Of a stretch of 64,000 nt of DNA, positions 1 to 64,000 are shown piece by piece. Both the position numbers and the translations under genes were made by a program. The DNA is taken from positions 620,001 through 684,000 of the forward strand of contig NZ_CP132333.1 of assembly GCF_030758935.1 (NCBI RefSeq), given 5' to 3'. The notes beneath the pieces were generated by a model that was not told the DNA's origin, did not search any database, and saw only the letters and a list, made by a program, of their open reading frames with translations. The stretch comes from Geothrix sp. PMB-07 (lineage in GTDB: Bacteria > Acidobacteriota > Holophagae > Holophagales > Holophagaceae). Each line of letters opens with the position of its first letter. Positions within the stretch are counted from its first letter, which is position 1.

Positions 1-777
1 CCCGTGACTTTCGAAGGGCTTTCCGACAAGCCGCTCTACATGCAGTTCGACATGGGCCACCCCACCACGGTGCTCTATGCCAACAAGTGGGCCGACCTCG
101 TTCCGCGCCTCAGGGCCGTTGGCCAGACCTTCACCACCGACGGGCCCACCGTACAGAACCTGTCGTTCCGGGTGGGAGCTCTGCCCGTGCGGGCCGGACG
201 TTTGGTTGTCCTGGCCAACCAGGCGCCCGGCATCGATTGGAAGGGTGACGGCGTGGAGATCATCGGAACCATCGGCGCCGATCTGGTGGCTGGTCGCACC
301 CTGGTGATGGATTTCAAGGGTGACCGCATCCAGGTGGCCGCGGATCGCTCCCTGGTGGCCCGTCCAGGGGATGTGTTCACACCCTTCAGCATCCGCTGGC
401 GCCGCATGCTCATCCCGGCGCGAGTGGATGGAAAGGCGACCCGCATCATGTACGATTCCGGTTCCAGCGCCTTCGCCCTCATCACCAGCGAATCCGCCTG
501 GACGCGCATGGGGCGGCCTGGTGCCATCCCAACCTCCTTCCCGGTCCGATCCTGGAAGCGCACCCTCACAGCCCATGTGGTGGATACGGATGCCACCATG
601 CAAATCGGCCAAGTGACCCTCCCCATCCAGCAGGTGAGCCGCATGGAGGGCACCAGCTGGTGGCAGGGGATGGCCATGCGGTTCTTCGGAATGGGCGGCA
701 TGGCGGGCAACCGCCTCTTTCTGGGCCACCGTCTGATCCTGGATACTGCCAGGCAGGAATTCTGTCTCAGCGAATGA
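1..777 (+). CDS. Retropepsin-like aspartyl protease domain protein (5' end outside window)
   Basis: The reading frame is already open at the first base, so the start codon and any signal peptide lie upstream of the window. The visible 258 or so residues look like two pepsin/retropepsin-like halves. The first has a degenerate D-M-G (FDMG, near residue 17) followed by an IGTIGADLV...LVMDF segment. The second has D-S-G-S-S (MYDSGSS, about residue 150) and ends with LGHRLILDT. Such double-domain proteins are usually periplasmic or envelope-associated. Only the second half keeps a D-[ST]-G motif, so peptidase activity is uncertain. The next gene starts 46 bp downstream on the same strand and may be cotranscribed. 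Fold assignment is by motif only. Confidence 0.6.
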   Translation, partial: PVTFEGLSDKPLYMQFDMGHPTTVLYANKWADLVPRLRAVGQTFTTDGPTVQNLSFRVGALPVRAGRLVVLANQAPGIDWKGDGVEIIGTIGADLVAGRTLVMDFKGDRIQVAADRSLVARPGDVFTPFSIRWRRMLIPARVDGKATRIMYDSGSSAFALITSESAWTRMGRPGAIPTSFPVRSWKRTLTAHVVDTDATMQIGQVTLPIQQVSRMEGTSWWQGMAMRFFGMGGMAGNRLFLGHRLILDTARQEFCLSE

Positions 778-823
778 CCCTGTTTGAATCGATTCGTTGG
801 CGCCCCCTTTGTAGGAGCCCCGC

Positions 824-2056
824 ATGATCACCCGCGCCCTCTTCCTGCTGGTCGGCCTCTCGTTCAGTGCCTCGCACGGCGCGCCCCTCCAGGCACCTGA
901 GCCCCGCATCGTGAGCTACAAGGAGGTCAGCGGGGAGCGGCTCAAGGCCCATATCTTCGAGCCACCGGCCTCCGCCCCCAGCCCGCGGGCCGCCATTCTG
1001 CTCTTCCACGGCGGGGGTTGGAACAGTGGCGACGCCACATGGGTCTACACGGCAGCGCGACGTTTCGCCAACCTGGGCATGGTGGCCATCGCCATCGACT
1101 ATCGGCTGTCGGATGAGAAGGCTGTGACACCCCTTGATGCCGTGGAGGATGCCCGGGATGCCATCCACTGGGCCCGGACACAGAGCCGCTCGCTGGGCAT
1201 TGATTCAGGGCGGATCGCCGCCTATGGCGTTTCCGCAGGAGGGCACTTGGCTGCTGCGGCAGCCCTGATTGGTCGGAATCCAGGTGAAGGCCCCCAGGCA
1301 CTGGATCGCCCCGATGCCCTGGTGCTCTATTCCCCTGCGGTGGCCATCACGCAGAGCGGGTGGGTGCGCAAGCTACTGCTGGGCCGAGCGAAGCCGGAGG
1401 ACCTTTCCCCGGATGCCTTTGTGGCCCCAGGGGCGCCGCCCAGCTGCATCAACCAGGGTACAGAGGACACCCTCACCCCCTTCGTGCCGGCGCTGCTCTT
1501 TTCAAGGAGCTTGAGGGCCGCTGGGAATGTGTGTGAACTGAACCGGTTCAGCGGGCTGGGCCACCTGCTGAGCCGGAAGCTCGATGAGCAGGAATGGCAG
1601 TTTGACCCCGATCCCGTGGCCCGGGCCGATGCCTGGCGCGCCGAAGAGGCCTTCCTGGCCCGCCAGGGCTTCCTGCCTCCGCAGCCCAAGGCGGCCCCCT
1701 CTCCGGAAAGTGTGGTCCGCGCCCTGACCGAAGCCTTCAATGCCCGGCAGATGGATACCCTGCTCGACTTCGTGGCGAAGGATGTGCACTGGCAGATGTC
1801 CACCGGAGACCAGTTCCATCTCCAGGCGAAGGGGCGGGAGGCCCTGGGGAAGGCCTTGACTGTCACCCTCCGGCAGCGTCCCATGCTCCAGCGGGGCCTG
1901 CACATGCTGGCGACCAACGGAGACTTCGTGTCCGTGCGGCAACGGGATGTATGGACCGGATCAAACGGCGAAACGCGCAGCCAGAACGCCTTCATGGTCT
2001 ATGAAGTGAAGAATGGAAAGCTGATCAGGGCCTGGCAGTACCCGGCCCAGGATTGA
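824..2056 (+). CDS. Secreted alpha/beta-hydrolase (HSL-type esterase) with C-terminal SnoaL-like domain
   Basis: This 410-residue protein starts at an ATG preceded by AGGAG at 812-816 and has an N-terminal signal peptide ending near residue 20 (SASHGA). The hormone-sensitive-lipase oxyanion motif HGGGW is at residues 62-66. The nucleophile elbow G-V-S-A-G-G places the catalytic Ser at about 137, with a likely acid in TEDT and base His in GLGH further on. From about residue 290 a second domain (VVRALTEAFNARQMDTLLDFVAKDVHW...) resembles the SnoaL/NTF2 fold used by polyketide cyclases and DUF4440 proteins. An esterase followed by an NTF2-like domain is uncommon. The substrate is unknown; short acyl or aryl esters are typical of the family. 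Confidence 0.8.
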   Translation: MITRALFLLVGLSFSASHGAPLQAPEPRIVSYKEVSGERLKAHIFEPPASAPSPRAAILLFHGGGWNSGDATWVYTAARRFANLGMVAIAIDYRLSDEKAVTPLDAVEDARDAIHWARTQSRSLGIDSGRIAAYGVSAGGHLAAAAALIGRNPGEGPQALDRPDALVLYSPAVAITQSGWVRKLLLGRAKPEDLSPDAFVAPGAPPSCINQGTEDTLTPFVPALLFSRSLRAAGNVCELNRFSGLGHLLSRKLDEQEWQFDPDPVARADAWRAEEAFLARQGFLPPQPKAAPSPESVVRALTEAFNARQMDTLLDFVAKDVHWQMSTGDQFHLQAKGREALGKALTVTLRQRPMLQRGLHMLATNGDFVSVRQRDVWTGSNGETRSQNAFMVYEVKNGKLIRAWQYPAQD

Positions 2057-2090
2057 GCCGGGCCATCAGGATCGAATTCTCTTGAGGCCC

Positions 2091-2120
2091 AAAAAATGAA
2101 GCCGCCTTGCGGCGGCTTCA
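2091..2120 (-). terminator. Intrinsic terminator of tRNA-Ser(GCU)
   Basis: A perfect 10-bp stem (TGAAGCCGCC / GGCGGCTTCA) with a TTGC loop spans 2097-2120. Reading leftward it is followed by six T residues (plus-strand A run, 2091-2096). It begins 2 bp past the 3' end of the tRNA-Ser gene. The hairpin could also slow transcription arriving from the esterase gene, but the T tract is only on the minus-strand side. Confidence 0.85.
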
Positions 2121-2121
2121 C

Positions 2122-2214
<93 letters not shown>

Positions 2215-2297
2215 AAGGCTTTCCAGATTACCGTTGGCGGGCCCCCGGCACAAGGCTTCTTGCCGGAAGGCGCCCCGAGCCTTCAAGATGGAGGCAT

Positions 2298-2387
<90 letters not shown>

Positions 2388-2497
2388 ACAAGTCTGCTCT
2401 CGCAGCAGCAACGCCAGGCCCCTTGAGCACATGCCCACACGGCGCGGCTCACGGGGCCTGAGCGTTCACCCGGAGAAGTGTGGGGAGGCGACTGCTT

Positions 2498-2697
2498 TGT
2501 CACTGGCACCGGAATTGGCGTATAGGCTTGGATCCAGATTTGGCGCGGGTTTCCATGCCGTGGGAGCCTGGAGACAACTTGCACTTGGTTTGGCGCCGTT
2601 TTGCACTTACCTGCGAAATATGGCGTCAACTTGCACTTGGTTTGGCGCCATCACGGCGCAACCATGGCTACCAGTCTTCAGCTTTTGGCGCCTGGTC
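2498..2697. repeat. Prophage left end with array of putative transposase-binding sites
   Basis: At least four related sites in one orientation end in TTTGGCGC or a variant. One is near 2505-2522 (GGAATTGGCG), one at 2534-2548 (AGATTTGGCGCGG), and two are identical 23-bp copies at 2575-2597 and 2627-2649 containing TTGCACTTGGTTTGGCGCC, spaced 52 bp. A partial TTGCACTT half-site lies at 2602-2609 and a further TTTTGGCGCC at 2684-2693. The same core occurs in reverse orientation at the right end, as expected for Mu attL/attR. Confidence 0.75.
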
Positions 2698-3558
2698 CAA
2701 CAGGGAACGTCCATACCAGCACACTCGGCCGACGATTAGATCCTGGATCGGAACCCCATCCACAGGGACCGTCAGGGGCGGATAGGTTGGGTTGTCCGAA
2801 TTCATCGTCAGGTGCGCCCCATCCGCCGAAAGGAACACCCGTTTGACACGGGCCTCCGAGCTTCCAGCCCTCCGCCTAACCAGGTGCAGGGCGCCCTTCT
2901 TGGGCTCAAGCCTCAATGGGAGAGCCGTATTCACCATGACCGTGTCCCCGGCAAGGATGGTGGGGTTCATGGAATCACCCTGCACCCTGGCCACAAACAG
3001 GTTGGCCTCAGACCCGGCTCCGCATTGCCGCAGCAGTTCGCCTATGAACTTCTGTCCAAAGGGCAGTCCTTCAGCGTCTTCACCAAGGTCTGCGATCTCA
3101 CCTGATGGGCCACAGGAAGGGAGGCCATCTAGGAGCGGGAGCAGGAAAACCCCATGTTCGGTGCGATTGTAGAGGCGCGGTGTTCGAGAAGAGAACATGT
3201 CCCCTTCGTTGGCCATGAGCCACGGTGAGGAAATGCCCCAAACATGTTCGATTGCCAAACTATCCGACAAGGAGAAGTCCACTGACCCGGCCTCCCACTG
3301 GCTAATGGTCCCTTTGGCTTTGCCGATTGGAGCACCGAATGCCGCGCCGGATAGCTTGAGGTATTGGCGAGCATAGCGCAGTCGAGAGCTTTTTTTCTCA
3401 AGCTCCTTTGCGGTTGCAAGTAGCGCTTTGTCTCCCAATAAACGCATGTGTCCAGACCCAATTGAGGGATCAAGCACGACATCTCCTGCCTTCTTTGAAG
3501 AAGAGCTGGACGGGTCCACATGACGTGGAGGCGCTGGGGGTGGCTTCTTGTGTTCCAT
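2668..3558 (-). CDS. Prophage repressor: XRE HTH plus S24/LexA-like domain
   Basis: From the ATG at 3558 (AGGAAAAG upstream) this is 296 residues. A basic, Ser-rich N-terminus of about 50 residues is followed by an XRE-type helix-turn-helix (RYARQYLKLSGAAFGAPIG...ISQWEAG, about 60-105). The C-terminal half is a LexA/CI S24 domain with the Ser motif GDSMNPT, where Ser is the nucleophile, and a Lys within RVKRV. It probably holds the lytic promoter silent and is inactivated by RecA-stimulated self-cleavage, as for CI. It is transcribed away from the ner-transposase operon, like the repressor of D3112-type phages. Its stop lies inside the left-end repeat array, so transcription runs toward the phage end. 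Confidence 0.88.
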   Translation of the reverse strand: MEHKKPPPAPPRHVDPSSSSSKKAGDVVLDPSIGSGHMRLLGDKALLATAKELEKKSSRLRYARQYLKLSGAAFGAPIGKAKGTISQWEAGSVDFSLSDSLAIEHVWGISSPWLMANEGDMFSSRTPRLYNRTEHGVFLLPLLDGLPSCGPSGEIADLGEDAEGLPFGQKFIGELLRQCGAGSEANLFVARVQGDSMNPTILAGDTVMVNTALPLRLEPKKGALHLVRRRAGSSEARVKRVFLSADGAHLTMNSDNPTYPPLTVPVDGVPIQDLIVGRVCWYGRSLLDQAPKAEDW

Positions 3559-3574
3559 AACCAAACTTTTCCTA

Positions 3575-3602
3575 TTGCAAGGTTCGAGTATCGAACTATG
3601 CT
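3575..3602 (+). promoter_or_regulatory. Early promoter of the prophage with embedded operator
   Basis: A sigma70-like promoter has TTGCAA (3575-3580), a 16-bp spacer and TATGCT (3597-3602). The spacer contains a perfect palindrome, GTTCGA-GTA-TCGAAC (3582-3596), placed so that a bound dimer would block polymerase. It lies in the divergent gap between the repressor and the Ner-like gene, so the repressor is the obvious ligand, although a Ner protein could share it. Confidence 0.6.
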
Positions 3603-3646
3603 CTATCGGGTAGCGGCGTAGAGGTCTACGTCACCAGGAGAAAACG

Positions 3647-3988
3647 ATGCTGTCCCAATACCCCCAGCGCAAGGGGGCGGCCAGTGGCCTGCCCACAAAC
3701 GTCCAGGCAATCCTCGCTACTGCGGCGGATGTGCAACAGATGATCTCACATGGGATCAACCCTGACGGGAGTTTGAGGCCCGAAGCCTTCAGGGCGCTCC
3801 TCAAGCTCAAGGGTGTCAATGTGAAGGCCCTGACAGAGCTTCATGGCTTCCAGGACCCGATCTTTCATCAGGTCATAAACCGGGAGTTCCAGAATGAAAC
3901 CGTCGAGAACATCATCGCAGAGGTCTTAGGTCTCAGCGCTGACGCCGACCGGATTTGGGGGCGCCAGGCCAAGAACCCGGCCGCGTGA
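3647..3988 (+). CDS. Ner/Nlp-like DNA-binding regulator of transposable phage
   Basis: A 113-residue protein starts at an ATG with CAGGAG 8 bp upstream. The C-terminal half (FRALLKLKGVNVKALTELHGF...VENIIAEVLGL...IWGRQ) matches the Ner/Nlp/SfsB layout: a Leu-rich helix, a lambda-repressor-like HTH and a terminal LG-x-x-x-x-x-IW segment. In Mu, Ner represses both the early and the repressor promoters. The position between repressor and transposase fits that role. The roughly 45-residue N-terminal extension is longer than in Mu Ner. Assignment rests on motif layout and position. Confidence 0.72.
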   Translation: MLSQYPQRKGAASGLPTNVQAILATAADVQQMISHGINPDGSLRPEAFRALLKLKGVNVKALTELHGFQDPIFHQVINREFQNETVENIIAEVLGLSADADRIWGRQAKNPAA

Positions 3989-3999
3989 GGGGGCAGACC

Positions 4000-5844
4000 G
4001 TGGCCTCCACCTCCAAACGCCCAGGTGCAGCGACAGGTGCAGCGCTCCGAGCCCAGTCGCTCCACCCCAAAAATGGGGCGCTACACCCCTCGGAACCCCC
4101 GGAAAACATGGGTTTCGATATTGCACCTGATTTGGCAGAGGGTGCATCGGGTGCAGCGCCAGGTGCAGCGCTCATAACCCTGGCCGAAGCGTCGACCTTG
4201 ACTGGTGTTTCACGGCAACCGCTGGCCCGGCGCCTTGAGCGGCTGGGGCTCCTTCAAGAGAGAACCTCCGAGTCAGGGCCGAACAAAGGCCGCAAGGAGA
4301 AGGTTGTCGCATGCAGCGCTCTCTTCGGGCCCTATCCAGATGCTGCCCGAGTATTGGCCGCCCGCGAGAAGGCCGCCGCCGCACTGTCTTTGCCGCCTGC
4401 GCCCACCATCGCTCCAGCATCAGATCCCACCGCTATCTCCGCCATGAAGAGCTGGCAACGGCAGCGAATGGATGCTCGCTTGGCCATTCTTCGTTATGTG
4501 GACCACCTGGTTGAAGAGGGCCGGGTCAGCCGAGATAGGGCGCTGAATCGCCTCTTTGGAGAAGTCGAGTCCGGTGCTCTTCCAGAGAACCTGAAAGCCC
4601 TCCTTCCCTTGGCCAATGCACGTTCTGGCCAGTCGGGGGATCGAACGCTTTCACGCAGAACGATCCAGCGCTGGGCTGCTGATGCCAAACAGGGCATGGA
4701 TCGGCTGGCACCGAAGGCCTGCGACCGCTCAATGCCAGCCTGGCTTCCACAGCTGCTGGTGATCTACCGCCAGCCCCAGAAACCGTCCCTTAGCTGGGCG
4801 GTCCAGACGCTGGTCGGACAGCTGCCAGCTGGAGCCTTGGTGCCCAGCTATGACAGCGCCCGCCGGTGGCTCCTCAAGGTCGGCGCGGTAGACCGTGAGC
4901 GCGGCAGGATGCTACCCCGCGAACTCAAGAGCATCAGGCCCTTCCGCCGCCGCGAGAAGCCGGAATTCCCGTTCGACGTGTTGACCGCCGATGGCCATAC
5001 GTTTGATGCGGAAATCGCCCATCCCGAGCACGGACGGCCCTTCCGGCCCGAACTGACGATGGTTGCCGACGTTGCGAGCAATCGCATCGTCGGGTGGTCG
5101 GCCTGGGAGAAGGAAAGCACCTGGTCGGTCATGGATGCATTCCGCATGGCCGTGCTCACGGGCGGTGTCCCGCTGATCTTCTATACGGATAACGGCCCAG
5201 GCTATCGCAACGAACGCATGGAGGCCTTGAAGTCCCGCCTGGGCTATGAACACCACTTCAGCATTCCCTACAACTCGCAAGCGCGGGGTGTGATTGAACA
5301 CCTGCAAAAGACCGTCTGGGTGGATCTGGCTGCCAAAGCCTTTGCAACCTACGTCGGCGCCTCCATGGACCGCCAGGCCCGGCAAATCGTCTTCAAGGCC
5401 AGCCGTCAGGGTCGACCTGTGCTGCCCTCATGGCAGGCCTTTGTGGCGTTTGTTGAGCAGGCCGTGGCAGCTCACAACCAGAGGGCGAGCAAGGCCTGCC
5501 CCAAGGCCCTTGATTCCGAAACCGGCCGCCTGCGAAGACTGAGCCCTGACCAGACATGGGCCAAGGCGCAGGAACTGGGCTGGAAGCCAGAGGGTCTTCC
5601 CATCAGCTTGGATGAGTTCCGGCCAGAGGAACTGCGCCAGGTCCGGCGCGGAGAAATCCAGCTCTTCGGCAACACCTACTTCAACACTGAGCTAGCCGAA
5701 CTGCATGGAGAAGAGGTCCGCGTGGCCTTTGACATCCATGATGCCACGCGCATTTGGGTCAGACGAAAAGATGGCACCTTCATCTGCGAGGCTATGCGGT
5801 CTATGTTCGTGCCAAGAGCGGATGGACTCGCCACTGGTTTCTGA
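4000..5844 (+). CDS. Mu A-type DDE transposase (C-terminus probably truncated)
   Basis: Preferred start is the GTG at 4000, which follows a GAGGGGG ribosome site and lies 12 bp past the ner stop, giving 614 residues; an ATG at 3955 is in frame but overlaps ner. An N-terminal Ala-rich segment and HTH-like end-binding domains precede an rve catalytic core. The core has D331 (TADGH), D397 (YTDNG) and E433 (VIEHL), and the last two have the D-35-E spacing of retroviral-type integrases. A Mu-transposase C-terminal beta-barrel ends at RIWVRRKDGTFICEA. The last 16 or so residues have no transposase character. They are the out-of-frame reading of the B gene, so the MuB-contacting tail appears lost by deletion. 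Confidence 0.88.
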   Translation: MASTSKRPGAATGAALRAQSLHPKNGALHPSEPPENMGFDIAPDLAEGASGAAPGAALITLAEASTLTGVSRQPLARRLERLGLLQERTSESGPNKGRKEKVVACSALFGPYPDAARVLAAREKAAAALSLPPAPTIAPASDPTAISAMKSWQRQRMDARLAILRYVDHLVEEGRVSRDRALNRLFGEVESGALPENLKALLPLANARSGQSGDRTLSRRTIQRWAADAKQGMDRLAPKACDRSMPAWLPQLLVIYRQPQKPSLSWAVQTLVGQLPAGALVPSYDSARRWLLKVGAVDRERGRMLPRELKSIRPFRRREKPEFPFDVLTADGHTFDAEIAHPEHGRPFRPELTMVADVASNRIVGWSAWEKESTWSVMDAFRMAVLTGGVPLIFYTDNGPGYRNERMEALKSRLGYEHHFSIPYNSQARGVIEHLQKTVWVDLAAKAFATYVGASMDRQARQIVFKASRQGRPVLPSWQAFVAFVEQAVAAHNQRASKACPKALDSETGRLRRLSPDQTWAKAQELGWKPEGLPISLDEFRPEELRQVRRGEIQLFGNTYFNTELAELHGEEVRVAFDIHDATRIWVRRKDGTFICEAMRSMFVPRADGLATGF

Positions 5845-6380
5845 GCGATCTCCTAGCGGCCCTTGGCGTCACTCCCCAGCGTCTAACCGAGGATATGTTC
5901 CGTCAGGCTGTGAACGCACTGGATTCCAGGCCCTACACGGTTGTAGTCGATGAAGTGGAGCATGCCCTGGCAAATCACACTGTCATGGAGGGCATCCGCG
6001 ATATCAGCGATGCCACAGGCATTCCGCTCGTCCTTGTGGGCATGGACCAGGTGAAAGATCGGATTCGTAGCCGCTATCCCCAGATCAGCAGTCGCATCGC
6101 AGTGATTGTCTATTTTCAGCCTGTGAGTAAAGAGGATGTGGCGAAGGCTGCAACCACACTCCTGGAAGAGGTGAAACTGGCAGATGACCTGGTGGAAGAG
6201 GTTTTTCGCCAGTGTGAAGGCCGCATGCGGCTCGTGATGAATGCACTCGGGAACTGTGAGCGCATCGCCCGTCAGCGCAAGGCAGGGACTCTAAGCCTCA
6301 AGGATGTGGAAGGGCAGGAACTGATCCACGACTGGCAGTCCAAGCGCCCGCGCCTGGTGAAGCTACAGAGGCAAGTATGA
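5754..6380 (+). pseudogene. MuB-like AAA+ transposition ATPase, 5'-truncated (Walker A missing)
   Basis: The frame is open only from 5742 (in-frame TGA at 5739), and recognisable B sequence starts abruptly at GYAVYVRA near 5790, exactly where transposase homology in the overlapping frame stops. What follows is a normal AAA+ remainder: Walker B TVVVDEVEHA, sensor-like IPLVLVGMD, SSRI arginine-finger region and a helical lid. No G-x-x-x-x-GK-[ST] Walker A occurs and no well-placed ATG with a ribosome site precedes the conserved part. MuB needs ATP binding for target capture, so this remnant should be inactive. The downstream gene still starts at ATGA overlapping its stop. Confidence 0.78.
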
Positions 6381-6931
6381 CGACCACGAACCCGAGCACG
6401 GTCATTCTCCGGGCCATGGCGGGCCGTCTGGGGCGCATCGCTTTCGGATCGCTAGTGGAGGACACAGGGCTTACCCGACTCCAGGTTCGGGATGGCCTGA
6501 AGACCCTTCGTGGGCGTGGGTTGGCTGTCATGGCTTGGCGTGGCACCTGGAGGCTGACACCGAAAGGAGCGGAGGTTGCAGGGCAAGGTTCTGAGGTGAA
6601 GTCAGGCCCAGCAGGTCCAAGGCCCACCAGGGTGGTCCCCCATCACTTTCGCTCCAGGTTATGGCGAGCGCTTAGGATGCTTCGGAAATCCACCATCCAT
6701 GGGCTCCTGGTGCCTGCATCTTCTCCCAATGATGGAAACCCCTATGAGAGTGCCAAGAAGTATTTGGATGCTCTGGTGAAGGCGGGGTTCGTGCGGCGGA
6801 TGCCACAGAAGGATCGGAACCGGACCATCTACGCCTTGGTCAAAGACACCGGACCTTTGCCTCCCCAGTGGAACAAGCGTCAGTGCCGGATCTTTGACCC
6901 CAACACCAAGGAGACTGTTGATGTGGCTTGA
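6377..6931 (+). CDS. Phage early winged-helix DNA-binding protein
   Basis: The 184-residue product starts within the stop of the B remnant (ATGA). It contains two probable winged-helix modules. Residues 5-65 include the recognition-helix pattern FGSLVEDTGLTRLQVRDGLKTLRGRGLA. Residues about 95-160 include STIHGLLVP...SAKKYLDALVKAGFV, a typical wHTH. A basic Pro/Gly linker joins them. The precise role is unknown; location in the early operon suggests control of transcription or replication. It is translationally coupled to neighbours on both sides. Confidence 0.6.
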   Translation: MTTTNPSTVILRAMAGRLGRIAFGSLVEDTGLTRLQVRDGLKTLRGRGLAVMAWRGTWRLTPKGAEVAGQGSEVKSGPAGPRPTRVVPHHFRSRLWRALRMLRKSTIHGLLVPASSPNDGNPYESAKKYLDALVKAGFVRRMPQKDRNRTIYALVKDTGPLPPQWNKRQCRIFDPNTKETVDVA

Positions 6932-7241
6932 TCTCCTTCGTACCCAGGTTGCGTCTCGTGGGTTAAGCACTGTCGCTCGGGAGCTGGACTACAGCAAATC
7001 GGCCATCTCCCTGGTCCTGAACGGGAAATACAACTGCAGCACTGCGGCCATTGAGCGGGCGGTCCTGAAGGCCTTTGGTTCAACCCATTGCCCCTTTGAG
7101 GGCCGGGAATTGTCCCCCGCTGAATGCCGCTACTGGAGCACCTGTGGCCGCCCCACCACATCTGAATGGGCGCTTGATCACTGGAAAGCCTGTCAGTCCT
7201 GCCAACTCAACCCAACAGCTCAAGGAGCCAACCGTGTTTGA
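6921..7241 (+). CDS. LacI-type HTH phage regulator with C-terminal cysteine cluster
   Basis: The start is placed at ATG 6921 because AAGGAG (6908-6913) sits 7 bp upstream; it overlaps the preceding gene by 11 bp. The 106-residue product has a LacI/XRE-type HTH (GLSTVARELDYSKSAISLVLNGKY). A Cys-rich tail follows: CPF, ECRYW, STCGRP and CQSCQ, five or six cysteines that could bind zinc. Similar HTH plus Cys-tail proteins are common in early operons of B3/D3112-type transposable phages. The target is unknown. Confidence 0.65.
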   Translation: MWLDLLRTQVASRGLSTVARELDYSKSAISLVLNGKYNCSTAAIERAVLKAFGSTHCPFEGRELSPAECRYWSTCGRPTTSEWALDHWKACQSCQLNPTAQGANRV

Positions 7242-7674
7242 CCTACCGAAAGCGATCTGGCGCCGCATCTCAGCCCAGAACACCACCACTCCCGCGCCGT
7301 CTCCCCTTCGCGTCGAGAAGGGCTATGCCACCGGAGGCCTGGTCTCCAAGAGACCGGCCGCTCTTGCCCCAGCCTCATCGCCAGTGGCGCCCGCCTTCGC
7401 CTATCCAGGCTACGGCTACGTCGCCATGGCCATCACCTGCATGGAGGCCATCGGGCTCATGACTGACATCACCAGCATGGAGACCGCCTCACTCGCCATC
7501 ACTGAGCTGGTGCGCCGTGGCATCCAGCTCGAACCAATCGACTGGGCGCTGATCGAACACTGCAAGGGCTCCAAGGGAGAACCAATCCCAACTCTGGCGC
7601 AGATCCATGCCGCGTTTCGAGAGCGCCTGGTTGTCCTGCGCTTCACGGCCGTCCATCAAGCATCTGTCGCGTAG
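7234..7674 (+). CDS. Hypothetical phage early protein
   Basis: The start is taken as GTG 7234, with AAGGAG at 7222-7227, overlapping the previous stop; longer in-frame starts exist but lack a ribosome site. The 146-residue product has a Pro/Ala-rich N-terminal half (TTTPAPSPLRV...) and a helical C-terminal half (MAITCMEAIGLMTDITSMETASLAITELVRRGI...). No catalytic motif is visible and I do not recognise the family. It is within the early transcription unit. Confidence 0.55.
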   Translation: MFDLPKAIWRRISAQNTTTPAPSPLRVEKGYATGGLVSKRPAALAPASSPVAPAFAYPGYGYVAMAITCMEAIGLMTDITSMETASLAITELVRRGIQLEPIDWALIEHCKGSKGEPIPTLAQIHAAFRERLVVLRFTAVHQASVA

Positions 7675-7695
7675 ATCCCCCTCCGGAGGTCCAAG

Positions 7696-7974
7696 ATGCC
7701 TTCCTCAATCTATCTAGTGACCGGAGCACACGATTACGAGGGCTCCAGTGCACTACGGGCATTCCGAAAGGAGGACCAAGCCGAAGGATTCGCCGAAAAG
7801 CTAAGGATCCACGCTGGGAAGCAACCAAGGCTAGACCCCAACGGTGATGTCGAAGTGGATTGGGATGCTTACGAGGCTGCCATGGAGCGCTGGCGTAAGA
7901 GGTGCCCAGGCGGAAGCTTCAGTGCTGGATTCGACTCCTACATCGTTCATTCCATCACCTTCGTTGAAGGCTGA
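7696..7974 (+). CDS. Hypothetical phage early protein, 92 aa
   Basis: ATG preceded by CGGAGG at 7683-7688. A small acidic/aromatic protein (SSIYLVTGAHDYEGSSALRAFRKEDQAEGFAEKL...) with a likely alternating beta-alpha pattern. There is no recognisable family and no membrane segment. The spacing of the ribosome site and the codon use support a real gene. Confidence 0.5.
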   Translation: MPSSIYLVTGAHDYEGSSALRAFRKEDQAEGFAEKLRIHAGKQPRLDPNGDVEVDWDAYEAAMERWRKRCPGGSFSAGFDSYIVHSITFVEG

Positions 7975-8104
7975 TGGCAATGCCTCACTTGTCGGGCGGC
8001 ATGAAAAAAGCACTCCCCCCGAAAGGCGACTCCGCGACGTGCCCGAACACGCTGGGCAGGGTGTGGATCCGACAAGTTTCCATCAACGAAGTTTAGACGC
8101 GGGG

Positions 8105-8278
8105 ATGCCCCGCATGGTTATGGAGCCTCACTTGAAAACGATCACTGTCTACATCGAAGTCCCGGAAGAACGTGCATTGGAAGGCTTCCACGAAGTGGTT
8201 GAGGCCTGTGCGGATGACCTCATTAACGCAGACGAAGCGACCCTGACGGTCCGCCTCAGGGAACGCGAACAGAAGTGA
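8105..8278 (+). CDS. Small hypothetical phage protein
   Basis: An open frame with candidate starts at ATG 8105, ATG 8114 and TTG 8132. The TTG has the best ribosome site (TGGAG at 8121-8125) and would give a 48-residue product: KTITVYIEVPEERALEGFHE...TLTVRLREREQK. The predicted beta-alpha-beta pattern is compact. The 130 bp between the previous stop (7974) and this start carry no convincing gene. Function unknown; start uncertain. Confidence 0.4.
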   Translation: MPRMVMEPHLKTITVYIEVPEERALEGFHEVVEACADDLINADEATLTVRLREREQK

Positions 8279-8285
8279 GTTTTTC

Positions 8286-8390
8286 ATGAGCACTGTCCTG
8301 GCCTGGATCATCTCCCCCCTTTGGTTGCCCGTTCTGGGCGCCCTTCACCTGCGGGACGCCCAGAGGCGCCGCCGCTTCACCCGTCACTAG
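8286..8390 (+). CDS. Possible 34-aa membrane-spanning peptide
   Basis: A short frame begins MSTVLAWIISPLWLPVLGALHL and ends in an Arg-rich tail (RDAQRRRRFTRH). This is one hydrophobic segment followed by positive charge. It begins 7 bp after the preceding stop and ends 10 bp before the DUF3164 gene, filling the gap exactly. The ribosome site is weak. Composition fits a small phage membrane protein, but chance cannot be excluded. Confidence 0.35.
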   Translation: MSTVLAWIISPLWLPVLGALHLRDAQRRRRFTRH

Positions 8391-8400
8391 GAGCAAGAGC

Positions 8401-9018
8401 ATGACCAAGAACCCCAAGATCCCTGAGGGCTACCGAGCGAACGCCAATGGCGACCTGGTCCTCATCGAGAACATTAAAGAGATCGACCTGCTGCGAGATG
8501 AACTCGTGGTGAGCATCGCCGCCAGGGCCCGCGAGCGGTCGGGTGAGTTGGCCGAATTCAAGAGCACCATCCAGGGTGAGATCGATGAATTTGTGCTTAC
8601 AAGCGCCGCTCGCTTCAAGGCCAAGCTCGGAGGCGCAAAGGGCAACCTGACCCTGCTGTCGTTCGATGGCCGTTTCAAGGTGATCCAGGCGAACCAGGAC
8701 AACATCGCCTTCGATGAGCGCCTCCAGGTTGCCAAGGCCATCATCGACAAGTGCATCAAGCGCTGGAGCGATGGGGCTGATGCAAAGCTCATGGCCTTGG
8801 TCAACGATGCCTTCCAGGTCGACAAGGCCGGGAATGTGAGCATCCGCCGCGTCCTGGGCCTGCGCAAGCTGGAGATTGATGACAAGGATTGGAAGAGAGC
8901 CATGGACGCCATCTCTGAATCAGTCCAAGTCGTCAGCAGCAAGAGCTACTTGCGCGTCTACGAACGTGACGAGGTGGGCGAATACAAGCCCATCTCTCTC
9001 GACATGGCTGGGGTGTAG
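8401..9018 (+). CDS. DUF3164 family phage protein
   Basis: A 205-residue protein with the family layout: an N-terminal PEGYRANANGDLV motif, a helical middle (LRDELVVSIAARARERSGELAEFK), KGNLTLLSFDGRFKVIQAN, and a C-terminal half with SIRRVLGLRKLEIDDKDWKRAMDAI and SSKSYLRVYERD. DUF3164 proteins are almost confined to the early regions of transposable phages. Their biochemical role is not established. The start ATG follows AGGAGCAAGAGC. Its presence supports the Mu-like classification. Confidence 0.85.
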   Translation: MTKNPKIPEGYRANANGDLVLIENIKEIDLLRDELVVSIAARARERSGELAEFKSTIQGEIDEFVLTSAARFKAKLGGAKGNLTLLSFDGRFKVIQANQDNIAFDERLQVAKAIIDKCIKRWSDGADAKLMALVNDAFQVDKAGNVSIRRVLGLRKLEIDDKDWKRAMDAISESVQVVSSKSYLRVYERDEVGEYKPISLDMAGV

Positions 9019-9020
9019 TC

Positions 9021-9413
9021 ATGGAGCAGCTGCACAAGGATCTCACTTCGCCCCGTCTCCCCATGGGCTATCTCAGTGGCCCTATGAGCGCGGAGGATGC
9101 CTTGACCCGCAACCGCCATCGGTTTGCCGCCCTTGAGGCTTCCACGTTGCTCTGGGAGGCCGAAGTCCTGCACTACTGCCCCCACGCCAACAGCCCCATC
9201 ATCGGGAACTCGGATGTGGGCTATGAGAGCTGGATGGCCATGGACTTGGAGGTCATCCGCAGGTGCGACTACCTGCTGATGATTGATGGCTGGAACAACA
9301 GCCCGGGCTGCCTCCGAGAGATGAATGTGGCGCTGAACCTTCATTTGCCGGTCGTTTACAGCGTCGAGGCGGCTATCGAGTTGGACCGTCAGTTGAAGGC
9401 GAAGGTGGCCTGA
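9021..9413 (+). CDS. DUF4406 / nucleoside 2-deoxyribosyltransferase-like protein
   Basis: A 130-residue Rossmann-like protein with the marks of DUF4406: an initial GYLSGPMS, a central D-x-E-x-I-x-x-C-D-Y-L-L-M-I-D-G-W segment and S-x-G-C-x-x-E-M-N-x-A. These correspond to the substrate-binding SGPM loop and the catalytic Glu region of deoxyribosyltransferase-like folds. It may act on nucleotides during phage growth, but activity is unproven. The start is 2 bp past the DUF3164 stop, and its own stop overlaps the next start (TGATG). Confidence 0.75.
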   Translation: MEQLHKDLTSPRLPMGYLSGPMSAEDALTRNRHRFAALEASTLLWEAEVLHYCPHANSPIIGNSDVGYESWMAMDLEVIRRCDYLLMIDGWNNSPGCLREMNVALNLHLPVVYSVEAAIELDRQLKAKVA

Positions 9414-11365
9414 TGCGCGAATCCTCCGCCGCAGAGATTCTGCCGGTCGCGATCACCGTGAACGGCCAGGTCTTCTGGTGGACCCCTGCCAACGGCCTCG
9501 ACGCTTCCGTTGTGGCCCAGGTGGAGGGTTGGATCCAGCGGCGGGCGGAGAGCTACCAGGATGCGCTAAACAAGGAGAAAGACGGCCTGGTCAAAGTCTC
9601 CGATGCCTTGGAGAAAGTGAACAAACAGACCGAAGAGAGCGAGCGTCGGAAGTACGAGGCGACGAAGTCTCAGCTGGAGAAGCTGAAAGCTGAAGTAGAA
9701 CAGGACACAGCCACTCTCGCTCGGATGGCTGAATCCAAGGTAGACAATGCTGGCGCTGAGCTTGGCCTATCTCTAAACATCAAACGTCTTCAGTCGAACA
9801 TCGCCCTTCTTGAAGCGGAGTTGGCACCGCTCAAGGCCCGCTTCAACCCTTCCGCCGCCCCGGTGGTGGCTGAACCGCCTAGCAACTTGGCGGAGGCCAA
9901 GCCGGGAGGCGCCTCGCAGCTCATCACCACGCAGCAGATTGAGGCAGCACGGAAGAAGGCAGAGGGTGAGGCCACTCGCATCAAGGACATTCTTGATCGG
10001 GAGAAGGCCCAGCTTGAGGCCGGATTCGCGGATAACCAGATCGGCATCGCGAACTACTACAGCCGCTTGAAGGCCATCGAATTGAAGGCGCTGGATGACC
10101 TCATCGCCTCGAAACAGCGGCTGCGAGACAAGGAGGCTCAGAGCAAGAGCAACCCTGGGGAGGTCTCGAAACTGGATGAGGAGATCGCGGTCCTGGAGCG
10201 CAAGAAGGCGGACGTGGCCAGGACCACCGGCAGATCTGAACGCCTAGCGCTCCGCGACCTAACCGATCAGGTGTGGGAGGCTCAGTCCCAGCTGTTGGAC
10301 GCCCAGGGTGAGACCGCGAAAGCTCGGGCACTGCAGATCGACCAGCAATACCGGGACCTGCTGGCGAAGCTCGTGGCCAGCAGTGACCAGGCTGGCCAGC
10401 AGATCGTGGAAAAACTGATCCAGCTGGACAAGGCGAAGGCCCGTGCCGACAAGCTCCGGCAAGATCTGGACTTCTCCCAGGCGCAGCTTTCTGCGGATGA
10501 GGCGGGCATCCAGAATCTTCAGAATGCGGGCATTGTATCCAGCCTGCAGGCGCAGGAGATGAGGGCGCAGGCCATCGAAGCTCGGCTTCCTGCCATGAAG
10601 GCAGCGCTTGACGCGCTGAAAGCTGAGGCAACTGCTGCTCAGGCAAAGGCAGATGCCTCAGGGAAACCTGAAGACCAGAAGGTCGCAGCCAATCTGGCTC
10701 TGCAGGCCCAGCAAATGGGCAACACTGTGGCTGCCACGGGCATCCAGCTCGGCCAGCTGCGGAATGAGTGGTTCGACGTGCAGAAGGCGGGGGCTGGTGC
10801 GCTGGCCTCCGGTCTGGTCCCAGCCTTAATGGCGGTGGGAAAGGGCGCAGGTGAGATGAATGACAAGTTTCGCGAAGCGGGGCTTGGTATCGTCAATTCC
10901 TTGGGCCAGGTGCTCACCAAGCTCATGCTTATCAAAGCCGCGGAGGCGCTTTTAGGTGAGTCGGCTGCTGGTGGTAACACCTGGTCCCAGGCGATCATTG
11001 GCGCCTTTGGCGGCTCCTACGCGGATGGTGGATATACCGGCCTGGGTGGGAAATACGAACCAGCCGGAATCGTTCACCGTGGGGAATACGTCCATGACCA
11101 GGAGACCACGAACTTCTGGGGCACTGAATTTCTGGCGAACCTTCACCCAAGCCGGTGGCGCTCCAGTGGGTTCGCATCTGGAGGCCAGGTCGGACCGCCC
11201 ACCCTTGGAGCCCTGGCTGCAGCTGCGAGCCCAAATCTGAACGTCATGCCGATCATCGTCTACGACATGGAGGCGGCCCTGGAGAAGGCCGCCCAGGCCC
11301 CGCGTGGCACGAAGGCCATCATCCGCGTGGTGAATGACAACCCCGAATCCATGGGAGGCCGATGA
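9413..11365 (+). CDS. Phage tail tape-measure-like protein, possibly a fusion at a deletion point
   Basis: The 650-residue product has long coiled coils (about residues 45-150 and 170-460) and a C-terminal segment typical of tape measures of lambda/D3112-type tails: GSYADGGYTGLGGKYEPAGIVHRGEYV, then FASGGQVG (about 540-600). Tape measures set tail length and pass through the tail tube. The first 40 or so residues (ILPVAITVNGQVFWWTPANGLDASVV) look like a small globular early protein. The gene is coupled directly to the early gene DUF4406, although terminase-to-tail-tube genes would normally intervene. I infer that a large deletion fused an early gene start to the tape-measure 3' part. Confidence 0.75.
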   Translation: MRESSAAEILPVAITVNGQVFWWTPANGLDASVVAQVEGWIQRRAESYQDALNKEKDGLVKVSDALEKVNKQTEESERRKYEATKSQLEKLKAEVEQDTATLARMAESKVDNAGAELGLSLNIKRLQSNIALLEAELAPLKARFNPSAAPVVAEPPSNLAEAKPGGASQLITTQQIEAARKKAEGEATRIKDILDREKAQLEAGFADNQIGIANYYSRLKAIELKALDDLIASKQRLRDKEAQSKSNPGEVSKLDEEIAVLERKKADVARTTGRSERLALRDLTDQVWEAQSQLLDAQGETAKARALQIDQQYRDLLAKLVASSDQAGQQIVEKLIQLDKAKARADKLRQDLDFSQAQLSADEAGIQNLQNAGIVSSLQAQEMRAQAIEARLPAMKAALDALKAEATAAQAKADASGKPEDQKVAANLALQAQQMGNTVAATGIQLGQLRNEWFDVQKAGAGALASGLVPALMAVGKGAGEMNDKFREAGLGIVNSLGQVLTKLMLIKAAEALLGESAAGGNTWSQAIIGAFGGSYADGGYTGLGGKYEPAGIVHRGEYVHDQETTNFWGTEFLANLHPSRWRSSGFASGGQVGPPTLGALAAAASPNLNVMPIIVYDMEAALEKAAQAPRGTKAIIRVVNDNPESMGGR

Positions 11366-12291
11366 TGGCCACGACCAACGGCACCGCCGCGAACTACAAC
11401 GATCTGATGGCTCGGTTGGTGACCTTTCTGACTGGCGCCAGCCTTGGCGCTCAAGCATGGACAGCACTTCGGAACGTCACTGGTGAGGCCATCCTTCGCG
11501 GGCCAGGCCTGACAGGCACTGACCAGATATTCATCGGCATGAAGTCGTTCAGCGATGTGAGCGCCGACTACTACAACTGGGTCCTATCAGGGTTTACAGG
11601 CTTCGATGCCGGTTTGCCCTTTGAAGGGCAGCCCGGGGCACATCACACGGGCTGGGGGGCCAGCCAATCGGGCCCAATCCTCACCCTGCAGAACGCGGCC
11701 ATTCCTTACTGGATGGGTGCAACCGGGCGATGGGTTTGGGTCGTCGCCAAGGTTGGGACTGTATATGTCAGCTGCGTGGCTGGGTTCGCTCTCACCCCCT
11801 TTGCGAGCCCTGGGCAATGGCCATATCCAATGGTGCTGGGCGCGAACATGGCATGGCCCGGTGAGCTAAGCCTTGCCGGGAATACCAATCTCCGTTGGAG
11901 CTACGCGGGCACCCAGAATCGGAACTGGTTCAACTCGGGTAGCGGCCTGGGACGCGAGGGGCAGCTGCGGGTCCGCTTGAACGATGGAACTTGGTGGTCG
12001 TTCGGCCCTAATTACTCAGCAAGGGAAGGCACCATCTACCCGATTGGAAACGGGAATTCGGACCTGCGCCCAAATCTCGATGGAACCTATCAGCGCCTGC
12101 CTCTGATCCTCAGCCGAGCCACCGAAACAGGTGAGAAGGATGTCTTGGGACAGTTCGACCAGGTCAACTGGGTTCCTGGGTTCGGCAACGCCGCTGAGAA
12201 CACTCACCCCGATGGTTCTGACACATGGCTGGCCGTGCCCAACGTCTTCCGTGCAACCAAGACGGACTATGCGGCTTTCAAGCTCGCCTGA
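11362..12291 (+). CDS. Phage tail structural protein (paralogue 1)
   Basis: A 309-residue protein overlapping the tape-measure stop (ATGATGG). The N-terminus (NYNDLMARLVTFLTGASLGAQAWTALRN) resembles that of the next gene (LNPTDLLDKLRAFLVAQGWTVDLF), suggesting a tandem duplication. The rest is rich in Gly, Asn, Trp and beta strands and has no enzyme motif. In D3112-type phages two or three proteins of this kind follow the tape measure and belong to the tail tip. Assignment is by position and sequence character. Confidence 0.6.
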   Translation: MMATTNGTAANYNDLMARLVTFLTGASLGAQAWTALRNVTGEAILRGPGLTGTDQIFIGMKSFSDVSADYYNWVLSGFTGFDAGLPFEGQPGAHHTGWGASQSGPILTLQNAAIPYWMGATGRWVWVVAKVGTVYVSCVAGFALTPFASPGQWPYPMVLGANMAWPGELSLAGNTNLRWSYAGTQNRNWFNSGSGLGREGQLRVRLNDGTWWSFGPNYSAREGTIYPIGNGNSDLRPNLDGTYQRLPLILSRATETGEKDVLGQFDQVNWVPGFGNAAENTHPDGSDTWLAVPNVFRATKTDYAAFKLA

Positions 12292-12299
12292 GGTGAATC

Positions 12300-13256
12300 A
12301 TGGCCTACGATCTCGGAACCGCACTAAATCCCACGGATCTGCTGGATAAGCTCCGCGCGTTTCTGGTCGCGCAAGGATGGACAGTCGATCTGTTTGCCGT
12401 CGAAGCCCCGGGCAAGCGCTTGCACATGCATAAAGGTGGCTTCTATCTCAACGCGAAGAGCGCCGATAACACTGCATCATCGATCTGGGCAGGTGGCGGT
12501 GCCTCGCAGACTCAGCAGATCGGCTTCAATCTCAGCACAGGCTTTAACTCTGGAAACGCATGGCGTGATCAGGCTGGCGTTCCAATGCGAGGAGCGAACT
12601 CGATAGGTGGATCCATCAAGCTGCCAGCAGGAGCCATCGTCAGCTACTGGATGGACTATGACGACACAACCAAGTCGCTCATCCTCTACGTCCAGAAATC
12701 TGCCGGGGTTTGGCGCTGGATGGGTTTCGGTGAATCGTTAATCAAGGCTGGAAGCTGGACCGGTGGCGCCTGGATCGCGTCTTCCTCCAGCTATGAATGG
12801 GCTGGCTATTCAGAGGGGCCTGGCCATGACAACACCCTCCCCTGCTACCCATTCGGTGCGAACAAGGACTCAGGCCTGGGCCCTCTGGTCATGGTCCGTG
12901 CAGATGTGGATTCATTCACGGGTAAATGGGTGAGCTGTTCAAACGAAGAGTTCACCGGAAGAACAGGTGATACCAACGTGGCCGGTGGTCGAGTTGTAAG
13001 CGGGCAGGTGCCAACCCTGAGCGGATTGGTAGAGCGGTCCAGGAATTCGCTCAACAGCACATCAGTGCTACTCCCTGTTCAGGTTTTCACAACTCGCGAT
13101 GACGGCGGGATGAGCTTGCTTGGAACCTTGCCAAACGTCTTCATGACGAACATCACAGGCCTTGTCCCAGGGCAGGCCTACCAGCAGGGGGTGGATTGGT
13201 TTGTGCCCTTCCCGGGTGACTCTGCTACCCATGGCACCGTGATTCGCCGCGCATAA
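12300..13256 (+). CDS. Phage tail structural protein (paralogue 2)
   Basis: A 318-residue protein starting 8 bp after its paralogue with GAGG upstream. The N-terminal helix pattern DLLDKLRAFLVAQGWTV matches the preceding product, and both share later features such as a GGASQTQQIG / GWGASQSGP stretch and a C-terminal LPNVF / VPNVF motif. Beta-rich, no catalytic residues visible. Probably part of the tail tip or an adsorption structure. Confidence 0.6.
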   Translation: MAYDLGTALNPTDLLDKLRAFLVAQGWTVDLFAVEAPGKRLHMHKGGFYLNAKSADNTASSIWAGGGASQTQQIGFNLSTGFNSGNAWRDQAGVPMRGANSIGGSIKLPAGAIVSYWMDYDDTTKSLILYVQKSAGVWRWMGFGESLIKAGSWTGGAWIASSSSYEWAGYSEGPGHDNTLPCYPFGANKDSGLGPLVMVRADVDSFTGKWVSCSNEEFTGRTGDTNVAGGRVVSGQVPTLSGLVERSRNSLNSTSVLLPVQVFTTRDDGGMSLLGTLPNVFMTNITGLVPGQAYQQGVDWFVPFPGDSATHGTVIRRA

Positions 13257-13258
13257 CC

Positions 13259-14953
13259 ATGGCCGTCCTTCCGTCTGTCGCACCTGTGGCCTTTGGTGGC
13301 GCCCTGGATGGGCCTAGCGTCAGCACCACCTTGGGCCAAGGCGTTGCAAGCTGGGGTGGCCCTGGGAGGGCTGGTGATGGTGGATCACTGGCCCGGGTGG
13401 TATCAGGGCCGATCACCGTAGCTCATTGGTCCCTTCCGAGTCTCGGATCTCCTTCATTCAGGGACATCCTCTATGGTCACATCCATGTGCTCCCATCCTT
13501 CTTTGCCCTTGGCAATCTGCTGGATAGCCAGCTGCGCCAGGTCGAGGTATGGAACGCACGGGATGACGCACAGGCTCTAAGTGCTATCCAGGCTCTAAAC
13601 CCAGATGGGACGGAGATCTCGGGCAATGCGATGCCACCGGCATCATTTGGGCCATTGGAAAGTCGCATCTACAATGTCTCGATCAGCTCGGCCGGGAGTG
13701 CTGCGCTGAATGCGGTGTTTACATGGGTATTCCCCGCAGAACAGCCCACGCTCACAGTGACGGCTGTTCGAGTTATTGCGATGACCTTCAGCCCAGACTG
13801 GTCGGATCCACCTGAAGAGCAGCTCACCTGGAAGACGGATGTCCTGCGGGCTTACGAGGGACTGGAGCAACGCATTCAGCTGCTAGGAAAGGCGCGACGG
13901 AATCTCGCCTTCAGCTATCTGTTTGAGGATGCCAGGCAGGGCTCCATATTTCAGAGCCTTGTATGGGGCTGGCAGCATCGGGAATTCGCGGTGCCTGTAT
14001 GGATGGATCAAGCATGGCTGGGCCTCGATCTGGAACCTGGCGCCGTTGTCATCCCCATGGCAACGTCCTTCCTCGACCTGGCTGCGGACCAAGCGGTGAT
14101 GCTCTGGGGTGATCACGATGAATGGGAGATTGTAGAAGTTGATACGGTCACTCTTGCTTCGCTGAATCTCAAGCAACCCACAAAGAGTGCATGGCCAACT
14201 GGAACCCGTGTGGTGCCCATGCGTCTTGGGCACATGCCGAAGTCTGTTGAGTGGAAACGGGATAACGCTCTCATGGCAGGTGCGCGAGTGGAGTGGTCCC
14301 TCGACCCTACGGTCGGTATTGGTATCAATCGGCTGGCGCCGAGCGGCCTGCCTCTTTACCGGGGCTATGAGGTTCTGACTGAAGAGCCTGACTGGAGCCT
14401 GGATGTCGGAGAATCAGCCGAGCGAGATATTGATGCGATTGATTTCGGAACTGGCCTTATCGACTATGACGCTCATACGGATGCACCAGAGTTTTCCCGC
14501 CCCTTCAACTGGCTGATCAAGGGGCGTGAAGCGATTGCCCGTTTCATGGGGTTCATTGATGCGCGGCGGGGCCGCTGCATCCCCTTCTGGCTTCCGACAT
14601 ATTCGCGAGACATGGAGCAGTCCCAGGACGCATCGGCCTCCGACCTGTCGGTCCGCATCCGGAATGTGCTTTACAGCACCCATATAGTTCAACACCACAA
14701 CCGCTGTGATCTGGCCTTCTACCCCCTTGCAGGTGCGCCAATCTTTCGGCGGATCACGGGTAGTGCACCCGGCGGAATGGACCATGAATGGATCACGCTC
14801 GATCAGTCTTTTGGGCAGGCCCGCGCTACCTCTGACTGGCGCTGCATCAGCTATCTTTCCTTCGTTCGGTTGGACCAAGACAGCCTCCGCATGGTCTGGG
14901 AGACGGACGACCTCCTACGGGCTAGTTTCCGGGTGAAGGAGGTTTTACTTTGA
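13259..14953 (+). CDS. Phage tail protein, D3112-type tail-tip component
   Basis: A 564-residue protein beginning 2 bp after the previous stop. The N-terminal 200 residues are beta-rich with Ala/Gly/Ser bias. The C-terminal part holds EEQLTWKTDVLRAYEGLEQRIQLLGKARRNL and GRCIPFWLPTYSRDM. The latter recalls the DUF2460-type distal tail proteins that precede BR0599 proteins in gene-transfer-agent and siphophage tail modules. It probably forms part of the distal tail ring. It is coupled by TTGA overlap to the next gene. Confidence 0.65.
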   Translation: MAVLPSVAPVAFGGALDGPSVSTTLGQGVASWGGPGRAGDGGSLARVVSGPITVAHWSLPSLGSPSFRDILYGHIHVLPSFFALGNLLDSQLRQVEVWNARDDAQALSAIQALNPDGTEISGNAMPPASFGPLESRIYNVSISSAGSAALNAVFTWVFPAEQPTLTVTAVRVIAMTFSPDWSDPPEEQLTWKTDVLRAYEGLEQRIQLLGKARRNLAFSYLFEDARQGSIFQSLVWGWQHREFAVPVWMDQAWLGLDLEPGAVVIPMATSFLDLAADQAVMLWGDHDEWEIVEVDTVTLASLNLKQPTKSAWPTGTRVVPMRLGHMPKSVEWKRDNALMAGARVEWSLDPTVGIGINRLAPSGLPLYRGYEVLTEEPDWSLDVGESAERDIDAIDFGTGLIDYDAHTDAPEFSRPFNWLIKGREAIARFMGFIDARRGRCIPFWLPTYSRDMEQSQDASASDLSVRIRNVLYSTHIVQHHNRCDLAFYPLAGAPIFRRITGSAPGGMDHEWITLDQSFGQARATSDWRCISYLSFVRLDQDSLRMVWETDDLLRASFRVKEVLL

Positions 14954-15774
14954 CGTTGGCCAGCCGCGAAAACTCTGTCCATGATGGCGCCCCCGTTGAG
15001 TTCTACCTCTTCGTCAGGGGGGGCAACCGGTGGCTTTATACGAGCGATGCAGAGCCTGTCACAACTGTTGATGGCACTTTCCAGCCCGCGACCATTCGCC
15101 GCAATGCTCCGAGCCTTGGGAAGGAGGAAAAGCATTCGACCCTCCAGCTTGAGGTGGCTCGTGATTTCCCGGTTGCCATGTTGTTCCGTGGGGGCGCCCC
15201 CGGAAGTTCCATCTGGGTGTCTGTGGGGCGCCTCCATCGCGGTGAGACCGAGACGGAATGGATATGGCAGGGAAAGGTCCGAGGGGTGTCGTGGACGGGC
15301 TCGCGGACTCAGATTCAATGCGATCCGACGGACAAGGCCCTCGGCCGGGCTACGCTGCGCCTTTCCTATGGATACAGCTGCGGGCGACGGCTCTACAGCT
15401 GTGGTGTCTCGGAGGCCGAGTGGACCCGTGATGCGGTCATAACCTCCATCAGTTCGGATGGGATGACTCTGGTCGCGGATCTCTTCGGGACACAGGCGGA
15501 CGGCTGGTGGGTGCGGGGAGAGGCCTACCACCTGGACCTTGACGCCCGTCAGGAGATCATCAGCCATGTTGGCAATTCAGTCGGCTTGCGATTTCCGCTG
15601 GTTGGTGCGAAGGCTGGAGATGCTCTGAAGGTCGTTCGCGGGTGCGATCACCTCTGGAAACGAGCCGATGGCTCATGGGGAGATTGTCACAGCGTCTTCA
15701 ATAACGCTGCGAATTACGGCGGTGAGCCGTTTGTTGGCGATAAGAACCCCTTCAAGACTGGGCTGGACGGCTGA
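14950..15774 (+). CDS. Phage BR0599 / DUF2163-type tail protein
   Basis: The start is TTG 14950, justified by AAGGAGG just upstream and overlap with the previous stop. The 274-residue product carries the C-terminal signature of the BR0599 family: CGRRLYSCGV, GCDHLWKRADGSWGDC, and FNNAANYGGEPFVGDKNPF. The conserved Cys/His set may bind metal, as in the iron-sulfur tail proteins of gene-transfer agents; that is an inference. In siphophages this protein sits at the tail tip beside the hub protein. The ATG of the next gene overlaps its stop (TGATG). Confidence 0.82.
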   Translation: MTLASRENSVHDGAPVEFYLFVRGGNRWLYTSDAEPVTTVDGTFQPATIRRNAPSLGKEEKHSTLQLEVARDFPVAMLFRGGAPGSSIWVSVGRLHRGETETEWIWQGKVRGVSWTGSRTQIQCDPTDKALGRATLRLSYGYSCGRRLYSCGVSEAEWTRDAVITSISSDGMTLVADLFGTQADGWWVRGEAYHLDLDARQEIISHVGNSVGLRFPLVGAKAGDALKVVRGCDHLWKRADGSWGDCHSVFNNAANYGGEPFVGDKNPFKTGLDG

Positions 15775-18332
15775 TGCCGTGGCCAGTGATGTTCTTCCTC
15801 TGGGTCGCCTCCATGGTGGTGGGCGAGATGCTGCGCCCCAAGCCAAAGGTGGAGAACGCGAAGGCCGCTGGCACCGCCGACTTCGACTTCCCGACGGCCA
15901 CTGAGGATCGGCGGAAAGCGTTCGTATTCGGAACGGTCAAGCTGGACAGTCCCAATGTGACCTGGTGGGGGGACATCGCCAATCGCCCAATCAGGCAGAA
16001 GGCCGGTAAGGGCGGCTTCATGGGTACGGGAAGCACGTTATGGCAAACGGTAGGCTATCGCTACTACGTGGGGATGAAGCTTAGCCTTTGCCTTGGGCCT
16101 GTGGAGCTGCTTGAGCTGCAGGCGGACGGCAAGACCTTCTGGACTGGCGTGAGCACTGGTGGACTGATCCATGTCAGTTCGGAAGGGCTATTCGGTGGAG
16201 AGACTGGCGGCGGTGGCTTGGCTGGAACCTTCAACTTCCTGCCCGGGACCATGTCTCAGCCCGTTGATGACTACCTTGTTGACGTGCTTGGGGCGCCCCT
16301 TCCTGCGTGGCGTGGTGTCGCTACGCTGGTGTGGCAGGGACCCAGCGCTGGTGGAGATAACGGCTACCTCGGGACCTCTCCTCGAATTCCGCCCATCAGC
16401 GCGGTTGTGCGTCGGCTCCCATCGAATCTCGGGTTTGGCTCATCGACGACGAATTTGAATGGCGATGCCAACGCCGCCGAGGTCATCTACGAGGTGCTGA
16501 CCTCGCAGGAATGTGGCATGGCGCAGCCAGTTGATCTCGTGGATATCCCTAGCTTCCAGGCAGCAGCGCAGCAGCTCGCGAGCGAAGGGTTTGGGATTAG
16601 TGGTATCTGGGAGAGCGGGGATGCACGCTCCTTCATTGAGGAAATCCTGCGGACCATTGACGGCTGCAACTTTTTAGACTTCTCAACAGGGAAATGGCGG
16701 ATCACGTTAGCCCGTGGCGGCTATAACGTCGCCACGCTTCCAGTGTTGGATGGCCATTCGTCCATCCAGGCGCTTGAGGGTTACAGCGAGGTCGCGCTGG
16801 ACGAATCAACCAACCAGGTTCAAGTGTCCTACACGAGCCGGGCATCTAATTTCTCAACCAAACAAGTCCAGGCGCAGGCCTTCGCGAATATCCGCTATCA
16901 AGATGCGGTGGTCAATGCGAGCCTGAGCTACCCGATGATTTCCAAGGCTAGCCTGGCTGCAAAGGTGGCGGATCGGGATCTCAGGGCCTACAGCACCCCA
17001 TTGGCCAAAGGTGATCTGATCTGCACCCGGGTCGCCCGCACTCTTAGGCCTGGCGACCTTTTTGTTCTGCGATGGGCCCCCCTGGGAATCGACCAGGTGG
17101 TCTGCCGCGTGTTGAAGATTTCCAGGGGTGACTTGCAGTCCTCTGGCATTCGGATCTCTTTCCTGAAGGATGTATTCAGCCTCGGGTCTGCCTTGTATGG
17201 CGCTCCGGCGTCATCTGGTTGGGTCGATCCCGGCGTTACGCCTCAACCCTGCGAGGCCCAGGCGCTGATGGAAGCGCCTTACTGGGCAGTGGGGGCATCT
17301 CGCCAGGTCTTCGCCATTGGATCGCGAGCCGACCAGGTCACTCTGGATGCAGAGATCTGGACCAATGAGGGTGCTGGGTATCTTCAGACGGGGAACCTGC
17401 CATCACTGACTCCGACCGGCTTACTCACGAGTGCATACGGATGCAAGACGGCCGCGCTTGATCCAGTTGGCTTCACCGTATCTGGTGGCTCCGACCTGGC
17501 CCAGTTGCCGGGGTTCAGCACCAATTCGGATGGTCGCGCCCGTGGCGCAAACCTAGCTTATTTCCCTGCGACTGGGGAGCTGGTGTCTTGGACCACGGCT
17601 GTAGCGAATGTTGACGGCAGTTTCACTGTGTCTGCGGTGCTTCGCGGCGTTATCGACACAGTCCCCTCAGACAACGCAGCGGGTGATCGCGTTTGGTTTT
17701 TCAGCGTCGGCGCCGCCGAGGTGCGTTCATCCGATGGCAGCGGCGGCGGTGGTGCTGTCGCAGGCCCATCAACACCTGGCATCAACGGACGCACCATCCT
17801 CTACGGGACCATCGACCCGACCTCAGATATCGGTTCGGATGGTGATAGCTACATCAACCTGACTTCTCATTTCATTTTCGGGCCAAAGGCAGGTGGGGCT
17901 TGGCCGGTCGGGACCTCTCTCGTTGGCCCGGCCGGAATGAATGGAACCAATGGCCGCCCCTCCCGAGCCTCAGCGAACTGGACGACCGGCGTGTTGGCCG
18001 CTGGGGCTGTCGAAACGCAGGACATCGACTTCGTTAAGACAGGAAAGCTCTACAAGCTCACAACCACACAGGCGGCGCGAGTCCGCCTGTATTCGACGGC
18101 TGCACGTCGCTCCACAGACGCTGCCCGGCCTTCAACCCAAAAGCTCACGGACCCTTCGGATTGTGAGCTGGATGTGGTCACTGACGCCGCCCACCTGTCC
18201 TTCGCATTGAAAGAAGCGACCTTCTCGAACCAGGATGACCCTGTCACCGGCAAGGCCTATTTGAGCGTCACGAACCTGGGCGCAAGCGCGGCGGTCGGCG
18301 TAACTGTTGTATTCACCGATTTGGAGTCTTGA
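15774..18332 (+). CDS. Phage tail hub / tip attachment protein J-like
   Basis: An 852-residue protein, the largest of the tail block. A hydrophobic N-terminus (WPVMFFLWVASMVVGEMLRP) leads into the start common to tail-hub proteins of D3112-like phages (RRKAFVFGTVKLDSPNVTWWGD...). A central hub-like region (VIYEVLTSQECGM...DARSFIEEILRTIDGCNF) is followed by C-terminal beta-rich domains, with a Gly-rich hinge at about 660-668. It corresponds in place and size to lambda J / TipJ, which caps the tail and contacts the receptor apparatus. Confidence 0.75.
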   Translation: MPWPVMFFLWVASMVVGEMLRPKPKVENAKAAGTADFDFPTATEDRRKAFVFGTVKLDSPNVTWWGDIANRPIRQKAGKGGFMGTGSTLWQTVGYRYYVGMKLSLCLGPVELLELQADGKTFWTGVSTGGLIHVSSEGLFGGETGGGGLAGTFNFLPGTMSQPVDDYLVDVLGAPLPAWRGVATLVWQGPSAGGDNGYLGTSPRIPPISAVVRRLPSNLGFGSSTTNLNGDANAAEVIYEVLTSQECGMAQPVDLVDIPSFQAAAQQLASEGFGISGIWESGDARSFIEEILRTIDGCNFLDFSTGKWRITLARGGYNVATLPVLDGHSSIQALEGYSEVALDESTNQVQVSYTSRASNFSTKQVQAQAFANIRYQDAVVNASLSYPMISKASLAAKVADRDLRAYSTPLAKGDLICTRVARTLRPGDLFVLRWAPLGIDQVVCRVLKISRGDLQSSGIRISFLKDVFSLGSALYGAPASSGWVDPGVTPQPCEAQALMEAPYWAVGASRQVFAIGSRADQVTLDAEIWTNEGAGYLQTGNLPSLTPTGLLTSAYGCKTAALDPVGFTVSGGSDLAQLPGFSTNSDGRARGANLAYFPATGELVSWTTAVANVDGSFTVSAVLRGVIDTVPSDNAAGDRVWFFSVGAAEVRSSDGSGGGGAVAGPSTPGINGRTILYGTIDPTSDIGSDGDSYINLTSHFIFGPKAGGAWPVGTSLVGPAGMNGTNGRPSRASANWTTGVLAAGAVETQDIDFVKTGKLYKLTTTQAARVRLYSTAARRSTDAARPSTQKLTDPSDCELDVVTDAAHLSFALKEATFSNQDDPVTGKAYLSVTNLGASAAVGVTVVFTDLES

Positions 18333-19430
18333 ATGGCAAAGGCCTTCGCATCCAATGTCTCCTTCCTTGCCAGCACGAGTCTCTCTGCAACGAATGTCGC
18401 AGTCACTGCAGCCACCAAAACCTTCACTCGGAGTGGCGGATCCTTTCTCACAGACAATTTTGTCCTTGGTCAGAATGTCAACTGGACTGGATTCAGTGCG
18501 TCAGGAAACAACGTATCCGGGCCTATTACCTCCCTGTCCTCTTCCCAAATGGTCCTTGGCGGAGCCACAACTCTGGTTGATGAAGCATCTGCGTCCGGTC
18601 GAAACTGCTACACCTATGGGGGAATTCGCGATTGGGCAGGGCGGCTTGAGGCCTTGTTGACTGCCAGTGGTTGGATCCAGACAAGTGATGCTGGGCAAAC
18701 AGCCGCATCGGCGCTCGTGAATGCCACAGCGAGCGGCCAGTTACTTGGGTATCAAATCTGGAGGATGAATGATGCGCTTCAAGCCTCCGCGCCATTATTT
18801 ATAAAAATAGAGTTCCTCAGCACAGGCTCGATCACGAATCCAGGAATGGCTTTCACGATTGGGACTGGATCCAGTGGTGGAGGCGTCATCACTGGTGTAA
18901 TGGTTGCTCGAACCGCGCCAGTTAATATGGGCGCAGGAACTGCAGCCTTTTTCATTGGATCCGGTGACACCAATCGGCTGTGCTTTTTCCTCGCGGGGAA
19001 CACCCTTTCTGCGAGCTTGCTGTTTTCAATTGAGCGCACACCTGATAGCGCGGGTGCCGACACCTCTGATGGCTTTTTATTGCTCATTCATGAGAACTCC
19101 AGCTCCAGCGCCGTATATGTGGTGAATCAGCTGATCCGCCCCAGCCTTTTGCATCAGGCTACCTCAACAGCCTTGGGTGCCTTTGCGCCGTCGGGATCCA
19201 ACTGGGCCCTTGGAGGGAATATCGGTGTTTGCCCGATTCGGTTTTTCGATGGCGCGCCTTCAAATCCTTGCCGAAACCTGCTGCTCTACCTGGACTCCGA
19301 CCTTGTTCGTAGGGGGACTGCGGACGTAGCTCTCTATGGGACGACACGGAAATACATGGCCATTGGGTCTGACTCAATCAGCAGTGTGGTCGCAAATGGC
19401 AGTTCCTCTCTTCTCATCCGGTATGAGTGA
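18333..19430 (+). CDS. Putative tail fibre / tip-associated protein
   Basis: A 365-residue Ser/Thr/Ala/Gly-rich beta protein whose ATG directly abuts the hub stop. It contains DWAGRLEALLTASGWIQTSD, reminiscent of the helix pattern near the starts of the two tail paralogues upstream (LL-x-x-L-x-x-F-L-x-x-x-G-W). No enzymatic motif. GC content and codon use look somewhat lower than in the preceding genes, with AT-rich patches such as 18797-18810. Probably receptor-binding or a fibre component. Confidence 0.5.
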   Translation: MAKAFASNVSFLASTSLSATNVAVTAATKTFTRSGGSFLTDNFVLGQNVNWTGFSASGNNVSGPITSLSSSQMVLGGATTLVDEASASGRNCYTYGGIRDWAGRLEALLTASGWIQTSDAGQTAASALVNATASGQLLGYQIWRMNDALQASAPLFIKIEFLSTGSITNPGMAFTIGTGSSGGGVITGVMVARTAPVNMGAGTAAFFIGSGDTNRLCFFLAGNTLSASLLFSIERTPDSAGADTSDGFLLLIHENSSSSAVYVVNQLIRPSLLHQATSTALGAFAPSGSNWALGGNIGVCPIRFFDGAPSNPCRNLLLYLDSDLVRRGTADVALYGTTRKYMAIGSDSISSVVANGSSSLLIRYE

Positions 19431-19436
19431 TGTCAC

Positions 19437-19586
19437 ATGGCGATTCAAGCAAATCACCCTTCTGGAACCACCCACAACACGCGGGTGGTCAAAGTCTTCA
19501 ATGCCAACGTCCCAGCTCCGAATACAGGCGGAGGGGGCGATCCTCTTCCTTCTGTGGGCCAGCTCCATCCACGTCCCATTCGCTAG
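19437..19586 (+). CDS. Small hypothetical phage protein, 49 aa
   Basis: A short frame starts at ATG 19437, 6 bp after the previous stop, and ends 9 bp before the next gene. The product (MAIQANHPSGTTHNTRVVKV...) has a Gly-rich hinge (NTGGGGDPLPS). It fills the gap between two tail genes in the same operon, which favours a real gene, but the ribosome site is weak. It may be a short fibre linker or connector. Confidence 0.45.
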   Translation: MAIQANHPSGTTHNTRVVKVFNANVPAPNTGGGGDPLPSVGQLHPRPIR

Positions 19587-19595
19587 GTTGATCTG

Positions 19596-21125
19596 ATGCC
19601 CTACGCGACTGATCTACTCATAAAAACCAAGCTCCTAACTCGGACGCCTCGGGGGATTCTGCCCCTGAGTGGTGCCGTTGAAATGCAGCTCAACACCGCC
19701 TCCCGCGCCTGGAAACCGCTGCCTCCGGGCAACGTCACGCTCAACGGCGTCCCCTACGAGTCGTGGCCGTCGAATATTTCAGGGGATGCGACCCTTTCCT
19801 GGTCTCATCGAAATCGCGTCACCCAAGGGCCGGGTACGCTGCTGGTCCCTCAGGATGTGGCCGGGGCCTATGCGCTGGAGGGATCGGTCACCGTCGAAGT
19901 GCTCGTTGGCGGGGTAATGAAGCGCTCATGGCCTGGCCTGACAAGCACTTCAAAGATCTATACCGAGGCTCAGCGAAGGATAGATGATGCCGACCCTACC
20001 AAGCCTGTGCAGTTCCGCATCAAGCCAGTGAACGGGACCTTCACAGGAACGGTCCGCACTACGCCGGAATTCACAATGGTGTTGAGCCAGGCGTTCGGTG
20101 CCCCTGACGTTGACTACCCGCCGATTCACTTGCCCGCTGGCGTTGCGAATCTGAATGGCTTGGCCATGATGGACACCAACACGTTTGTGGTGGTCACGAG
20201 CCAGCGCCACGACACCCTGAACCTTATGGGCACCACCCAGCAAAGGCCTCCCTCCAGGCTGATCACTGTTACGTCTGCTGGTATTTCAAACCTCTCCGGC
20301 AGTTCTTCTCTGACAGGGTTGGTCAATGGCGATGCGGGGGCATCTCGTTTCCTGAATTCCATGTCATGCGTGGTGGATTCGTCAGGCAACTTCTTCGTAA
20401 TCGATAACGACTCTGCCCTGCGACGGATCGATTCATCTGGTAATGCCACCACCTGGCTCGATCTGAGCGCCTACGCGGGCGATTTCAGCAGAGGATATGG
20501 GCACCTACAGGGTGCGATAGGGAGCCTCACCATTGATGCTTCCGACAATCTCTATGTGTTTACCAACTACACGAGGCAGATCCTCAAGATCACCCCGGCC
20601 AAGGCTATATCGATCCTTGCCGGTGGCTGGGCTGTTGGCGAAGGCAACGGCACCCTGGTCGACGGGACCGGGACCAGCGCCAGGTTTTCATTTGGCTGCC
20701 AACTGGCTGCAGATGCTGTTGGGAACCTCTTTGTCCAGGAACTGGTTGGTGGTGGTGTCTTCGATGGGACCTTGCGCTACTGCACGGCCGCTGGGGTTGT
20801 AACCACCCTCAAGGACCGCTCCGGTGAAGGAATTGGCCAGATGGCCGTCATTGGCTCTGATGTCTATTATTCGGGCTACTTTGATCGGTATTTTGGCGAT
20901 GGCCATCTAGGCGTGAATAAATGCACCCCCGCTGGTGTCGTCTCCACATTGGTTCGCTGGGTCCCAACCATGGGCGCTCCTGGTGCGGTCCTTGGAATCG
21001 CACACTTGTCAAAGGATCCCGGGGGGTTCCTGGCCTTCTGTGGTTATGGCCCTACCCAGGGCAACCCACTGGTCGGAAAGATCTCCTCAGGCGGGGTTAT
21101 CTCCCAGGTCTGGGCAGGCTCTTGA
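19596..21125 (+). CDS. Phage tail protein with NHL-type beta-propeller
   Basis: A 509-residue protein. The first 165 residues are a beta-sandwich-like phage module (TRTPRGILPLSGAVEM..., PVQFRIKPVNGTFTGTV). The remainder contains repeated propeller blades of about 45-55 residues with the NHL pattern: GNFFVIDNDSALRRIDSSGNATTW, DNLYVFTNYTRQILKITPAKAIS, GNLFVQELVGG.... It is the last gene before the right end, where fibre or receptor-binding genes usually lie. The propeller probably binds a cell-surface ligand. NHL repeats are unusual in phage fibres. Confidence 0.65.
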   Translation: MPYATDLLIKTKLLTRTPRGILPLSGAVEMQLNTASRAWKPLPPGNVTLNGVPYESWPSNISGDATLSWSHRNRVTQGPGTLLVPQDVAGAYALEGSVTVEVLVGGVMKRSWPGLTSTSKIYTEAQRRIDDADPTKPVQFRIKPVNGTFTGTVRTTPEFTMVLSQAFGAPDVDYPPIHLPAGVANLNGLAMMDTNTFVVVTSQRHDTLNLMGTTQQRPPSRLITVTSAGISNLSGSSSLTGLVNGDAGASRFLNSMSCVVDSSGNFFVIDNDSALRRIDSSGNATTWLDLSAYAGDFSRGYGHLQGAIGSLTIDASDNLYVFTNYTRQILKITPAKAISILAGGWAVGEGNGTLVDGTGTSARFSFGCQLAADAVGNLFVQELVGGGVFDGTLRYCTAAGVVTTLKDRSGEGIGQMAVIGSDVYYSGYFDRYFGDGHLGVNKCTPAGVVSTLVRWVPTMGAPGAVLGIAHLSKDPGGFLAFCGYGPTQGNPLVGKISSGGVISQVWAGS

Positions 21126-21148
21126 TCGCACTACGGCTTACGCTGTGT

Positions 21149-21197
21149 CGCGCCAAACCAAGCGCAAATGTCGCGCCAAACCGGCCGCCGCGTTACA
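21149..21197. repeat. Prophage right end with inverted transposase-site repeats
   Basis: The reverse complement reads TGTAAC at the outer edge, then GGCCGGTTTGGCGCGACA (21186-21169), then CATTTGCGCTTGGTTTGGCG (from 21170 inward). The second copy matches the left-end repeat TTGCACTTGGTTTGGCGCC with one or two changes. Orientation is inverted relative to the left end, as needed for paired transposase binding. Confidence 0.72.
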
Positions 21198-21319
21198 AGA
21201 AGCGCCGTCGACGGCTTTAAGAAGCCTCTGAACATCGCTCTCTCAGCATTCGAAGGTCGAGTGGCGGATCCTTCCTGCGCTCACGCGATGCTCGACCCTT
21301 CAAATGACCCGTGAATAAG

Positions 21320-21351
21320 ATTCAAGCCCCGGATGGCTCCGGGGCTTGAAT
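21320..21351 (-). terminator. Hairpin after the outer-membrane operon
   Basis: Perfect 13-bp stem (ATTCAAGCCCCGG / CCGGGGCTTGAAT) with a 6-nt loop, about 70 bp past the barrel gene stop on the minus strand. The minus-strand flank (CTTATTC) is only weakly T-rich. It may work in both directions between host operon and prophage. Confidence 0.6.
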
Positions 21352-21421
21352 ATCAGGTCCAAACCTTGCTTGGTCTGCAGGCAAGGCGCCAGGCACCTCT
21401 CTCCTGACGCGATGGGCTCGG

Positions 21422-22048
21422 TCAAAAACTGTATCTGATGCCCACCTGGATCCAGGAGGGGTTGATCCCTTGGTAACCGTAGATATCGTCCCCGCCCTTC
21501 CTAAGCCGGGCATCGGAACCGAGCTCGGTTTGTTGGAAAAGCGCCGTCAAAGCCAGTCTGGACGCGACCTGGTATTCCAGGCCGGTTCGGAATCCGAATT
21601 TCCCGAAGACCTTTTTGACCGCACCGGATGTCCCTTCCATCGCGGGATCACTGGAATCTCTGAGCGTCGAGTTCACATGCCAGTTGTTGGCCGAGATTCC
21701 AGCCACCAGGGCCCACCTGGAAGTGCTGATGGGCACGATGACATCGGCGGTGACCTGCTCCGACATGAAACTGACCTTCCGGGTGAGTGTTCCGGAAGTC
21801 TTTTCCTGGCCCGGGAAGGCATTCAGCCCCAGGCCCAGGCGGATGAAGGTGGTGGAATCTGCGACCGGCACCTGATAGGCCCCGTCGAGACAGAGGCCCA
21901 TCAAGGTCCGGTTGGTGAAAGAACTCAGGCTGTCCATGGAATACGGAATGGCGGCACCCGCCTTCCAGCCAGCGGTCTGCTGGGCCTTCGCCGCACTCCC
22001 CGTCAGGAGCAGGAGCCCGGCCATCGTCATTGCGCGAAATTGAGCCAT
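21422..22048 (-). CDS. Outer-membrane beta-barrel protein (third gene of TonB-receptor operon)
   Basis: A 208-residue secreted protein: signal peptide MAQFRAMTMAGLLLLTGSAAKAQQ, then alternating amphipathic strands and a C-terminal GIRYSF ending in Phe, the usual BAM recognition signal. Start ATG has GGAG upstream. It begins 16 bp after the TonB-receptor stop, so it is cotranscribed. No specific ligand can be read from sequence. Together with the first barrel gene of this operon it may serve the same transport system. Confidence 0.68.
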   Translation of the reverse strand: MAQFRAMTMAGLLLLTGSAAKAQQTAGWKAGAAIPYSMDSLSSFTNRTLMGLCLDGAYQVPVADSTTFIRLGLGLNAFPGQEKTSGTLTRKVSFMSEQVTADVIVPISTSRWALVAGISANNWHVNSTLRDSSDPAMEGTSGAVKKVFGKFGFRTGLEYQVASRLALTALFQQTELGSDARLRKGGDDIYGYQGINPSWIQVGIRYSF

Positions 22049-22064
22049 GTCGTTTCTCCTGTTC

Positions 22065-25000
22065 CTAGAACTTGAGGCCGATGCTGAAGCTGCCGTTGCG
22101 GGGGGCCGTCACGTAGTTCCCGCCGCCCTGCTCGTACTTGGTTCCGTAGTTCGGAACCCTCAGGAAGTAGCCACCGGCATTCAGATTCTTATCGGAGCTT
22201 ATGCCGCCCTGCTGGGGGCTTCCGTTGTAGTAGGTGAGCTGGGTGATGTGGTTGAAGAGGTTGGTGACCCGCAGGAATCCGAACAGCTTCACCTTGCCCA
22301 GGAGGGGCATCTCGTAAGCGACATTGAGAGAGGCGTCGAAGAGGTCGTTGTCGTGGTAGGCACCCCGCTCTGACCAGTACTTGGTCCAACTGGTCGGCGG
22401 CGCGACCGGGGTGGGGTATTTGACGGGGTCTGCGTGATTCTGGGCCACCTGGGCGGTGTAGGCGTCGTTGACAGCCTGAGGCATGTACTGGGCGTTGGTG
22501 GCGCTCCAGTTCTGGCCGCTGACATAGCTGAAATCGATCGCGTAGCTGATCCAGCCCTTGCCGATGGGCACCACCAGAGTGGGCATGATGTGACCCGCAT
22601 GGGGGACATCCCCAGGCAAGGCGCCGGCGGAAGCGAACTGATCTGAGCCGATGCCAGCCGCGTTCAGGACGCGGGACATGGTGTAGAGCTCTGAAGAACG
22701 CGTGAACGATCCGGTCTGGTTGTAGCCGCCCCAGGTCGGTGATTCCCCGGCGGTGAAGTTGCCTCGGGAACGGCCGTAGGTGTAATTCAGATGCCAGCGG
22801 AAGTAGTCGTTGACCTTGAAGTCGCCCTCGATCTCGATGCCGTTGTAGTCGCGCCAGAGATCCTTGCTGTTGAAGGCGTAGCGAACCTGGGTGTACAGGG
22901 GAGGCAATCCCGTTCCCGTGAAATCAGAGATCAGTACCCGCTCATCGTAGGCGGTGCCCCACTGCCGAGAGAAGGCGATGCAGTTCTGGTAGGTTTTGTT
23001 GACGTAGGTCATCTTCACCCAGGAGCCGTTGTCCAGTGCCCGGCGGTATTCCACCGAGTATTCGATGTTGCTCTGGGGTTTCAGGCCCGGCTGGTTGACT
23101 GTTCCCGCAACGGTGTTGGTCATGCTGATGGGGTACCGGTAGTTATCCGGATTGGTGATGGCCGCATAGTCCACGAACCGAACGCCATGCAGGGGATCCG
23201 AGGGATCACCGGCCTGAGGCTGGTTCTGGCCCGTCCATCCTAGGGTCGCGAGATGGCTTTCCGCCTTCCGGAACATCGAATTGGTGAGGTCGGCGGGGAA
23301 GGCATCCTGGTAGCGGGCGGCCGAAAGCTTGAACACGTGCTTCGCGTCTCCCTTCGGGTCGAAAGTGAAGACCACACGGGGACTCAGGCCCGTCACGGGG
23401 TCAAGGATGTCCAGGCCCGTCTTACCGTCCTTCGAGGAGGTTCGATCCACCCTCAGGCCGACCATGACATTCAGTTTCGGATTTACGGTGATCTGGTCGT
23501 TGAGCCAGAGGGAGAGGTTCGTGTTCAGGGACAGGCCGTCATCGTCATAGGCCCGCTGCATCACAGGAGCCAGACCAACGTTTCCGTTCTGGCCATTCAC
23601 GTCCTTTCCGCCCGCATCCTTGCTGTAGACGATGGTGGGGAACAACCAGTCGCCGTCGTACGAGCCGCCTTTGGCGTACCAGCCACCCACATTGAACTGT
23701 GTGTGGTTCGACCCGAAATAGGATGAGGAGTAGACGTGAGTCCGGTACCACTCGGCACCCACATCGATGTCGTGCTGGAGGCCCCAGAAATCGCGATACA
23801 GTTTCATGTTCGCGTTGACACTCCTGGAGCCGAAATTCTCCGATGGGTTTCCGCGGCCTGTGCCTCCCACCAGAAGATCGACGCCATAGACATGGCTGGG
23901 ATCAGGTGCGTTGTCGAAGGCATCCACATAGGCCCTGACGGGGTTGTTGCGCGGATCGCGCCCGAGTTTGCCGGAGTTCTGCTTGGTCTTGTTGCTGGAG
24001 GTGTTGCCTGTGACCTCCAGGAAGCTGGTCGACCCGAAAGTCGCGGTGTAGTTGAATCCCGCCGACTCGTGGGTCTCCTTGGAGGGGCTGCGGCCCGCCA
24101 AGAAGTAGTCGTCGCCGTCCAACTGCCCACCGTAAGTCCACTCGCCCTTGCTGCCCATGACCTGAAGCCTCTGATCCGGCGTGATGGCCCAAGACAGCTT
24201 CCCTTCGTTATACGTGTACTTGGTCGTCTGGCTGTACTGCGCCCCCGCATCCGTCTTGGGAAGGCCGTATCCCTGGATTTGCGAGGCGGCCGTCGACCGC
24301 GCCATGAGCGTGTTCGGATCAATGGCCGTGAGCCCGTCAATCAGCGGATTGCCCGTTCTCTGAACATTCATCACGGACTTGTCGAGGGTTCCGACGGTCC
24401 CGTAGGCCTGAGTGTCGGGGCGGAGCTGTGTGGCGTAGTTGAACCAGAGCTTGTCTTTGATGATAGGGCCCATGAGCGTGATGTACCACTGCCGCGAGAG
24501 CCCCTCCGACGTTCCGCTCACCTGCTGACGGTAGTCCGTCGCCCGGTACGAGGGGCGCGAGTACGTGGCGCGGATGGACCCGGCGAAATCGTTGCCGCCC
24601 GACTTGGTGACAACGTTCACTCCGCCACCCAGCGCGCGACCGAACTTGGCATTGAGAGGCGACAGAACGACAGCGATGTCCTCGACATTGTCTTCGATGA
24701 AGAAGTCGCCCGTGGTCTGGTTGTAGATGGGGTCCTTAATGTCGACGCCGTTCAGGGTGTACTGGGTGGCTTCAACCGAAGCGCCCCGGAATGAGGGCAA
24801 GCCCATCTGGGTGGGGGCAGCACCAGGAACCATGCGGAGAGCGGCGTTGATGTCGCGTCCGCCTGAGGTCTGGAGCAGTTCTTCCGAGGTGAAGGTGGAG
24901 ACCACCTGGGCCTCGGTCTTGTCCACGTCCGAGCCCGCGCCGAGGACAACCACGGTGGCCGCGGCGGTGGAGATATGCTTGATGACGAGGGACTGGAACA

Positions 25001-25313
25001 TCTGAGATCCAGGGCCCACGTGGACATTCTGGGACGAAGAACCGACGAACCCGTCGCAGGTGGCCGTGATCTTGTAATCCCCGGGCGGGAGCAGGGCCGC
25101 GTTCCATCCCCCGGCGGCATCCGTGGTGATTCGGCGGATGCCCATGAGCTGAGGAGCGGAAAGGCTCACCAGCGCATTCGCGACCGGCGCACCGGCCTCA
25201 TCCTTGACCACCCCGCGCAGGATGCCATTGTTGGAGGCCTGCGCCGAGAGCGTCTGCGCCGCCAACAACATGGTCAGGGATGTGATCCCCACTGTTAGGT
25301 TGCGAAACTTCAT
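22065..25313 (-). CDS. TonB-dependent receptor with N-terminal carboxypeptidase-regulatory domain
   Basis: A 1082-residue outer-membrane receptor: signal peptide (ending AQTLSAQA), a CarboxypepD_reg-like beta-sandwich (NGILRGVVKDEAGAPVANALV..., residues 28-110), a plug domain (TFTSEELLQTSGGRDINAALRMVPGAA...LNGVDIKDPIYNQ) and a 22-strand-type barrel ending with Phe (GSFSIGLKF). This domain order is typical of the large Acidobacteriota TonB/Oar-like family and of SusC-like transporters. No SusD-like lipoprotein is adjacent. The ligand is unknown; the nearby mannosidase operon makes an oligosaccharide possible, but nothing in the gene proves it. Flanked by two barrel genes in one operon. Confidence 0.88.
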   Translation of the reverse strand: MKFRNLTVGITSLTMLLAAQTLSAQASNNGILRGVVKDEAGAPVANALVSLSAPQLMGIRRITTDAAGGWNAALLPPGDYKITATCDGFVGSSSQNVHVGPGSQMFQSLVIKHISTAAATVVVLGAGSDVDKTEAQVVSTFTSEELLQTSGGRDINAALRMVPGAAPTQMGLPSFRGASVEATQYTLNGVDIKDPIYNQTTGDFFIEDNVEDIAVVLSPLNAKFGRALGGGVNVVTKSGGNDFAGSIRATYSRPSYRATDYRQQVSGTSEGLSRQWYITLMGPIIKDKLWFNYATQLRPDTQAYGTVGTLDKSVMNVQRTGNPLIDGLTAIDPNTLMARSTAASQIQGYGLPKTDAGAQYSQTTKYTYNEGKLSWAITPDQRLQVMGSKGEWTYGGQLDGDDYFLAGRSPSKETHESAGFNYTATFGSTSFLEVTGNTSSNKTKQNSGKLGRDPRNNPVRAYVDAFDNAPDPSHVYGVDLLVGGTGRGNPSENFGSRSVNANMKLYRDFWGLQHDIDVGAEWYRTHVYSSSYFGSNHTQFNVGGWYAKGGSYDGDWLFPTIVYSKDAGGKDVNGQNGNVGLAPVMQRAYDDDGLSLNTNLSLWLNDQITVNPKLNVMVGLRVDRTSSKDGKTGLDILDPVTGLSPRVVFTFDPKGDAKHVFKLSAARYQDAFPADLTNSMFRKAESHLATLGWTGQNQPQAGDPSDPLHGVRFVDYAAITNPDNYRYPISMTNTVAGTVNQPGLKPQSNIEYSVEYRRALDNGSWVKMTYVNKTYQNCIAFSRQWGTAYDERVLISDFTGTGLPPLYTQVRYAFNSKDLWRDYNGIEIEGDFKVNDYFRWHLNYTYGRSRGNFTAGESPTWGGYNQTGSFTRSSELYTMSRVLNAAGIGSDQFASAGALPGDVPHAGHIMPTLVVPIGKGWISYAIDFSYVSGQNWSATNAQYMPQAVNDAYTAQVAQNHADPVKYPTPVAPPTSWTKYWSERGAYHDNDLFDASLNVAYEMPLLGKVKLFGFLRVTNLFNHITQLTYYNGSPQQGGISSDKNLNAGGYFLRVPNYGTKYEQGGGNYVTAPRNGSFSIGLKF

Positions 25314-25338
25314 GTGTGACCTCGCGTGCGGAATAGGG

Positions 25339-26049
25339 TTAGAAGCGGATGGCGTAGGCCAGTTCGAGGTGGGGCACCATGCGGGTGGCTGTGCTCACGG
25401 AATCCTTCGAGTTGTGCGTCCCCTGTCCACCGGCCGTACCGGCCACATGGACATAGGTGGCGGAGGTGTAACTGAGGCCGACCAGTTGCACTTCCAGGAA
25501 CTGGTCCTTCATGACGGGGATCGAGACACCCACGTAGGGACTGACAGCCAATGCGCTCTTCTCGATCACCCCGTTATAGGCGTCACGGTAGGAACCATCC
25601 GTGCCGGAGATGTCCGCAACGTATTCCTCGCGGAACTTGGCTTTGCCCAGCTGCAGGCCGGCCCGCAAACCCAGATCGTTCCAGGGCTTCTCATAGGAGA
25701 GGCGCAGGGCCAAGGTATCCACCTGGCTCTTCCGCATGTCTACGGAATGGGCTGGATCCACCTTGATCGCTGTGACCGATCCGATGGCGGTCACATCCGC
25801 GCTGTAGAAGCCTCCGGGCTTGTAGAGGAAGCCCAGCTCTGCGCCCCAGCGACCGAGGTCGTTCTGGTAGCCGGCCTCCACGCCGAAGCCTAGGAAGTAC
25901 CCCTTCAGTGCATCCTTGTGCTCCGAGGCCTGAACTGCCGTGCGCAGTTTCAGCCCGTAGAAGGGCCCCGCTTCCTGCGCCGAGGCTTGCTGGGTGGCCA
26001 GTAGAAATCCGAGGCCCAACCCGATATTACGGATGATTTTTTCATTCAT
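25339..26049 (-). CDS. Outer-membrane beta-barrel protein (first gene of TonB-receptor operon)
   Basis: The start is set at the second ATG (26049) because AGGAGG lies 6 bp before it and directly abuts the first ATG at 26055. The 236-residue product has a signal peptide (LGLGFLLATQQASAQE), amphipathic strand pattern and a C-terminal ELAYAIRF. It is the promoter-proximal gene, 25 bp ahead of the TonB receptor. It resembles OmpW/outer-membrane-barrel-like small porins. Substrate unknown. Confidence 0.68.
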   Translation of the reverse strand: MNEKIIRNIGLGLGFLLATQQASAQEAGPFYGLKLRTAVQASEHKDALKGYFLGFGVEAGYQNDLGRWGAELGFLYKPGGFYSADVTAIGSVTAIKVDPAHSVDMRKSQVDTLALRLSYEKPWNDLGLRAGLQLGKAKFREEYVADISGTDGSYRDAYNGVIEKSALAVSPYVGVSIPVMKDQFLEVQLVGLSYTSATYVHVAGTAGGQGTHNSKDSVSTATRMVPHLELAYAIRF

Positions 26050-26055
26050 GCACAT

Positions 26056-26492
26056 CCTCCTATTGCTTGCGTTTCCCGAAGCTTGGACAGAGCTACTCCA
26101 GTCCGGCTAAGGCCAGTCGGAGTTGCCTGAATTGCCTGGGGGGTTGAAGTGATTGATTAAAGAATTAACGACTTGTTTTTATGCATTCTGCATGGGGGTT
26201 TCTGCGACCGAACCAATTATTGATCCATACCAAATAACGCGAAAATCGATGGCTTGTATTCACTCTGGAATGCTTGACAGTCTCAGTTCTGGGATGTGAC
26301 AGTTCGGGGCTGATTCAAGACGGATTGGGGAGGAGGGTGAAGGAACATGGCTGAGCATCGCCGCCCCAGCTTCGGAGCATTCTGCGCGGGGGTTCCCGGC
26401 CTTGATCCATCTAATAGTCCATACCCGATAACGCGAGAAACGATGATTTATCCCCGTGGCACCATCTCAGGCAGACTCAGCTTGAGGGTGCC
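26056..26492. promoter_or_regulatory. Divergent regulatory region with duplicated 70-bp element
   Basis: This 437-bp gap separates the outer-membrane operon from the LysR gene. Two ungapped, direct, 70-bp copies lie at 26183-26252 and 26377-26446, with about 50 identical positions. Identity is concentrated in a left block (GCATTCTGC-x-x-GGGGGTT) and a right block (TCCATACC-x-x-ATAACGCGA-x-AA-x-CGATG). The second copy ends 46 bp before the LysR start and the first lies about 135 bp before the barrel start. Likely operators for the LysR protein at both promoters. Confidence 0.6.
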
Positions 26493-27401
26493 GTGACCCG
26501 ACTGCCGGATATCGACCTGAACCTGTTGGTGGTGCTGGACACGCTGCTCAAGGAACGCAACGTCACTCAAGCGGCCATCAGCCTTGGCACCACCCAATCC
26601 ACGCTCAGCAGCGCCCTGGCGCGATTGCGGAAGGTCATTGGCGACCCCCTGTTCGTGCGGGCTCCCAGAGGCATCACCCCCACGCCTCGGGCGCTGGCCA
26701 TCGAGAAGCCCCTTCACGAGACCCTCGCCAAGCTGCTGGACGTGCTTCAGCCGGTGGAATTCGATCCCTCCGCCTCCAACCGCATTTTCGTTTTCGCGGC
26801 CACGGACTACCTGCAGTTTGTGATGGCGGGGCCACTGATGCGGCGCATCCAGGAGCTCGCACCCCGGGTCCAGGTCATCATCCAGCCCATCGCCCACCAC
26901 TTCCCATGGGAGGAACTGGCCAATGGGGAGCTGGATTTCGTGCTGGCCGGGTATTCGCAGCCCCCGGAAGGTCTTCAGAGCCGCCTCCTCTTCAAGGACG
27001 AAGTCGTCTGCATCCTCCGGAAGGATCATCCGAGCCTTCAGCGGCCCTTCGACCAGGAGGCCTATCTCGCGCTTTCACACATCGAAGTGCAGGCCCTGGT
27101 GGGCCCGACCCTCGTGAACCAGCAGATGGCCGCGCTGGGGCTGGACCGGCACATCAGCCTGACGGTGCCCCATTTTCTCGCTGCGCCCTTCGCCGTGCTG
27201 GAGACGGACCTCTGCTTTACTCTGGCTCGCCGGATCGCCGAGCCACTGGCGGCGGCTTTCCCCCTGGCAGTGGTGCCCTATCCCTTCGAGTCACCGTCCT
27301 TCCAGGTGCGGCAGTTCTGGCATCTCCGAATGCAGGATGATCCCTCCCACCGCTGGCTGCGCGGCGTCATGGCGGGACTAACGCTTGGAGAGGAAAGCTA
27401 G
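26493..27401 (+). CDS. LysR-family transcriptional regulator
   Basis: A 302-residue protein starting at GTG after GAGGGTG. The N-terminal winged HTH is typical (DLNLLVVLDTLLKERNVTQAAISLGTTQSTLSSALARLRKVIGDPLFVR, residues 8-56). A type-2 periplasmic-binding effector domain occupies 90-295. The wording DLNLL...DPLFVR...G-x-TPT-x-RA places it in the NodD/LeuO-like group. It is divergent from the outer-membrane operon and precedes the mannosidase operon on the same strand by about 110 bp, so it may control either or both. The duplicated element upstream suggests autoregulation. Confidence 0.88.
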   Translation: MTRLPDIDLNLLVVLDTLLKERNVTQAAISLGTTQSTLSSALARLRKVIGDPLFVRAPRGITPTPRALAIEKPLHETLAKLLDVLQPVEFDPSASNRIFVFAATDYLQFVMAGPLMRRIQELAPRVQVIIQPIAHHFPWEELANGELDFVLAGYSQPPEGLQSRLLFKDEVVCILRKDHPSLQRPFDQEAYLALSHIEVQALVGPTLVNQQMAALGLDRHISLTVPHFLAAPFAVLETDLCFTLARRIAEPLAAAFPLAVVPYPFESPSFQVRQFWHLRMQDDPSHRWLRGVMAGLTLGEES

Positions 27402-27509
27402 GGCTGTCATCGACGAGATTGATGACCCCTATGGGGCGCCCGCACTATCTCGCTTTGCAGTTCACGCTCAGGATCACTCCATCGGCCCGCCGATCCCCGG
27501 AGTCTTCCC

Positions 27510-29807
27510 ATGCAGATGCTTCGCGCACTCATCCTCCTGCCGGTCACAGCCCTGTTCGCCGCGCCCCCGGTACCGGCTCCCTCCGGCCTCTCGAAATACG
27601 TTCGGCCCTTCGTGGGCACCAAGGGAGAGGGAAACACCTACCCCGGCGCCCAGATGCCCTTCGGCATGGTGGCTCTCAGCCCCGACACGGACAAGAAGGA
27701 ATACAACACCGCGTCGGGATACGAGTACTCGGACAAGACCATCCTCGGATTCTCCATGCTGCACCTCTCCGGCACTGGCATCCCGGACATGGGGGACATC
27801 CTGTTCCAGCCCACCGTGGGCGAAACCCGGCTTGAACCTGGCACCAAGGACCTGAAAGAGAAGGGCTACCAGAGCCGGTTCAGCCATGACCGTGAGTCTG
27901 CCTCGCCCGGGTACTACTCCGTGGTGCTGGACGACTACGGGGTGAAGGCCGAGCTCACGGCCACCGCCCGTGCCGGGATGCTGCGGTTCACCTACCCGGC
28001 CTCCAAGAACGCCCACGTGGTGCTGGATCTCAGCCATGTCCTGCTGCACAAGGTGGTCTGGTCCAATGTCCGTCAGGTGGACGGGCAGACCCTCCAGGGC
28101 ATGCACCTGGTGAAGGGCTGGGCCAAGGATCGCCCCGTCTATTTCGCGGCCCGCTTCTCCAAGCCCTTTGGCGGTCTCCGCCTCTTCAGCGACAAGAAGG
28201 AACTCAAGTACGATTCCTTCAAGTCCTACCGCTACCTCAGCTCCACGTCTGGTGCCGGCGCCAACCTTCAGGCGGTGGTGGACTATGAGACGGGCAAGGA
28301 CGAGCAGATCTCTGTGAAGGTGGGGATCTCGCCCCTCAGCGAAGAGGGCGCGTTGCGCAATCTCGATGCAGAAATGCCCGATTGGGCCTTTGAATCCTAC
28401 GTGCAGAAGGCGCGCGATGCCTGGGACGTGGAGTTGGGCAAGTTCGAGGTGGAAGGCACCGACACCCAAAAGGCCACCTTCTACAGCGGTGTCTACCACG
28501 CCTTCATGGCCCCCAACCTCTACACAGACAGCGATGGCAGATACCGGGGCCAGGATCAGCAGGCCAAGATGGCCAAGGGCTTCCAGAACTACACCACCTT
28601 CAGTCTCTGGGACACCTACCGCGCCACCCATCCCCTCTTCACGCTGGTGCAGGCGGACCGGGACCGGGACATGATCCAATCCCTGCTGGCCGCCTACGAT
28701 CAGAGTTCGGACCACCTGCTGCCCATCTGGCATTTCTGGAGCAACGAGACCTGGTGCATGCCCGGCTATCATGCCGTGCCGGTGATCGTCGATGCCTGGG
28801 CCAAGGGCATGACCGGCATCGACTGGGAGAAGGCTTTGGAAGCCTGCGTGGCCAGTGCCTCCCACCCCACCTTCGACGGCCTGGTGGACTACGAGCGCCT
28901 GGGCTATGTGCCCTTCGATCTGGAAAACGAAAGCGTTTCGAAAACGTTGGAATACGCCTACGACGATGCCTGCATCGCCCGTCTGGCGCGGGGCCTGGGC
29001 AAGACCGCCATTGCCGAGCGGTTCGAGAAGCGCGCCCAGTCCTACCGGAACCTTTATGATCCCAGCCTGAAATTCATGCGGCCCAAGGACAGCAAGGGCC
29101 AGTGGATGACGCCCTTCAATCCCCTCGAATACAAGCACCTTGGGCCCTTCACCGAAGGCACCACCTGGCAGTACACCTGGTCCGTGGCCCAGGACGTGCC
29201 GGGGCTCATCGGCCTGATGGGCGGAAGGGAGGCCTTCACGCGCAAGCTGGATGAGGTCTTCCAGGAACACGAGAAGCGGACGGATGACGGCGTCGAGGAC
29301 ATCGAGGGCCGCATCGGCGAGTACTGGCACGGCAACGAGCCCAGCCACCACGTGGCCTACCTCTTTGCCGCCGCGGGCCAGCCCTGGAAGACCCAGGCCC
29401 TCGTGCGCAAGCTCATCGACACCCAGTACGGAGACCAGCCCGGCTCCCTCTGCGGCAACGATGACTGCGGCCAGATGAGCTCCTGGTACATCTTCAGCGC
29501 CATGGGCTTCTACCCTGTCTGTCCTGGCGACAACCGCTACGTGATCGGAAGCCCTGCGCTGCCGAAAATCTCCATGCACCTCAGCAACGGCAAGACCTTC
29601 ACCGTGCGAGCGGAGAAGTTCTCCGCGAAAAACGTCTACGTTCAGAAGGTCACGTTGAATGGAAAGCCCTGGTCCAAGGCCTGGCTGTCCCATGCCACGC
29701 TTTGTGAAGGCGGCGAACTGGTCTTCACTCTGGGAGCCAAGCCCAACAAGGCCTGGGCCAGCAAGCCTGAGGCGGCCCCCGGGTCGATGCGTGACGTCCA
29801 GCCCTGA
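27510..29807 (+). CDS. GH92 alpha-mannosidase, secreted
   Basis: 765 residues with signal peptide (MLRALILLPVTALFAAPP). GH92 marks include YVRPFVGTKGEGNTYPGAQMPFGM near the start, GFSMLHLSGTG, WDTYRATHPLF, YWHGNEPSHH (about 606-615) and GNDDCGQMSSWYIFSAMGFYPV (about 650). The acidic residues of the last two motifs lie in the region holding the catalytic acid/base residues of the calcium-dependent GH92 fold. The family removes terminal alpha-1,2/1,3/1,4/1,6-mannose by inversion. A periplasmic or surface location and the downstream importer and kinase genes fit release of free mannose for uptake. Confidence 0.9.
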   Translation: MQMLRALILLPVTALFAAPPVPAPSGLSKYVRPFVGTKGEGNTYPGAQMPFGMVALSPDTDKKEYNTASGYEYSDKTILGFSMLHLSGTGIPDMGDILFQPTVGETRLEPGTKDLKEKGYQSRFSHDRESASPGYYSVVLDDYGVKAELTATARAGMLRFTYPASKNAHVVLDLSHVLLHKVVWSNVRQVDGQTLQGMHLVKGWAKDRPVYFAARFSKPFGGLRLFSDKKELKYDSFKSYRYLSSTSGAGANLQAVVDYETGKDEQISVKVGISPLSEEGALRNLDAEMPDWAFESYVQKARDAWDVELGKFEVEGTDTQKATFYSGVYHAFMAPNLYTDSDGRYRGQDQQAKMAKGFQNYTTFSLWDTYRATHPLFTLVQADRDRDMIQSLLAAYDQSSDHLLPIWHFWSNETWCMPGYHAVPVIVDAWAKGMTGIDWEKALEACVASASHPTFDGLVDYERLGYVPFDLENESVSKTLEYAYDDACIARLARGLGKTAIAERFEKRAQSYRNLYDPSLKFMRPKDSKGQWMTPFNPLEYKHLGPFTEGTTWQYTWSVAQDVPGLIGLMGGREAFTRKLDEVFQEHEKRTDDGVEDIEGRIGEYWHGNEPSHHVAYLFAAAGQPWKTQALVRKLIDTQYGDQPGSLCGNDDCGQMSSWYIFSAMGFYPVCPGDNRYVIGSPALPKISMHLSNGKTFTVRAEKFSAKNVYVQKVTLNGKPWSKAWLSHATLCEGGELVFTLGAKPNKAWASKPEAAPGSMRDVQP

Positions 29808-29856
29808 GCCCCTTCCCCGAGGCCTTCACGATCTGGCCCAGCCCTAGGAGCGTCCG

Positions 29857-30993
29857 ATGAACCTGAGGACCCTGCCCATTTTCCTCGCCTTCCTGCTCAT
29901 GGGGGTCGCGGATGCCATGGGCCCCCTGTCGAGCGCGGTCTCAACCAATCCAGTGATGGCCGCCCTGATGCCCTTCTTCGTGTTCATCGCCTTCGCGGTC
30001 TTCAGCGTTCCCGGCGGCCTGCTCTCGGCCCGCATCGGCAAGAAGAAGGTGCTCGTTTTGGGCCTGGCCCTCAACACCTTGGCTGTGGGCATCCCGGCCT
30101 TCCTGAATCCGCCCTTCGTCCTGCTCTTGCCCTGCATCTTTCTGTTGGGCGTGGGCACCACTCTGCTGCAGGTGGCGGGCAACCCGATCATGCGGGATGT
30201 CAGCAGCGCCGGTGACTACAGCCGCAACCTGGCCCTGGCCCAGGGCATCAAGGGGGCGGGCAGCAGCGCCTCCGCCTATTTGGTGACGGCGGTGACCTCT
30301 CTGGCTTTCTTCGCCGCCATGGGGTGGCGGGGGGCCTTTCCCATCTTCTTCGCCCTCATGGCCCTGGCCCTGCTCGCGGTCAGTTTTCTGAAGGTCGATG
30401 AAACCAAGGCCGAGGTGCCACCCAGCATCCGCAGTTCCCTCGCCCTGCTGAAGGAGCCCGTCTTCGCCCTGGCGGTGGTCGGCATTTTTCTCTACGTGGG
30501 GGCCGAGGTCTGCATGGGCGCCTTCCTCAAACCCGCCCTGCAGGCCCTGGGGCGGGGCGAGAAGGAGGCTGCCCTCTTCGGGCCCGCCCTGTTTTTCGGC
30601 GCCCTCACTGTGGGGCGGCTGGTGGCGGGCAGCCTGAAGGTGCAACCGCACACCTTCTTTCGGATCAGCGCCCTGCTGGGCCTGACTGGACTGGCCATGC
30701 TCATGACCGGATCCGGCCCCCTGGCCCTTCCCGGCGTCCTGCTCGGCGGCCTGGGTTTCGCCAACATCTGGCCCATGCTCTTCTCCATCACCGTGGAGGC
30801 GAAGCCTGAGCGGGCCAGCGAACTCAGCGGCCTGATGTGCATGGCCATCAGCGGTGGGGCCATCGTGCCATTGATCATGGGGCGGCTGGGGGGCGGGGCA
30901 CGGCCCCTCGCCTTTGCCGTGCCCCTGGCCTGCTTCGCCTACCTGGCCTCGCTCTCGTGGCGCAGCCGCCCACGCCAGACATCTTCCAAATGA
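29857..30993 (+). CDS. MFS sugar permease (FHS/fucose-glucose-type)
   Basis: 378 residues with about 12 hydrophobic segments. TM1-TM2 pattern LPIFLAFLLMGVADAMGPLSS and motif FSVPGGLLSARIGKKKVL (the MFS A-like loop) are visible, as is GTTLLQVAGNPIMRDV, which resembles the QVxxNPL signature of fucose/glucose:H+ symporters. A ribosome site (TAGGAG) precedes the ATG, 49 bp after the mannosidase. Context (mannosidase, kinase, isomerase) points to mannose as substrate. Confidence 0.8.
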   Translation: MNLRTLPIFLAFLLMGVADAMGPLSSAVSTNPVMAALMPFFVFIAFAVFSVPGGLLSARIGKKKVLVLGLALNTLAVGIPAFLNPPFVLLLPCIFLLGVGTTLLQVAGNPIMRDVSSAGDYSRNLALAQGIKGAGSSASAYLVTAVTSLAFFAAMGWRGAFPIFFALMALALLAVSFLKVDETKAEVPPSIRSSLALLKEPVFALAVVGIFLYVGAEVCMGAFLKPALQALGRGEKEAALFGPALFFGALTVGRLVAGSLKVQPHTFFRISALLGLTGLAMLMTGSGPLALPGVLLGGLGFANIWPMLFSITVEAKPERASELSGLMCMAISGGAIVPLIMGRLGGGARPLAFAVPLACFAYLASLSWRSRPRQTSSK

Positions 30994-31026
30994 CCTTCCC
31001 GACAGATCTGTTTTTCCGAGTCACGC

Positions 31027-32142
31027 ATGAATCCAGCTTCTGATACCCGCCACGTCCTCACCCTCGATGCCGGGGGCACCACCTTCGCCTTCCATGCGAT
31101 CCGCGGCAACGAAGACGTGGCCCAACCTGTGATCCGCCCCTCCCACCCCGACAACTTGAAGGCCTGCCTCGATACGCTGGTGGAGGGCTTCGAGCAGCAG
31201 CGTCAAGCGGTGGGTGGCACCATCCAAGCCATCAGCTTTGCATTCCCCGGCCCCGCCGACTATGCCGCAGGCATCATCGGGGACCTCCAGAACCTGCCGG
31301 CCTTCCGCGGCGGCGTGGCCCTCGGGCCCATGCTGGAGGATCGCTTCGGCGTTCCTGTCTACCTCAACAACGACGGGGATCTCTTTGCCTACGGCGAAGC
31401 GCTCTCCGGCCTGCTTCCCGAGATCAACGGGAAATTGGAAGCGGCAGGAAACCCCAAACGCTTCCAGAACCTCCTGGGCCTCACCTTGGGCACGGGCTTT
31501 GGTGGCGGCATTGTCCGCCAGGGCCAGCTCTTCCGGGGCGACAACGGCGCCGCCGGAGAGATCTGGTGCACCCGCCACAAAATCCACCGCGATAGCTACG
31601 CGGAGGAAGGGGTATCGGTGCGAGCCGTGAAGCGGGCTTACGCCACCGGCGCGGGGCTGCGCATCACCGATCAGGTGCCCGACCCCCGGGAGATCGCCGC
31701 CATCGCCGAAGGGCTGCAGCCCGGAAGCCAGGGGGCCGCCTGCGAATCCTTCCGCTTGTTGGGGGAAGTGGCGGGCGATGCCATCGCCAACGCCATCAGC
31801 CTGGTCGACGGTTTGGTGGTGCTGGGTGGCGGCCTGTCGGGAGCTTGGCCACACTTCATGCCGGCCCTGCTGGCGGAATTGAACGGACAGCTCACCAGCG
31901 TTACGGGACGCGATCCGATTCCCCGCACCGAGCTCGCCGCTTTCAACCTGGAGGATGAAACCCAGTTGGATCGCTTCCTCAAGGGCCGCTCCCGCCACAT
32001 CGTGGTTCCCGGCTCGGGGCGCTTGATTCCCTACGACCCCATGAAGCGCATCGGCATCGGCATCTCCAAGCTGGGGGCCAGCCGCGCCGTGGCCCTGGGC
32101 GCCTATGCCTTTGCGCTGGATGCCCTGGACCGCCGCGCCTGA
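31027..32142 (+). CDS. ROK-family sugar kinase, probable mannokinase/hexokinase
   Basis: 371 residues. The ATP-phosphate loop LDAGGTTFAF (residues 10-19), the sugar-binding segment FPGPADYAAGII, the catalytic Asp in NDGDLFAYGEAL, and GLTLGTGFGGGIV are all in ROK order. The zinc-binding C-x-C-G-x-x-G-C-x-E motif found in many ROK kinases is absent; its place is taken by GEIWCTRHKI. An extra insertion with Pro/Arg occurs near the C-terminus (SVTGRDPIPRTELAAFN...). In this operon it most likely phosphorylates imported mannose to mannose-6-phosphate. Glucose or N-acetyl sugars remain possible. Confidence 0.78.
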   Translation: MNPASDTRHVLTLDAGGTTFAFHAIRGNEDVAQPVIRPSHPDNLKACLDTLVEGFEQQRQAVGGTIQAISFAFPGPADYAAGIIGDLQNLPAFRGGVALGPMLEDRFGVPVYLNNDGDLFAYGEALSGLLPEINGKLEAAGNPKRFQNLLGLTLGTGFGGGIVRQGQLFRGDNGAAGEIWCTRHKIHRDSYAEEGVSVRAVKRAYATGAGLRITDQVPDPREIAAIAEGLQPGSQGAACESFRLLGEVAGDAIANAISLVDGLVVLGGGLSGAWPHFMPALLAELNGQLTSVTGRDPIPRTELAAFNLEDETQLDRFLKGRSRHIVVPGSGRLIPYDPMKRIGIGISKLGASRAVALGAYAFALDALDRRA

Positions 32143-32165
32143 GGCGCCCTCTCCCCTGGAAAGAA

Positions 32166-32531
32166 ATGACCATGCAGAAACCTGCCAGCCTCCACGTGGA
32201 CAAACCCTGGGGCTCCTTCGATCAGTACGCTTTAAACACCCCCTGCACGGTGAAGATCCTCACCTGCCTCCCCGGCCAGCAGCTGAGCCTGCAGCGCCAC
32301 AGCCATCGTGATGAACTCTGGGTGGCCCTGGATCCCGGCGTGGTGGTCGATCTCGACGGCGCGGTCCTTCGCCCCGTTGCCGGTGAGGAAGTCTGGCTGC
32401 CCCAGGGCAGCGTCCACCGGCTGCGCTGCGACCCGAGCACCCCCCACCCGGTGCGAGTGCTCGAAGTGAGCTTCGGAACCTTCAACGAAGCTGACATCGA
32501 ACGCCTGCAGGACGACTACGGGCGCCAGTAG
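32166..32531 (+). CDS. Stand-alone cupin mannose-6-phosphate isomerase
   Basis: A 121-residue single cupin resembling the C-terminal isomerase domain of type II PMI/GMP enzymes: KPWGSFDQYALNTPCTVKILTCLPGQQLSLQRHSHRDELWVAL, with metal ligands H-x-H and a following Glu, then a second cupin motif (LPQGSVHRL). It lacks any nucleotidyltransferase domain, so it should only interconvert mannose-6-P and fructose-6-P. As last gene of the operon it would complete the path mannoside to mannose to Man6P to Fru6P. Confidence 0.78.
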   Translation: MTMQKPASLHVDKPWGSFDQYALNTPCTVKILTCLPGQQLSLQRHSHRDELWVALDPGVVVDLDGAVLRPVAGEEVWLPQGSVHRLRCDPSTPHPVRVLEVSFGTFNEADIERLQDDYGRQ

Positions 32532-32781
32532 ACCGGGAGCAAGAACCTTTCAGCAGGGATGTTTGGCTGGATCTCGCCCGCGGCCAGGACGCTCTTCTCG
32601 AAAGCACCAGGAGGAAAGGAATGCTGGAAGCGGAGGATCGCTGAGGGGCAGAGGAGAGCGGAGAACAGCCACCTGCCCTGGTCCGCTTTCCTCCGCCCTT
32701 CCGCTCTTCTCCGCTTCCAACTTTCTTTGGGCCTGGCTTCGGAGGCGTTGAGCCCGCGGGCCCTCCTTTTCGCCTGGCCCT
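32532..32781. repeat. Intergenic nested inverted repeat between convergent genes
   Basis: Between the isomerase and the convergent second GH92 gene lies a nested palindrome. The outer arms are TGGAAGCGGAG (32625-32635) and CTCCGCTTCCA (32709-32719), a perfect 11-bp match. The inner arms are GAGGAGAGCGGA (32651-32662) and TCCGCTTTCCTC (32682-32693), with one mismatch. It could form a long hairpin and act as a bidirectional terminator or be a dispersed palindromic element. No ORF in it looks real. Confidence 0.5.
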
Positions 32782-35130
32782 TCAGCGCCCTTCGGAGGCC
32801 TCGGGATCCCGGCTGAGCGAGTAGGGCCGGTCCTCGGGACGGGTGCCCCGCTTCAGATTCGGCTGCTTCGACATCACCAGCCTCAGGACGCCCCCGGCCT
32901 GGATTTCGGCGTGGTCGATCCAGTTCCGGTTCAGGGGTTTCCCGTTCAGCGTGGCGCTCTGGATGTAGGGTTTGTCCGGCCCGTTGCCCGGCGCCTCCAC
33001 CGTGAAGGTGCGGCCGTTCTCCAGCTTCATGGTGGCCTTGGTGAAGCGCGGCGAGCCGAGGGCGTACTGGGTCTGGCCCGGCGTGACGGGATAGAAGCCC
33101 AGGGCGGAAAAGACGTACCAGGCCGAAGTCTGGCCATTGTCCTCGTCGCCGCAATACATGCCGGGGCCCGGGCGGTACATGCGGGCCATGGTCTCCCGGG
33201 CCCAGCGTTGGGCCTTCCAGGGCTGCCCCACCCAGTCGTAGAGGTAGATCATGTGCTGGATGGGCTGGTTCCCGTGGGCGTACTGCCCCATGTCGGCCAC
33301 CACCATCTCGGCGATCTCATGGATGACGCCCCCGTAGTAGGAGCTCTCGAAGGTGGGCCGGGTGGTGAAGACGCTGTCCAGTTTCGCGGCCATGGCCGTG
33401 TCACCGCCCAGCAGCGTGGATAGCCCCGCGGGGTCGTGGAACACACACCAGGTCCAATGCCAGGAGCAGCCTTCTGTGAAGACGCCGCCCCACGAATCAG
33501 GCCGGAAGGGGCTCTGCCAGGTGCCATCCTGCAGGCGGCCGCGCATGAAACCCGTACCGGGATCGAAGAGCTTGCGGTAGTTTCGGGAACTGCGCAGGTA
33601 GGGCTCCACTTCGGCAGCGGGCAGGCCCAGGGCCTTTCCGAATCGCCACATGCACCAATCGTCGTAGGCGTATTCCAGGGTGCGCGCGGCGCTTTCATCG
33701 ATCTTCACATCGCTGGGCACGTAGCCCAGACGGTCGTAATGGGAGGCGCCCAGGCGGCCCAGGGAGGTCGACGAAGGTTCCGCGGTATGGGCGCCCTTCA
33801 CCATGCCCTCCCAGGCCTTGCGGCCATCCCAATCCCGGATGCCTTTGGCCCAGGCATCCGCCAGGATCGCAGAGCTGTTGGTGCCGATCATGCAATCCCG
33901 GTAGCCCGGGCTTTGCCATTCGGGGATCCAGCCTCCTTCCCGGTAGGCGTTGACGATGCCCTGCATCATCTGGTTGTCGAGGCCAGGCTGCATCAGCGCC
34001 ATGAGTGGAAAGGCGGCGCGGAAGGTATCCCAGAAGCCGTTATCGGTGAAGAGGGGGCCGGGTTCCACCTGGCCGCTGTAGGGGCTGTAGTGCAGGGTCT
34101 TTCCGGCGGCATCCACCTCGTGGAAGGTCCGGGGGAAGAGATGGGTCCGGTAGAGGCAGCTGTAGAAGACTTCCAGGCTGGCCGCATCGCCACCCTCCAC
34201 CTTCACGCGGCCCAGGGCATCTTCCCAGGCCTTCTGCGCCCGGGCTTCCACCGCGGAGTAGCTCTGCTCGCCCACCTCCCGTCGCAGGTTCAGCTCGGCC
34301 TGGCCAAGGCTGATGAAAGAAGTGCCCACTTTGGCCTGCAGGGTCAGGCCGGCGGTGGCCTTGAACTCAACCCATACCCCCACGTGATCGCCCTGGAGGG
34401 AGGTTTCCTTCCGCGGGCCGGAGGGATCCCAGGTGCCGCAATCGGCGATCTCCTGATCGAATTCCACGATGAAGTGATGGCCGAAATTCGCGGGCACACC
34501 GCCATGGTTGTAGCGGCTGATGCCCACGATGCGGCGCCGTGAGGCATCCACCCGCACGCTCACATCCCCGATGGCCTGCTCTCCGACAGTCTTGCGGCCC
34601 TTGGGGAAAGCGTCGAGGACCACGTAGGCCTTGGGCGTGGCGGGATAGGTGAAGCGCAGCACGGCCGCCCGAGAGGTGGGTGTCACCTCTGCCCAGATGC
34701 CCGATTCCAGCAGCTTCACCTTGTAGGCATAGGGATGGGCTGCTTCCCGCTCGTGGCTGAAGTAGGCACCCCGATCCTTGTCCAGCACATGCAGTTCGCC
34801 GCTCATGGGCATGAGGGAGAGGCTGCCGTAGTCGTTGATCCAGGGGCTCGGTTGGTGGGTGAGCTTGAGGCCTCGGATTTGCTGGGCGTCGTAGCGGTAG
34901 GTCCAGCCATCTGGATCCAGGCCGGTTTGAGGTGTCCAGGCGTTCATGCCGAAGGGCACGGCCACGGCGGGATAGAGGTTGCCCCGGGAAAAGGCGTGGC
35001 TTGAATCCGTTCCCCCCAACGGATTCACCCACTTCACCGGGGCTAGGTTTGCCGGCTTGGGCGGAGCGGCCCAGGCCGGAATCAGCCATGCGGGAGCGAT
35101 CAGGAGAATCGAAACCAGGCGGCGCATCAT
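32782..35130 (-). CDS. Second GH92 alpha-mannosidase, secreted
   Basis: The start is placed at ATG 35130 (GAGGAA 9 bp upstream), giving 782 residues with a clear signal peptide (MMRRLVSILLIAPAWLIPAWAAP); the frame continues upstream without a ribosome site. Motifs: VNPLGGTDSSHAFSRGNLYPAVAVPFGM, FWDTFRAAFPL, HGNQPIQHMIYLYDW and CGDEDNGQTSAWYVFSALGFYPV, the same family signatures as the first GH92 but clearly diverged. It is convergent with the mannose operon and so separately transcribed. A different linkage preference from the first enzyme is likely. Confidence 0.88.
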   Translation of the reverse strand: MMRRLVSILLIAPAWLIPAWAAPPKPANLAPVKWVNPLGGTDSSHAFSRGNLYPAVAVPFGMNAWTPQTGLDPDGWTYRYDAQQIRGLKLTHQPSPWINDYGSLSLMPMSGELHVLDKDRGAYFSHEREAAHPYAYKVKLLESGIWAEVTPTSRAAVLRFTYPATPKAYVVLDAFPKGRKTVGEQAIGDVSVRVDASRRRIVGISRYNHGGVPANFGHHFIVEFDQEIADCGTWDPSGPRKETSLQGDHVGVWVEFKATAGLTLQAKVGTSFISLGQAELNLRREVGEQSYSAVEARAQKAWEDALGRVKVEGGDAASLEVFYSCLYRTHLFPRTFHEVDAAGKTLHYSPYSGQVEPGPLFTDNGFWDTFRAAFPLMALMQPGLDNQMMQGIVNAYREGGWIPEWQSPGYRDCMIGTNSSAILADAWAKGIRDWDGRKAWEGMVKGAHTAEPSSTSLGRLGASHYDRLGYVPSDVKIDESAARTLEYAYDDWCMWRFGKALGLPAAEVEPYLRSSRNYRKLFDPGTGFMRGRLQDGTWQSPFRPDSWGGVFTEGCSWHWTWCVFHDPAGLSTLLGGDTAMAAKLDSVFTTRPTFESSYYGGVIHEIAEMVVADMGQYAHGNQPIQHMIYLYDWVGQPWKAQRWARETMARMYRPGPGMYCGDEDNGQTSAWYVFSALGFYPVTPGQTQYALGSPRFTKATMKLENGRTFTVEAPGNGPDKPYIQSATLNGKPLNRNWIDHAEIQAGGVLRLVMSKQPNLKRGTRPEDRPYSLSRDPEASEGR

Positions 35131-35546
35131 GGGCAAAGGTTCCTCGGGAAGCGCGGTGGGGACCGCTGGAGCATCCTGACCTCTTGCATGTGGGCTTGGA
35201 AGCTCTTGGTGATCGTTAGTGATTATCGGTTCCAGCAATCAATCCCGGCCAAGCGCCAGCCGCCAGATGCCAGGGATTCACCACGTGTGAATTCAGGAAA
35301 TTCTGAAGCGGAGAGGCTTTCAGTTCGGACTGCATCCACCACCAACCAACGCCCCGTGACGCGGGGCGTTGCTGTAGGCGGGGAGAAGGATTCCAAATGG
35401 GCGATGGGAAGTCTGATCGTCTTCGCGCCTCGATCATTCGACATGCTTCCACGGTGGCTGTGCTGGCCCCTGGTGTGAGGTGCTAATATCGATTCTATAC
35501 AACTGGGCACAAGGCCTCATGTTGCAGGGAATGCGAGGAACCCTTT
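35131..35546. other. Divergent intergenic region, 416 bp
   Basis: No gene is seen. It contains a terminator-like hairpin AACGCCCC-GTGACGC-GGGGCGTT at 35348-35370 without a clear T run, a small inverted repeat TTCAG/CTGAA around 35290-35305, and an AT-rich stretch CTAATATCGATTCTATACAA at 35482-35501 that probably holds the promoter of the glycosyltransferase gene. Confidence 0.45.
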
Positions 35547-37829
35547 ATGGACCCCACTCTGCCAGGCCGCATCGCCTTTCTCGGCGGGTTCCTGCCCCGT
35601 CTCTGTGGCATCGCCACCTTCACCCATGACATCTGCGAAGCGGTGGCCGAAGCCGCTCCCCACTCCCTCTGCTTCACTGGGGCGGTGAATGACCGCCCGG
35701 AAGGCTACGAGTATCCGTCGCGCGTGCGCTTTGAACTGGATGAGAAGGATCTGGATTCCTACCGGCGCGGCGCGGATTTCCTGAACTTCAACAATGTGGA
35801 CGTGCTGTGCGTCCAGCACGAGTTCGGCATCTACGGAGGGGCCGCGGGCAGCCACCTGCTGGCCCTGTTGCGGGAAGTGCGGATGCCCGTGGTGACGACG
35901 CTCCACACGATCCTGCGCGAGCCCAATCCCACGCAGCGAAAGGTCATGGATGAGCTGGTGCGCCGCAGCGACCGCCTGGTGGTGATGGCGCAGAAGGGCG
36001 CTGAGATTCTGAGGGATGTCTACGCGGTGCCCGACGCGAAAGTGGACCTCATTCCCCACGGCATTCCGGATCTGCCCTTCATTGATTCCAGCTTCTACAA
36101 GGCGGAGCTGGGCGTGGATGGCCGCATGGTGCTGCTCACCTTCGGCCTGCTGGGGCCCGGGAAGGGCATCGAGAATGTCATCGAGGCCCTTCCTGAGATC
36201 GTCAAGCGGCATCCCAATGTGGTCTACCTCGTGCTGGGCGCCACCCATCCGCACCTGGTGGCCCGCGACGGCGAAAACTACCGCCTGGGCCTGGAACGGC
36301 TGGCCGAGGATCGCGGGGTCAAAGATCACGTGATCTTTTACAACCGCTTCGTTTCGCTGGAGGATCTCAAGGAATTCATCGGCGCCACGGACATCTACCT
36401 CACGCCCTACCTCAATGAGGCCCAGATCACATCCGGCACACTGGCCTATGTGTTCGGCGCGGGCAAGGCCGTGGTGTCCACGCCCTACTGGCACGCACAG
36501 GAACTGCTGGCTGATGGGCGTGGCATCCTGGTGCCCTTCCGCGATCCAGGGGCCATTGCCGAAGGCGTGTGCGCCTACCTGGATGATCCGGCATCGCTGA
36601 CGCGCACCCGGGAGCGAGCCTACGAGGTGGGGCGGAACATGATCTGGTCCTCCGTGGCCCAGAGCTACCTGGAATCCTTCCGGCGGGCGGGCGTTGATCG
36701 GAAGGCCAGGCCACGCAAGGCCTTCGCCGGTTGGACCCTGGCCAGCCGACCCTACGACCTTCCGCCGCTGCGGCTCAACCATGTGGTGCGCATGAGCGAT
36801 GGCACGGGCATCTTCCAGCACGCCATCTTCAATGTGCCGAACTTTCATGAAGGCTACTGTACGGATGACAACGCCCGGGCCCTGATCCTCTGCAACCTGC
36901 TTGATGAGCTGGGTGGGAAGCCGCCTGAGGAAAACCTGGACCGCCTGGCCACGAGCTACCTCGCCTTCCTGGCTGCGGCGCTGAACCTGGACACCAACCG
37001 GTTCAGGAATTTCATGAGCCATGGTCGGCAGTGGCTGGAAGAGTCGGGCAGCGAAGACAGTCATGCGCGCGCGCTCTGGGCCCTGGGCACGGGGGCGGGG
37101 CGCTCGCGCAATGAAGGCCATCAGCGGCTATCCGCGCAGCTCTTCGAGCGCGGCCTGCCTGCGGTGGAATCCTTCCGTTCGCCCCGGGCCTGGGCCTTTA
37201 CCCTGCTTGGCATCCATGAGTACCTGCGGCGTTTTCCGGGGCATCCGAAAGTGATGGCCACCCGTGAACAGCTCACCAACCAGCTCGTGCGACTTTGGCA
37301 CGTGTGCGCTTCCGAGGACTGGCCCTGGTTCGAGCCCATCGCCTCCTATGACAACGCCCGGTTGTGCCAGGCCCTCCTGCTCAGCGGCCAATGGATGCCC
37401 CATCCCGAAGCCCTGGACATCGGTCTCAAGTCCCTCCAATGGCTGGTCTCGCTGCAAACCGCCCAGGCGGGTCATTTCCGGCCCATCGGCAGCAACGGCT
37501 TCTGTGAACGGGATGGCGCCCATGCGGATTTCGATCAACAGCCGGTGGAAGCCCAGGCCATGGTCGCGGCCTGCCTCGAAGCTTTCCGCGCCACTCAGGA
37601 TGTGAGCTGGTCACGGGAAGCCAAGCGAGCCTTCGAGTGGTTCCTGGGCCGCAACGACCTCGGTGTGCCCCTGTACGACTCCAGCAGCGGGGGCTGCAGC
37701 GACGGCCTCCACCGGGATCGCGTCAGCGAAAACCAAGGCGCCGAATCGACCCTGGCCTTCCACCTCTCCCTTGCCGAAATGAACGTCGCGGAGCATCTCA
37801 CGCCCCCTTCCTTGAGCAGGACCCCATGA
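35547..37829 (+). CDS. GT4 glycosyltransferase with C-terminal alpha/alpha-barrel domain
   Basis: 760 residues. The N-terminal 370 or so are a GT-B fold: GGFLPRLCGIATFTHDI (acceptor/first Rossmann), PVVTTLHTILREPN, LIPHGIPD, LTFGLLGPGKGIENVIEALPEI and the E-x7-E-like nucleotide-sugar region around EAQITSGTLAYVFGAGKAVVSTPYWHAQELL. Residues about 380-750 form a helical domain (GIFQHAIFNVPNFHEGYCTDDNARALIL...), as in GT-toroid fusions. Such proteins are usually encoded beside GH130 enzymes, as here (ATGA overlap), and are thought to build or remodel mannosides. Cytoplasmic; donor sugar unproven, GDP-mannose most plausible. Confidence 0.8.
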   Translation: MDPTLPGRIAFLGGFLPRLCGIATFTHDICEAVAEAAPHSLCFTGAVNDRPEGYEYPSRVRFELDEKDLDSYRRGADFLNFNNVDVLCVQHEFGIYGGAAGSHLLALLREVRMPVVTTLHTILREPNPTQRKVMDELVRRSDRLVVMAQKGAEILRDVYAVPDAKVDLIPHGIPDLPFIDSSFYKAELGVDGRMVLLTFGLLGPGKGIENVIEALPEIVKRHPNVVYLVLGATHPHLVARDGENYRLGLERLAEDRGVKDHVIFYNRFVSLEDLKEFIGATDIYLTPYLNEAQITSGTLAYVFGAGKAVVSTPYWHAQELLADGRGILVPFRDPGAIAEGVCAYLDDPASLTRTRERAYEVGRNMIWSSVAQSYLESFRRAGVDRKARPRKAFAGWTLASRPYDLPPLRLNHVVRMSDGTGIFQHAIFNVPNFHEGYCTDDNARALILCNLLDELGGKPPEENLDRLATSYLAFLAAALNLDTNRFRNFMSHGRQWLEESGSEDSHARALWALGTGAGRSRNEGHQRLSAQLFERGLPAVESFRSPRAWAFTLLGIHEYLRRFPGHPKVMATREQLTNQLVRLWHVCASEDWPWFEPIASYDNARLCQALLLSGQWMPHPEALDIGLKSLQWLVSLQTAQAGHFRPIGSNGFCERDGAHADFDQQPVEAQAMVAACLEAFRATQDVSWSREAKRAFEWFLGRNDLGVPLYDSSSGGCSDGLHRDRVSENQGAESTLAFHLSLAEMNVAEHLTPPSLSRTP

Positions 37830-39283
37830 CCTTCACCACCCTCCGCCGCCACGAAGTGCCACTGCTGCCGGAAAGCGCGAGGGTCATCATCCGGCCCTTC
37901 ATTCCTGCCAGCACCCACAACATCACCACCATCATCGGTCGGGCGCTTGCCATCAGCGAAGAGGACGCTTCCCGCGATCTGGACGCCATGCTCCGGGAAT
38001 TTGATTGCAGGCACCTCGACATCGAGTCGCCCTTATTGGCGAATTTTGAAAAGGTGGTTCCCCACATCTTCAGCCAGAGGCCGCTCACGCGAACACGGAA
38101 ACTCCTCATCGGAGCCCTTTTTTCGGGTGAGTACGCCCTGGAATCCGCGGCGTTGTTCAATCCATCCATCGTGGAGCACCCCGATCAGGAGGGCGTTCCC
38201 GTAGGTGCTTTGCGATTCATCCTGAGCCTTCGGGCCACTGGCGAGGGGCACATCTCCTCCGTTGAATTCCGCACGGGTCTCATTGCAGCGGATGGCGACA
38301 TCCATTTGGACGCCGTCTCGCGCTATGTCAACATGCCGGAGGTCAATCCCAACCCCAGATACAAGAAGCGGCTCTTCATCGTGAAACTGCACGAAATGGG
38401 CTTCGACAACGGCGCCTCGGCGGCGGTGATGGAGCCCCTCGACGACAGCTTCACCCGGAGCGACCTCAACCGGAGTGTGACCCGGGTTCGGCGGGAAACC
38501 CAGCCCATCACGCAGGGCCTGACCAACACCCTCAGCTGCATCCAGTGGCTGGCCGATTCCAATTACGAGATGAACTTCTCTCCCTCCCTGGCCATGAGTG
38601 AGCGGATCATCTTCCCCGTTTCGCCCAACGAGACCAATGGCATCGAGGATGCCCGTTTTGTGCGGCACACCGATGACGATGGGACCGTGATGTACTACGC
38701 CACCTACACGGCCTACAACGGGCACGCCATCCTGCCACAGCTCATCGAGACCCAGGATTTCCTCCACTTCCGGGTGCTCACCCTCAACGGCAGCGCCGTT
38801 CAGAACAAGGGCATGGCGCTCTTTCCCCGGCGCATCGATGGCAGCTACGCCATGCTGTCGCGGCAGGATGACGAGAATCTGTTCATCATGTTTTCAGACA
38901 ATCCCCACTACTGGAGCGATCCAAAAATCCTTCTGCGGCCGGGGGAAATGTGGGAATCCGTGAAAATCGGGAACTGCGGCTCGCCCATCGAAACCGAGGC
39001 GGGCTGGCTGGTGATCACGCACGGCGTGGGCCCCATGCGCAAATACTGCATCGGGGCCGCCCTGCTCGATCTGCATGATCCCACCAAGGTCATTGGCCGA
39101 TTGAGTGAGCCTCTGCTCGAGCCGGAAGGCGTGGGGCGGGAAGGCTATGTTCCGAACGTTGTCTACAGCTGCGGGTCCATCCTCCACGGCAGGGAACTCA
39201 TCCTCCCCTATGCCATGAGTGACAAGTCTTCGGCCATTGCCAGCGTGTCCCTGGATGAGCTGCTGGAAGCGCTGGGGGCCTGA
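37826..39283 (+). CDS. GH130 beta-mannoside phosphorylase/hydrolase
   Basis: The ATG at 37826 overlaps the upstream stop (ATGA), giving 485 residues. It has the five-bladed propeller signature of GH130: the catalytic Asp in NGIEDARFVR, GTVMYYATYTAYNG, KGMALFPRRIDGSYAMLSRQD, and HGVGPMRKYCIGAALLDL. No signal peptide, so cytoplasmic. GH130 enzymes phosphorolyse or hydrolyse beta-1,4- or beta-1,2-mannosides. The long N-terminal part and the partner GT resemble the beta-1,2-oligomannan group. Whether phosphate-binding Arg/His residues make it a phosphorylase cannot be decided by eye. Confidence 0.82.
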   Translation: MTFTTLRRHEVPLLPESARVIIRPFIPASTHNITTIIGRALAISEEDASRDLDAMLREFDCRHLDIESPLLANFEKVVPHIFSQRPLTRTRKLLIGALFSGEYALESAALFNPSIVEHPDQEGVPVGALRFILSLRATGEGHISSVEFRTGLIAADGDIHLDAVSRYVNMPEVNPNPRYKKRLFIVKLHEMGFDNGASAAVMEPLDDSFTRSDLNRSVTRVRRETQPITQGLTNTLSCIQWLADSNYEMNFSPSLAMSERIIFPVSPNETNGIEDARFVRHTDDDGTVMYYATYTAYNGHAILPQLIETQDFLHFRVLTLNGSAVQNKGMALFPRRIDGSYAMLSRQDDENLFIMFSDNPHYWSDPKILLRPGEMWESVKIGNCGSPIETEAGWLVITHGVGPMRKYCIGAALLDLHDPTKVIGRLSEPLLEPEGVGREGYVPNVVYSCGSILHGRELILPYAMSDKSSAIASVSLDELLEALGA

Positions 39284-39303
39284 GACGGTTCACGGCGGGC
39301 TGA

Positions 39304-40294
39304 TCAGAGTCTGAGCGGAGACAGGGCCATCCACAGGCTCACGATGAGGGTGAACATCAGGGCCAAAGCCATCACCACAATGGCCAACCGGGCGCGTAGG
39401 CGGGGCAGGGCCTGGCTCAGGCTTGCCCGCTGCTGGAAGAAGGAGAGGGCGCCCAGGCCGAACGCTGAAATGGCGCTGCCCAGGAGGGCAGCGTAGAGGG
39501 GGTAACCCACGAACCCGTACTCTGCATGAAGCAGGCAGAACGGGCAGTGGTGGGTGGGCAGGGCGTAGATGTAGAGGCCGAAGAAGGCGATCAGTGCGGC
39601 GATGGCCACGGGAAAGAACCCCAGGCCCAGGCACGCGAGCAGGCGACCGCCTTGGCGGTATTTGAGGAAGGCCACGCTGCTGATCACCAGGGCACCGAAG
39701 CAGGTCCAGAACGCGGGCTGCACCACCTGGGGCGAAAGGCTTGCGAGGTCGGAGGCGAGGCCCGGGCGGCCCTGGCCGAAGAGGCTGCCACAGCAGGAGG
39801 TCATCACATCGGCATGCAGGCCGGTCAGGTAGCGGCCCTGCAGCCAGGCCTCCCCCAGCACCAGGGGGAGGAGCAGCATCAGCAGCGCGTATTTGGGGCG
39901 GATGAGGGGATAGTCATGGCCCTGGGTATCGGCCCGGTGGAGGATCAGCCAGAGCCCCGCCACCAGGCAGGTGGCCACCTTGGCGAGCAGGGCGGGGTAG
40001 CCGTAGGCGTTGACGGAGAGGGAGCCCGCGGCGCACATGGCGCCTACGAACTGGGTGTGCAGGCCATCCACGGTGTAGATGAAGAGGAAGAGCGAAAGCA
40101 CCTGGATCGCCAGGGCGTTGGCCACCAGGGTGGACACCAGGTAGGTGCGCCGTTCCAACTCCAGCTGAGCCTCGCTGCCGCTGCGCAGATCCCAATGGCG
40201 GAGGATGCGCAGGCCCAGCCCGCTGGCAGCCAACAGGAACGCGCTGACAATGCCCGAGGCCAGCAGCAGGGCGAGGATGCCGGGGTGCTGGATC
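39304..40294 (-). CDS. Polytopic membrane protein with CPFC motif, last gene of NosL-ABC operon
   Basis: About 330 residues from the GTG overlapping the ATPase stop (GTGA; the start base is within 2 bp of the end given). Eight or so hydrophobic segments. The notable residues are T-S-C-C-G (near 185) and H-H-C-P-F-C-x-x-H near 255, a thioredoxin-like C-x-x-C flanked by His within a membrane segment edge. This suggests thiol-disulfide or copper chemistry at the outer face. I do not recognise a named family. Position with NosL and an ABC transporter suggests a role in metal delivery or cofactor maturation. Confidence 0.65.
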
Positions 40295-41012
40295 ACGGCG
40301 CGGAGACCACCCGGCCATCCCGCATCTCCACCACGGCATCGGCCAGGGGGGAGTCATACACGATGGGGTCGTGGCTGGTGATGAGCAGGGTTCTTCCGGT
40401 GGCCCTGAACTGGCCCATGAGGGCCATGAAATCCTCGGAGAGTTTGGAATCCAGGTGGGCGGTGGGCTCGTCGGCGATGAGCACGGCTGGCTCGTTGATG
40501 AGGGCTCGGGCGATGGCGACGCGCTGAGCCTCGCCACCGGAGAGGCGGTCCACGGGCATCCGCAGGTGCCGTGTCAGGCCCAGGGCCTCCAGCTGCGCGA
40601 CGGCACGGGCCTCGGCGGAGCGGCGGTCTTCGCCCGTGGGGTAGGTGGGAAGCAGGACGTTTTCCAGCACGCTGATGCCGCGCACCAGGTTGAACTGCTG
40701 GAAGATGAAGCCGAATGTGCGCCGCCGGATGGCCGTGAGGAAACGTTCGGGCAGGCTGGTGATCTCCAGGGCATCGCCTTCGCGCAGTTGCGGCAGGGTG
40801 TTTGGAGGCAGGCCATGCAGGTGAATGCGGCCCGAAGTAGGCCTGGCCATGCACCCGATGAGGGTGAGCAAGGTGGTTTTGCCGGAGCCGCTGGGGCCCT
40901 TCAGCACCGTGAGCTGGCCATCGGGAATGCGGAGGCTCACACCATCCACCGCTGTAAAGGGGGTGGCCAATCCGGCCTGGTAGGTTTTCACGACCTGGGC
41001 GAGTTCGATCAT
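40293..41012 (-). CDS. ABC transporter ATP-binding protein (LolD/MacB type)
   Basis: The ATG overlaps the permease stop (TGATG), 239 residues. Walker A GPSGSGKT (about 42-49), Q-loop FQQFNLV, signature LSGGEAQR, Walker B AVLIADEPT and switch His in TSHD are intact. The sequence type is that of ATPases serving FtsX/MacB-like permeases. Next to NosL, the pair recalls the NosF-NosY/NosDFY maturation transporter. Likely uses ATP hydrolysis to drive a periplasmic event rather than bulk transport. Confidence 0.88.
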   Translation of the reverse strand: MIELAQVVKTYQAGLATPFTAVDGVSLRIPDGQLTVLKGPSGSGKTTLLTLIGCMARPTSGRIHLHGLPPNTLPQLREGDALEITSLPERFLTAIRRRTFGFIFQQFNLVRGISVLENVLLPTYPTGEDRRSAEARAVAQLEALGLTRHLRMPVDRLSGGEAQRVAIARALINEPAVLIADEPTAHLDSKLSEDFMALMGQFRATGRTLLITSHDPIVYDSPLADAVVEMRDGRVVSAP

Positions 41013-42136
41013 CAGGACCTCATCGCCGCATCGGGATCCACCGTGGCCGCACGCCAGCTGGGCACCAGGGTGGCCGCCGTGTAGGGAAGCACCGTCAGAA
41101 AGAACAGAACCGTGAGCTGGTAGGCGTCCACGGCGGGCGCCAGGCGGTAGGTGGGGAAGAGCACAGACCAGCCCTTGAGGGCATGCTCGAACAGGGTGGC
41201 TGAAAAGAAGAAGACGTGGACATAGGCCAGCACCACGCCGCCCAGAAAGGCCGTGAGCGACACCACCGCGCCTTCCATGAACTTGAGCAGCAGCACGTCG
41301 CCGCTTTCCCAGCCGATGGATTTCAGGATGCCGATCTCCTTGCGCTCTTCGGCAGAAAGGCCCGTGGCGCGATCCCAGGCGAATATCACAAAGGAGAGGA
41401 TGGCCGAGGCCAGCACCACCACCATGAGGCCGCCCCGCCACTCGAAGATGGCCTCGTAGGTGCGGAGGATCTCGGATTTCAGGATGGGCCGCGCATCGGG
41501 GAACTGCTCCACGATCTTGGCGGCGATGGTGGGCAGCTCGCGGGGATTGCCTGCGCGGACGGCCAGGTCCGTGGCGAGGCCCTCCGGGAAGCGGAAGAGG
41601 GCGCGGACATCGGCCGGGGACATGAGGATGAGATCGGAGGACACCAATTCCGAGGAGGCCGGCAGCACCTTCTGGACGGTGAACAGGGTGGGCAGCCCAC
41701 CGTAGCCCCGAAGGGTAATCATGTCCCCCTCGTTCACCCGCATGCTGCGTGCCACGCCCTGGCCGATCCACACCGAGTCGGGAGCCAGGTCTGGCTCCGA
41801 ACTGCCCATGAGGGTGAGGTTTCCCCCAAAGACCGGATCGTAGTAGTAGCCCCAGACCCGGGCCTGGACATCTTCCACGCCACGGATGGCGCGGATGGCC
41901 TCGGCTTGCGAGAGGGGAAGCGGATCATGACGTCCCGCCACCATGCGCTGCACCACCATGTCCGGCGCCTGGACCAGGAGTTCGCGGGCCTCTCGCTTCA
42001 GGGCCTGCACGAAGAAGATGAGGGAGGCGATGACGAAGATGACCAGCGTATAGACGCCGAGCAGGGCCAGGTTGCGCCCCTTGCGCCTCAGCAGCGAGGA
42101 GAGGGCGAAATCAAGGATGTTGCGGGCGCGGCGCAT
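41012..42136 (-). CDS. ABC transporter permease (FtsX/MacB-type)
   Basis: 374 residues: one N-terminal TM (NLALLGVYTLVIFVIASLIFFV), a large periplasmic domain (residues 45-255, MacB-PCD-like) and three C-terminal TMs (VVVLASAILSFVIFAW, VVSLTAFLGGVVLAYVHVFF, LTVLFFLTVLPYTAATLVPSW). The motif ERKEIGILKSIGWESGDVLLLKFMEGAVVS is the FtsX coupling region. It starts 26 bp inside the preceding small gene, so translation is coupled. Confidence 0.87.
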   Translation of the reverse strand: MRRARNILDFALSSLLRRKGRNLALLGVYTLVIFVIASLIFFVQALKREARELLVQAPDMVVQRMVAGRHDPLPLSQAEAIRAIRGVEDVQARVWGYYYDPVFGGNLTLMGSSEPDLAPDSVWIGQGVARSMRVNEGDMITLRGYGGLPTLFTVQKVLPASSELVSSDLILMSPADVRALFRFPEGLATDLAVRAGNPRELPTIAAKIVEQFPDARPILKSEILRTYEAIFEWRGGLMVVVLASAILSFVIFAWDRATGLSAEERKEIGILKSIGWESGDVLLLKFMEGAVVSLTAFLGGVVLAYVHVFFFSATLFEHALKGWSVLFPTYRLAPAVDAYQLTVLFFLTVLPYTAATLVPSWRAATVDPDAAMRS

Positions 42137-42425
42137 GGGGGCTCGGGAAGGGGGGCGGGGTCACCAGGGATCCCGAGGGAAAGTGGTCCAGGCCCATGGG
42201 ATGATCCTGGAAGGCCGCGTGGCGATCCGCCATGGCGGGATGCCGGGTGTAGCGGGCCTCGGTGAACAGGCACAGGTCCGTGAGGCCCAGCCGACGCACC
42301 AGCTCAAGGCTGGCCTGGCGCTGCCGGCGGGCGGCATTCTCCTGGCCGTTGGCATGCAGGAGCATGGCCACAAACAGCACCGACAGGGCGCCAGTCAAGG
42401 AGAGGAAGGCCGAGGATTTCCTCAA
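42111..42425 (-). CDS. Small single-TM protein of the NosL-ABC operon
   Basis: 104 residues from TTG 42425, preceded by GAGGG 7 bp upstream. One N-terminal hydrophobic anchor (AFLSLTGALSVLFVAMLLHA) and a soluble tail with conserved-looking LTDLCLFTEARYTRHPAMADRHAAFQDHP, rich in His, Cys and Asp. The tail could bind a metal in the periplasm. It lies between nosL and the permease and overlaps the latter. Family not recognised. Confidence 0.55.
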   Translation of the reverse strand: MRKSSAFLSLTGALSVLFVAMLLHANGQENAARRQRQASLELVRRLGLTDLCLFTEARYTRHPAMADRHAAFQDHPMGLDHFPSGSLVTPPPFPSPHAPRPQHP

Positions 42426-42435
42426 GGAGGAACCC

Positions 42436-42918
42436 TCACTCCAGGCTTTTCAATGCGGCCTGCGTGACATCCGGGAAGCTGAGGATCCTCTGGCCCTTGT
42501 GGTCCTTGAGGAAGGCCTTGGCTTCGGCTTCGGTGGCGAAGGGCACGAGCTCCTGGCCCATGGGGCCCAGGATGTCGCTTCGGAGCACGAAGAAGGCCTT
42601 CCGCGCGTCGATGTGCTTGAGGGCGTAGTAGTCCTTCACGAGGATGGCATCGATGTCGGCGCCACTGCGTTTCTTGGCGTAGCGCTTCAGGTCCAGCAGG
42701 TAGTGGAAGAGATCCTTGGGCCCGTCGAACCAGGCCTGGGCGCCATCCTTGAAGACCACGGCCGCGGCCCAATCGGGGAAATTGGCCACATACATGCCGC
42801 AGACCGCGCAGTTGCCCTTGGGTGGCAGCGGCTTGCTGTCGGCCCAGCCGGGGGCGGCCAGGGCGAAGGCGAGGCCGAGGGTGCAGAGCCTCCTCAGCAC
42901 GGGAGCACCGGTGAGCAA
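42436..42918 (-). CDS. NosL-like copper-binding protein
   Basis: 160 residues from TTG 42918; GTG 42900 (VLRRLCTLG...) is an alternative start. A signal peptide (LCTLGLAFALAAPGWAD) is followed by the NosL signature GNCAVCGMYVANFPDWAAAVVFKDG, in which C-x-x-C-G-M provides the Cu(I) ligands, then FFVLRSDILGPMGQELVPF. In denitrifiers NosL is the copper chaperone for nitrous-oxide reductase. No nosZ lies in the window, so here it probably feeds another copper or metalloprotein. First gene of the leftward operon and divergent from the SCO copper chaperone. Confidence 0.85.
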   Translation of the reverse strand: MLTGAPVLRRLCTLGLAFALAAPGWADSKPLPPKGNCAVCGMYVANFPDWAAAVVFKDGAQAWFDGPKDLFHYLLDLKRYAKKRSGADIDAILVKDYYALKHIDARKAFFVLRSDILGPMGQELVPFATEAEAKAFLKDHKGQRILSFPDVTQAALKSLE

Positions 42919-43006
42919 AGGGGCAGGCCGGACAGCCGTGGATGCATGGATTCCTCACCGTTTCGGGAGCATTCAGTCTAGTCCACGGCCTTGTGGGGAG
43001 GGCAAG

Positions 43007-43022
43007 TGGGGAGAACTCCCCA
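43007..43022. promoter_or_regulatory. Inverted-heptamer (7-2-7) site between nosL and SCO genes
   Basis: TGGGGAG-AA-CTCCCCA: two perfect inverted heptamers separated by 2 bp, the geometry recognised by NarL-type regulators. It lies in the 230-bp divergent promoter region, 89 bp from nosL and 127 bp from the SCO start. Variants occur at 47217 and 55815. Confidence 0.55.
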
Positions 43023-43148
43023 TTGATTTGCGGCGGCGGACGTGAAGAAATCAAGGACTCACTCGCCGGCGCGCAGTCCACGCCTCCATCCGGCCCTGGC
43101 GCTCAGGAGCCGGTGGCGTTGATGGGGTATGTCAGGAGGGCCTGAGGG

Positions 43149-43727
43149 ATGCACCGAGCCACATTGAACCTTGCCGCCCTGGTCCTCAGTGTGTGGGCCG
43201 TCATGCCCAGCACCCTCTCCGCCCAGGCGCCCGCGCCCCTCGTGCGAACCCTGGAAGCCTACACGGTGCCGGATCTGCTCCTGGTGAACCAGGATGGGGC
43301 GAAGGTGAAGCTGAAGCCCCTCCTGGAATCCGGCGAACCCGTCATCCTCGATTTCATCTTCGGCACCTGCACCACCATCTGCCCGGTCCTTTCCGCGGGC
43401 TACGCCAACCTGCAGGCGAAACTCCCCCCGAACAGCCCCAAGATCCACTTGATCTCCATCTCCATTGATCCGGAGAACGACACGCCCAAGGTGATGCGCG
43501 ACTACCTGAAGCGCTACCGGGCCAAGCCAGGCTGGGATTTCCTCACGGGGCGGCGCGAGGACATCGACAAGGCCATGATCGCCTTCAATGCGTACATCCC
43601 GAACAAGATGGCCCACTATCCCCTCACCCTGATCCGCGACCCCAAAACCGGGAAGTGGGTGCGCCTCTTCGGCATGATGAGCTCCTCCGAGTTCATGGCG
43701 GAGTGCCGGAAGGTGGGGATCCTGTGA
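43149..43727 (+). CDS. SCO1/SenC-family copper chaperone
   Basis: 192 residues with AGGAGGG 8 bp upstream. A signal peptide (MHRATLNLAALVLSVWAVMPSTLSAQA) is followed by a thioredoxin-like fold with C74-T-T-I-C78-P and a distal His (KMAHYPLTL, about 163), the three Cu ligands of SCO proteins. SCO delivers copper to CuA of cytochrome oxidase or acts as thiol reductase. Here its stop overlaps the start of a cytochrome c gene, indicating service to this local electron-transfer set. Confidence 0.87.
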   Translation: MHRATLNLAALVLSVWAVMPSTLSAQAPAPLVRTLEAYTVPDLLLVNQDGAKVKLKPLLESGEPVILDFIFGTCTTICPVLSAGYANLQAKLPPNSPKIHLISISIDPENDTPKVMRDYLKRYRAKPGWDFLTGRREDIDKAMIAFNAYIPNKMAHYPLTLIRDPKTGKWVRLFGMMSSSEFMAECRKVGIL

Positions 43728-45430
43728 GGGCCCCCGGAAGGCTCCTGTCGCGCGCCGTCGCTCTGGCGCTCCTCCTCGGCACTTGTATCGCACTGGGCGC
43801 AGCGCCCGCCGACAAGGTGCCACAGATGGTGGCCGGACTGCCCGCGGAGCAGGCACGGCTCCTGGGCGAGCGCATGTACCGCCAGGGGCTCCTGCCCTCG
43901 GGCGAGCCCATGCAGGCCGTGGTCAGCAATGACATCGCCATTGCGGGCACCGCCTTTACCTGCGTGAGCTGCCACATGCGCAGCGGGCTGGGCTCCTTCG
44001 AGGGCGGCATTGTCACCCTGCCCACCAACGGGGCGAAGCTGGCGCAGCCCCGCTACTGGAAATTCCCCAACCTCTCGCTCGCAGAGCGGAAGGATCTGCG
44101 ATTGCAGACTCCCGAAGCCCGGCCCGCCTACACCGATGAGGCCCTGGCCCATGCCCTGCGCACGGGCATCGATCCCACGGGCCGCGAACTGCACGCCATC
44201 ATGCCGCGTTACCAGCTTGAAGATCGGGACATGGCCATCCTGATCCACTACCTGCGTTCGCTGTCGGCCGAGTTCTCGCCAGGGATCGATGCCACCACGA
44301 TCCGCTTCGCCACTGTGGTCACCGAGGAGGTGAGCCCAGAGGATCAGGAGGCCATGCTCCGGCCCATGACCAACTACGTGGCCCGCCACAATCAGTATCC
44401 CAAGGGCTTTGGCAACCGGATGTATTTGGGGGTAGGTGGCAACGAGATGAGCGGCGGCTACCGCAAACTGGCCCTGTCCGTTTGGCGGTTGACGGGAAAG
44501 TCCGGGACCTGGCGGCAGCAGCTGGAGCGCCATCTGGCGGAGGAACCAGTCTTCGCGCTGATCGGAGGCATCTCGTACGGAGACTGGAAGCCCATCCACG
44601 ATTTCTGCGAGGCCCAGAAGCTCCCCTGCCTCCTGCCCATCACGGATTTCCCCGTCATTTCCGAAACGGACAGCTACACCCAGTACTTCTCCAAGGGCTA
44701 CTACCAGGAGGGGCAGGCGGCGGCCCGCTACCTGCGGGGGATGGAGCCCGCCCCGACTTCGGCGAAGATCCTCCAGGTCATCCAGGAGGGCCCCGAGGGC
44801 CGGGATCTCTCTGCAGGCTTTCGCGAAACCTGGCGGGAGTTGGGCCAGGAGGAGGTGAAGGAGATCCGCCTGGGGAAGGGCGAGTCCCTCGGCTCCGAGG
44901 CGCTGCAGGCGATCCTCCAGCGGGAACGCCCCGCCATCCTGCTGGTGTGGACGGGGGCCGACAGCTTCTTGGCCCTGCGCGACCTGGCCAACCAGCCCAC
45001 GCATCCGGAAGCCGTCTTCATGTCGAGCCGCTTTCTGCGCACCCGCCTGAAGGACCTTCCCGAAGCGGCGCGTTCCTTCACCTGGCTCACCTACCCCTAC
45101 CGGGATCCCAAGGATGAGCCGGATGTCTCGAAGTACGCGGACTCTCTGCTGGCAGGCATGACCCAGCGCAACCCGGAGCCCCGGATCTACACGCGGGTCT
45201 ACTCGATGATTCAGATCCTGCGTCAGGGCCTCATGGACATGGACCGGAACTTCTACCGGGACAATTTCATGGATCGGATTGGCATGCAGGCCGATCAGAC
45301 TCTGCCGGATTTCCTCCGCCTGAGTTTCGGTCCAGGCCAGCGCTACGCTTCCAAAGGCTGTTACATCATGCAGCTGGGGCCGGGCCCCCAGCCCCAATTG
45401 CTGCGCAAAAGCGATTGGGTGCTGCACTGA
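43724..45430 (+). CDS. Cytochrome c fused to a type-1 periplasmic-binding-protein domain
   Basis: 568 residues from GTG 43724, which overlaps the SCO stop. Signal peptide to about residue 27. A mono-heme c domain follows: C80-V-S-C83-H84 then MRSGLG, with probable axial Met in HAIMPRYQL (about 165) and the helix pattern of class I cytochromes. From about 200 the protein switches to a Leu/Ile/Val-binding-like bilobed domain (IRFATVVTEE..., NRMYLGVGGNEMSGGYRKL..., EPVFALIGGISYGDWKPIHDFCEAQKLPCLLPITDFP, ILLVWTGADSFLALRDLA). No transporter genes accompany it. This may couple ligand binding to electron transfer or sensing. Confidence 0.78.
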   Translation: MRAPGRLLSRAVALALLLGTCIALGAAPADKVPQMVAGLPAEQARLLGERMYRQGLLPSGEPMQAVVSNDIAIAGTAFTCVSCHMRSGLGSFEGGIVTLPTNGAKLAQPRYWKFPNLSLAERKDLRLQTPEARPAYTDEALAHALRTGIDPTGRELHAIMPRYQLEDRDMAILIHYLRSLSAEFSPGIDATTIRFATVVTEEVSPEDQEAMLRPMTNYVARHNQYPKGFGNRMYLGVGGNEMSGGYRKLALSVWRLTGKSGTWRQQLERHLAEEPVFALIGGISYGDWKPIHDFCEAQKLPCLLPITDFPVISETDSYTQYFSKGYYQEGQAAARYLRGMEPAPTSAKILQVIQEGPEGRDLSAGFRETWRELGQEEVKEIRLGKGESLGSEALQAILQRERPAILLVWTGADSFLALRDLANQPTHPEAVFMSSRFLRTRLKDLPEAARSFTWLTYPYRDPKDEPDVSKYADSLLAGMTQRNPEPRIYTRVYSMIQILRQGLMDMDRNFYRDNFMDRIGMQADQTLPDFLRLSFGPGQRYASKGCYIMQLGPGPQPQLLRKSDWVLH

Positions 45431-45496
45431 GGGGATGGAGTGAACGCGTATGATCAAGGCTTCCCATCGTCGTCCCCTTTCGGATATGAGGTCGTC

Positions 45497-47116
45497 ATGC
45501 GCGTGATCGGCAGCTGGATAACTTGGCTGTTCCTGGGCTTGGCGCTGCTCCATGTGGGGTGTAAGGACCCGGCGCAGGCGCCCACGGGACTGAGCTACAG
45601 CGCGTACCCGGCTGTCTATCTGGTGAACGTGGCCATTACCGAAAACAAACCCACGACGGGGGGCGGGGCACCCACGGGCTATTCGGTGAGCCCAGCCTTG
45701 CCCGCGGGATTGAACCTCGATGCCAGCACAGGGGTGATTTCCGGAACCCCGACCACCGCCGCAGCCCAGGCCACCTACACCGTGACGGCCACCAACGGCG
45801 GTGGCAGTGCCACGGTGGCCCTCAGCATCACCGTGGGCAGCGGCACCCTCAGCATCACCACGCAACCCGCCAGCCAGACCGTGCTGGAAGGGCAGACAGC
45901 CACTTTCAGCGTGGTGGCCGCTGGAACCGGCACCCTCACGTATCAGTGGGAAAGGGATGGTGTGGCCATCACCGGAGCCACCTCGGCCTCCTACACCACG
46001 CCTGCCACGGTTCTTGCCGACAGCGGCGCCGCGTTCCGTGTGAGCGTGACGGATGCAACGAACACCGTCGTGAAAAGCGACCCCGCCACCTTGACCGTGA
46101 CGGGGGCCGCGGGCTCGGGCACCACCGTCAGCACGGGCAGCATGGCCACGCCGCGGGCCTATCACACTGCCACCCTTCTCAAGAATGGCCAGGTGCTGGT
46201 CGTGGGCGGCAGCGATGGCAGCCTCGCACTGGCCAGCGCAGAGCTCTACGACCCCGCCACGGGCGCCTTCACGGCCACGGGCAGCCTCGTCACCGCGCGG
46301 CAGCAGCACAGCGCCACCTTGCTGGCCGATGGAAAGGTGCTCATCGCCGGTGGGGTGAACCTGGGCGCCACCCTGGCCTCAGCGGAAGTGTACGATCCCG
46401 CCGCGGGCACCTTCACGGCCACCGGGAATCTGGCCGCTGCCCGTTCCGATCACAGCGCCACCTTGCTGGCGAGCGGCAAGGTGCTGATGGTCTCTGGGCG
46501 CGACCTTGGCACCTATGTGGCCACCGCGGAGGTGTACGATCCGGCGGCGGGCACCTTCAGTGCCACCACCTCTGCCCCTCTGGCCACGCGGGCCACCCAC
46601 ACGGCCACCCTCCTGGGCAACGGCAAGGTTCTTGTCGCGGGTGGATTCCGAGCGAGCGCCCTGTCGACGTCAGAGCTCTACGACCCCGCCACAGGAGCCT
46701 TCACTGCGGCGGCAAGCATGTCCGCGGCCCGCTCGTACCACTCGGCAACCCTGTTGCCCAACGGTCAGGTTCTGATGGCCGGTGGCTCGGCCAGTGTGCA
46801 GGCGGAACTCTACAATCCGGCCACCGGCACGTTCACGGCCTCGGGGAGCTTGGCCGCGGCCCGGAGCTTCTGGCACACGGCGACCCTGCTCGCCACGGGG
46901 AAGGTTTTGGTGTTCGGTGGCCGAGGTACCGGCACACCGGCCCCCATCCTGGCCTCCGGAGAGCTGTTCGACCCCGCCACTGGGCTCTTCTCGGCCACAG
47001 GCAGCCTGGGCACGGCGCGGGAGCTGCACACCTCCATCGCGCTTCCCAATGGCAAGGTGCTGGTGGTGGGCGGGGTCGGGTTCGGCTACTTGGCGAGCGC
47101 CGAGCTCTACTACTGA
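45497..47116 (+). CDS. Secreted Ig-like / seven-Kelch-repeat lipoprotein
   Basis: Start set at ATG 45497 because it begins a lipoprotein-like leader (SWITWLFLGLALLHVGC); upstream in-frame GTG 45440 adds no signal. 539 residues: a putative-Ig (He-PIG) domain (PAVYLVNVAITENKPTTGGG..., to 130), an Ig-like domain with TITTQPASQTVLEGQTATFSV (135-220) and seven Kelch units of about 45-50 residues built on HSATLL-x-x-GKVL-x-x-GG...AE-x-YDPA-x-G-x-F. Seven units would close a complete propeller. The non-canonical -3 residue (His) makes lipidation uncertain. Probably extracytoplasmic binding; 66 bp after the cytochrome gene. Confidence 0.78.
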   Translation: MRVIGSWITWLFLGLALLHVGCKDPAQAPTGLSYSAYPAVYLVNVAITENKPTTGGGAPTGYSVSPALPAGLNLDASTGVISGTPTTAAAQATYTVTATNGGGSATVALSITVGSGTLSITTQPASQTVLEGQTATFSVVAAGTGTLTYQWERDGVAITGATSASYTTPATVLADSGAAFRVSVTDATNTVVKSDPATLTVTGAAGSGTTVSTGSMATPRAYHTATLLKNGQVLVVGGSDGSLALASAELYDPATGAFTATGSLVTARQQHSATLLADGKVLIAGGVNLGATLASAEVYDPAAGTFTATGNLAAARSDHSATLLASGKVLMVSGRDLGTYVATAEVYDPAAGTFSATTSAPLATRATHTATLLGNGKVLVAGGFRASALSTSELYDPATGAFTAAASMSAARSYHSATLLPNGQVLMAGGSASVQAELYNPATGTFTASGSLAAARSFWHTATLLATGKVLVFGGRGTGTPAPILASGELFDPATGLFSATGSLGTARELHTSIALPNGKVLVVGGVGFGYLASAELYY

Positions 47117-47204
47117 ATTCTGAGCCTCGCGGATCATGACCGCGTGATCGCTTTCCAGAGACCGGGTCGAGGGTCGGGAAAGCTGGATTCGATTTAAGGG
47201 TTTC

Positions 47205-47232
47205 CCCCCCATCCGATGGGGGGAACTACCCA
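47205..47232. promoter_or_regulatory. Hairpin plus 7-2-7 site upstream of multicopper oxidase
   Basis: CCCCCCAT-CCG-ATGGGGGG (47205-47223) is a short perfect palindrome. Its right arm forms the first heptamer of TGGGGGG-AA-CTACCCA (47217-47232), which matches the site at 43007 at 14 of 16 positions. The site ends 146 bp before the multicopper oxidase ATG. The 262-bp gap otherwise holds no gene. Confidence 0.5.
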
Positions 47233-47378
47233 TACCTCCGTTCGTCCCTTCGACGGACTCTGGAATCCACCTTCAGGACAGCCCGTTAGCTCCGGCAGGT
47301 GGGTTTGCCTCCACCACACCGGCGATTGCCAATTGCCCGTCTCCTTCTCCAATTCCCTTTCACTTCACGAGGTGCACC

Positions 47379-50300
47379 ATGATGAAGCGTCTCAACCGCC
47401 TGCTGGCGCTGGGAGCCGCGTTGTTCGCGGGTCTCACGATGCAGGCTCAGATGCCGGACGGCGCCAATCGCACCGCGCCTCCCGAGGCCGGTGGCGACAA
47501 GAACGCCATCGTGGAACGGGCCACCCGCCGCCGCACGTTGGCGCAAGCCCGTGAGGCCGCTGCCGCCCGCACCAAGGTCGCGCTCCAGAACAAGGGCGGC
47601 CAGGTGGATGTCAAGACGCTCGGAGTCAATCCCATGGCCAAGGCCATGGTGAGTCAGGCCACGAAGGTGGCTGCCAAGGTCGCCGCCGCCAAGGGGGAAT
47701 CCGCCTCTGCCCTGATTGTTCCGGGCCCTGGTTTCCAGCTGGCTCAGCCGGACTACATGTTCGGCACCGCCAGCAACTGGCACAACACAAAGCCGATCCG
47801 GAAATTCGTGGACACGCTGGCGGGCCTCGGGCCTGAGAACGCCAACAATCTGGGGAACTACATCCCCGTGGCCACCCCCAAGGCCAACCCCTTCGACACC
47901 ACCTCCGACTACTACGAAATCGGCGTGGTGGAATACAAGCAGCAGCTCCACTCGGAACTGGCCCCCACCAAGCTGCGCGGCTACCAGGATCTGAACGCTG
48001 CCACACCCGTGAACGCCAAGAACGGGCAGAACACCAACTACCTCGGCCCCGTCATCATCGCGAAGCGCGATCGCGCCGTCCGCGTGAAGATGGTGAACAT
48101 GCTGCCCACTGGCGCGGCAGGCGATCTCTTCCTGCCGGTGGATACCACCATGATGGGCGCCGGTGTGGGCCCCAATGGCGGGCTGTTCACCCAGAACCGC
48201 GCCGAGCTGCACCTCCACGGCGGCCTGAGCCCCTGGATCAGCGACGGCACGCCCCATCAGTGGGTGACGCCCGCCCACGACACCCTGGCCGATGGCGTCA
48301 CGCCCATTCCCTATCCCAAGGGCGCGGTCTTCCAGAACGTGCCAGACATGGCCACCGGGGCCAACAGCCGCGATGGTGTGGGCACCTACTACTGGACCAA
48401 CCAGCAGAGCGGCCGGTTCATGTTCTACCACGACCACTCCTTCGGGCTCACCCGCCTGAACGTGTATGCCGGTGAGGCTGCGGGCTACCTGATCGTGGAC
48501 CCCGTCGAGGAGCGGCTCATCAATGCCGGCCTGCTGCCCAACAACCTCGGCTTCTCCAATGGCCCGAACTACTACAACTACGGCATCCCCCTCGTCATCC
48601 AGGACAAGACCTTCGTCGACACCACCACCCTTGGCACTGTCGGTGTCGCAGGTGGCACCGATCCCACGTGGGATGTGAACAAATACGGTGGCGACGGCAG
48701 CCTCTGGTACCCGCATGTCTACATGACGAACCAGAATCCCGCCGACATCTCCGGCGCCAATGCCATGGGACGCTGGGACTACGGCGCATGGTTCTGGCCT
48801 CCGCTGCCCCTGGCCGTCAACAACAACGGCGTGGGCCTGCAGCATGGCGCGGAGCCGGTTCCCAACGATCCCAACGGCACCGAGATTCCCGGAACGCCCA
48901 ACCCCTCCCTGGTGCCCGAAGCTTTCATGGACACCCCCGTGGTCAACGGCGTGGCCTACCCTTCGGTCACCGTCGAGCCCAAGGCCTACCGCTTCCGCAT
49001 CCTGAACGCCTCCAACGACCGCTTCTGGAACCTCTCCATCTTCCAGGCCGATGCGCCTGGTGGAACGGAGGTGCCCATGGTGCCTTCGGCTCCCAATACC
49101 GCCTGGCCCGCCACCTGGCCCACGGACGGCCGTGACGGAGGCGTGCCTGACCCCGCCGCAGCCGGTCCTTCCTTCATCCAGATCGGCAACGAGAGCGGCT
49201 TCCTGCCTTCGCCTGTGGTGATCGCGCCCCAGCCCATCGGCTACAACTACAACCGCCGCGATATCGTCGTGCTCAATGTGCAGGACAAGGCCCTCTTCCT
49301 CGGCCCCGCGGAACGCGCCGATGTGATCGTCGACTTCTCGGCCTACGCCGGCAAGACCCTCATCCTCTACAACGATGGCCCCGCTCCGGTGCCGGCCTTC
49401 GATTCCCGCCTCGACTACTACACGGGCGATCCCGACCAGACCGACAGTGGCGGCGCTGCCACCACCCAGCCTGGCTACGGCCCGAACATCCGCACCATCA
49501 TGCAGATCAACGTGGCCGCCAGCGCTCCGGCGCCTGCCTTTGACCTCGCGGCTCTCAGCGCGGCCTTCGTGGGAACGGATGCGGCCCCCAGCGTCTTCGC
49601 CGAATCCCAGCACCCCCCGATCGTTCCTCAGCTGAGCTACAACAGCGCCATGAACAAGGTGCTGACGCCTGCCGAGCAGAAGCTCTTCACGAACAACGTC
49701 TATGTCCGCATCCAGGACACCAAGATCCGCATGCCTTTCCCCGCCACGGAGAACGGCGTGCTGACGCAGCCCTCTCTGGCCCCCAAGGCCATCCAGGAGC
49801 TGTTTGAGCTTGACTACGGCCGCATGAACGCCACCCTGGGCGTGGAACTGCCCCTCACCAACTTCACCAATCAGACCACCATTCCTCTGGGCTATTCCGA
49901 TCCCGCCACCGAGAACCTGACGGACGGCACCACCCAGTACTGGAAGATCACCCACAACGGCGTGGACACGCACCCGGTCCACTTCCACCTGTTCGATGTC
50001 CAGGTGATCAACCGCGTGGGTTGGGACGGCGCCGTGCGCCTGCCCGATGCCAACGAGATCGGCTGGAAGGAAACCGTCAAGATGAACCCGCTGGAGGACA
50101 TCATCGTCGCCTTCCGGCCGCTCTCTCCCCGCCTGCCCTTCCACCTGCCCAACAGCCGCCGCCTGGGCGATGTCACCAAGGCCCGCCACGAGCCCATCTC
50201 CTGGACCAGCTCGACAGATGGCAACACCGTCACCGGCACCAACGAGTTGCAGAACTTCGGCTGGGAATACGTCTGGCACTGCCACATCCTCGGTCATGAA

Positions 50301-51866
50301 GAGAACGACTTCATGCGCCCCATGGTGCTGACGGTCGCCACGACCATCCCCAGGGCCGCCAGTGCCCTCAAGGCCACCCTTTCACCCACGCTGGCCACCC
50401 GTGCGGACCTGGTGTGGCAGGACAATTCCACGGACGAAACGGGCTTCGCCATTCAGCGCCGCACGCCCGGCGGATCCTTCACGACCATCGCCACCGTTGT
50501 CCCCAACGTGCATACCTTCACCGATTTCAACGTCACTCCTGGCGTGCGCACCGATTACCGGATCGTGGCCTACAACCAGGCCGGTGAAGCGGCTCCCACC
50601 GCTGTCTCCAGCGTGAACATCACCTCGGTCCAGGTTTCGGGAACCATCAGCGGCGTCCCCGCGGGTGTCACCGTCACCCTGGCGGCCAGCACGGGGCAGA
50701 CGGCCACCGCCGCCGCCGACGGCACCTATGCCATCGACCTGCCCTATCCTTTCACGGGCACCCTGACGCCCTCGGCGAATGGGCTGATCTTCACGCCCGC
50801 TTCCCGCACCTTCAACGCGCTTTCCACCGACCAGGCCGGCCAGAACTTCGCCGCCCAGGTTGCCATCACCGGCCTCGTGACCTTCAACGGCAACCCGCTG
50901 CCGGGCGTGACCCTGAACTACCCCGGTGGCCGCACCACCACGGGCACTGATGGCCGCTACACCCTGGCCTTCACCCCCGGCTGGTCGGGCACCATCACGC
51001 CCTCCCGCAATGGCTACACCTTCACGCCTCCCTCGACGGCCTATGCCGCCATCACGGCCAGCACGGTGACCAACTACACCGCGATCTCCAACGCGATCAT
51101 TTCCGGCCGGGTCTACATCGCCTCCAACCCTGTCCAGCCCCTGAACGGCATTGTCATCAGCTTCAGCAATGGCGGCGGCACGGCTCTGACGGACAGCACC
51201 GGACAATACTCCCAGACCGTGCCTGCGGGCTGGTCGGGAACGGCCACTGCAACAGCCCCCGGGTATCTCTTCACCCCTGCTTCCCGTACGTTCTTCGGTG
51301 TCACCACTCCGCAGACGGCCCGCGATTTCGTGGCCACCATCGGCGTCATCGTCACGGGCAAGGTCTCCAATTTCGCGGCCTTGACCTCGGGCGGCCTGGT
51401 CCAGCCGGTATCCATCCGCTTCGGCAACCTCGGTTCGGTGCTCACCTCCACCTTGGATGGTTCCTACAGCTTTACGGTCAATTCGGGCTGGACGGGCACC
51501 ATCACGCCCAGCCTCAATGGCCACACCTTCACGGCCCAGTTCGTCGCTGCACCTGGCATCACCGCGGCGAACAATCCGGCCCGGGATTTCACAGCCTTCC
51601 AGACCATTTCTGGACGGACGCGCCGGACCAACGGCACCAGCGTGAACGGCGTCCAGGTCAGCCTCCTGAACGCGGGCACTCCGGCCACCACCTATGCCAC
51701 GGTGACCACGTCCGGTGCCGGTGACTTCTCCTTCCAGGTGCCTGCGGGCTGGTCGGGCAGCCTCACGGCTTCCGGCATCCTGAACACCTGGACCCTGGTC
51801 ACGGGCAGCAGCACCTTTAACCTGATCAACGCGGATGCCACCGGCCTGAGGTTCAACGGCCAGTAA
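47379..51866 (+). CDS. Very large multicopper oxidase with FN3 and five C-terminal regulatory-like repeats
   Basis: 1495 residues; ATG preceded by GAGGTG. Signal peptide (MKRLNRLLALGAALFAGLTMQAQ). All four multicopper oxidase copper motifs are present: HLHGG (about 278), FYHDHSFG (about 350), HPVHFHLF (about 865) and WHCHILGHEENDFM (about 966-980). This supports a full T1-T2/T3 site set across a long oxidase (to about 1000). Then come one fibronectin III domain (1005-1085) and five repeats of about 80 residues with GWSGTxTPSxxGxxFTP. Size and design recall OmpB of Geobacter and MofA-type Mn oxidases. Likely secreted metal/iron redox role; substrate not provable here. Confidence 0.88.
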   Translation: MMKRLNRLLALGAALFAGLTMQAQMPDGANRTAPPEAGGDKNAIVERATRRRTLAQAREAAAARTKVALQNKGGQVDVKTLGVNPMAKAMVSQATKVAAKVAAAKGESASALIVPGPGFQLAQPDYMFGTASNWHNTKPIRKFVDTLAGLGPENANNLGNYIPVATPKANPFDTTSDYYEIGVVEYKQQLHSELAPTKLRGYQDLNAATPVNAKNGQNTNYLGPVIIAKRDRAVRVKMVNMLPTGAAGDLFLPVDTTMMGAGVGPNGGLFTQNRAELHLHGGLSPWISDGTPHQWVTPAHDTLADGVTPIPYPKGAVFQNVPDMATGANSRDGVGTYYWTNQQSGRFMFYHDHSFGLTRLNVYAGEAAGYLIVDPVEERLINAGLLPNNLGFSNGPNYYNYGIPLVIQDKTFVDTTTLGTVGVAGGTDPTWDVNKYGGDGSLWYPHVYMTNQNPADISGANAMGRWDYGAWFWPPLPLAVNNNGVGLQHGAEPVPNDPNGTEIPGTPNPSLVPEAFMDTPVVNGVAYPSVTVEPKAYRFRILNASNDRFWNLSIFQADAPGGTEVPMVPSAPNTAWPATWPTDGRDGGVPDPAAAGPSFIQIGNESGFLPSPVVIAPQPIGYNYNRRDIVVLNVQDKALFLGPAERADVIVDFSAYAGKTLILYNDGPAPVPAFDSRLDYYTGDPDQTDSGGAATTQPGYGPNIRTIMQINVAASAPAPAFDLAALSAAFVGTDAAPSVFAESQHPPIVPQLSYNSAMNKVLTPAEQKLFTNNVYVRIQDTKIRMPFPATENGVLTQPSLAPKAIQELFELDYGRMNATLGVELPLTNFTNQTTIPLGYSDPATENLTDGTTQYWKITHNGVDTHPVHFHLFDVQVINRVGWDGAVRLPDANEIGWKETVKMNPLEDIIVAFRPLSPRLPFHLPNSRRLGDVTKARHEPISWTSSTDGNTVTGTNELQNFGWEYVWHCHILGHEENDFMRPMVLTVATTIPRAASALKATLSPTLATRADLVWQDNSTDETGFAIQRRTPGGSFTTIATVVPNVHTFTDFNVTPGVRTDYRIVAYNQAGEAAPTAVSSVNITSVQVSGTISGVPAGVTVTLAASTGQTATAAADGTYAIDLPYPFTGTLTPSANGLIFTPASRTFNALSTDQAGQNFAAQVAITGLVTFNGNPLPGVTLNYPGGRTTTGTDGRYTLAFTPGWSGTITPSRNGYTFTPPSTAYAAITASTVTNYTAISNAIISGRVYIASNPVQPLNGIVISFSNGGGTALTDSTGQYSQTVPAGWSGTATATAPGYLFTPASRTFFGVTTPQTARDFVATIGVIVTGKVSNFAALTSGGLVQPVSIRFGNLGSVLTSTLDGSYSFTVNSGWTGTITPSLNGHTFTAQFVAAPGITAANNPARDFTAFQTISGRTRRTNGTSVNGVQVSLLNAGTPATTYATVTTSGAGDFSFQVPAGWSGSLTASGILNTWTLVTGSSTFNLINADATGLRFNGQ

Positions 51867-51901
51867 CCTCCAGAACGTTGCCAAATTTAGACAGTCCATG
51901 T

Positions 51902-51931
51902 GGGGGAGGGCAGCGATGCCCTCCCCCTTTT
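51902..51931 (+). terminator. Intrinsic terminator of the multicopper oxidase gene
   Basis: GGGGGAGGGCA (51902-51912), loop GCGA, TGCCCTCCCCC (51917-51927), then TTTTC: an 11-bp GC stem followed by a T run, 35 bp after the stop codon. Confidence 0.88.
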
Positions 51932-52031
51932 CATTTGGGGTATGCTTCCCTTCCTGTGGATGAAACCAGTAGGCAATCCAGGCTCTGGACCTGTAATGTT
52001 GGTTTTCGCAAACTCGTAGCCCGGGGGGTGG

Positions 52032-52694
52032 ATGGCATCGGAACGCAGGCACAGGCTCGTCATCGCCGATGACCACACCATTCTTCGGGAAGGACTCAAG
52101 GCGCTCATGGGCGCGAGGCCTGATCTGGAAGTGGTCGGCGAGGCCACCGATGGCCGCGAGGCTGTCCGCTGCGCCGAGGAGTTGAAGCCCGACCTGATGA
52201 TGCTTGACCTCTCAATGCCCCGCTCCAATGGGCTGGAGGCTTTGAAGGAAATCAAGCGGGTGAGCCCGGGCACCAAGGTGCTGGTGCTCACGGTGCACAA
52301 GACCGAGGACTACGTCTTCACGGCCCTGCAAGCCGGCGCTGATGGCTACGTGCTGAAGGATTCTTCGGCTTCGGAACTGACCCTCGCCGTGCGAAGCGTG
52401 CTCAACGGTGAGCGCTACCTTGCCCCGGCCATCGCCAGCACCGTGGTCATGGGGTACCTGGGGGCAAAGGACCCAACGGCCATGCGGCCCAGTTTCGATG
52501 AATTGACCACCCGGGAGCGGGAGGTTTTGAAACTCATCGCCGAGGGCTACCGCACCAAGGACATCGCCGAGTACCTCTGCATCAGCCCGAAGACCGTGGA
52601 GAAGCACCGGGCAAACCTCATGGACCGGCTCAACCTGAGGACGGTCTCCTCCCTGACCACCTACGCCATCGAAAAGGGCCTGGTCACGAAGTAG
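52032..52694 (+). CDS. NarL/LuxR-type response regulator
   Basis: 220 residues. Receiver domain with acidic pair DD13-14, phospho-acceptor D59 (LMMLDLSMP), T/S in VLTVHK and Lys in LKDSS. The C-terminal LuxR-type HTH has TTREREVLKLIAEGYRTKDIAEYLCISPKTVEKHRANLMDRL (about 157-200). The start ATG follows GGGGGTGG. It is transcribed after the multicopper oxidase terminator, so it has its own promoter. The partner kinase gene is convergent and overlaps its 3' end by 11 bp. NarL-type regulators bind inverted heptamers, and such sites occur nearby. Confidence 0.92.
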   Translation: MASERRHRLVIADDHTILREGLKALMGARPDLEVVGEATDGREAVRCAEELKPDLMMLDLSMPRSNGLEALKEIKRVSPGTKVLVLTVHKTEDYVFTALQAGADGYVLKDSSASELTLAVRSVLNGERYLAPAIASTVVMGYLGAKDPTAMRPSFDELTTREREVLKLIAEGYRTKDIAEYLCISPKTVEKHRANLMDRLNLRTVSSLTTYAIEKGLVTK

Positions 52695-54501
52695 CGTCTT
52701 CGTCCACGGGCCATCGGGCCATGATCATTGTTCCCTGGCCTGGAGTCGAGGTGACGATCATGGAGCCGCCAAAGAGTTCCGCCCGCTCCCGCATGGAGGC
52801 CAAGCCGTAGCCGCTACCCGAGTGGCTGCGCTTCACATTCTTGGGATCGAAGCCAATGCCGTCATCGGCGATGACCACCTGCAGCTCGCCCATGACCAGC
52901 CGAAGGCCCACGGTGATGCGTGTGCCCTGACTGTATTTGGCGGAATTGTTCATGGCCTCTTGGATGATGCGGAAGACGCTGGTGCGGAGCTCGTCAGGCA
53001 CCTCGAATTCCTCGATGTCCACCACGCGCTCGACCTCGAAGTGGGGATAGGTGTTCTGGAATTCGCGGGTGAACCAGGCGATGGTGGCAAGCAAACCGAG
53101 GTCATCCAGGGTTGATGGCCGCAGGGCCATGGAAATGCGCCGAACCTCTTCCACGGAATTCTGGAGGATGGGCACCACGGCCCGGAGGGACTTGCCCTGC
53201 TGCTCGCTGCCCTCCTCGTCGAGGGCTCGCTCCACGATGAACTTGGCCGCGCTGAGGGATTGTCCCAGGCTGTCGTGGAGCTCGCGCGCGACACGCTGCC
53301 GCTCACCTTCCTGGGCGGACATCAGGCGTGCGGAAACGCGTTGCAAAGTCTCACGGGATTCCCGGAGCGCCGCCTCGGCGAGGTGCTTTTCCGTGATGTC
53401 CTGGATGTTCCCCAGAAGCGAGGGAGCGCCGCCGTACTGGATCAAGGTGGTGCGCCCGCTGATCCAGCGCACCTCCCCCTGGGGGGTCAGCATGCGGCAT
53501 TCATAGTCCTGAGCCGTACCCTTTCCGGCCAGACGAAGCCGCCACAGTTCCTGAACCGCAGGCCAATCATCCGGGTGGATGAGCGAGGTGACTTCCAGGC
53601 GCGCCAGGTCGAAGGGGCTGCTGCCGATCATCTGGAAGAAGCGCTGGTTGCCAAAGACCAATCGGCCTTCACGGTAGATGAAGATGCCCGTGGGGGAGCT
53701 TTCGACCACGGTGCTGTACTTCTCCTCCGATTCGCGGATGGCGGCCTCGGTCTGCTTGCGGGCGGAAATATCGATGAAGGTGTAGACGAACCCTGCTATC
53801 GAATCATCGTTGCGGCGGATGGTGGAGGCGGTGAGGAAGGCGGGAAACCGCGTTCCATCGCGGCGGACGGCCCGCACTTCCCCCGACCACCCCTTGGCAG
53901 CCACGGGCCCGGACAGCCCGTAGGCGGCGGATTCCACCGAAAACCCTGTGGCCATGGCGAGCGTCTGGTTCTGCACCTCCTGTTCCGTCCATCCGAAGAG
54001 CAGTTCCGCGAACTGGTTCCAGTAGAGAATCACCCCTCCCTTCCCCGTGGCGATGACGGCCTGCTGCACCACGGCCAGCAGACCCGCCTGGAACTGGATG
54101 CGGGAGTCGGCCTTGGTTCGCTCGGCGAGTTCGGCCTCCGTCCGCACCTTGGCATCGTATTTCAGGAACTCGTTGGTGGCTTCCATCTCCTTCAAGTGCC
54201 GTTCCGTTTCGGCCTTGGTGACGAGGTGGCGCACCATGGGTTTGACGAGCAGATAGTACAGGCAGGGAAAACAGACCAGGATGAGGGTTCCCGAATCCAC
54301 GAAGGCCATGACGAGTTGGTTCTCCCCGAACAGCGGCTCGAGGGTCACCATGATGGTCAGTTCCGTTCCCGTGATGATCGCCGCGACGATCAGAAGGGAG
54401 CGGATCAAGGCGCGGGAGTTGGGATCCAGGCTGCTTGGTGCCGCGGGGTGACCGCCGGTGGAGGGCGCGGGAAGCGGTGCGGAAGGAGGGGCGGCAGACA
54501 C
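52684..54501 (-). CDS. PAS-containing NarX-type sensor histidine kinase (HisKA_3)
   Basis: 605 residues: Pro/Ala/Ser-rich N-terminus, two TM helices (LLIVAAIITGTELTIMVTL and MAFVDSGTLILVCFPCLYYLLV), a short coiled linker, two PAS domains (about 125-245 and 255-375, each with PAC-like ends), a HisKA_3 dimerisation helix with phospho-His in ARELHDSLGQSLS, and an HATPase domain (NNSAKYSQGT, VVIADDGIGFD, GYGLASMRERAELFGG). The LHDSLGQ box and single HTH-type partner mark it as the NarL-family kinase for the regulator encoded tail to tail with it. The PAS domains may sense redox or heme-linked signals. Confidence 0.92.
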   Translation of the reverse strand: MSAAPPSAPLPAPSTGGHPAAPSSLDPNSRALIRSLLIVAAIITGTELTIMVTLEPLFGENQLVMAFVDSGTLILVCFPCLYYLLVKPMVRHLVTKAETERHLKEMEATNEFLKYDAKVRTEAELAERTKADSRIQFQAGLLAVVQQAVIATGKGGVILYWNQFAELLFGWTEQEVQNQTLAMATGFSVESAAYGLSGPVAAKGWSGEVRAVRRDGTRFPAFLTASTIRRNDDSIAGFVYTFIDISARKQTEAAIRESEEKYSTVVESSPTGIFIYREGRLVFGNQRFFQMIGSSPFDLARLEVTSLIHPDDWPAVQELWRLRLAGKGTAQDYECRMLTPQGEVRWISGRTTLIQYGGAPSLLGNIQDITEKHLAEAALRESRETLQRVSARLMSAQEGERQRVARELHDSLGQSLSAAKFIVERALDEEGSEQQGKSLRAVVPILQNSVEEVRRISMALRPSTLDDLGLLATIAWFTREFQNTYPHFEVERVVDIEEFEVPDELRTSVFRIIQEAMNNSAKYSQGTRITVGLRLVMGELQVVIADDGIGFDPKNVKRSHSGSGYGLASMRERAELFGGSMIVTSTPGQGTMIMARWPVDEDATS

Positions 54502-54524
54502 GGGCTTCCTCGGCAGAAGCAGAG

Positions 54525-54983
54525 CTATCGCAGGTCGACGAGCTGCACTTCAAACAGGAGGGTGGATCCTGGAGGAATGTCGTCACCGGCTTCCTTTTCG
54601 GAGTAGCCGAGGGACGGGGGAACCCGCAGCAGGCGGCGCCCGCCCTTCTTCATGGTGGCGATACCCTGCTCCCAGCCCGCGATCACCCGGCCTACACCGA
54701 GGGGAAAGGTGGCGGGATATCCGCGCTTCCGGGTATCGAGGAACTGGCGGCCCTTGGCTCCGGCCTCTTCAATCCAACCCGAGACTTCCACCACGCAGGT
54801 CTGCGCCACGCGAGGCGAGACCCCCTCACCCACTTGCAGATCCAGGATGCCGAGACCGCTGGGAGTGGTTGTGAAGGCCTGACCAGTTGTTGCTGCCGCT
54901 TTGGTGGGGGCAGGCTCGGGAGCCTTGCAAGCACCCAAGGCCAATAGCATCGACAGGGGCAGACAAACCGTTGAGTGGCGCAC
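54525..54983 (-). CDS. FKBP-type peptidyl-prolyl cis-trans isomerase lipoprotein
   Basis: 152 residues. Lipoprotein signal with lipobox LALGAC (Cys at about 19), a short linker, then an FKBP domain: GEGVSPRVAQTCVVEVSGWIEEAGAKGRQFLDTRKRGYPATFPLG, VIAGWEQGIATMKKGGRRLLRVPPSLGYSEKEAGDDIPPGSTLLFEVQLV. The aromatic pocket and GYSE/IPP loops are conserved. Probably anchored at the outer or inner membrane, where it assists folding of exported proteins. It starts 23 bp upstream of nothing obvious and ends just before the kinase start. Confidence 0.88.
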   Translation of the reverse strand: MRHSTVCLPLSMLLALGACKAPEPAPTKAAATTGQAFTTTPSGLGILDLQVGEGVSPRVAQTCVVEVSGWIEEAGAKGRQFLDTRKRGYPATFPLGVGRVIAGWEQGIATMKKGGRRLLRVPPSLGYSEKEAGDDIPPGSTLLFEVQLVDLR

Positions 54984-55137
54984 GCTGGAACTCCGAAGGG
55001 GCTTGGCTCTTCAGGCTACCAGAGGGGCCGGATCTTCTCGCTGAAAACCAGCCTCGCGAGACCGTTTCACGCGATCGATTCAGCCCGCTCGAAAGCGATT
55101 CCAGGGTCTTCCTGAGCCGGTCTTCAGCGCGGGTGTT
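54984..55137. other. Intergenic spacer, no feature recognised
   Basis: 154 bp between the FKBP gene start and the barrel gene stop, both on the minus strand. It must hold the FKBP promoter but I see no convincing -35/-10 pair or hairpin. Confidence 0.4.
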
Positions 55138-55761
55138 CTACCAGCGGAAGGTGGCGGCCAGTTCCAGGCGGTTGCCGTCGCGGTTCACTTCGGTGCGGCT
55201 GGTGGAGGTGGGATCGTTCAAGTTGAAGGCCTTGTAGGGGGCATGGACGAAGCGGGCCTCGGCACCGATGACCCGGGTGAACTGCCAGCCCAGGCCTGCC
55301 GCGAGGCTGAGGCTGCTGGTGTTCTTGGAGCGGTCATAGCTGGAGGAGAAGCTGTTGCCGATGCGGTCACTGGTGGTGTAACTGAGGTCCCAGCGGGTGA
55401 CGCCCAGACCTCCTGTGAGGTAGAGCCCCTTGGGTGCGCCTTCGATGTAGTAGAGGTAATCCACGGCTGCGCCCACGGCGCTGAGGTTGCGAGATTCCCG
55501 GTAGTTGCTGTGGTTGGGCTCGTAGGACGAGACGTTGAAGACGTTCACGTCCAGGCGCGGGCGCACCGCGTGGCCACCGGCCAGATTCCACTGCACCAGG
55601 AAGCTGGCGCCGGTGCCCAGGGACTTGTCCGTGTCCTCCTTCAGGTTCCCGAGGGGTGCGTTGAGCTGAGCAGAAAAACCAAAGGTGGGTCGGGCAGGGG
55701 ATTGGGCGGCGAGGGGCAGGGCCAATGAGCAGACGAGGGGAAGCAGGGCGAGGGACTTCAT
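55138..55761 (-). CDS. Outer-membrane beta-barrel protein
   Basis: 207 residues: signal peptide MKSLALLPLVCSLALPLAAQS, about eight amphipathic strands (TFGFSAQLNAPLG, GASFLVQWNLAGG, VRPRLDVNVFNVSS, SLAAGLGWQF...) and a C-terminal RLELAATFRW ending in Trp. The size fits an eight-stranded OmpX/OmpW-like barrel. A 7-2-7 inverted-heptamer variant lies 54 bp before the ATG, suggesting control by the neighbouring two-component system. Ligand unknown. Confidence 0.7.
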   Translation of the reverse strand: MKSLALLPLVCSLALPLAAQSPARPTFGFSAQLNAPLGNLKEDTDKSLGTGASFLVQWNLAGGHAVRPRLDVNVFNVSSYEPNHSNYRESRNLSAVGAAVDYLYYIEGAPKGLYLTGGLGVTRWDLSYTTSDRIGNSFSSSYDRSKNTSSLSLAAGLGWQFTRVIGAEARFVHAPYKAFNLNDPTSTSRTEVNRDGNRLELAATFRW

Positions 55762-55814
55762 GGGCTCTCCGAGGGCAATGGAACTGGGGCGGCATGATGC
55801 CGTCCGAAGGGGAT

Positions 55815-55830
55815 ACGGAGAACTCCCCGA
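55815..55830. promoter_or_regulatory. 7-2-7 inverted-heptamer variant upstream of barrel gene
   Basis: TACGGAG-AA-CTCCCCG matches the site at 43007 at 13 of 16 positions, with a perfect right half and the central AA preserved. It lies 54 bp upstream of the barrel start codon at 55761. Confidence 0.45.
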
Positions 55831-55859
55831 CGGGATGAGTCGGAATCGGCATTCGGTGT

Positions 55860-56537
55860 TCAGTGCTGATCCCAGCCTTCGGCAGCGCGGAAGCTGTGGT
55901 AGCGCTCCCGCCCCAGCACCAGGTGATCGGCCAGAGGGACGCCGAGGGATTCACCGGCGGCCTGAAGCCTGCGGGTGAGCTGAATGTCCTCGCGGCTGGG
56001 AGTGGGATCCCCGCTGGGATGGTTGTGGAAGGCCAAGGCCGTGGTGGCCCCGTAGCGAAGAGCCTCGCGGAAAAACTCACGAGGACTGATGAGCGTGGCC
56101 GTGGCCGTGCCCTGGCTGAGGATGCGCTCCGCCAGCAGATCGCCCTTGGCATTCAGGGCCAGCAACCCGAAGCGCTCTTCGGCCCAGCCCTGGCAGCGGG
56201 GAAGCAGGTAATTCCCGGCGACGCGAGGGCTGGTGATGCGCGGACGTTCTGCGCTGCGCTGGGCTCGCCGGGCCAATTCCAGGGCTGCCCAGAGCTGGCC
56301 CGCCTTGGCAGGGCCGAGGCCCGGTTGCTCCAGCCAATCGCTGAGGCCCAGGTGGAGCAGGCCCGCGATGCCGCCGGTGCGGCCCAGCACTGCCTGGGCC
56401 AACTCGACGGCGCTCTGGCCCTGGCGTCCGGTGCCCCAGAGCAGGGCGAGCAGTTCGGCATCGGCGAGGCTTTCCCCGGCGCCTGCCAGGAGCCGCTCGC
56501 GGGGCCGTTGATCGGGGGAAAGGTCGAGGATGCGCAT
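55860..56537 (-). CDS. radC: RadC-family JAB-domain protein
   Basis: The start is set at ATG 56537 (GAGGGGAG 5-6 bp upstream), giving 225 residues. An N-terminal helix-hairpin-helix-like region (PRERLLAGAGESLADAELLALLWGTG) is followed by a JAB1/MPN metalloprotease-like domain with Glu then H-N-H-P-S-G-D-P-x-P-S-x-x-D (metal ligands in FHNHPSGDPTPSRED). RadC proteins were named for DNA repair but their biochemical role is unsettled; some link to recombination in competence and mobile elements. Here it closes an operon with competence/pilin-like genes, 11 bp after the pilin paralogue. Confidence 0.9.
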   Translation of the reverse strand: MRILDLSPDQRPRERLLAGAGESLADAELLALLWGTGRQGQSAVELAQAVLGRTGGIAGLLHLGLSDWLEQPGLGPAKAGQLWAALELARRAQRSAERPRITSPRVAGNYLLPRCQGWAEERFGLLALNAKGDLLAERILSQGTATATLISPREFFREALRYGATTALAFHNHPSGDPTPSREDIQLTRRLQAAGESLGVPLADHLVLGRERYHSFRAAEGWDQH

Positions 56538-56548
56538 GATGACTCCCC

Positions 56549-56992
56549 TCAGCAGGTGACCCAGGCGCCGAGGAGGGGGCGGTACCGCAGCAGTTCCATC
56601 GAACCCGTGAGGCCCAACCGGAGGCATAGGGCCTGTCTTCCGTGGTGCAGGAACCAGACATTCGCCAGCGCTTGGCGTTCGGGCGTGACCGTGATGGGGC
56701 GTGGCTTCCCGCCGCGCCAGCCACTGCCCGCAAGGCTGGGGGGTAGCGGGATGGCCTTGGGCCGTCCCCATTGGACACCTGCGGGCAATTGCACGGCGAC
56801 GCAGGCCCCGGAGCTCCTCTGGAAGGGCGTCACCACGACAGCGCGGCGATGGGCGGCGGCGAGGCCGAAGGCCAGGTGCAGGCTGCGGCGCAATTCGGTT
56901 TGGGCAGCCTGAAGGGGCGGGCAGGGAAGGGTGGGCAAGTGGCGGGCCACGGCTTGCAGGGCCTGTTGGAGGAAAGCGGAGGCGGCGCGCAT
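56549..56992 (-). CDS. Pseudopilin-like paralogue lacking the prepilin leader
   Basis: 147 residues, ATG overlapping the stop of the preceding pseudopilin by one base. The C-terminal 80 residues parallel the preceding protein closely: VQLPAGVQWGRPKAIPLPP, PITVTPERQALANVWFLHHGRQALCLRL versus VQLSRGVKWGKPAHIPLPP, LITVTPRHTTLASAWFVNNGKEALCMRL. The first 50 residues (MRAASAFLQQALQAVARHLP...) lack both the G-x-x-x-x-E cleavage motif and the hydrophobic helix. It therefore cannot be processed and assembled like a pilin. It may be a soluble partner or a decayed duplicate, though the reading frame is intact. Confidence 0.7.
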   Translation of the reverse strand: MRAASAFLQQALQAVARHLPTLPCPPLQAAQTELRRSLHLAFGLAAAHRRAVVVTPFQRSSGACVAVQLPAGVQWGRPKAIPLPPSLAGSGWRGGKPRPITVTPERQALANVWFLHHGRQALCLRLGLTGSMELLRYRPLLGAWVTC

Positions 56993-57495
56993 CAGACCCT
57001 CGTCCACTTGGAGAGCTCTCGCCGCCAGCGCAGCACCTTCAGGTGGCCCTTGCCGTTGAGGCGCATGCAGAGGGCTTCCTTGCCATTGTTGACGAACCAG
57101 GCGCTGGCCAGGGTGGTGTGGCGGGGCGTGACGGTGATGAGGGGATGGGATTCGCCGGTGCGTGCGGCCAGGGGGTCGGCGTCCATGTCCGGTGGCAAGG
57201 GGATGTGGGCGGGCTTGCCCCACTTCACGCCACGACTCAATTGCACGGGCAGGTGTTCGCCTGCGCCGCTGGCCTTGCCCAGGGCCACCGTGACATCGGT
57301 GCCGCGGGCGCGGGCCAGGGTAAAGGCTTGGTCCAGGCTGCCGACGATCTCCTGATGGGCGGCGGCGAGTTCCGTCGATCCGGTGTCCCAGGCGGCGGTG
57401 ACCACGCCCGCGAGAAGCGCGATCAGGGCCATGACGACCGTGAGTTCGAGCAGGGAGGTGCCCCGCTGGGAAGTGCGTCGGCAGTCCAGACTCAT
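56992..57495 (-). CDS. GspH/FimT-like pseudopilin
   Basis: 167 residues with a type IV prepilin leader: a basic stretch (DCRRTSQR), then G-TSLLE-LTVVMALIALLAGVVTAAW, i.e. cleavage after Gly with Glu at +5 and a hydrophobic helix. The globular part is a GspH-like beta domain (QAFTLARARGTDVTVALGKAS..., ALCMRLNGKGHLKVLRW). Minor pseudopilins prime type II secretion or competence pili. The next gene upstream encodes a ComEA-like DNA-binding protein, favouring a DNA-uptake or pilus role. Confidence 0.8.
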   Translation of the reverse strand: MSLDCRRTSQRGTSLLELTVVMALIALLAGVVTAAWDTGSTELAAAHQEIVGSLDQAFTLARARGTDVTVALGKASGAGEHLPVQLSRGVKWGKPAHIPLPPDMDADPLAARTGESHPLITVTPRHTTLASAWFVNNGKEALCMRLNGKGHLKVLRWRRELSKWTRV

Positions 57496-57504
57496 GGCGC
57501 GCTC

Positions 57505-57819
57505 CTAGTTCTTGGCAGCCGCAGGGCGCGGCGCAGAGGTGGCAGCCAGGAAGGGCTTCAGCTTGGCGAAGGATTTTTCGCCGATGCCCTTCACGTTCAT
57601 CAGTTCTTCAGGCCGCTGGAAGCCGCCGTGCTGTTTGCGGAAGGCGATGATCCGCTCGGCGGTTTTCTGCCCGACGCGAGGAAGCTGCATCAACTCTGTC
57701 ACCGAGGCGGTGTTCAAATTGATGGGCCGTTGGGGTGCCCGCGGGGCGCGATCCGGGGCAGCGGATAGGGGAAGGGCCAGGGCGAGTGCCAAGGCCAGAG
57801 CAGAGAAGGGGTTGGACAT
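57505..57819 (-). CDS. ComEA-like helix-hairpin-helix protein
   Basis: 104 residues: signal peptide (FSALALALALALPLSAAP), a short Pro/Arg linker, then two helix-hairpin-helix motifs (NLNTASVTELMQLPRVGQKTAERIIAFRKQHGGFQRPEELMNVKGIGEKSFAKLKPFL). This is the ComEA competence DNA-receptor domain, which binds dsDNA in the periplasm. The hairpin glycines are conserved. Same operon as the pseudopilins and radC. The start ATG has AGGAGG upstream, and the promoter lies in the AT-rich spacer shared with ahcY. Confidence 0.85.
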   Translation of the reverse strand: MSNPFSALALALALALPLSAAPDRAPRAPQRPINLNTASVTELMQLPRVGQKTAERIIAFRKQHGGFQRPEELMNVKGIGEKSFAKLKPFLAATSAPRPAAAKN

Positions 57820-58079
57820 GGTTGCCTCCTTTCAGGCAAGGCAAACCAAATCCAGAGTTGTGCCACTTTTTAAAGCCTTTTATTTCTTTATTTACACGTA
57901 GTTATAAAATATTCTAGTCATCAATAAATGACAAATATTTATAAAATTTAAATATCTCGTTTATTTTTAATTTTTATATTTTGTAACTATTTTATTACAA
58001 AATATAAAAACAAGACAGGTTGTATTGTTGCAAAAAACAGACTCCCTATATCCCTGTCGGGACCGATTATCCTGGGAGG
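57820..58079. other. AT-rich divergent spacer with perfect 16-bp inverted repeat
   Basis: From about 57860 to 58020 the DNA is overwhelmingly A/T in an otherwise GC-rich window and contains no ORF of note. It includes a perfect inverted repeat with 16-bp arms, TTTTTATATTTTGTAA (57971-57986) and TTACAAAATATAAAAA (57995-58010), separated by 8 nt, and a smaller one, GTCAT-CAATAA-ATGAC, near 57917-57932. It separates comEA from the ahcY promoter. A repressor or nucleoid-protein site, or a promoter UP region, is possible. Confidence 0.6.
58025..58052 (+). promoter_or_regulatory. Predicted sigma70 promoter of ahcY
   Basis: TTGTTG (58025-58030), 16-bp spacer, TATATC (58047-58052), directly after the AT-rich palindrome. 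The expected start near 58060 leaves about 20 nt before the SAH riboswitch. Confidence 0.55.
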
Positions 58080-58160
58080 GTCCGAGGAGCGCTGCAGGAC
58101 CCGGCAGATGGCTGCGCGGGATCTCAGGCTCGGACACTTCTCCAAGGAACGGCGCTCACC
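58080..58160 (+). ncRNA. SAH riboswitch (S-adenosylhomocysteine) in ahcY leader
   Basis: The conserved SAH-riboswitch core is visible. P1 is GTCCGAG (58080-58086) pairing CTCGGAC (58129-58135). The GAGGAGCGCTGCAGGAC strand, the CAGGCTCGG junction and a downstream AACGGCGCTCACC follow. The pseudoknot GAGCGC (58087-58092) pairs GCGCTC (58152-58157). In known examples SAH binding turns on expression of adenosylhomocysteinase. The ribosome site (GAGGAGG, 58213-58219) lies about 55 nt downstream. Confidence 0.9.
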
Positions 58161-58223
58161 TCAACCCAGCAGCGGGTCGATGAGGTGGCTCCCACCCTTC
58201 GCCCGACCCTTCGAGGAGGTCCC

Positions 58224-59621
<1,398 letters not shown>

Positions 59622-59659
59622 GGATTCCTGATCCATCGAAACGCTCTGCGTTTCAGCTT

Positions 59660-59692
59660 GCACGGCGCCGCGAGGCGCCGTGCTTGTTTGTT
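59660..59692 (+). terminator. Intrinsic terminator of ahcY
   Basis: GCACGGCGCC (59660-59669), loop GCGA, GGCGCCGTGC (59674-59683), then TTGTTTGTT. Perfect 10-bp GC stem with a T-rich tail, 38 bp past the stop. Confidence 0.88.
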
Positions 59693-59737
59693 GACGACCG
59701 CTTCGTCAGGATGAAGCCATCACCTTCGGGAGCATGC

Positions 59738-60907
59738 ATGCGGTCCTGGTCGATGGGCATTCTTCTCGTCCTCGCGGTGGCGCTGGCCGGTGCTGGCGGC
59801 GCGGGCCTGGTGCTGTGGCTGCAGGGGCGCAAGACGCCTGCGCCCCAGGTGCCCTCGCCAGGGGTGGAGGCGCCGCTCGCGGAGGTTCCGATGCCGCAGA
59901 AGGAATCCGCGACGAGCCCGGTCGCTTCGCCCTCGATCGAAGAAGTCATCGCCAAGGCCATGCCCGCCGTGGTGCTGGTGGAAACCTCCTCGGGCCGGGG
60001 CAGTGCCTTCTTCGTGGACCGGGACCGGCTCATCACCAACCACCACGTGGTGGTGGGGCAGAGCTACGTGAAGCTGCGCCTTTCCGACAACCGCACCCTG
60101 GATGCCGCCATCGCCACCACCTCCCAGGACTATGATCTCGCCGTGCTGCGCATCATGGGTTCCGCGCCCGAGCATGCCGTCCTCAGCCTGGGTACCATCC
60201 AGGACGTGCGCCAGGGGCAGGAGGTGCTGGCCATCGGCACGCCCATGGGAGTGTTCCAGAACACCGTCACCCGGGGCATCGTCAGCAGCCTGCGCCAGCT
60301 GGACAAGGTGGTGGTGCTCCAGACGGACACGGCCCTGAACCCCGGCAACAGCGGGGGGCCGCTCATCGATCACGCAGGCCGGGTGGTGGGCATCAATACC
60401 ATGGGCTTCCGGGGCAGCCAGGGCCTGAATTTCGCCGTGGCCATCGATCATGCCAAGGCCCTCATGGAGGGGCGGCCTCTGCCCATCGCCTTCGTCACGC
60501 CTCCCACCGATGGCAACCTCAAGGGGCTCTTGCCCGGCGCCGGGGCCAGCGAAAGCGACCAGGCCCGCGAGGAGGGCACCAAACGCTACGCTGCTCAACT
60601 GGTGGCCCTGGCCCGCTCCGCGGATCAGCTGGAATCCTCCTTCGCCTATTTTTTGGCTTACTACTGGGATGGGAAGGTGGTCGGTAGTTTCGATCGGAAT
60701 TTTTACGCCCTATGGGAACGTGGCGCCCTCCAGGGGAATCCGGTGAAGGGGCACGAATCGGAAGTGGCCCGCATGCGCGCGGCGGCGGACCTGTTCCGGG
60801 AACGCTCCCGTGAGGTGGAGGACCTGGCCCGCAAGGCCGATGTCTTCCCCGGTACCCGCCGGGATCTGCGGCAACGGCTCCGCCTTGACCACCGGGAGTT
60901 GGAGTGA
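59738..60907 (+). CDS. Membrane-anchored trypsin-like serine protease (HtrA-like, no PDZ)
   Basis: Start ATG 59738, with GGGAG 5-6 bp upstream and an immediate signal anchor (MGILLVLAVALAGAGGAGLVLWL); 389 residues. Catalytic triad in S1C order: His in ITNHHVVVG, Asp in DYDLAVLRI, Ser in LNPGNSGGPLI, followed by GINTMGFRGSQGLNFAVAID. There is no PDZ domain; the last 130 residues are a helical, charged region of unknown function (TKRYAAQLVALARSADQLESS...). Probably periplasmic quality control or signalling. Confidence 0.85.
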   Translation: MRSWSMGILLVLAVALAGAGGAGLVLWLQGRKTPAPQVPSPGVEAPLAEVPMPQKESATSPVASPSIEEVIAKAMPAVVLVETSSGRGSAFFVDRDRLITNHHVVVGQSYVKLRLSDNRTLDAAIATTSQDYDLAVLRIMGSAPEHAVLSLGTIQDVRQGQEVLAIGTPMGVFQNTVTRGIVSSLRQLDKVVVLQTDTALNPGNSGGPLIDHAGRVVGINTMGFRGSQGLNFAVAIDHAKALMEGRPLPIAFVTPPTDGNLKGLLPGAGASESDQAREEGTKRYAAQLVALARSADQLESSFAYFLAYYWDGKVVGSFDRNFYALWERGALQGNPVKGHESEVARMRAAADLFRERSREVEDLARKADVFPGTRRDLRQRLRLDHRELE

Positions 60908-60955
60908 GGCTGGAGCGGCCACCTTTTGTATGATCAGGGGAGGACGGGAGCTCGC

Positions 60956-61486
60956 ATGGCCGAAGAGAAAAAAGAACCCTGGCTGAACCTGCTGGCCCTC
61001 ACGACGGTGATTCTGGCCGTCTGCGCGACGCTGGCCACCTTCAAGGGGGGCGGTTATTCCACGAAGACGGTGTTGAGCCAGGCGCAGGCTTCGGACGAGT
61101 GGGCGCATTACCAGGCCAAGGGCATCAAGGGGAACCTCTACGAAGTGGAGGCCATGCGCCTGAAGCGGGAGATCGAGCTGGCGCCGAAAGCCTCCAAGGA
61201 GGTGCTGGAGAAGAGCCTGGCTGATGTGGAAAAGAAGGTCGCCAAGTACGAAGGCGAAAAGGCCGAGATTGACAAGACGGCGCGCGGCTATGAGGCGGCC
61301 AAGGCCGAAGCGCAGAAGCACGGTGCACCCTTTGGCTTGGCCGTGATCTTCCTGCAAATCGCCATCCTGCTTTCCTCCATCGCGGCCCTGATGAAGAAGC
61401 AGCCTGTCTACTGGGCGGGTCTCGTGGTGGGTGTGGTGGGGCTCGTCTACTTCGCCAACGGCTTCTTCCTGTTCTTCCGCGTCTGA
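60956..61486 (+). CDS. DUF4337 membrane protein
   Basis: 176 residues from ATG 60956 (GGGAG upstream). N-terminal TM (NLLALTTVILAVCATLATFKGGGYS), a charged helical/coiled-coil region with SQAQASDEWAHYQAKGIKGNLYEVEAM (the DUF4337 signature), and two C-terminal TMs (FGLAVIFLQIAILLSSIAALM, WAGLVVGVVGLVYFANGFFLF). Function unknown. Its stop overlaps the Nudix start (TGATG). Confidence 0.85.
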   Translation: MAEEKKEPWLNLLALTTVILAVCATLATFKGGGYSTKTVLSQAQASDEWAHYQAKGIKGNLYEVEAMRLKREIELAPKASKEVLEKSLADVEKKVAKYEGEKAEIDKTARGYEAAKAEAQKHGAPFGLAVIFLQIAILLSSIAALMKKQPVYWAGLVVGVVGLVYFANGFFLFFRV

Positions 61487-61929
61487 TGTGGGCGCTCACC
61501 GTTGCCGCCATCATCGAGCGTGAAGGCCACTTCCTTTTTGTAGAAGAGCCCGACAAGGTCACGGGCTTGCCCGTCATCAATCAGCCCGCGGGCCACGTGG
61601 AGCCCGGCGAAGCCTTGCTGGACGCCGTGCGCCGCGAGGTGCACGAGGAGACCGGCCTGGCCTTCACGCCCGAAGCCATTGTGGGGATCTACCCCTTGCT
61701 GGCCGCCAACGGGAAGGACTACCTCCGCGTGTGTTTCTGGGGCACTGTGCCGGAAGGGGCAAACGCCGCACCCCAGGATGCCGACATCCTCCGCTGCCAC
61801 TGGCTCACCCGCGAGGAACTGAGGAGGGCCGCTCTGCGCTCGGGCTGGGTGCTGGGCTGCCTCGATGATGCCCTGGCCGGACGTCGCTTCCCGCTGGAGC
61901 TGGTGGCCAATATCCGCGTCGAACGCTGA
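61486..61929 (+). CDS. Nudix hydrolase
   Basis: 147 residues. Nudix box G-x5-E-x7-REVHEETG-x (GHVEPGEALLDAVRREVHEETGL, about 40-62) is complete with all metal-binding Glu residues. The N-terminus (VAAIIEREGHFLFVEE) and the CHWLTREEL segment resemble the NudJ/phosphatase-like group that acts on nucleotide pyrophosphates or thiamine pyrophosphate precursors. Coupled to the DUF4337 gene; convergent with the DUF4199 gene. Confidence 0.88.
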   Translation: MWALTVAAIIEREGHFLFVEEPDKVTGLPVINQPAGHVEPGEALLDAVRREVHEETGLAFTPEAIVGIYPLLAANGKDYLRVCFWGTVPEGANAAPQDADILRCHWLTREELRRAALRSGWVLGCLDDALAGRRFPLELVANIRVER

Positions 61930-61930
61930 A

Positions 61931-62407
61931 TCACTTCTTTCGCAGCCAGATGGCGCCGACCACGGAGGTGAGGAAGCCCGTCACCATGGTGCCGATGGCG
62001 CCGGCCATGGCGCTGGCGCGGGGCGTCTGCATGGCGGCGCCGGCCTTGACGGCGGCTTCGATCTGTTCGGCGCCGAGGCCCTGCTTGGCCATCATCGCGC
62101 GGCCCAGAGCCTCGATGTCCTGGAAGTAGTGGGGGAAGACCACGGTGGTGAAGAGGATGCTGCCCCAGTAGATGAGGATCGAAGCCAGCAGGGAGATGCT
62201 CACGCCGTTCCACACCTGGCGGCCGTAACCGCTGACGGGGGCCAGACCGCGGAGGGCCCAGACCAGGATGCCGATCTGCAGAGGCACCACCAGCCAGAAC
62301 AGGAAGAGCAGGCTGGGATTCTTGTACCAGCCGGTGAAGCCCATGACGAAGGTCCAGGCAGCCACGGAAAGCCCGAGGATCAGACCGGCGCGGAGGGTGG
62401 GATGCAT
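61931..62407 (-). CDS. DUF4199-like membrane protein
   Basis: 158 residues with four hydrophobic segments: LRAGLILGLSVAAWTFVMGFTGWY, LFLFWLVVPLQIGILVWAL, VSISLLASILIYWGSILFTTVVFP and AGAIGTMVTGFLTSVVGAIWL. The Y-F-x-D-I-x-A-x-G loop and overall plan match DUF4199. Function unknown. It lies 8 bp downstream of the SDR gene on the same strand, so probably cotranscribed; its stop is 1 bp from the Nudix stop on the other strand. Confidence 0.7.
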   Translation of the reverse strand: MHPTLRAGLILGLSVAAWTFVMGFTGWYKNPSLLFLFWLVVPLQIGILVWALRGLAPVSGYGRQVWNGVSISLLASILIYWGSILFTTVVFPHYFQDIEALGRAMMAKQGLGAEQIEAAVKAGAAMQTPRASAMAGAIGTMVTGFLTSVVGAIWLRKK

Positions 62408-62414
62408 GGGAACC

Positions 62415-63158
62415 TCAGAAGACGTGGATGCCGCCGTTCACGGGCAGGGTGGCGCCGGTGACGAAGCCCGACTGGAGGAGGCCGACGACGGCCTGGGCCA
62501 CGTCTTCAGCCTGGCCATTGCGGCGCAGAGGCGTGTGGTCGGCGGTGGCCTGCTTGTGCTTCTCCGGCAGGTGCGCGGTGGCATCCGTCTCGGTGAGGCC
62601 CGGGGCCACGGCATTCACGCGGATGCCCATGGGGCCCAGTTCGCAGGCCAAGGCGCGCACGAAGCCCTCCAGGCCCGCCTTCGCGGCGCTGTGGGCGCAG
62701 AAACCCCAGCCGGGGTGGCGGGCCAGGCCGCTGGTGATGGCCACGATGGCGCCATCCTTCCGGGCCAGCATCTGCGGCAGCACGGCCTGGCAGCCGTGAA
62801 AGGCGGCCCCCAGCTCGCCGGTGAGCTTGGCCTCGAAGGCCTGCCAGGGGTACTGGGCGAAGGCGGCCATGGGAAAACCGATGGAGGCGTTGAGCACCAG
62901 GATGCCGATGGGCCCCAGCTGGGCCTGCACGGTGGCGGCCATGGCCTCGAGCTGGGCGCGATCCCGGGCATCGGCTTTCACGGCCAAGGCGCGGCCACCG
63001 GTTGCAATGATGTCATCCACCACCGCGTGAGCCGCAGCCTCGGAGCCGAAGTAGTTCACGGCCACGGCCACGCCTTGCGCGGCCAGAGCCTTGGCCACGG
63101 CTGCGCCGATGCCGCGACTGGCTCCGGTGACGAGGGCGACTTGGCCAGCGAGGGACAT
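62415..63158 (-). CDS. Short-chain dehydrogenase/reductase (FabG-like) with His in place of catalytic Tyr
   Basis: Start ATG 63158 (AAGGAG upstream), 247 residues. Rossmann motif TGASRGIGAA (11-20), LVLNASIG (the NNAG position) and Ser143 (ITSGLA) are present. The catalytic Y-x-x-x-K reads H156-S-A-A-K160, so the expected Tyr is a His (codon CAC) at exactly the FabG spacing (13 and 4). The C-terminal VNAVAPGLTETDAT and LPVNGGIHVF follow the SDR pattern. It may have altered chemistry, be a binding protein, or be inactive. Confidence 0.85.
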   Translation of the reverse strand: MSLAGQVALVTGASRGIGAAVAKALAAQGVAVAVNYFGSEAAAHAVVDDIIATGGRALAVKADARDRAQLEAMAATVQAQLGPIGILVLNASIGFPMAAFAQYPWQAFEAKLTGELGAAFHGCQAVLPQMLARKDGAIVAITSGLARHPGWGFCAHSAAKAGLEGFVRALACELGPMGIRVNAVAPGLTETDATAHLPEKHKQATADHTPLRRNGQAEDVAQAVVGLLQSGFVTGATLPVNGGIHVF

Positions 63159-63208
63159 GGGCGGCTCCTTGGGATCGGCTCCGATTCTGCGCCGGAGAAG
63201 CGCAGGCC

Positions 63209-63709
63209 TCAAGCCTCGCCCAGCTCCGCGATGGACATGCCTTGGGTGGCGCCAGCCTCGCCGGTGAGCGCTCGGCGCAGGTAGCCCGCCTGGCCCAGAT
63301 GGAAGGCGAGGTGCGTGGCGAGATGCAAAAGGAAGCGGCTTGTGGGGGGACGCAGGCCGTAGAGTTCCTGGGGGAAGGGGGCTTCCAGCTGATCCGGGGC
63401 CAGGGCCGCCAGACCCGTTTCCAGCTCCCGCAGGGCCGTGGCGAGCAGGGCCGCCACCTCGGCGCGCGTGCCTTCCCGTTGGGCGAATTCCTGATCGCGC
63501 TGGCGCACGTAACCGGTGGCGCCAAAGACCGCCCCGAGGAAGTGGCGCAGGTTGCCCGTCACATGCAGGGCCAGGTTGCCCGCGCTGTTTCTGATGCCCG
63601 GTACGGCGCGCCAGAGCGAGGTGTCGTCAGGGAAGCTCTCCACCTCGCGGATGAAGCAGCGGAGGTCGCGGCGCAACAGGATGAGGAGATCGGCGGTGAA
63701 GGGGGTCAT
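63209..63709 (-). CDS. DinB-family (DUF1572-like) putative metal-dependent protein
   Basis: 166 residues from ATG 63709. Four-helix bundle pattern with His residues in conserved positions: GNLALHVTGNLRHFLGAVFG (helix 2) and LHLATHLAFHLGQAGYLRRALTG (helix 4). Two or three of these His would ligate a divalent metal, as in DinB/YfiT proteins. Such proteins act as thiol-dependent transferases or stress proteins. Substrate unknown. It ends about 50 bp upstream of the SDR start on the same strand. Confidence 0.8.
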   Translation of the reverse strand: MTPFTADLLILLRRDLRCFIREVESFPDDTSLWRAVPGIRNSAGNLALHVTGNLRHFLGAVFGATGYVRQRDQEFAQREGTRAEVAALLATALRELETGLAALAPDQLEAPFPQELYGLRPPTSRFLLHLATHLAFHLGQAGYLRRALTGEAGATQGMSIAELGEA

Positions 63710-63735
63710 GGGCACTCCATCAGGACATGATCTTT

Positions 63736-63848
63736 GCCACAGATGAACATAGATGAACACGGATGGAAACCTGAGAGCCTTGATCCGTGTTCACCCCCCC
63801 GCCAACGCATGCGCTGGCGGGGACCTTACGTCGTGTTCATCCGTGGCT
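63736..63848. repeat. Nested palindromic intergenic element
   Basis: Three nested inverted repeats share one centre. Outer: GCCACAGATGAACA (63736-63749) with TGTTCATCCGTGGC (63835-63848), one mismatch. Separate inner hairpin: TGAACACGGAT (63754-63764) with ATCCGTGTTCA (63783-63793). Core: CCCCGCCA...TGGCGGGG around 63796-63822. The GATGAACACGGAT motif type is widespread as a dispersed intergenic repeat in several phyla. It separates divergent genes. Confidence 0.55.
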
Positions 63849-63860
63849 TATTCTCAAGCC

Positions 63861-64000
63861 ATGGACCTTCAAGCGCTACTCGATGACATCGCCCGCGAGG
63901 CGGCCCCCTTTGCGGCGCAGGGCAAGGTGGCGGACTACATTCCGGCCCTGGCAGCGGTGGATTCGGCCCAGTTCGGCATCGCCCTGGCCACGGTGGAGGG
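63861..64000 (+). CDS. glsA: Glutaminase, N-terminal fragment (3' end outside window)
   Basis: Forty-six codons are visible from ATG 63861: [45 protein letters not shown]. The [10 protein letters not shown] motif is characteristic of the beta-lactamase-like glutaminase family, which converts glutamine to glutamate and ammonia. The catalytic Ser-x-x-Lys lies beyond the window edge, so integrity cannot be judged. Confidence 0.8.

Follow-up and report, generated by a model that had tools for sequence, protein, structure and literature searches.

Genes at the fusion locus

The gene under study (43724..45430, plus strand) lies in a 64,000-nucleotide stretch of the Geothrix sp. PMB-07 genome, the whole of which is called the window here, and encodes a MofC-like fusion protein of 568 amino acids in which a mono-heme cytochrome c is joined to a type-1 periplasmic-binding domain. 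It is a single open frame of 568 codons that runs from a GTG at 43724 to the stop at 45430 with zero internal stops, and it occurs as a single copy in the genome (4.24 Mb, one contig). An artifact, in which a frameshift or an assembly error had fused two genes, has a negligible probability and was ruled out, because dozens of independent genomes from several phyla keep the same open architecture and because the whole protein was modeled confidently by AlphaFold2 (pLDDT, 89.5; pTM, 0.87). An open frame of 897 codons opposite the fusion gene (43616-46309, minus strand) is no gene but a shadow frame in GC-rich coding DNA, and a scan for promoters and terminators gave nothing above chance expectation.

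Upstream lies a gene for an SCO1/SenC copper chaperone of 192 amino acids with a CxxxC motif (GTCTTICP) (43149..43727, plus strand; Pfam SCO1-SenC, E value of 1.8e-19). Its stop codon (TGA, 43725-43727) overlaps the start codon of the fusion gene (GTG, 43724-43726) by 4 bp (GTGA); thus, the pair is probably translationally coupled, and the link to an SCO chaperone that the first-pass annotation had proposed was borne out. The second clear SCO gene of the genome adjoins COX1, so the one in the window is probably dedicated to this cluster, and it is less likely to serve cytochrome oxidase assembly in general. The genome holds three COX1-type oxidases, and therefore the organism encodes oxygen reduction.

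The fusion gene is followed by a gene for an exported Kelch beta-propeller protein with Ig-like domains (45497..47116, plus strand; 539 amino acids, with an alternative upstream GTG at 45440; Pfam Kelch_4, E value of 1.4e-35) and by a gene for an OmpB/MofA-like multicopper oxidase (47379..51866, plus strand; 1,495 amino acids, with C-terminal repeats). The oxidase, which is predicted to be exported, matched Pfam Cu-oxidase_2 and contains all four copper motifs: HLHG (48210), YHDH (48426), HPVHFH (49971), and HCHILGHEENDFM (50277). Its fn3 match, with an E value of 0.015, fell under the curated cutoff; fibronectin type III is reported for OmpB. The oxidase of a Geobacterales locus (L095), where the gene order is likewise SCO, fusion, and oxidase, is 44% identical to that of the window over about 970 residues, and clustering of the fusion gene with a multicopper oxidase, as for MofC-like proteins, is kept across loci. 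The first-pass annotation had left this decisive neighbor unmentioned. Directly downstream of the oxidase, a LuxR-type response regulator (plus strand) and a PAS histidine kinase (minus strand) occupy 52107-54408 and are possible regulators of the cluster.

On the other side of the SCO gene, a divergent copper module is encoded on the minus strand. It begins with a NosL copper chaperone (42436..42918; Pfam NosL, E value of 5e-30), followed by a small open reading frame of at most 104 amino acids (42111..42425), an ABC permease of the FtsX/MacB type (41012..42136; Pfam FtsX and MacB_PCD), an ABC ATPase that starts at 41012 (40293..41012; Pfam ABC_tran, E value of 6.4e-29), and a 330-amino-acid protein that reads as hydrophobic and had no Pfam match (39304..40296). 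The small frame and the 330-amino-acid protein have relatives in two Geobacterales loci, L096 and L098, the latter protein at the same place. In L096, genes for NosL, a 96-amino-acid protein, FtsX, ABC, and a 333-amino-acid protein directly follow the fusion gene in the order of the window module, and the same run follows it in L098, where the ABC ATPase was not called.

The two domains of the fusion protein

The cytochrome c domain (residues 40-190; 43841..44293, plus strand) was delimited by invariant columns and by a domain model that matches class I type cytochromes c. As in MofC-like proteins, it is N terminal and carries a single c-type heme motif, CVSCH, at residues 80-84 (43961-43975, plus strand); the sequence MPRY (44201-44212, plus strand) contains the invariant pair Met160-Pro161, with Met160 as the probable distal heme ligand. 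C80, C83, H84, M160, and P161 are invariant among the aligned homologues and are what a His/Met cytochrome c requires. The invariance of the heme motif and of the distal Met indicates that selection maintains a working cytochrome. Pfam Cytochrom_C matched residues 79-181 slightly under its cutoff (E value of 9e-4; 20.9 versus 21.3 bits), and it was matched in 25 of 36 aligned homologues, with a best E value of 4.5e-9. When the cytochrome part was modeled alone (pLDDT, 80.9), only class I type cytochromes c appeared among the 50 matches listed in the structure comparison, at moderate Z scores of up to 7.4, and a Foldseek search with this isolated model gave no E value below 0.001.

The remainder of the protein (residues 189-568; 44288..45427, plus strand) is a type-1 periplasmic-binding domain of the LIVBP-like kind. 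Pfam Peripla_BP_6 matched residues 264-518 with an E value of 1.9e-14, which clears the curated cutoff, and was found in 33 of the 36 aligned homologues. Type-1 periplasmic-binding proteins were aligned to residues 189-568 by VIA-align with Z scores of 24 to 27 over 330 to 350 residues, LIVBP itself (2liv) with a Z score of 24.9 and an rmsd of 4.8 over 333 residues. A single-sequence search of the PDB with the fusion protein gave no direct match and an NCBIfam search found no family covering it, while a profile search returned type-1 binding proteins along with one cytochrome subunit of a fructose dehydrogenase. As the whole-protein model has a high pTM, the two domains may be held in a fixed arrangement. 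The first-pass description of one polypeptide joining a CVSCH mono-heme cytochrome to a binding-protein domain thus stood up to profile searches and structure prediction over all 568 residues: no frameshift was present, the heme residues were invariant, and the binding-protein fold was detected.

The domain has its type-1 fold in common with the LIVBP/HAAT amino acid binding proteins. In contrast to these, it is fused to a cytochrome, no LivHM permease was seen beside the fusion gene, and the ligand positions are apparently unconserved. In a weak profile alignment with LivK of Thermotoga maritima (3td9; approximately 13% identity), the positions that we take from LIVBP to be the ligand-binding Asp and Glu fell on a Gly and on a variable position, which suggests a loss of the acidic residues with which amino acid receptors contact their ligand, as far as so weak an alignment allows. 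If the protein were an ABC importer's solute receptor with an added cytochrome, this would account for the Peripla_BP_6 homology and for the ABC ATPase and FtsX permease encoded divergently nearby. However, FtsX/MacB-type permeases are not known as importers of the LivHM class, the conserved neighbors are copper proteins, and no LivHM or other LIV-type permease was found among the window neighbors that were read and scanned (39-55 kb) or recognized in the loci of relatives that were inspected, which makes an importer receptor very improbable. The earlier statement that no ABC permease lies nearby therefore holds for the LivHM type but not for the FtsX/MacB type, whose permease and ATPase genes span 40293-42136 and whose counterparts directly follow the fusion gene in two relatives.

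We also considered a protein that senses a ligand or regulates electron flow in response to it, the cytochrome being altered when a small molecule occupies the binding domain. The binding fold is intact and confidently modeled, and domains that are fixed relative to each other, as the pTM suggests, would suit such a protein. However, the fusion contains no signaling domain and has no known ligand, and the Gly and the variable position at the Asp and Glu sites, weak as that alignment is, speak against an amino acid ligand of the canonical kind. We regard a sensor as quite unlikely. The first-pass annotation had offered an electron carrier or a sensor as possibilities; the carrier agrees with the conserved gene context, whereas the sensor gained no positive support, having neither a signaling domain nor a LivHM-type permease beside it.

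Distribution and gene context of the family

A strong homologue of the fusion was present in 24 of the 93 genomes of the class. Homologues were also found in Desulfuromonadales, Geobacteraceae, and Nitrospirota metagenome-assembled genomes (MAGs), in 63 of 141 genomes from the order to which one Geobacteraceae MAG belongs, and at 25 to 27% in a phylum-wide sample. A plasmid search added homologues at 31 to 32% on Cupriavidus and Paraburkholderia (Burkholderiales) replicons, one of which has two Cu-oxidase proteins close by. In the Paraburkholderia locus (L061:2508-13927), two Cu-oxidase proteins, LolA-like proteins, and a cadherin-like protein of 2,723 amino acids are encoded upstream of the fusion gene, and type II secretion genes flank it on the opposite side; this is possibly a secreted copper-enzyme system.

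The neighbor survey showed that copper proteins (SCO, oxidase, and NosL) recur beside the fusion gene, and the order SCO-fusion-Kelch-oxidase recurs across the genus. Geobacterales have the order SCO-fusion-oxidase, to which an FKBP isomerase is often added. Within 8.5 kb of the fusion gene, a multicopper oxidase was found in 39 of 60 loci, SCO in 40, a Kelch propeller (beside the fusion) in 19, and an FKBP isomerase in 12, mostly in Geobacterales. When only the 44 loci flanked by 4 kb or more in both directions were counted by tblastn, the oxidase was present in 31, SCO in 30, and at least one of SCO, oxidase, and NosL in 40; in the remaining 4, gene calling and Pfam revealed FtsX/ABC genes with or without NosL (L105, L106, and L109) or a Cu-oxidase (L097). 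An SCO chaperone is a frequent but not universal trait of MofC-like clusters, and the window has one. No mofB-like FKBP isomerase was found within 8.5 kb of the fusion gene in the window; we did not treat this gene as defining, because the Geobacter sulfurreducens cluster described in PMC5566968 also is without one.

Fusion and oxidase co-occurred among the 93 genomes of the class: strong matches to both were found in 22, to the fusion only in 2, to the oxidase only in 2, and to neither in 67 (Fisher P value of 6e-17, which ignores shared ancestry). In the two genomes with the fusion only, a different multicopper oxidase of approximately 680 to 735 amino acids adjoins it, and the two with the oxidase only are 80% and 88% complete.

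Not all loci combine the fusion gene with an oxidase. Only copper-chaperone genes accompany it in L096, L098, L105, L106, L109, L019, L030, and L031, and several Geobacterales loci pair it with NosL, FtsX, and ABC genes and no adjacent oxidase. Six Geobacterales genomes in which the fusion has NosL or another Cu-oxidase as its context all carry an oxidase segment of 56 to 63% identity, either elsewhere in the genome or at a greater distance. In a tree built from 55 fusion proteins, four changes are needed to explain the NosL context, which is mixed among the oxidase contexts; therefore, the partners exchange. According to the survey, a NosL-FtsX-ABC copper module is associated with the family both in the group of the window and in Geobacterales, a link of which we found no description in the literature searched. 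In two loci, a family of approximately 210 amino acids (L105:7709-8335 and L109:9865-10506) lies directly between the fusion and the FtsX/ABC genes, its tested L105 member having no Pfam match, and a YtkA-like protein of approximately 140 amino acids is encoded upstream.

Relatives and proposed role

The combination of a mono-heme cytochrome c and a periplasmic binding domain was already published as MofC-like by He et al. (PMC5566968), where a role in electron transfer is hypothesized for MofC. The first-pass remark that no function had been assigned to the architecture was therefore correct insofar as the published role is hypothetical, but the architecture itself had been described. The same two parts make up MofC of Leptothrix discophora and GSU1397 of G. 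sulfurreducens, to which we liken the window protein by architecture and gene order as given in their descriptions. In G. sulfurreducens, ompB is GSU1394, the MofC homologue is GSU1397, and SCO is GSU1398 (PMC5566968), and the Geobacterales locus L095 (SCO, fusion, two small genes, and oxidase) matches the numbering GSU1398-1397-1396/1395-1394. In the ompB/mofA clusters, as in that of the window, a fusion-type gene is accompanied by genes for a multicopper oxidase and for an SCO chaperone. The mof operons of L. discophora and Rubrivivax contain mofA, mofB (an isomerase), and mofC, with its cytochrome c domain (PMC8218464), whereas the window cluster is without a MofB-type FKBP isomerase and has the Kelch propeller and the NosL-FtsX-ABC module instead.

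A further likeness, by annotation, is to the mnxG operon of Pseudomonas putida GB-1, which includes an "amino acid/amide ABC transporter substrate-binding protein, cytochrome c domain" with two SCO genes and a beta-propeller beside it (PMC11409713). Both clusters thus have the same two annotated domains, a multicopper oxidase, a beta-propeller, and SCO, but their gene order differs. For the oxidation of Mn(II), bacteria depend on genes of cytochrome c maturation (PMC11409713; PMC3056050).

The fusion is a further member of the described MofC-like family that occurs beside secreted multicopper oxidases, which have been implicated in the chemistry of manganese and iron. We found no biochemistry of any member in the literature. 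We take XoxG/XoxJ and MxaG/MxaJ of methanol dehydrogenases to be comparable, in that a cytochrome c and a protein of periplasmic-binding fold serve one periplasmic redox enzyme and no transport; these presumably differ from the fusion in being separate polypeptides with a type-2 binding fold and a quinoprotein enzyme.

The reading that we favor, with a probability of about 0.55, is that the fusion serves the exported multicopper oxidase as a dedicated redox partner in the periplasm. It is based on the invariant heme motif and distal Met, the coupling to SCO, the oxidase context, and the co-occurrence of fusion and oxidase, as well as on the cytochrome/substrate-binding gene in the mnxG operon and the involvement of cytochrome c maturation in Mn oxidation (PMC11409713). 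SCO and the divergent NosL/FtsX-ABC module would supply copper to the oxidase, which would act after export on Mn, Fe, or another substrate. By carrying electrons, the fusion would connect the oxidase with the cytochrome pool of the periplasm; the flow could run from the oxidase to the pool in metal oxidizers and could be reversed in metal reducers such as Geobacter. Its binding domain may be a docking or gating module, not a transport receptor.

The main rival, because the fusion also adjoins NosL/FtsX-ABC modules, is a redox factor of copper maturation, a possibility to which we give a smaller but appreciable weight. The cytochrome would keep SCO, NosL, or copper reduced for loading of the multicopper oxidase, and the binding domain would hold a copper complex or the apo-enzyme. 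The SCO gene directly upstream, overlapping the fusion gene, is consistent with this role, and loci with copper-chaperone genes but no adjacent oxidase, NosL-FtsX-ABC clusters among them, fit it as well as or better than they fit a redox partner. The placement of the NosL module (after the fusion in L096 and, with the ABC gene uncalled, L098; divergent in the window) and the intermingling of NosL and oxidase contexts on the tree also agree with it. Overall, the gene context supports a copper-loading factor nearly as well as it supports the redox partner. However, the oxidase-linked loci L029, L036, L050, L100, and L104 had neither SCO nor NosL within 8.5 kb by tblastn, and we know of no copper-loading pathway among those of Sco, PCuAC, TlpA, and NosL that requires a cytochrome of this kind.

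Additionally, and as a rather doubtful proposal, the fusion could be a general redox factor that activates exported multicopper oxidases and moves between oxidase and NosL-FtsX-ABC clusters, reducing copper or its chaperone while the binding domain grips a copper complex or the apo-oxidase. If true, this would also explain the cytochrome c maturation requirement in bacterial Mn(II) oxidation. A conserved fusion of a cytochrome and a binding protein beside multicopper oxidases is an obvious candidate for the cytochrome behind that dependence.

Elsewhere in the window, open reading frames that read as phage-like (4198-18332) form a probable prophage, close to which lie two tRNA genes (2125-2214 and 2298-2384). 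An SAH riboswitch (RF01057; 58078-58164, plus strand) lies just upstream of an open reading frame (58224-59621) that reads like an adenosylhomocysteinase.
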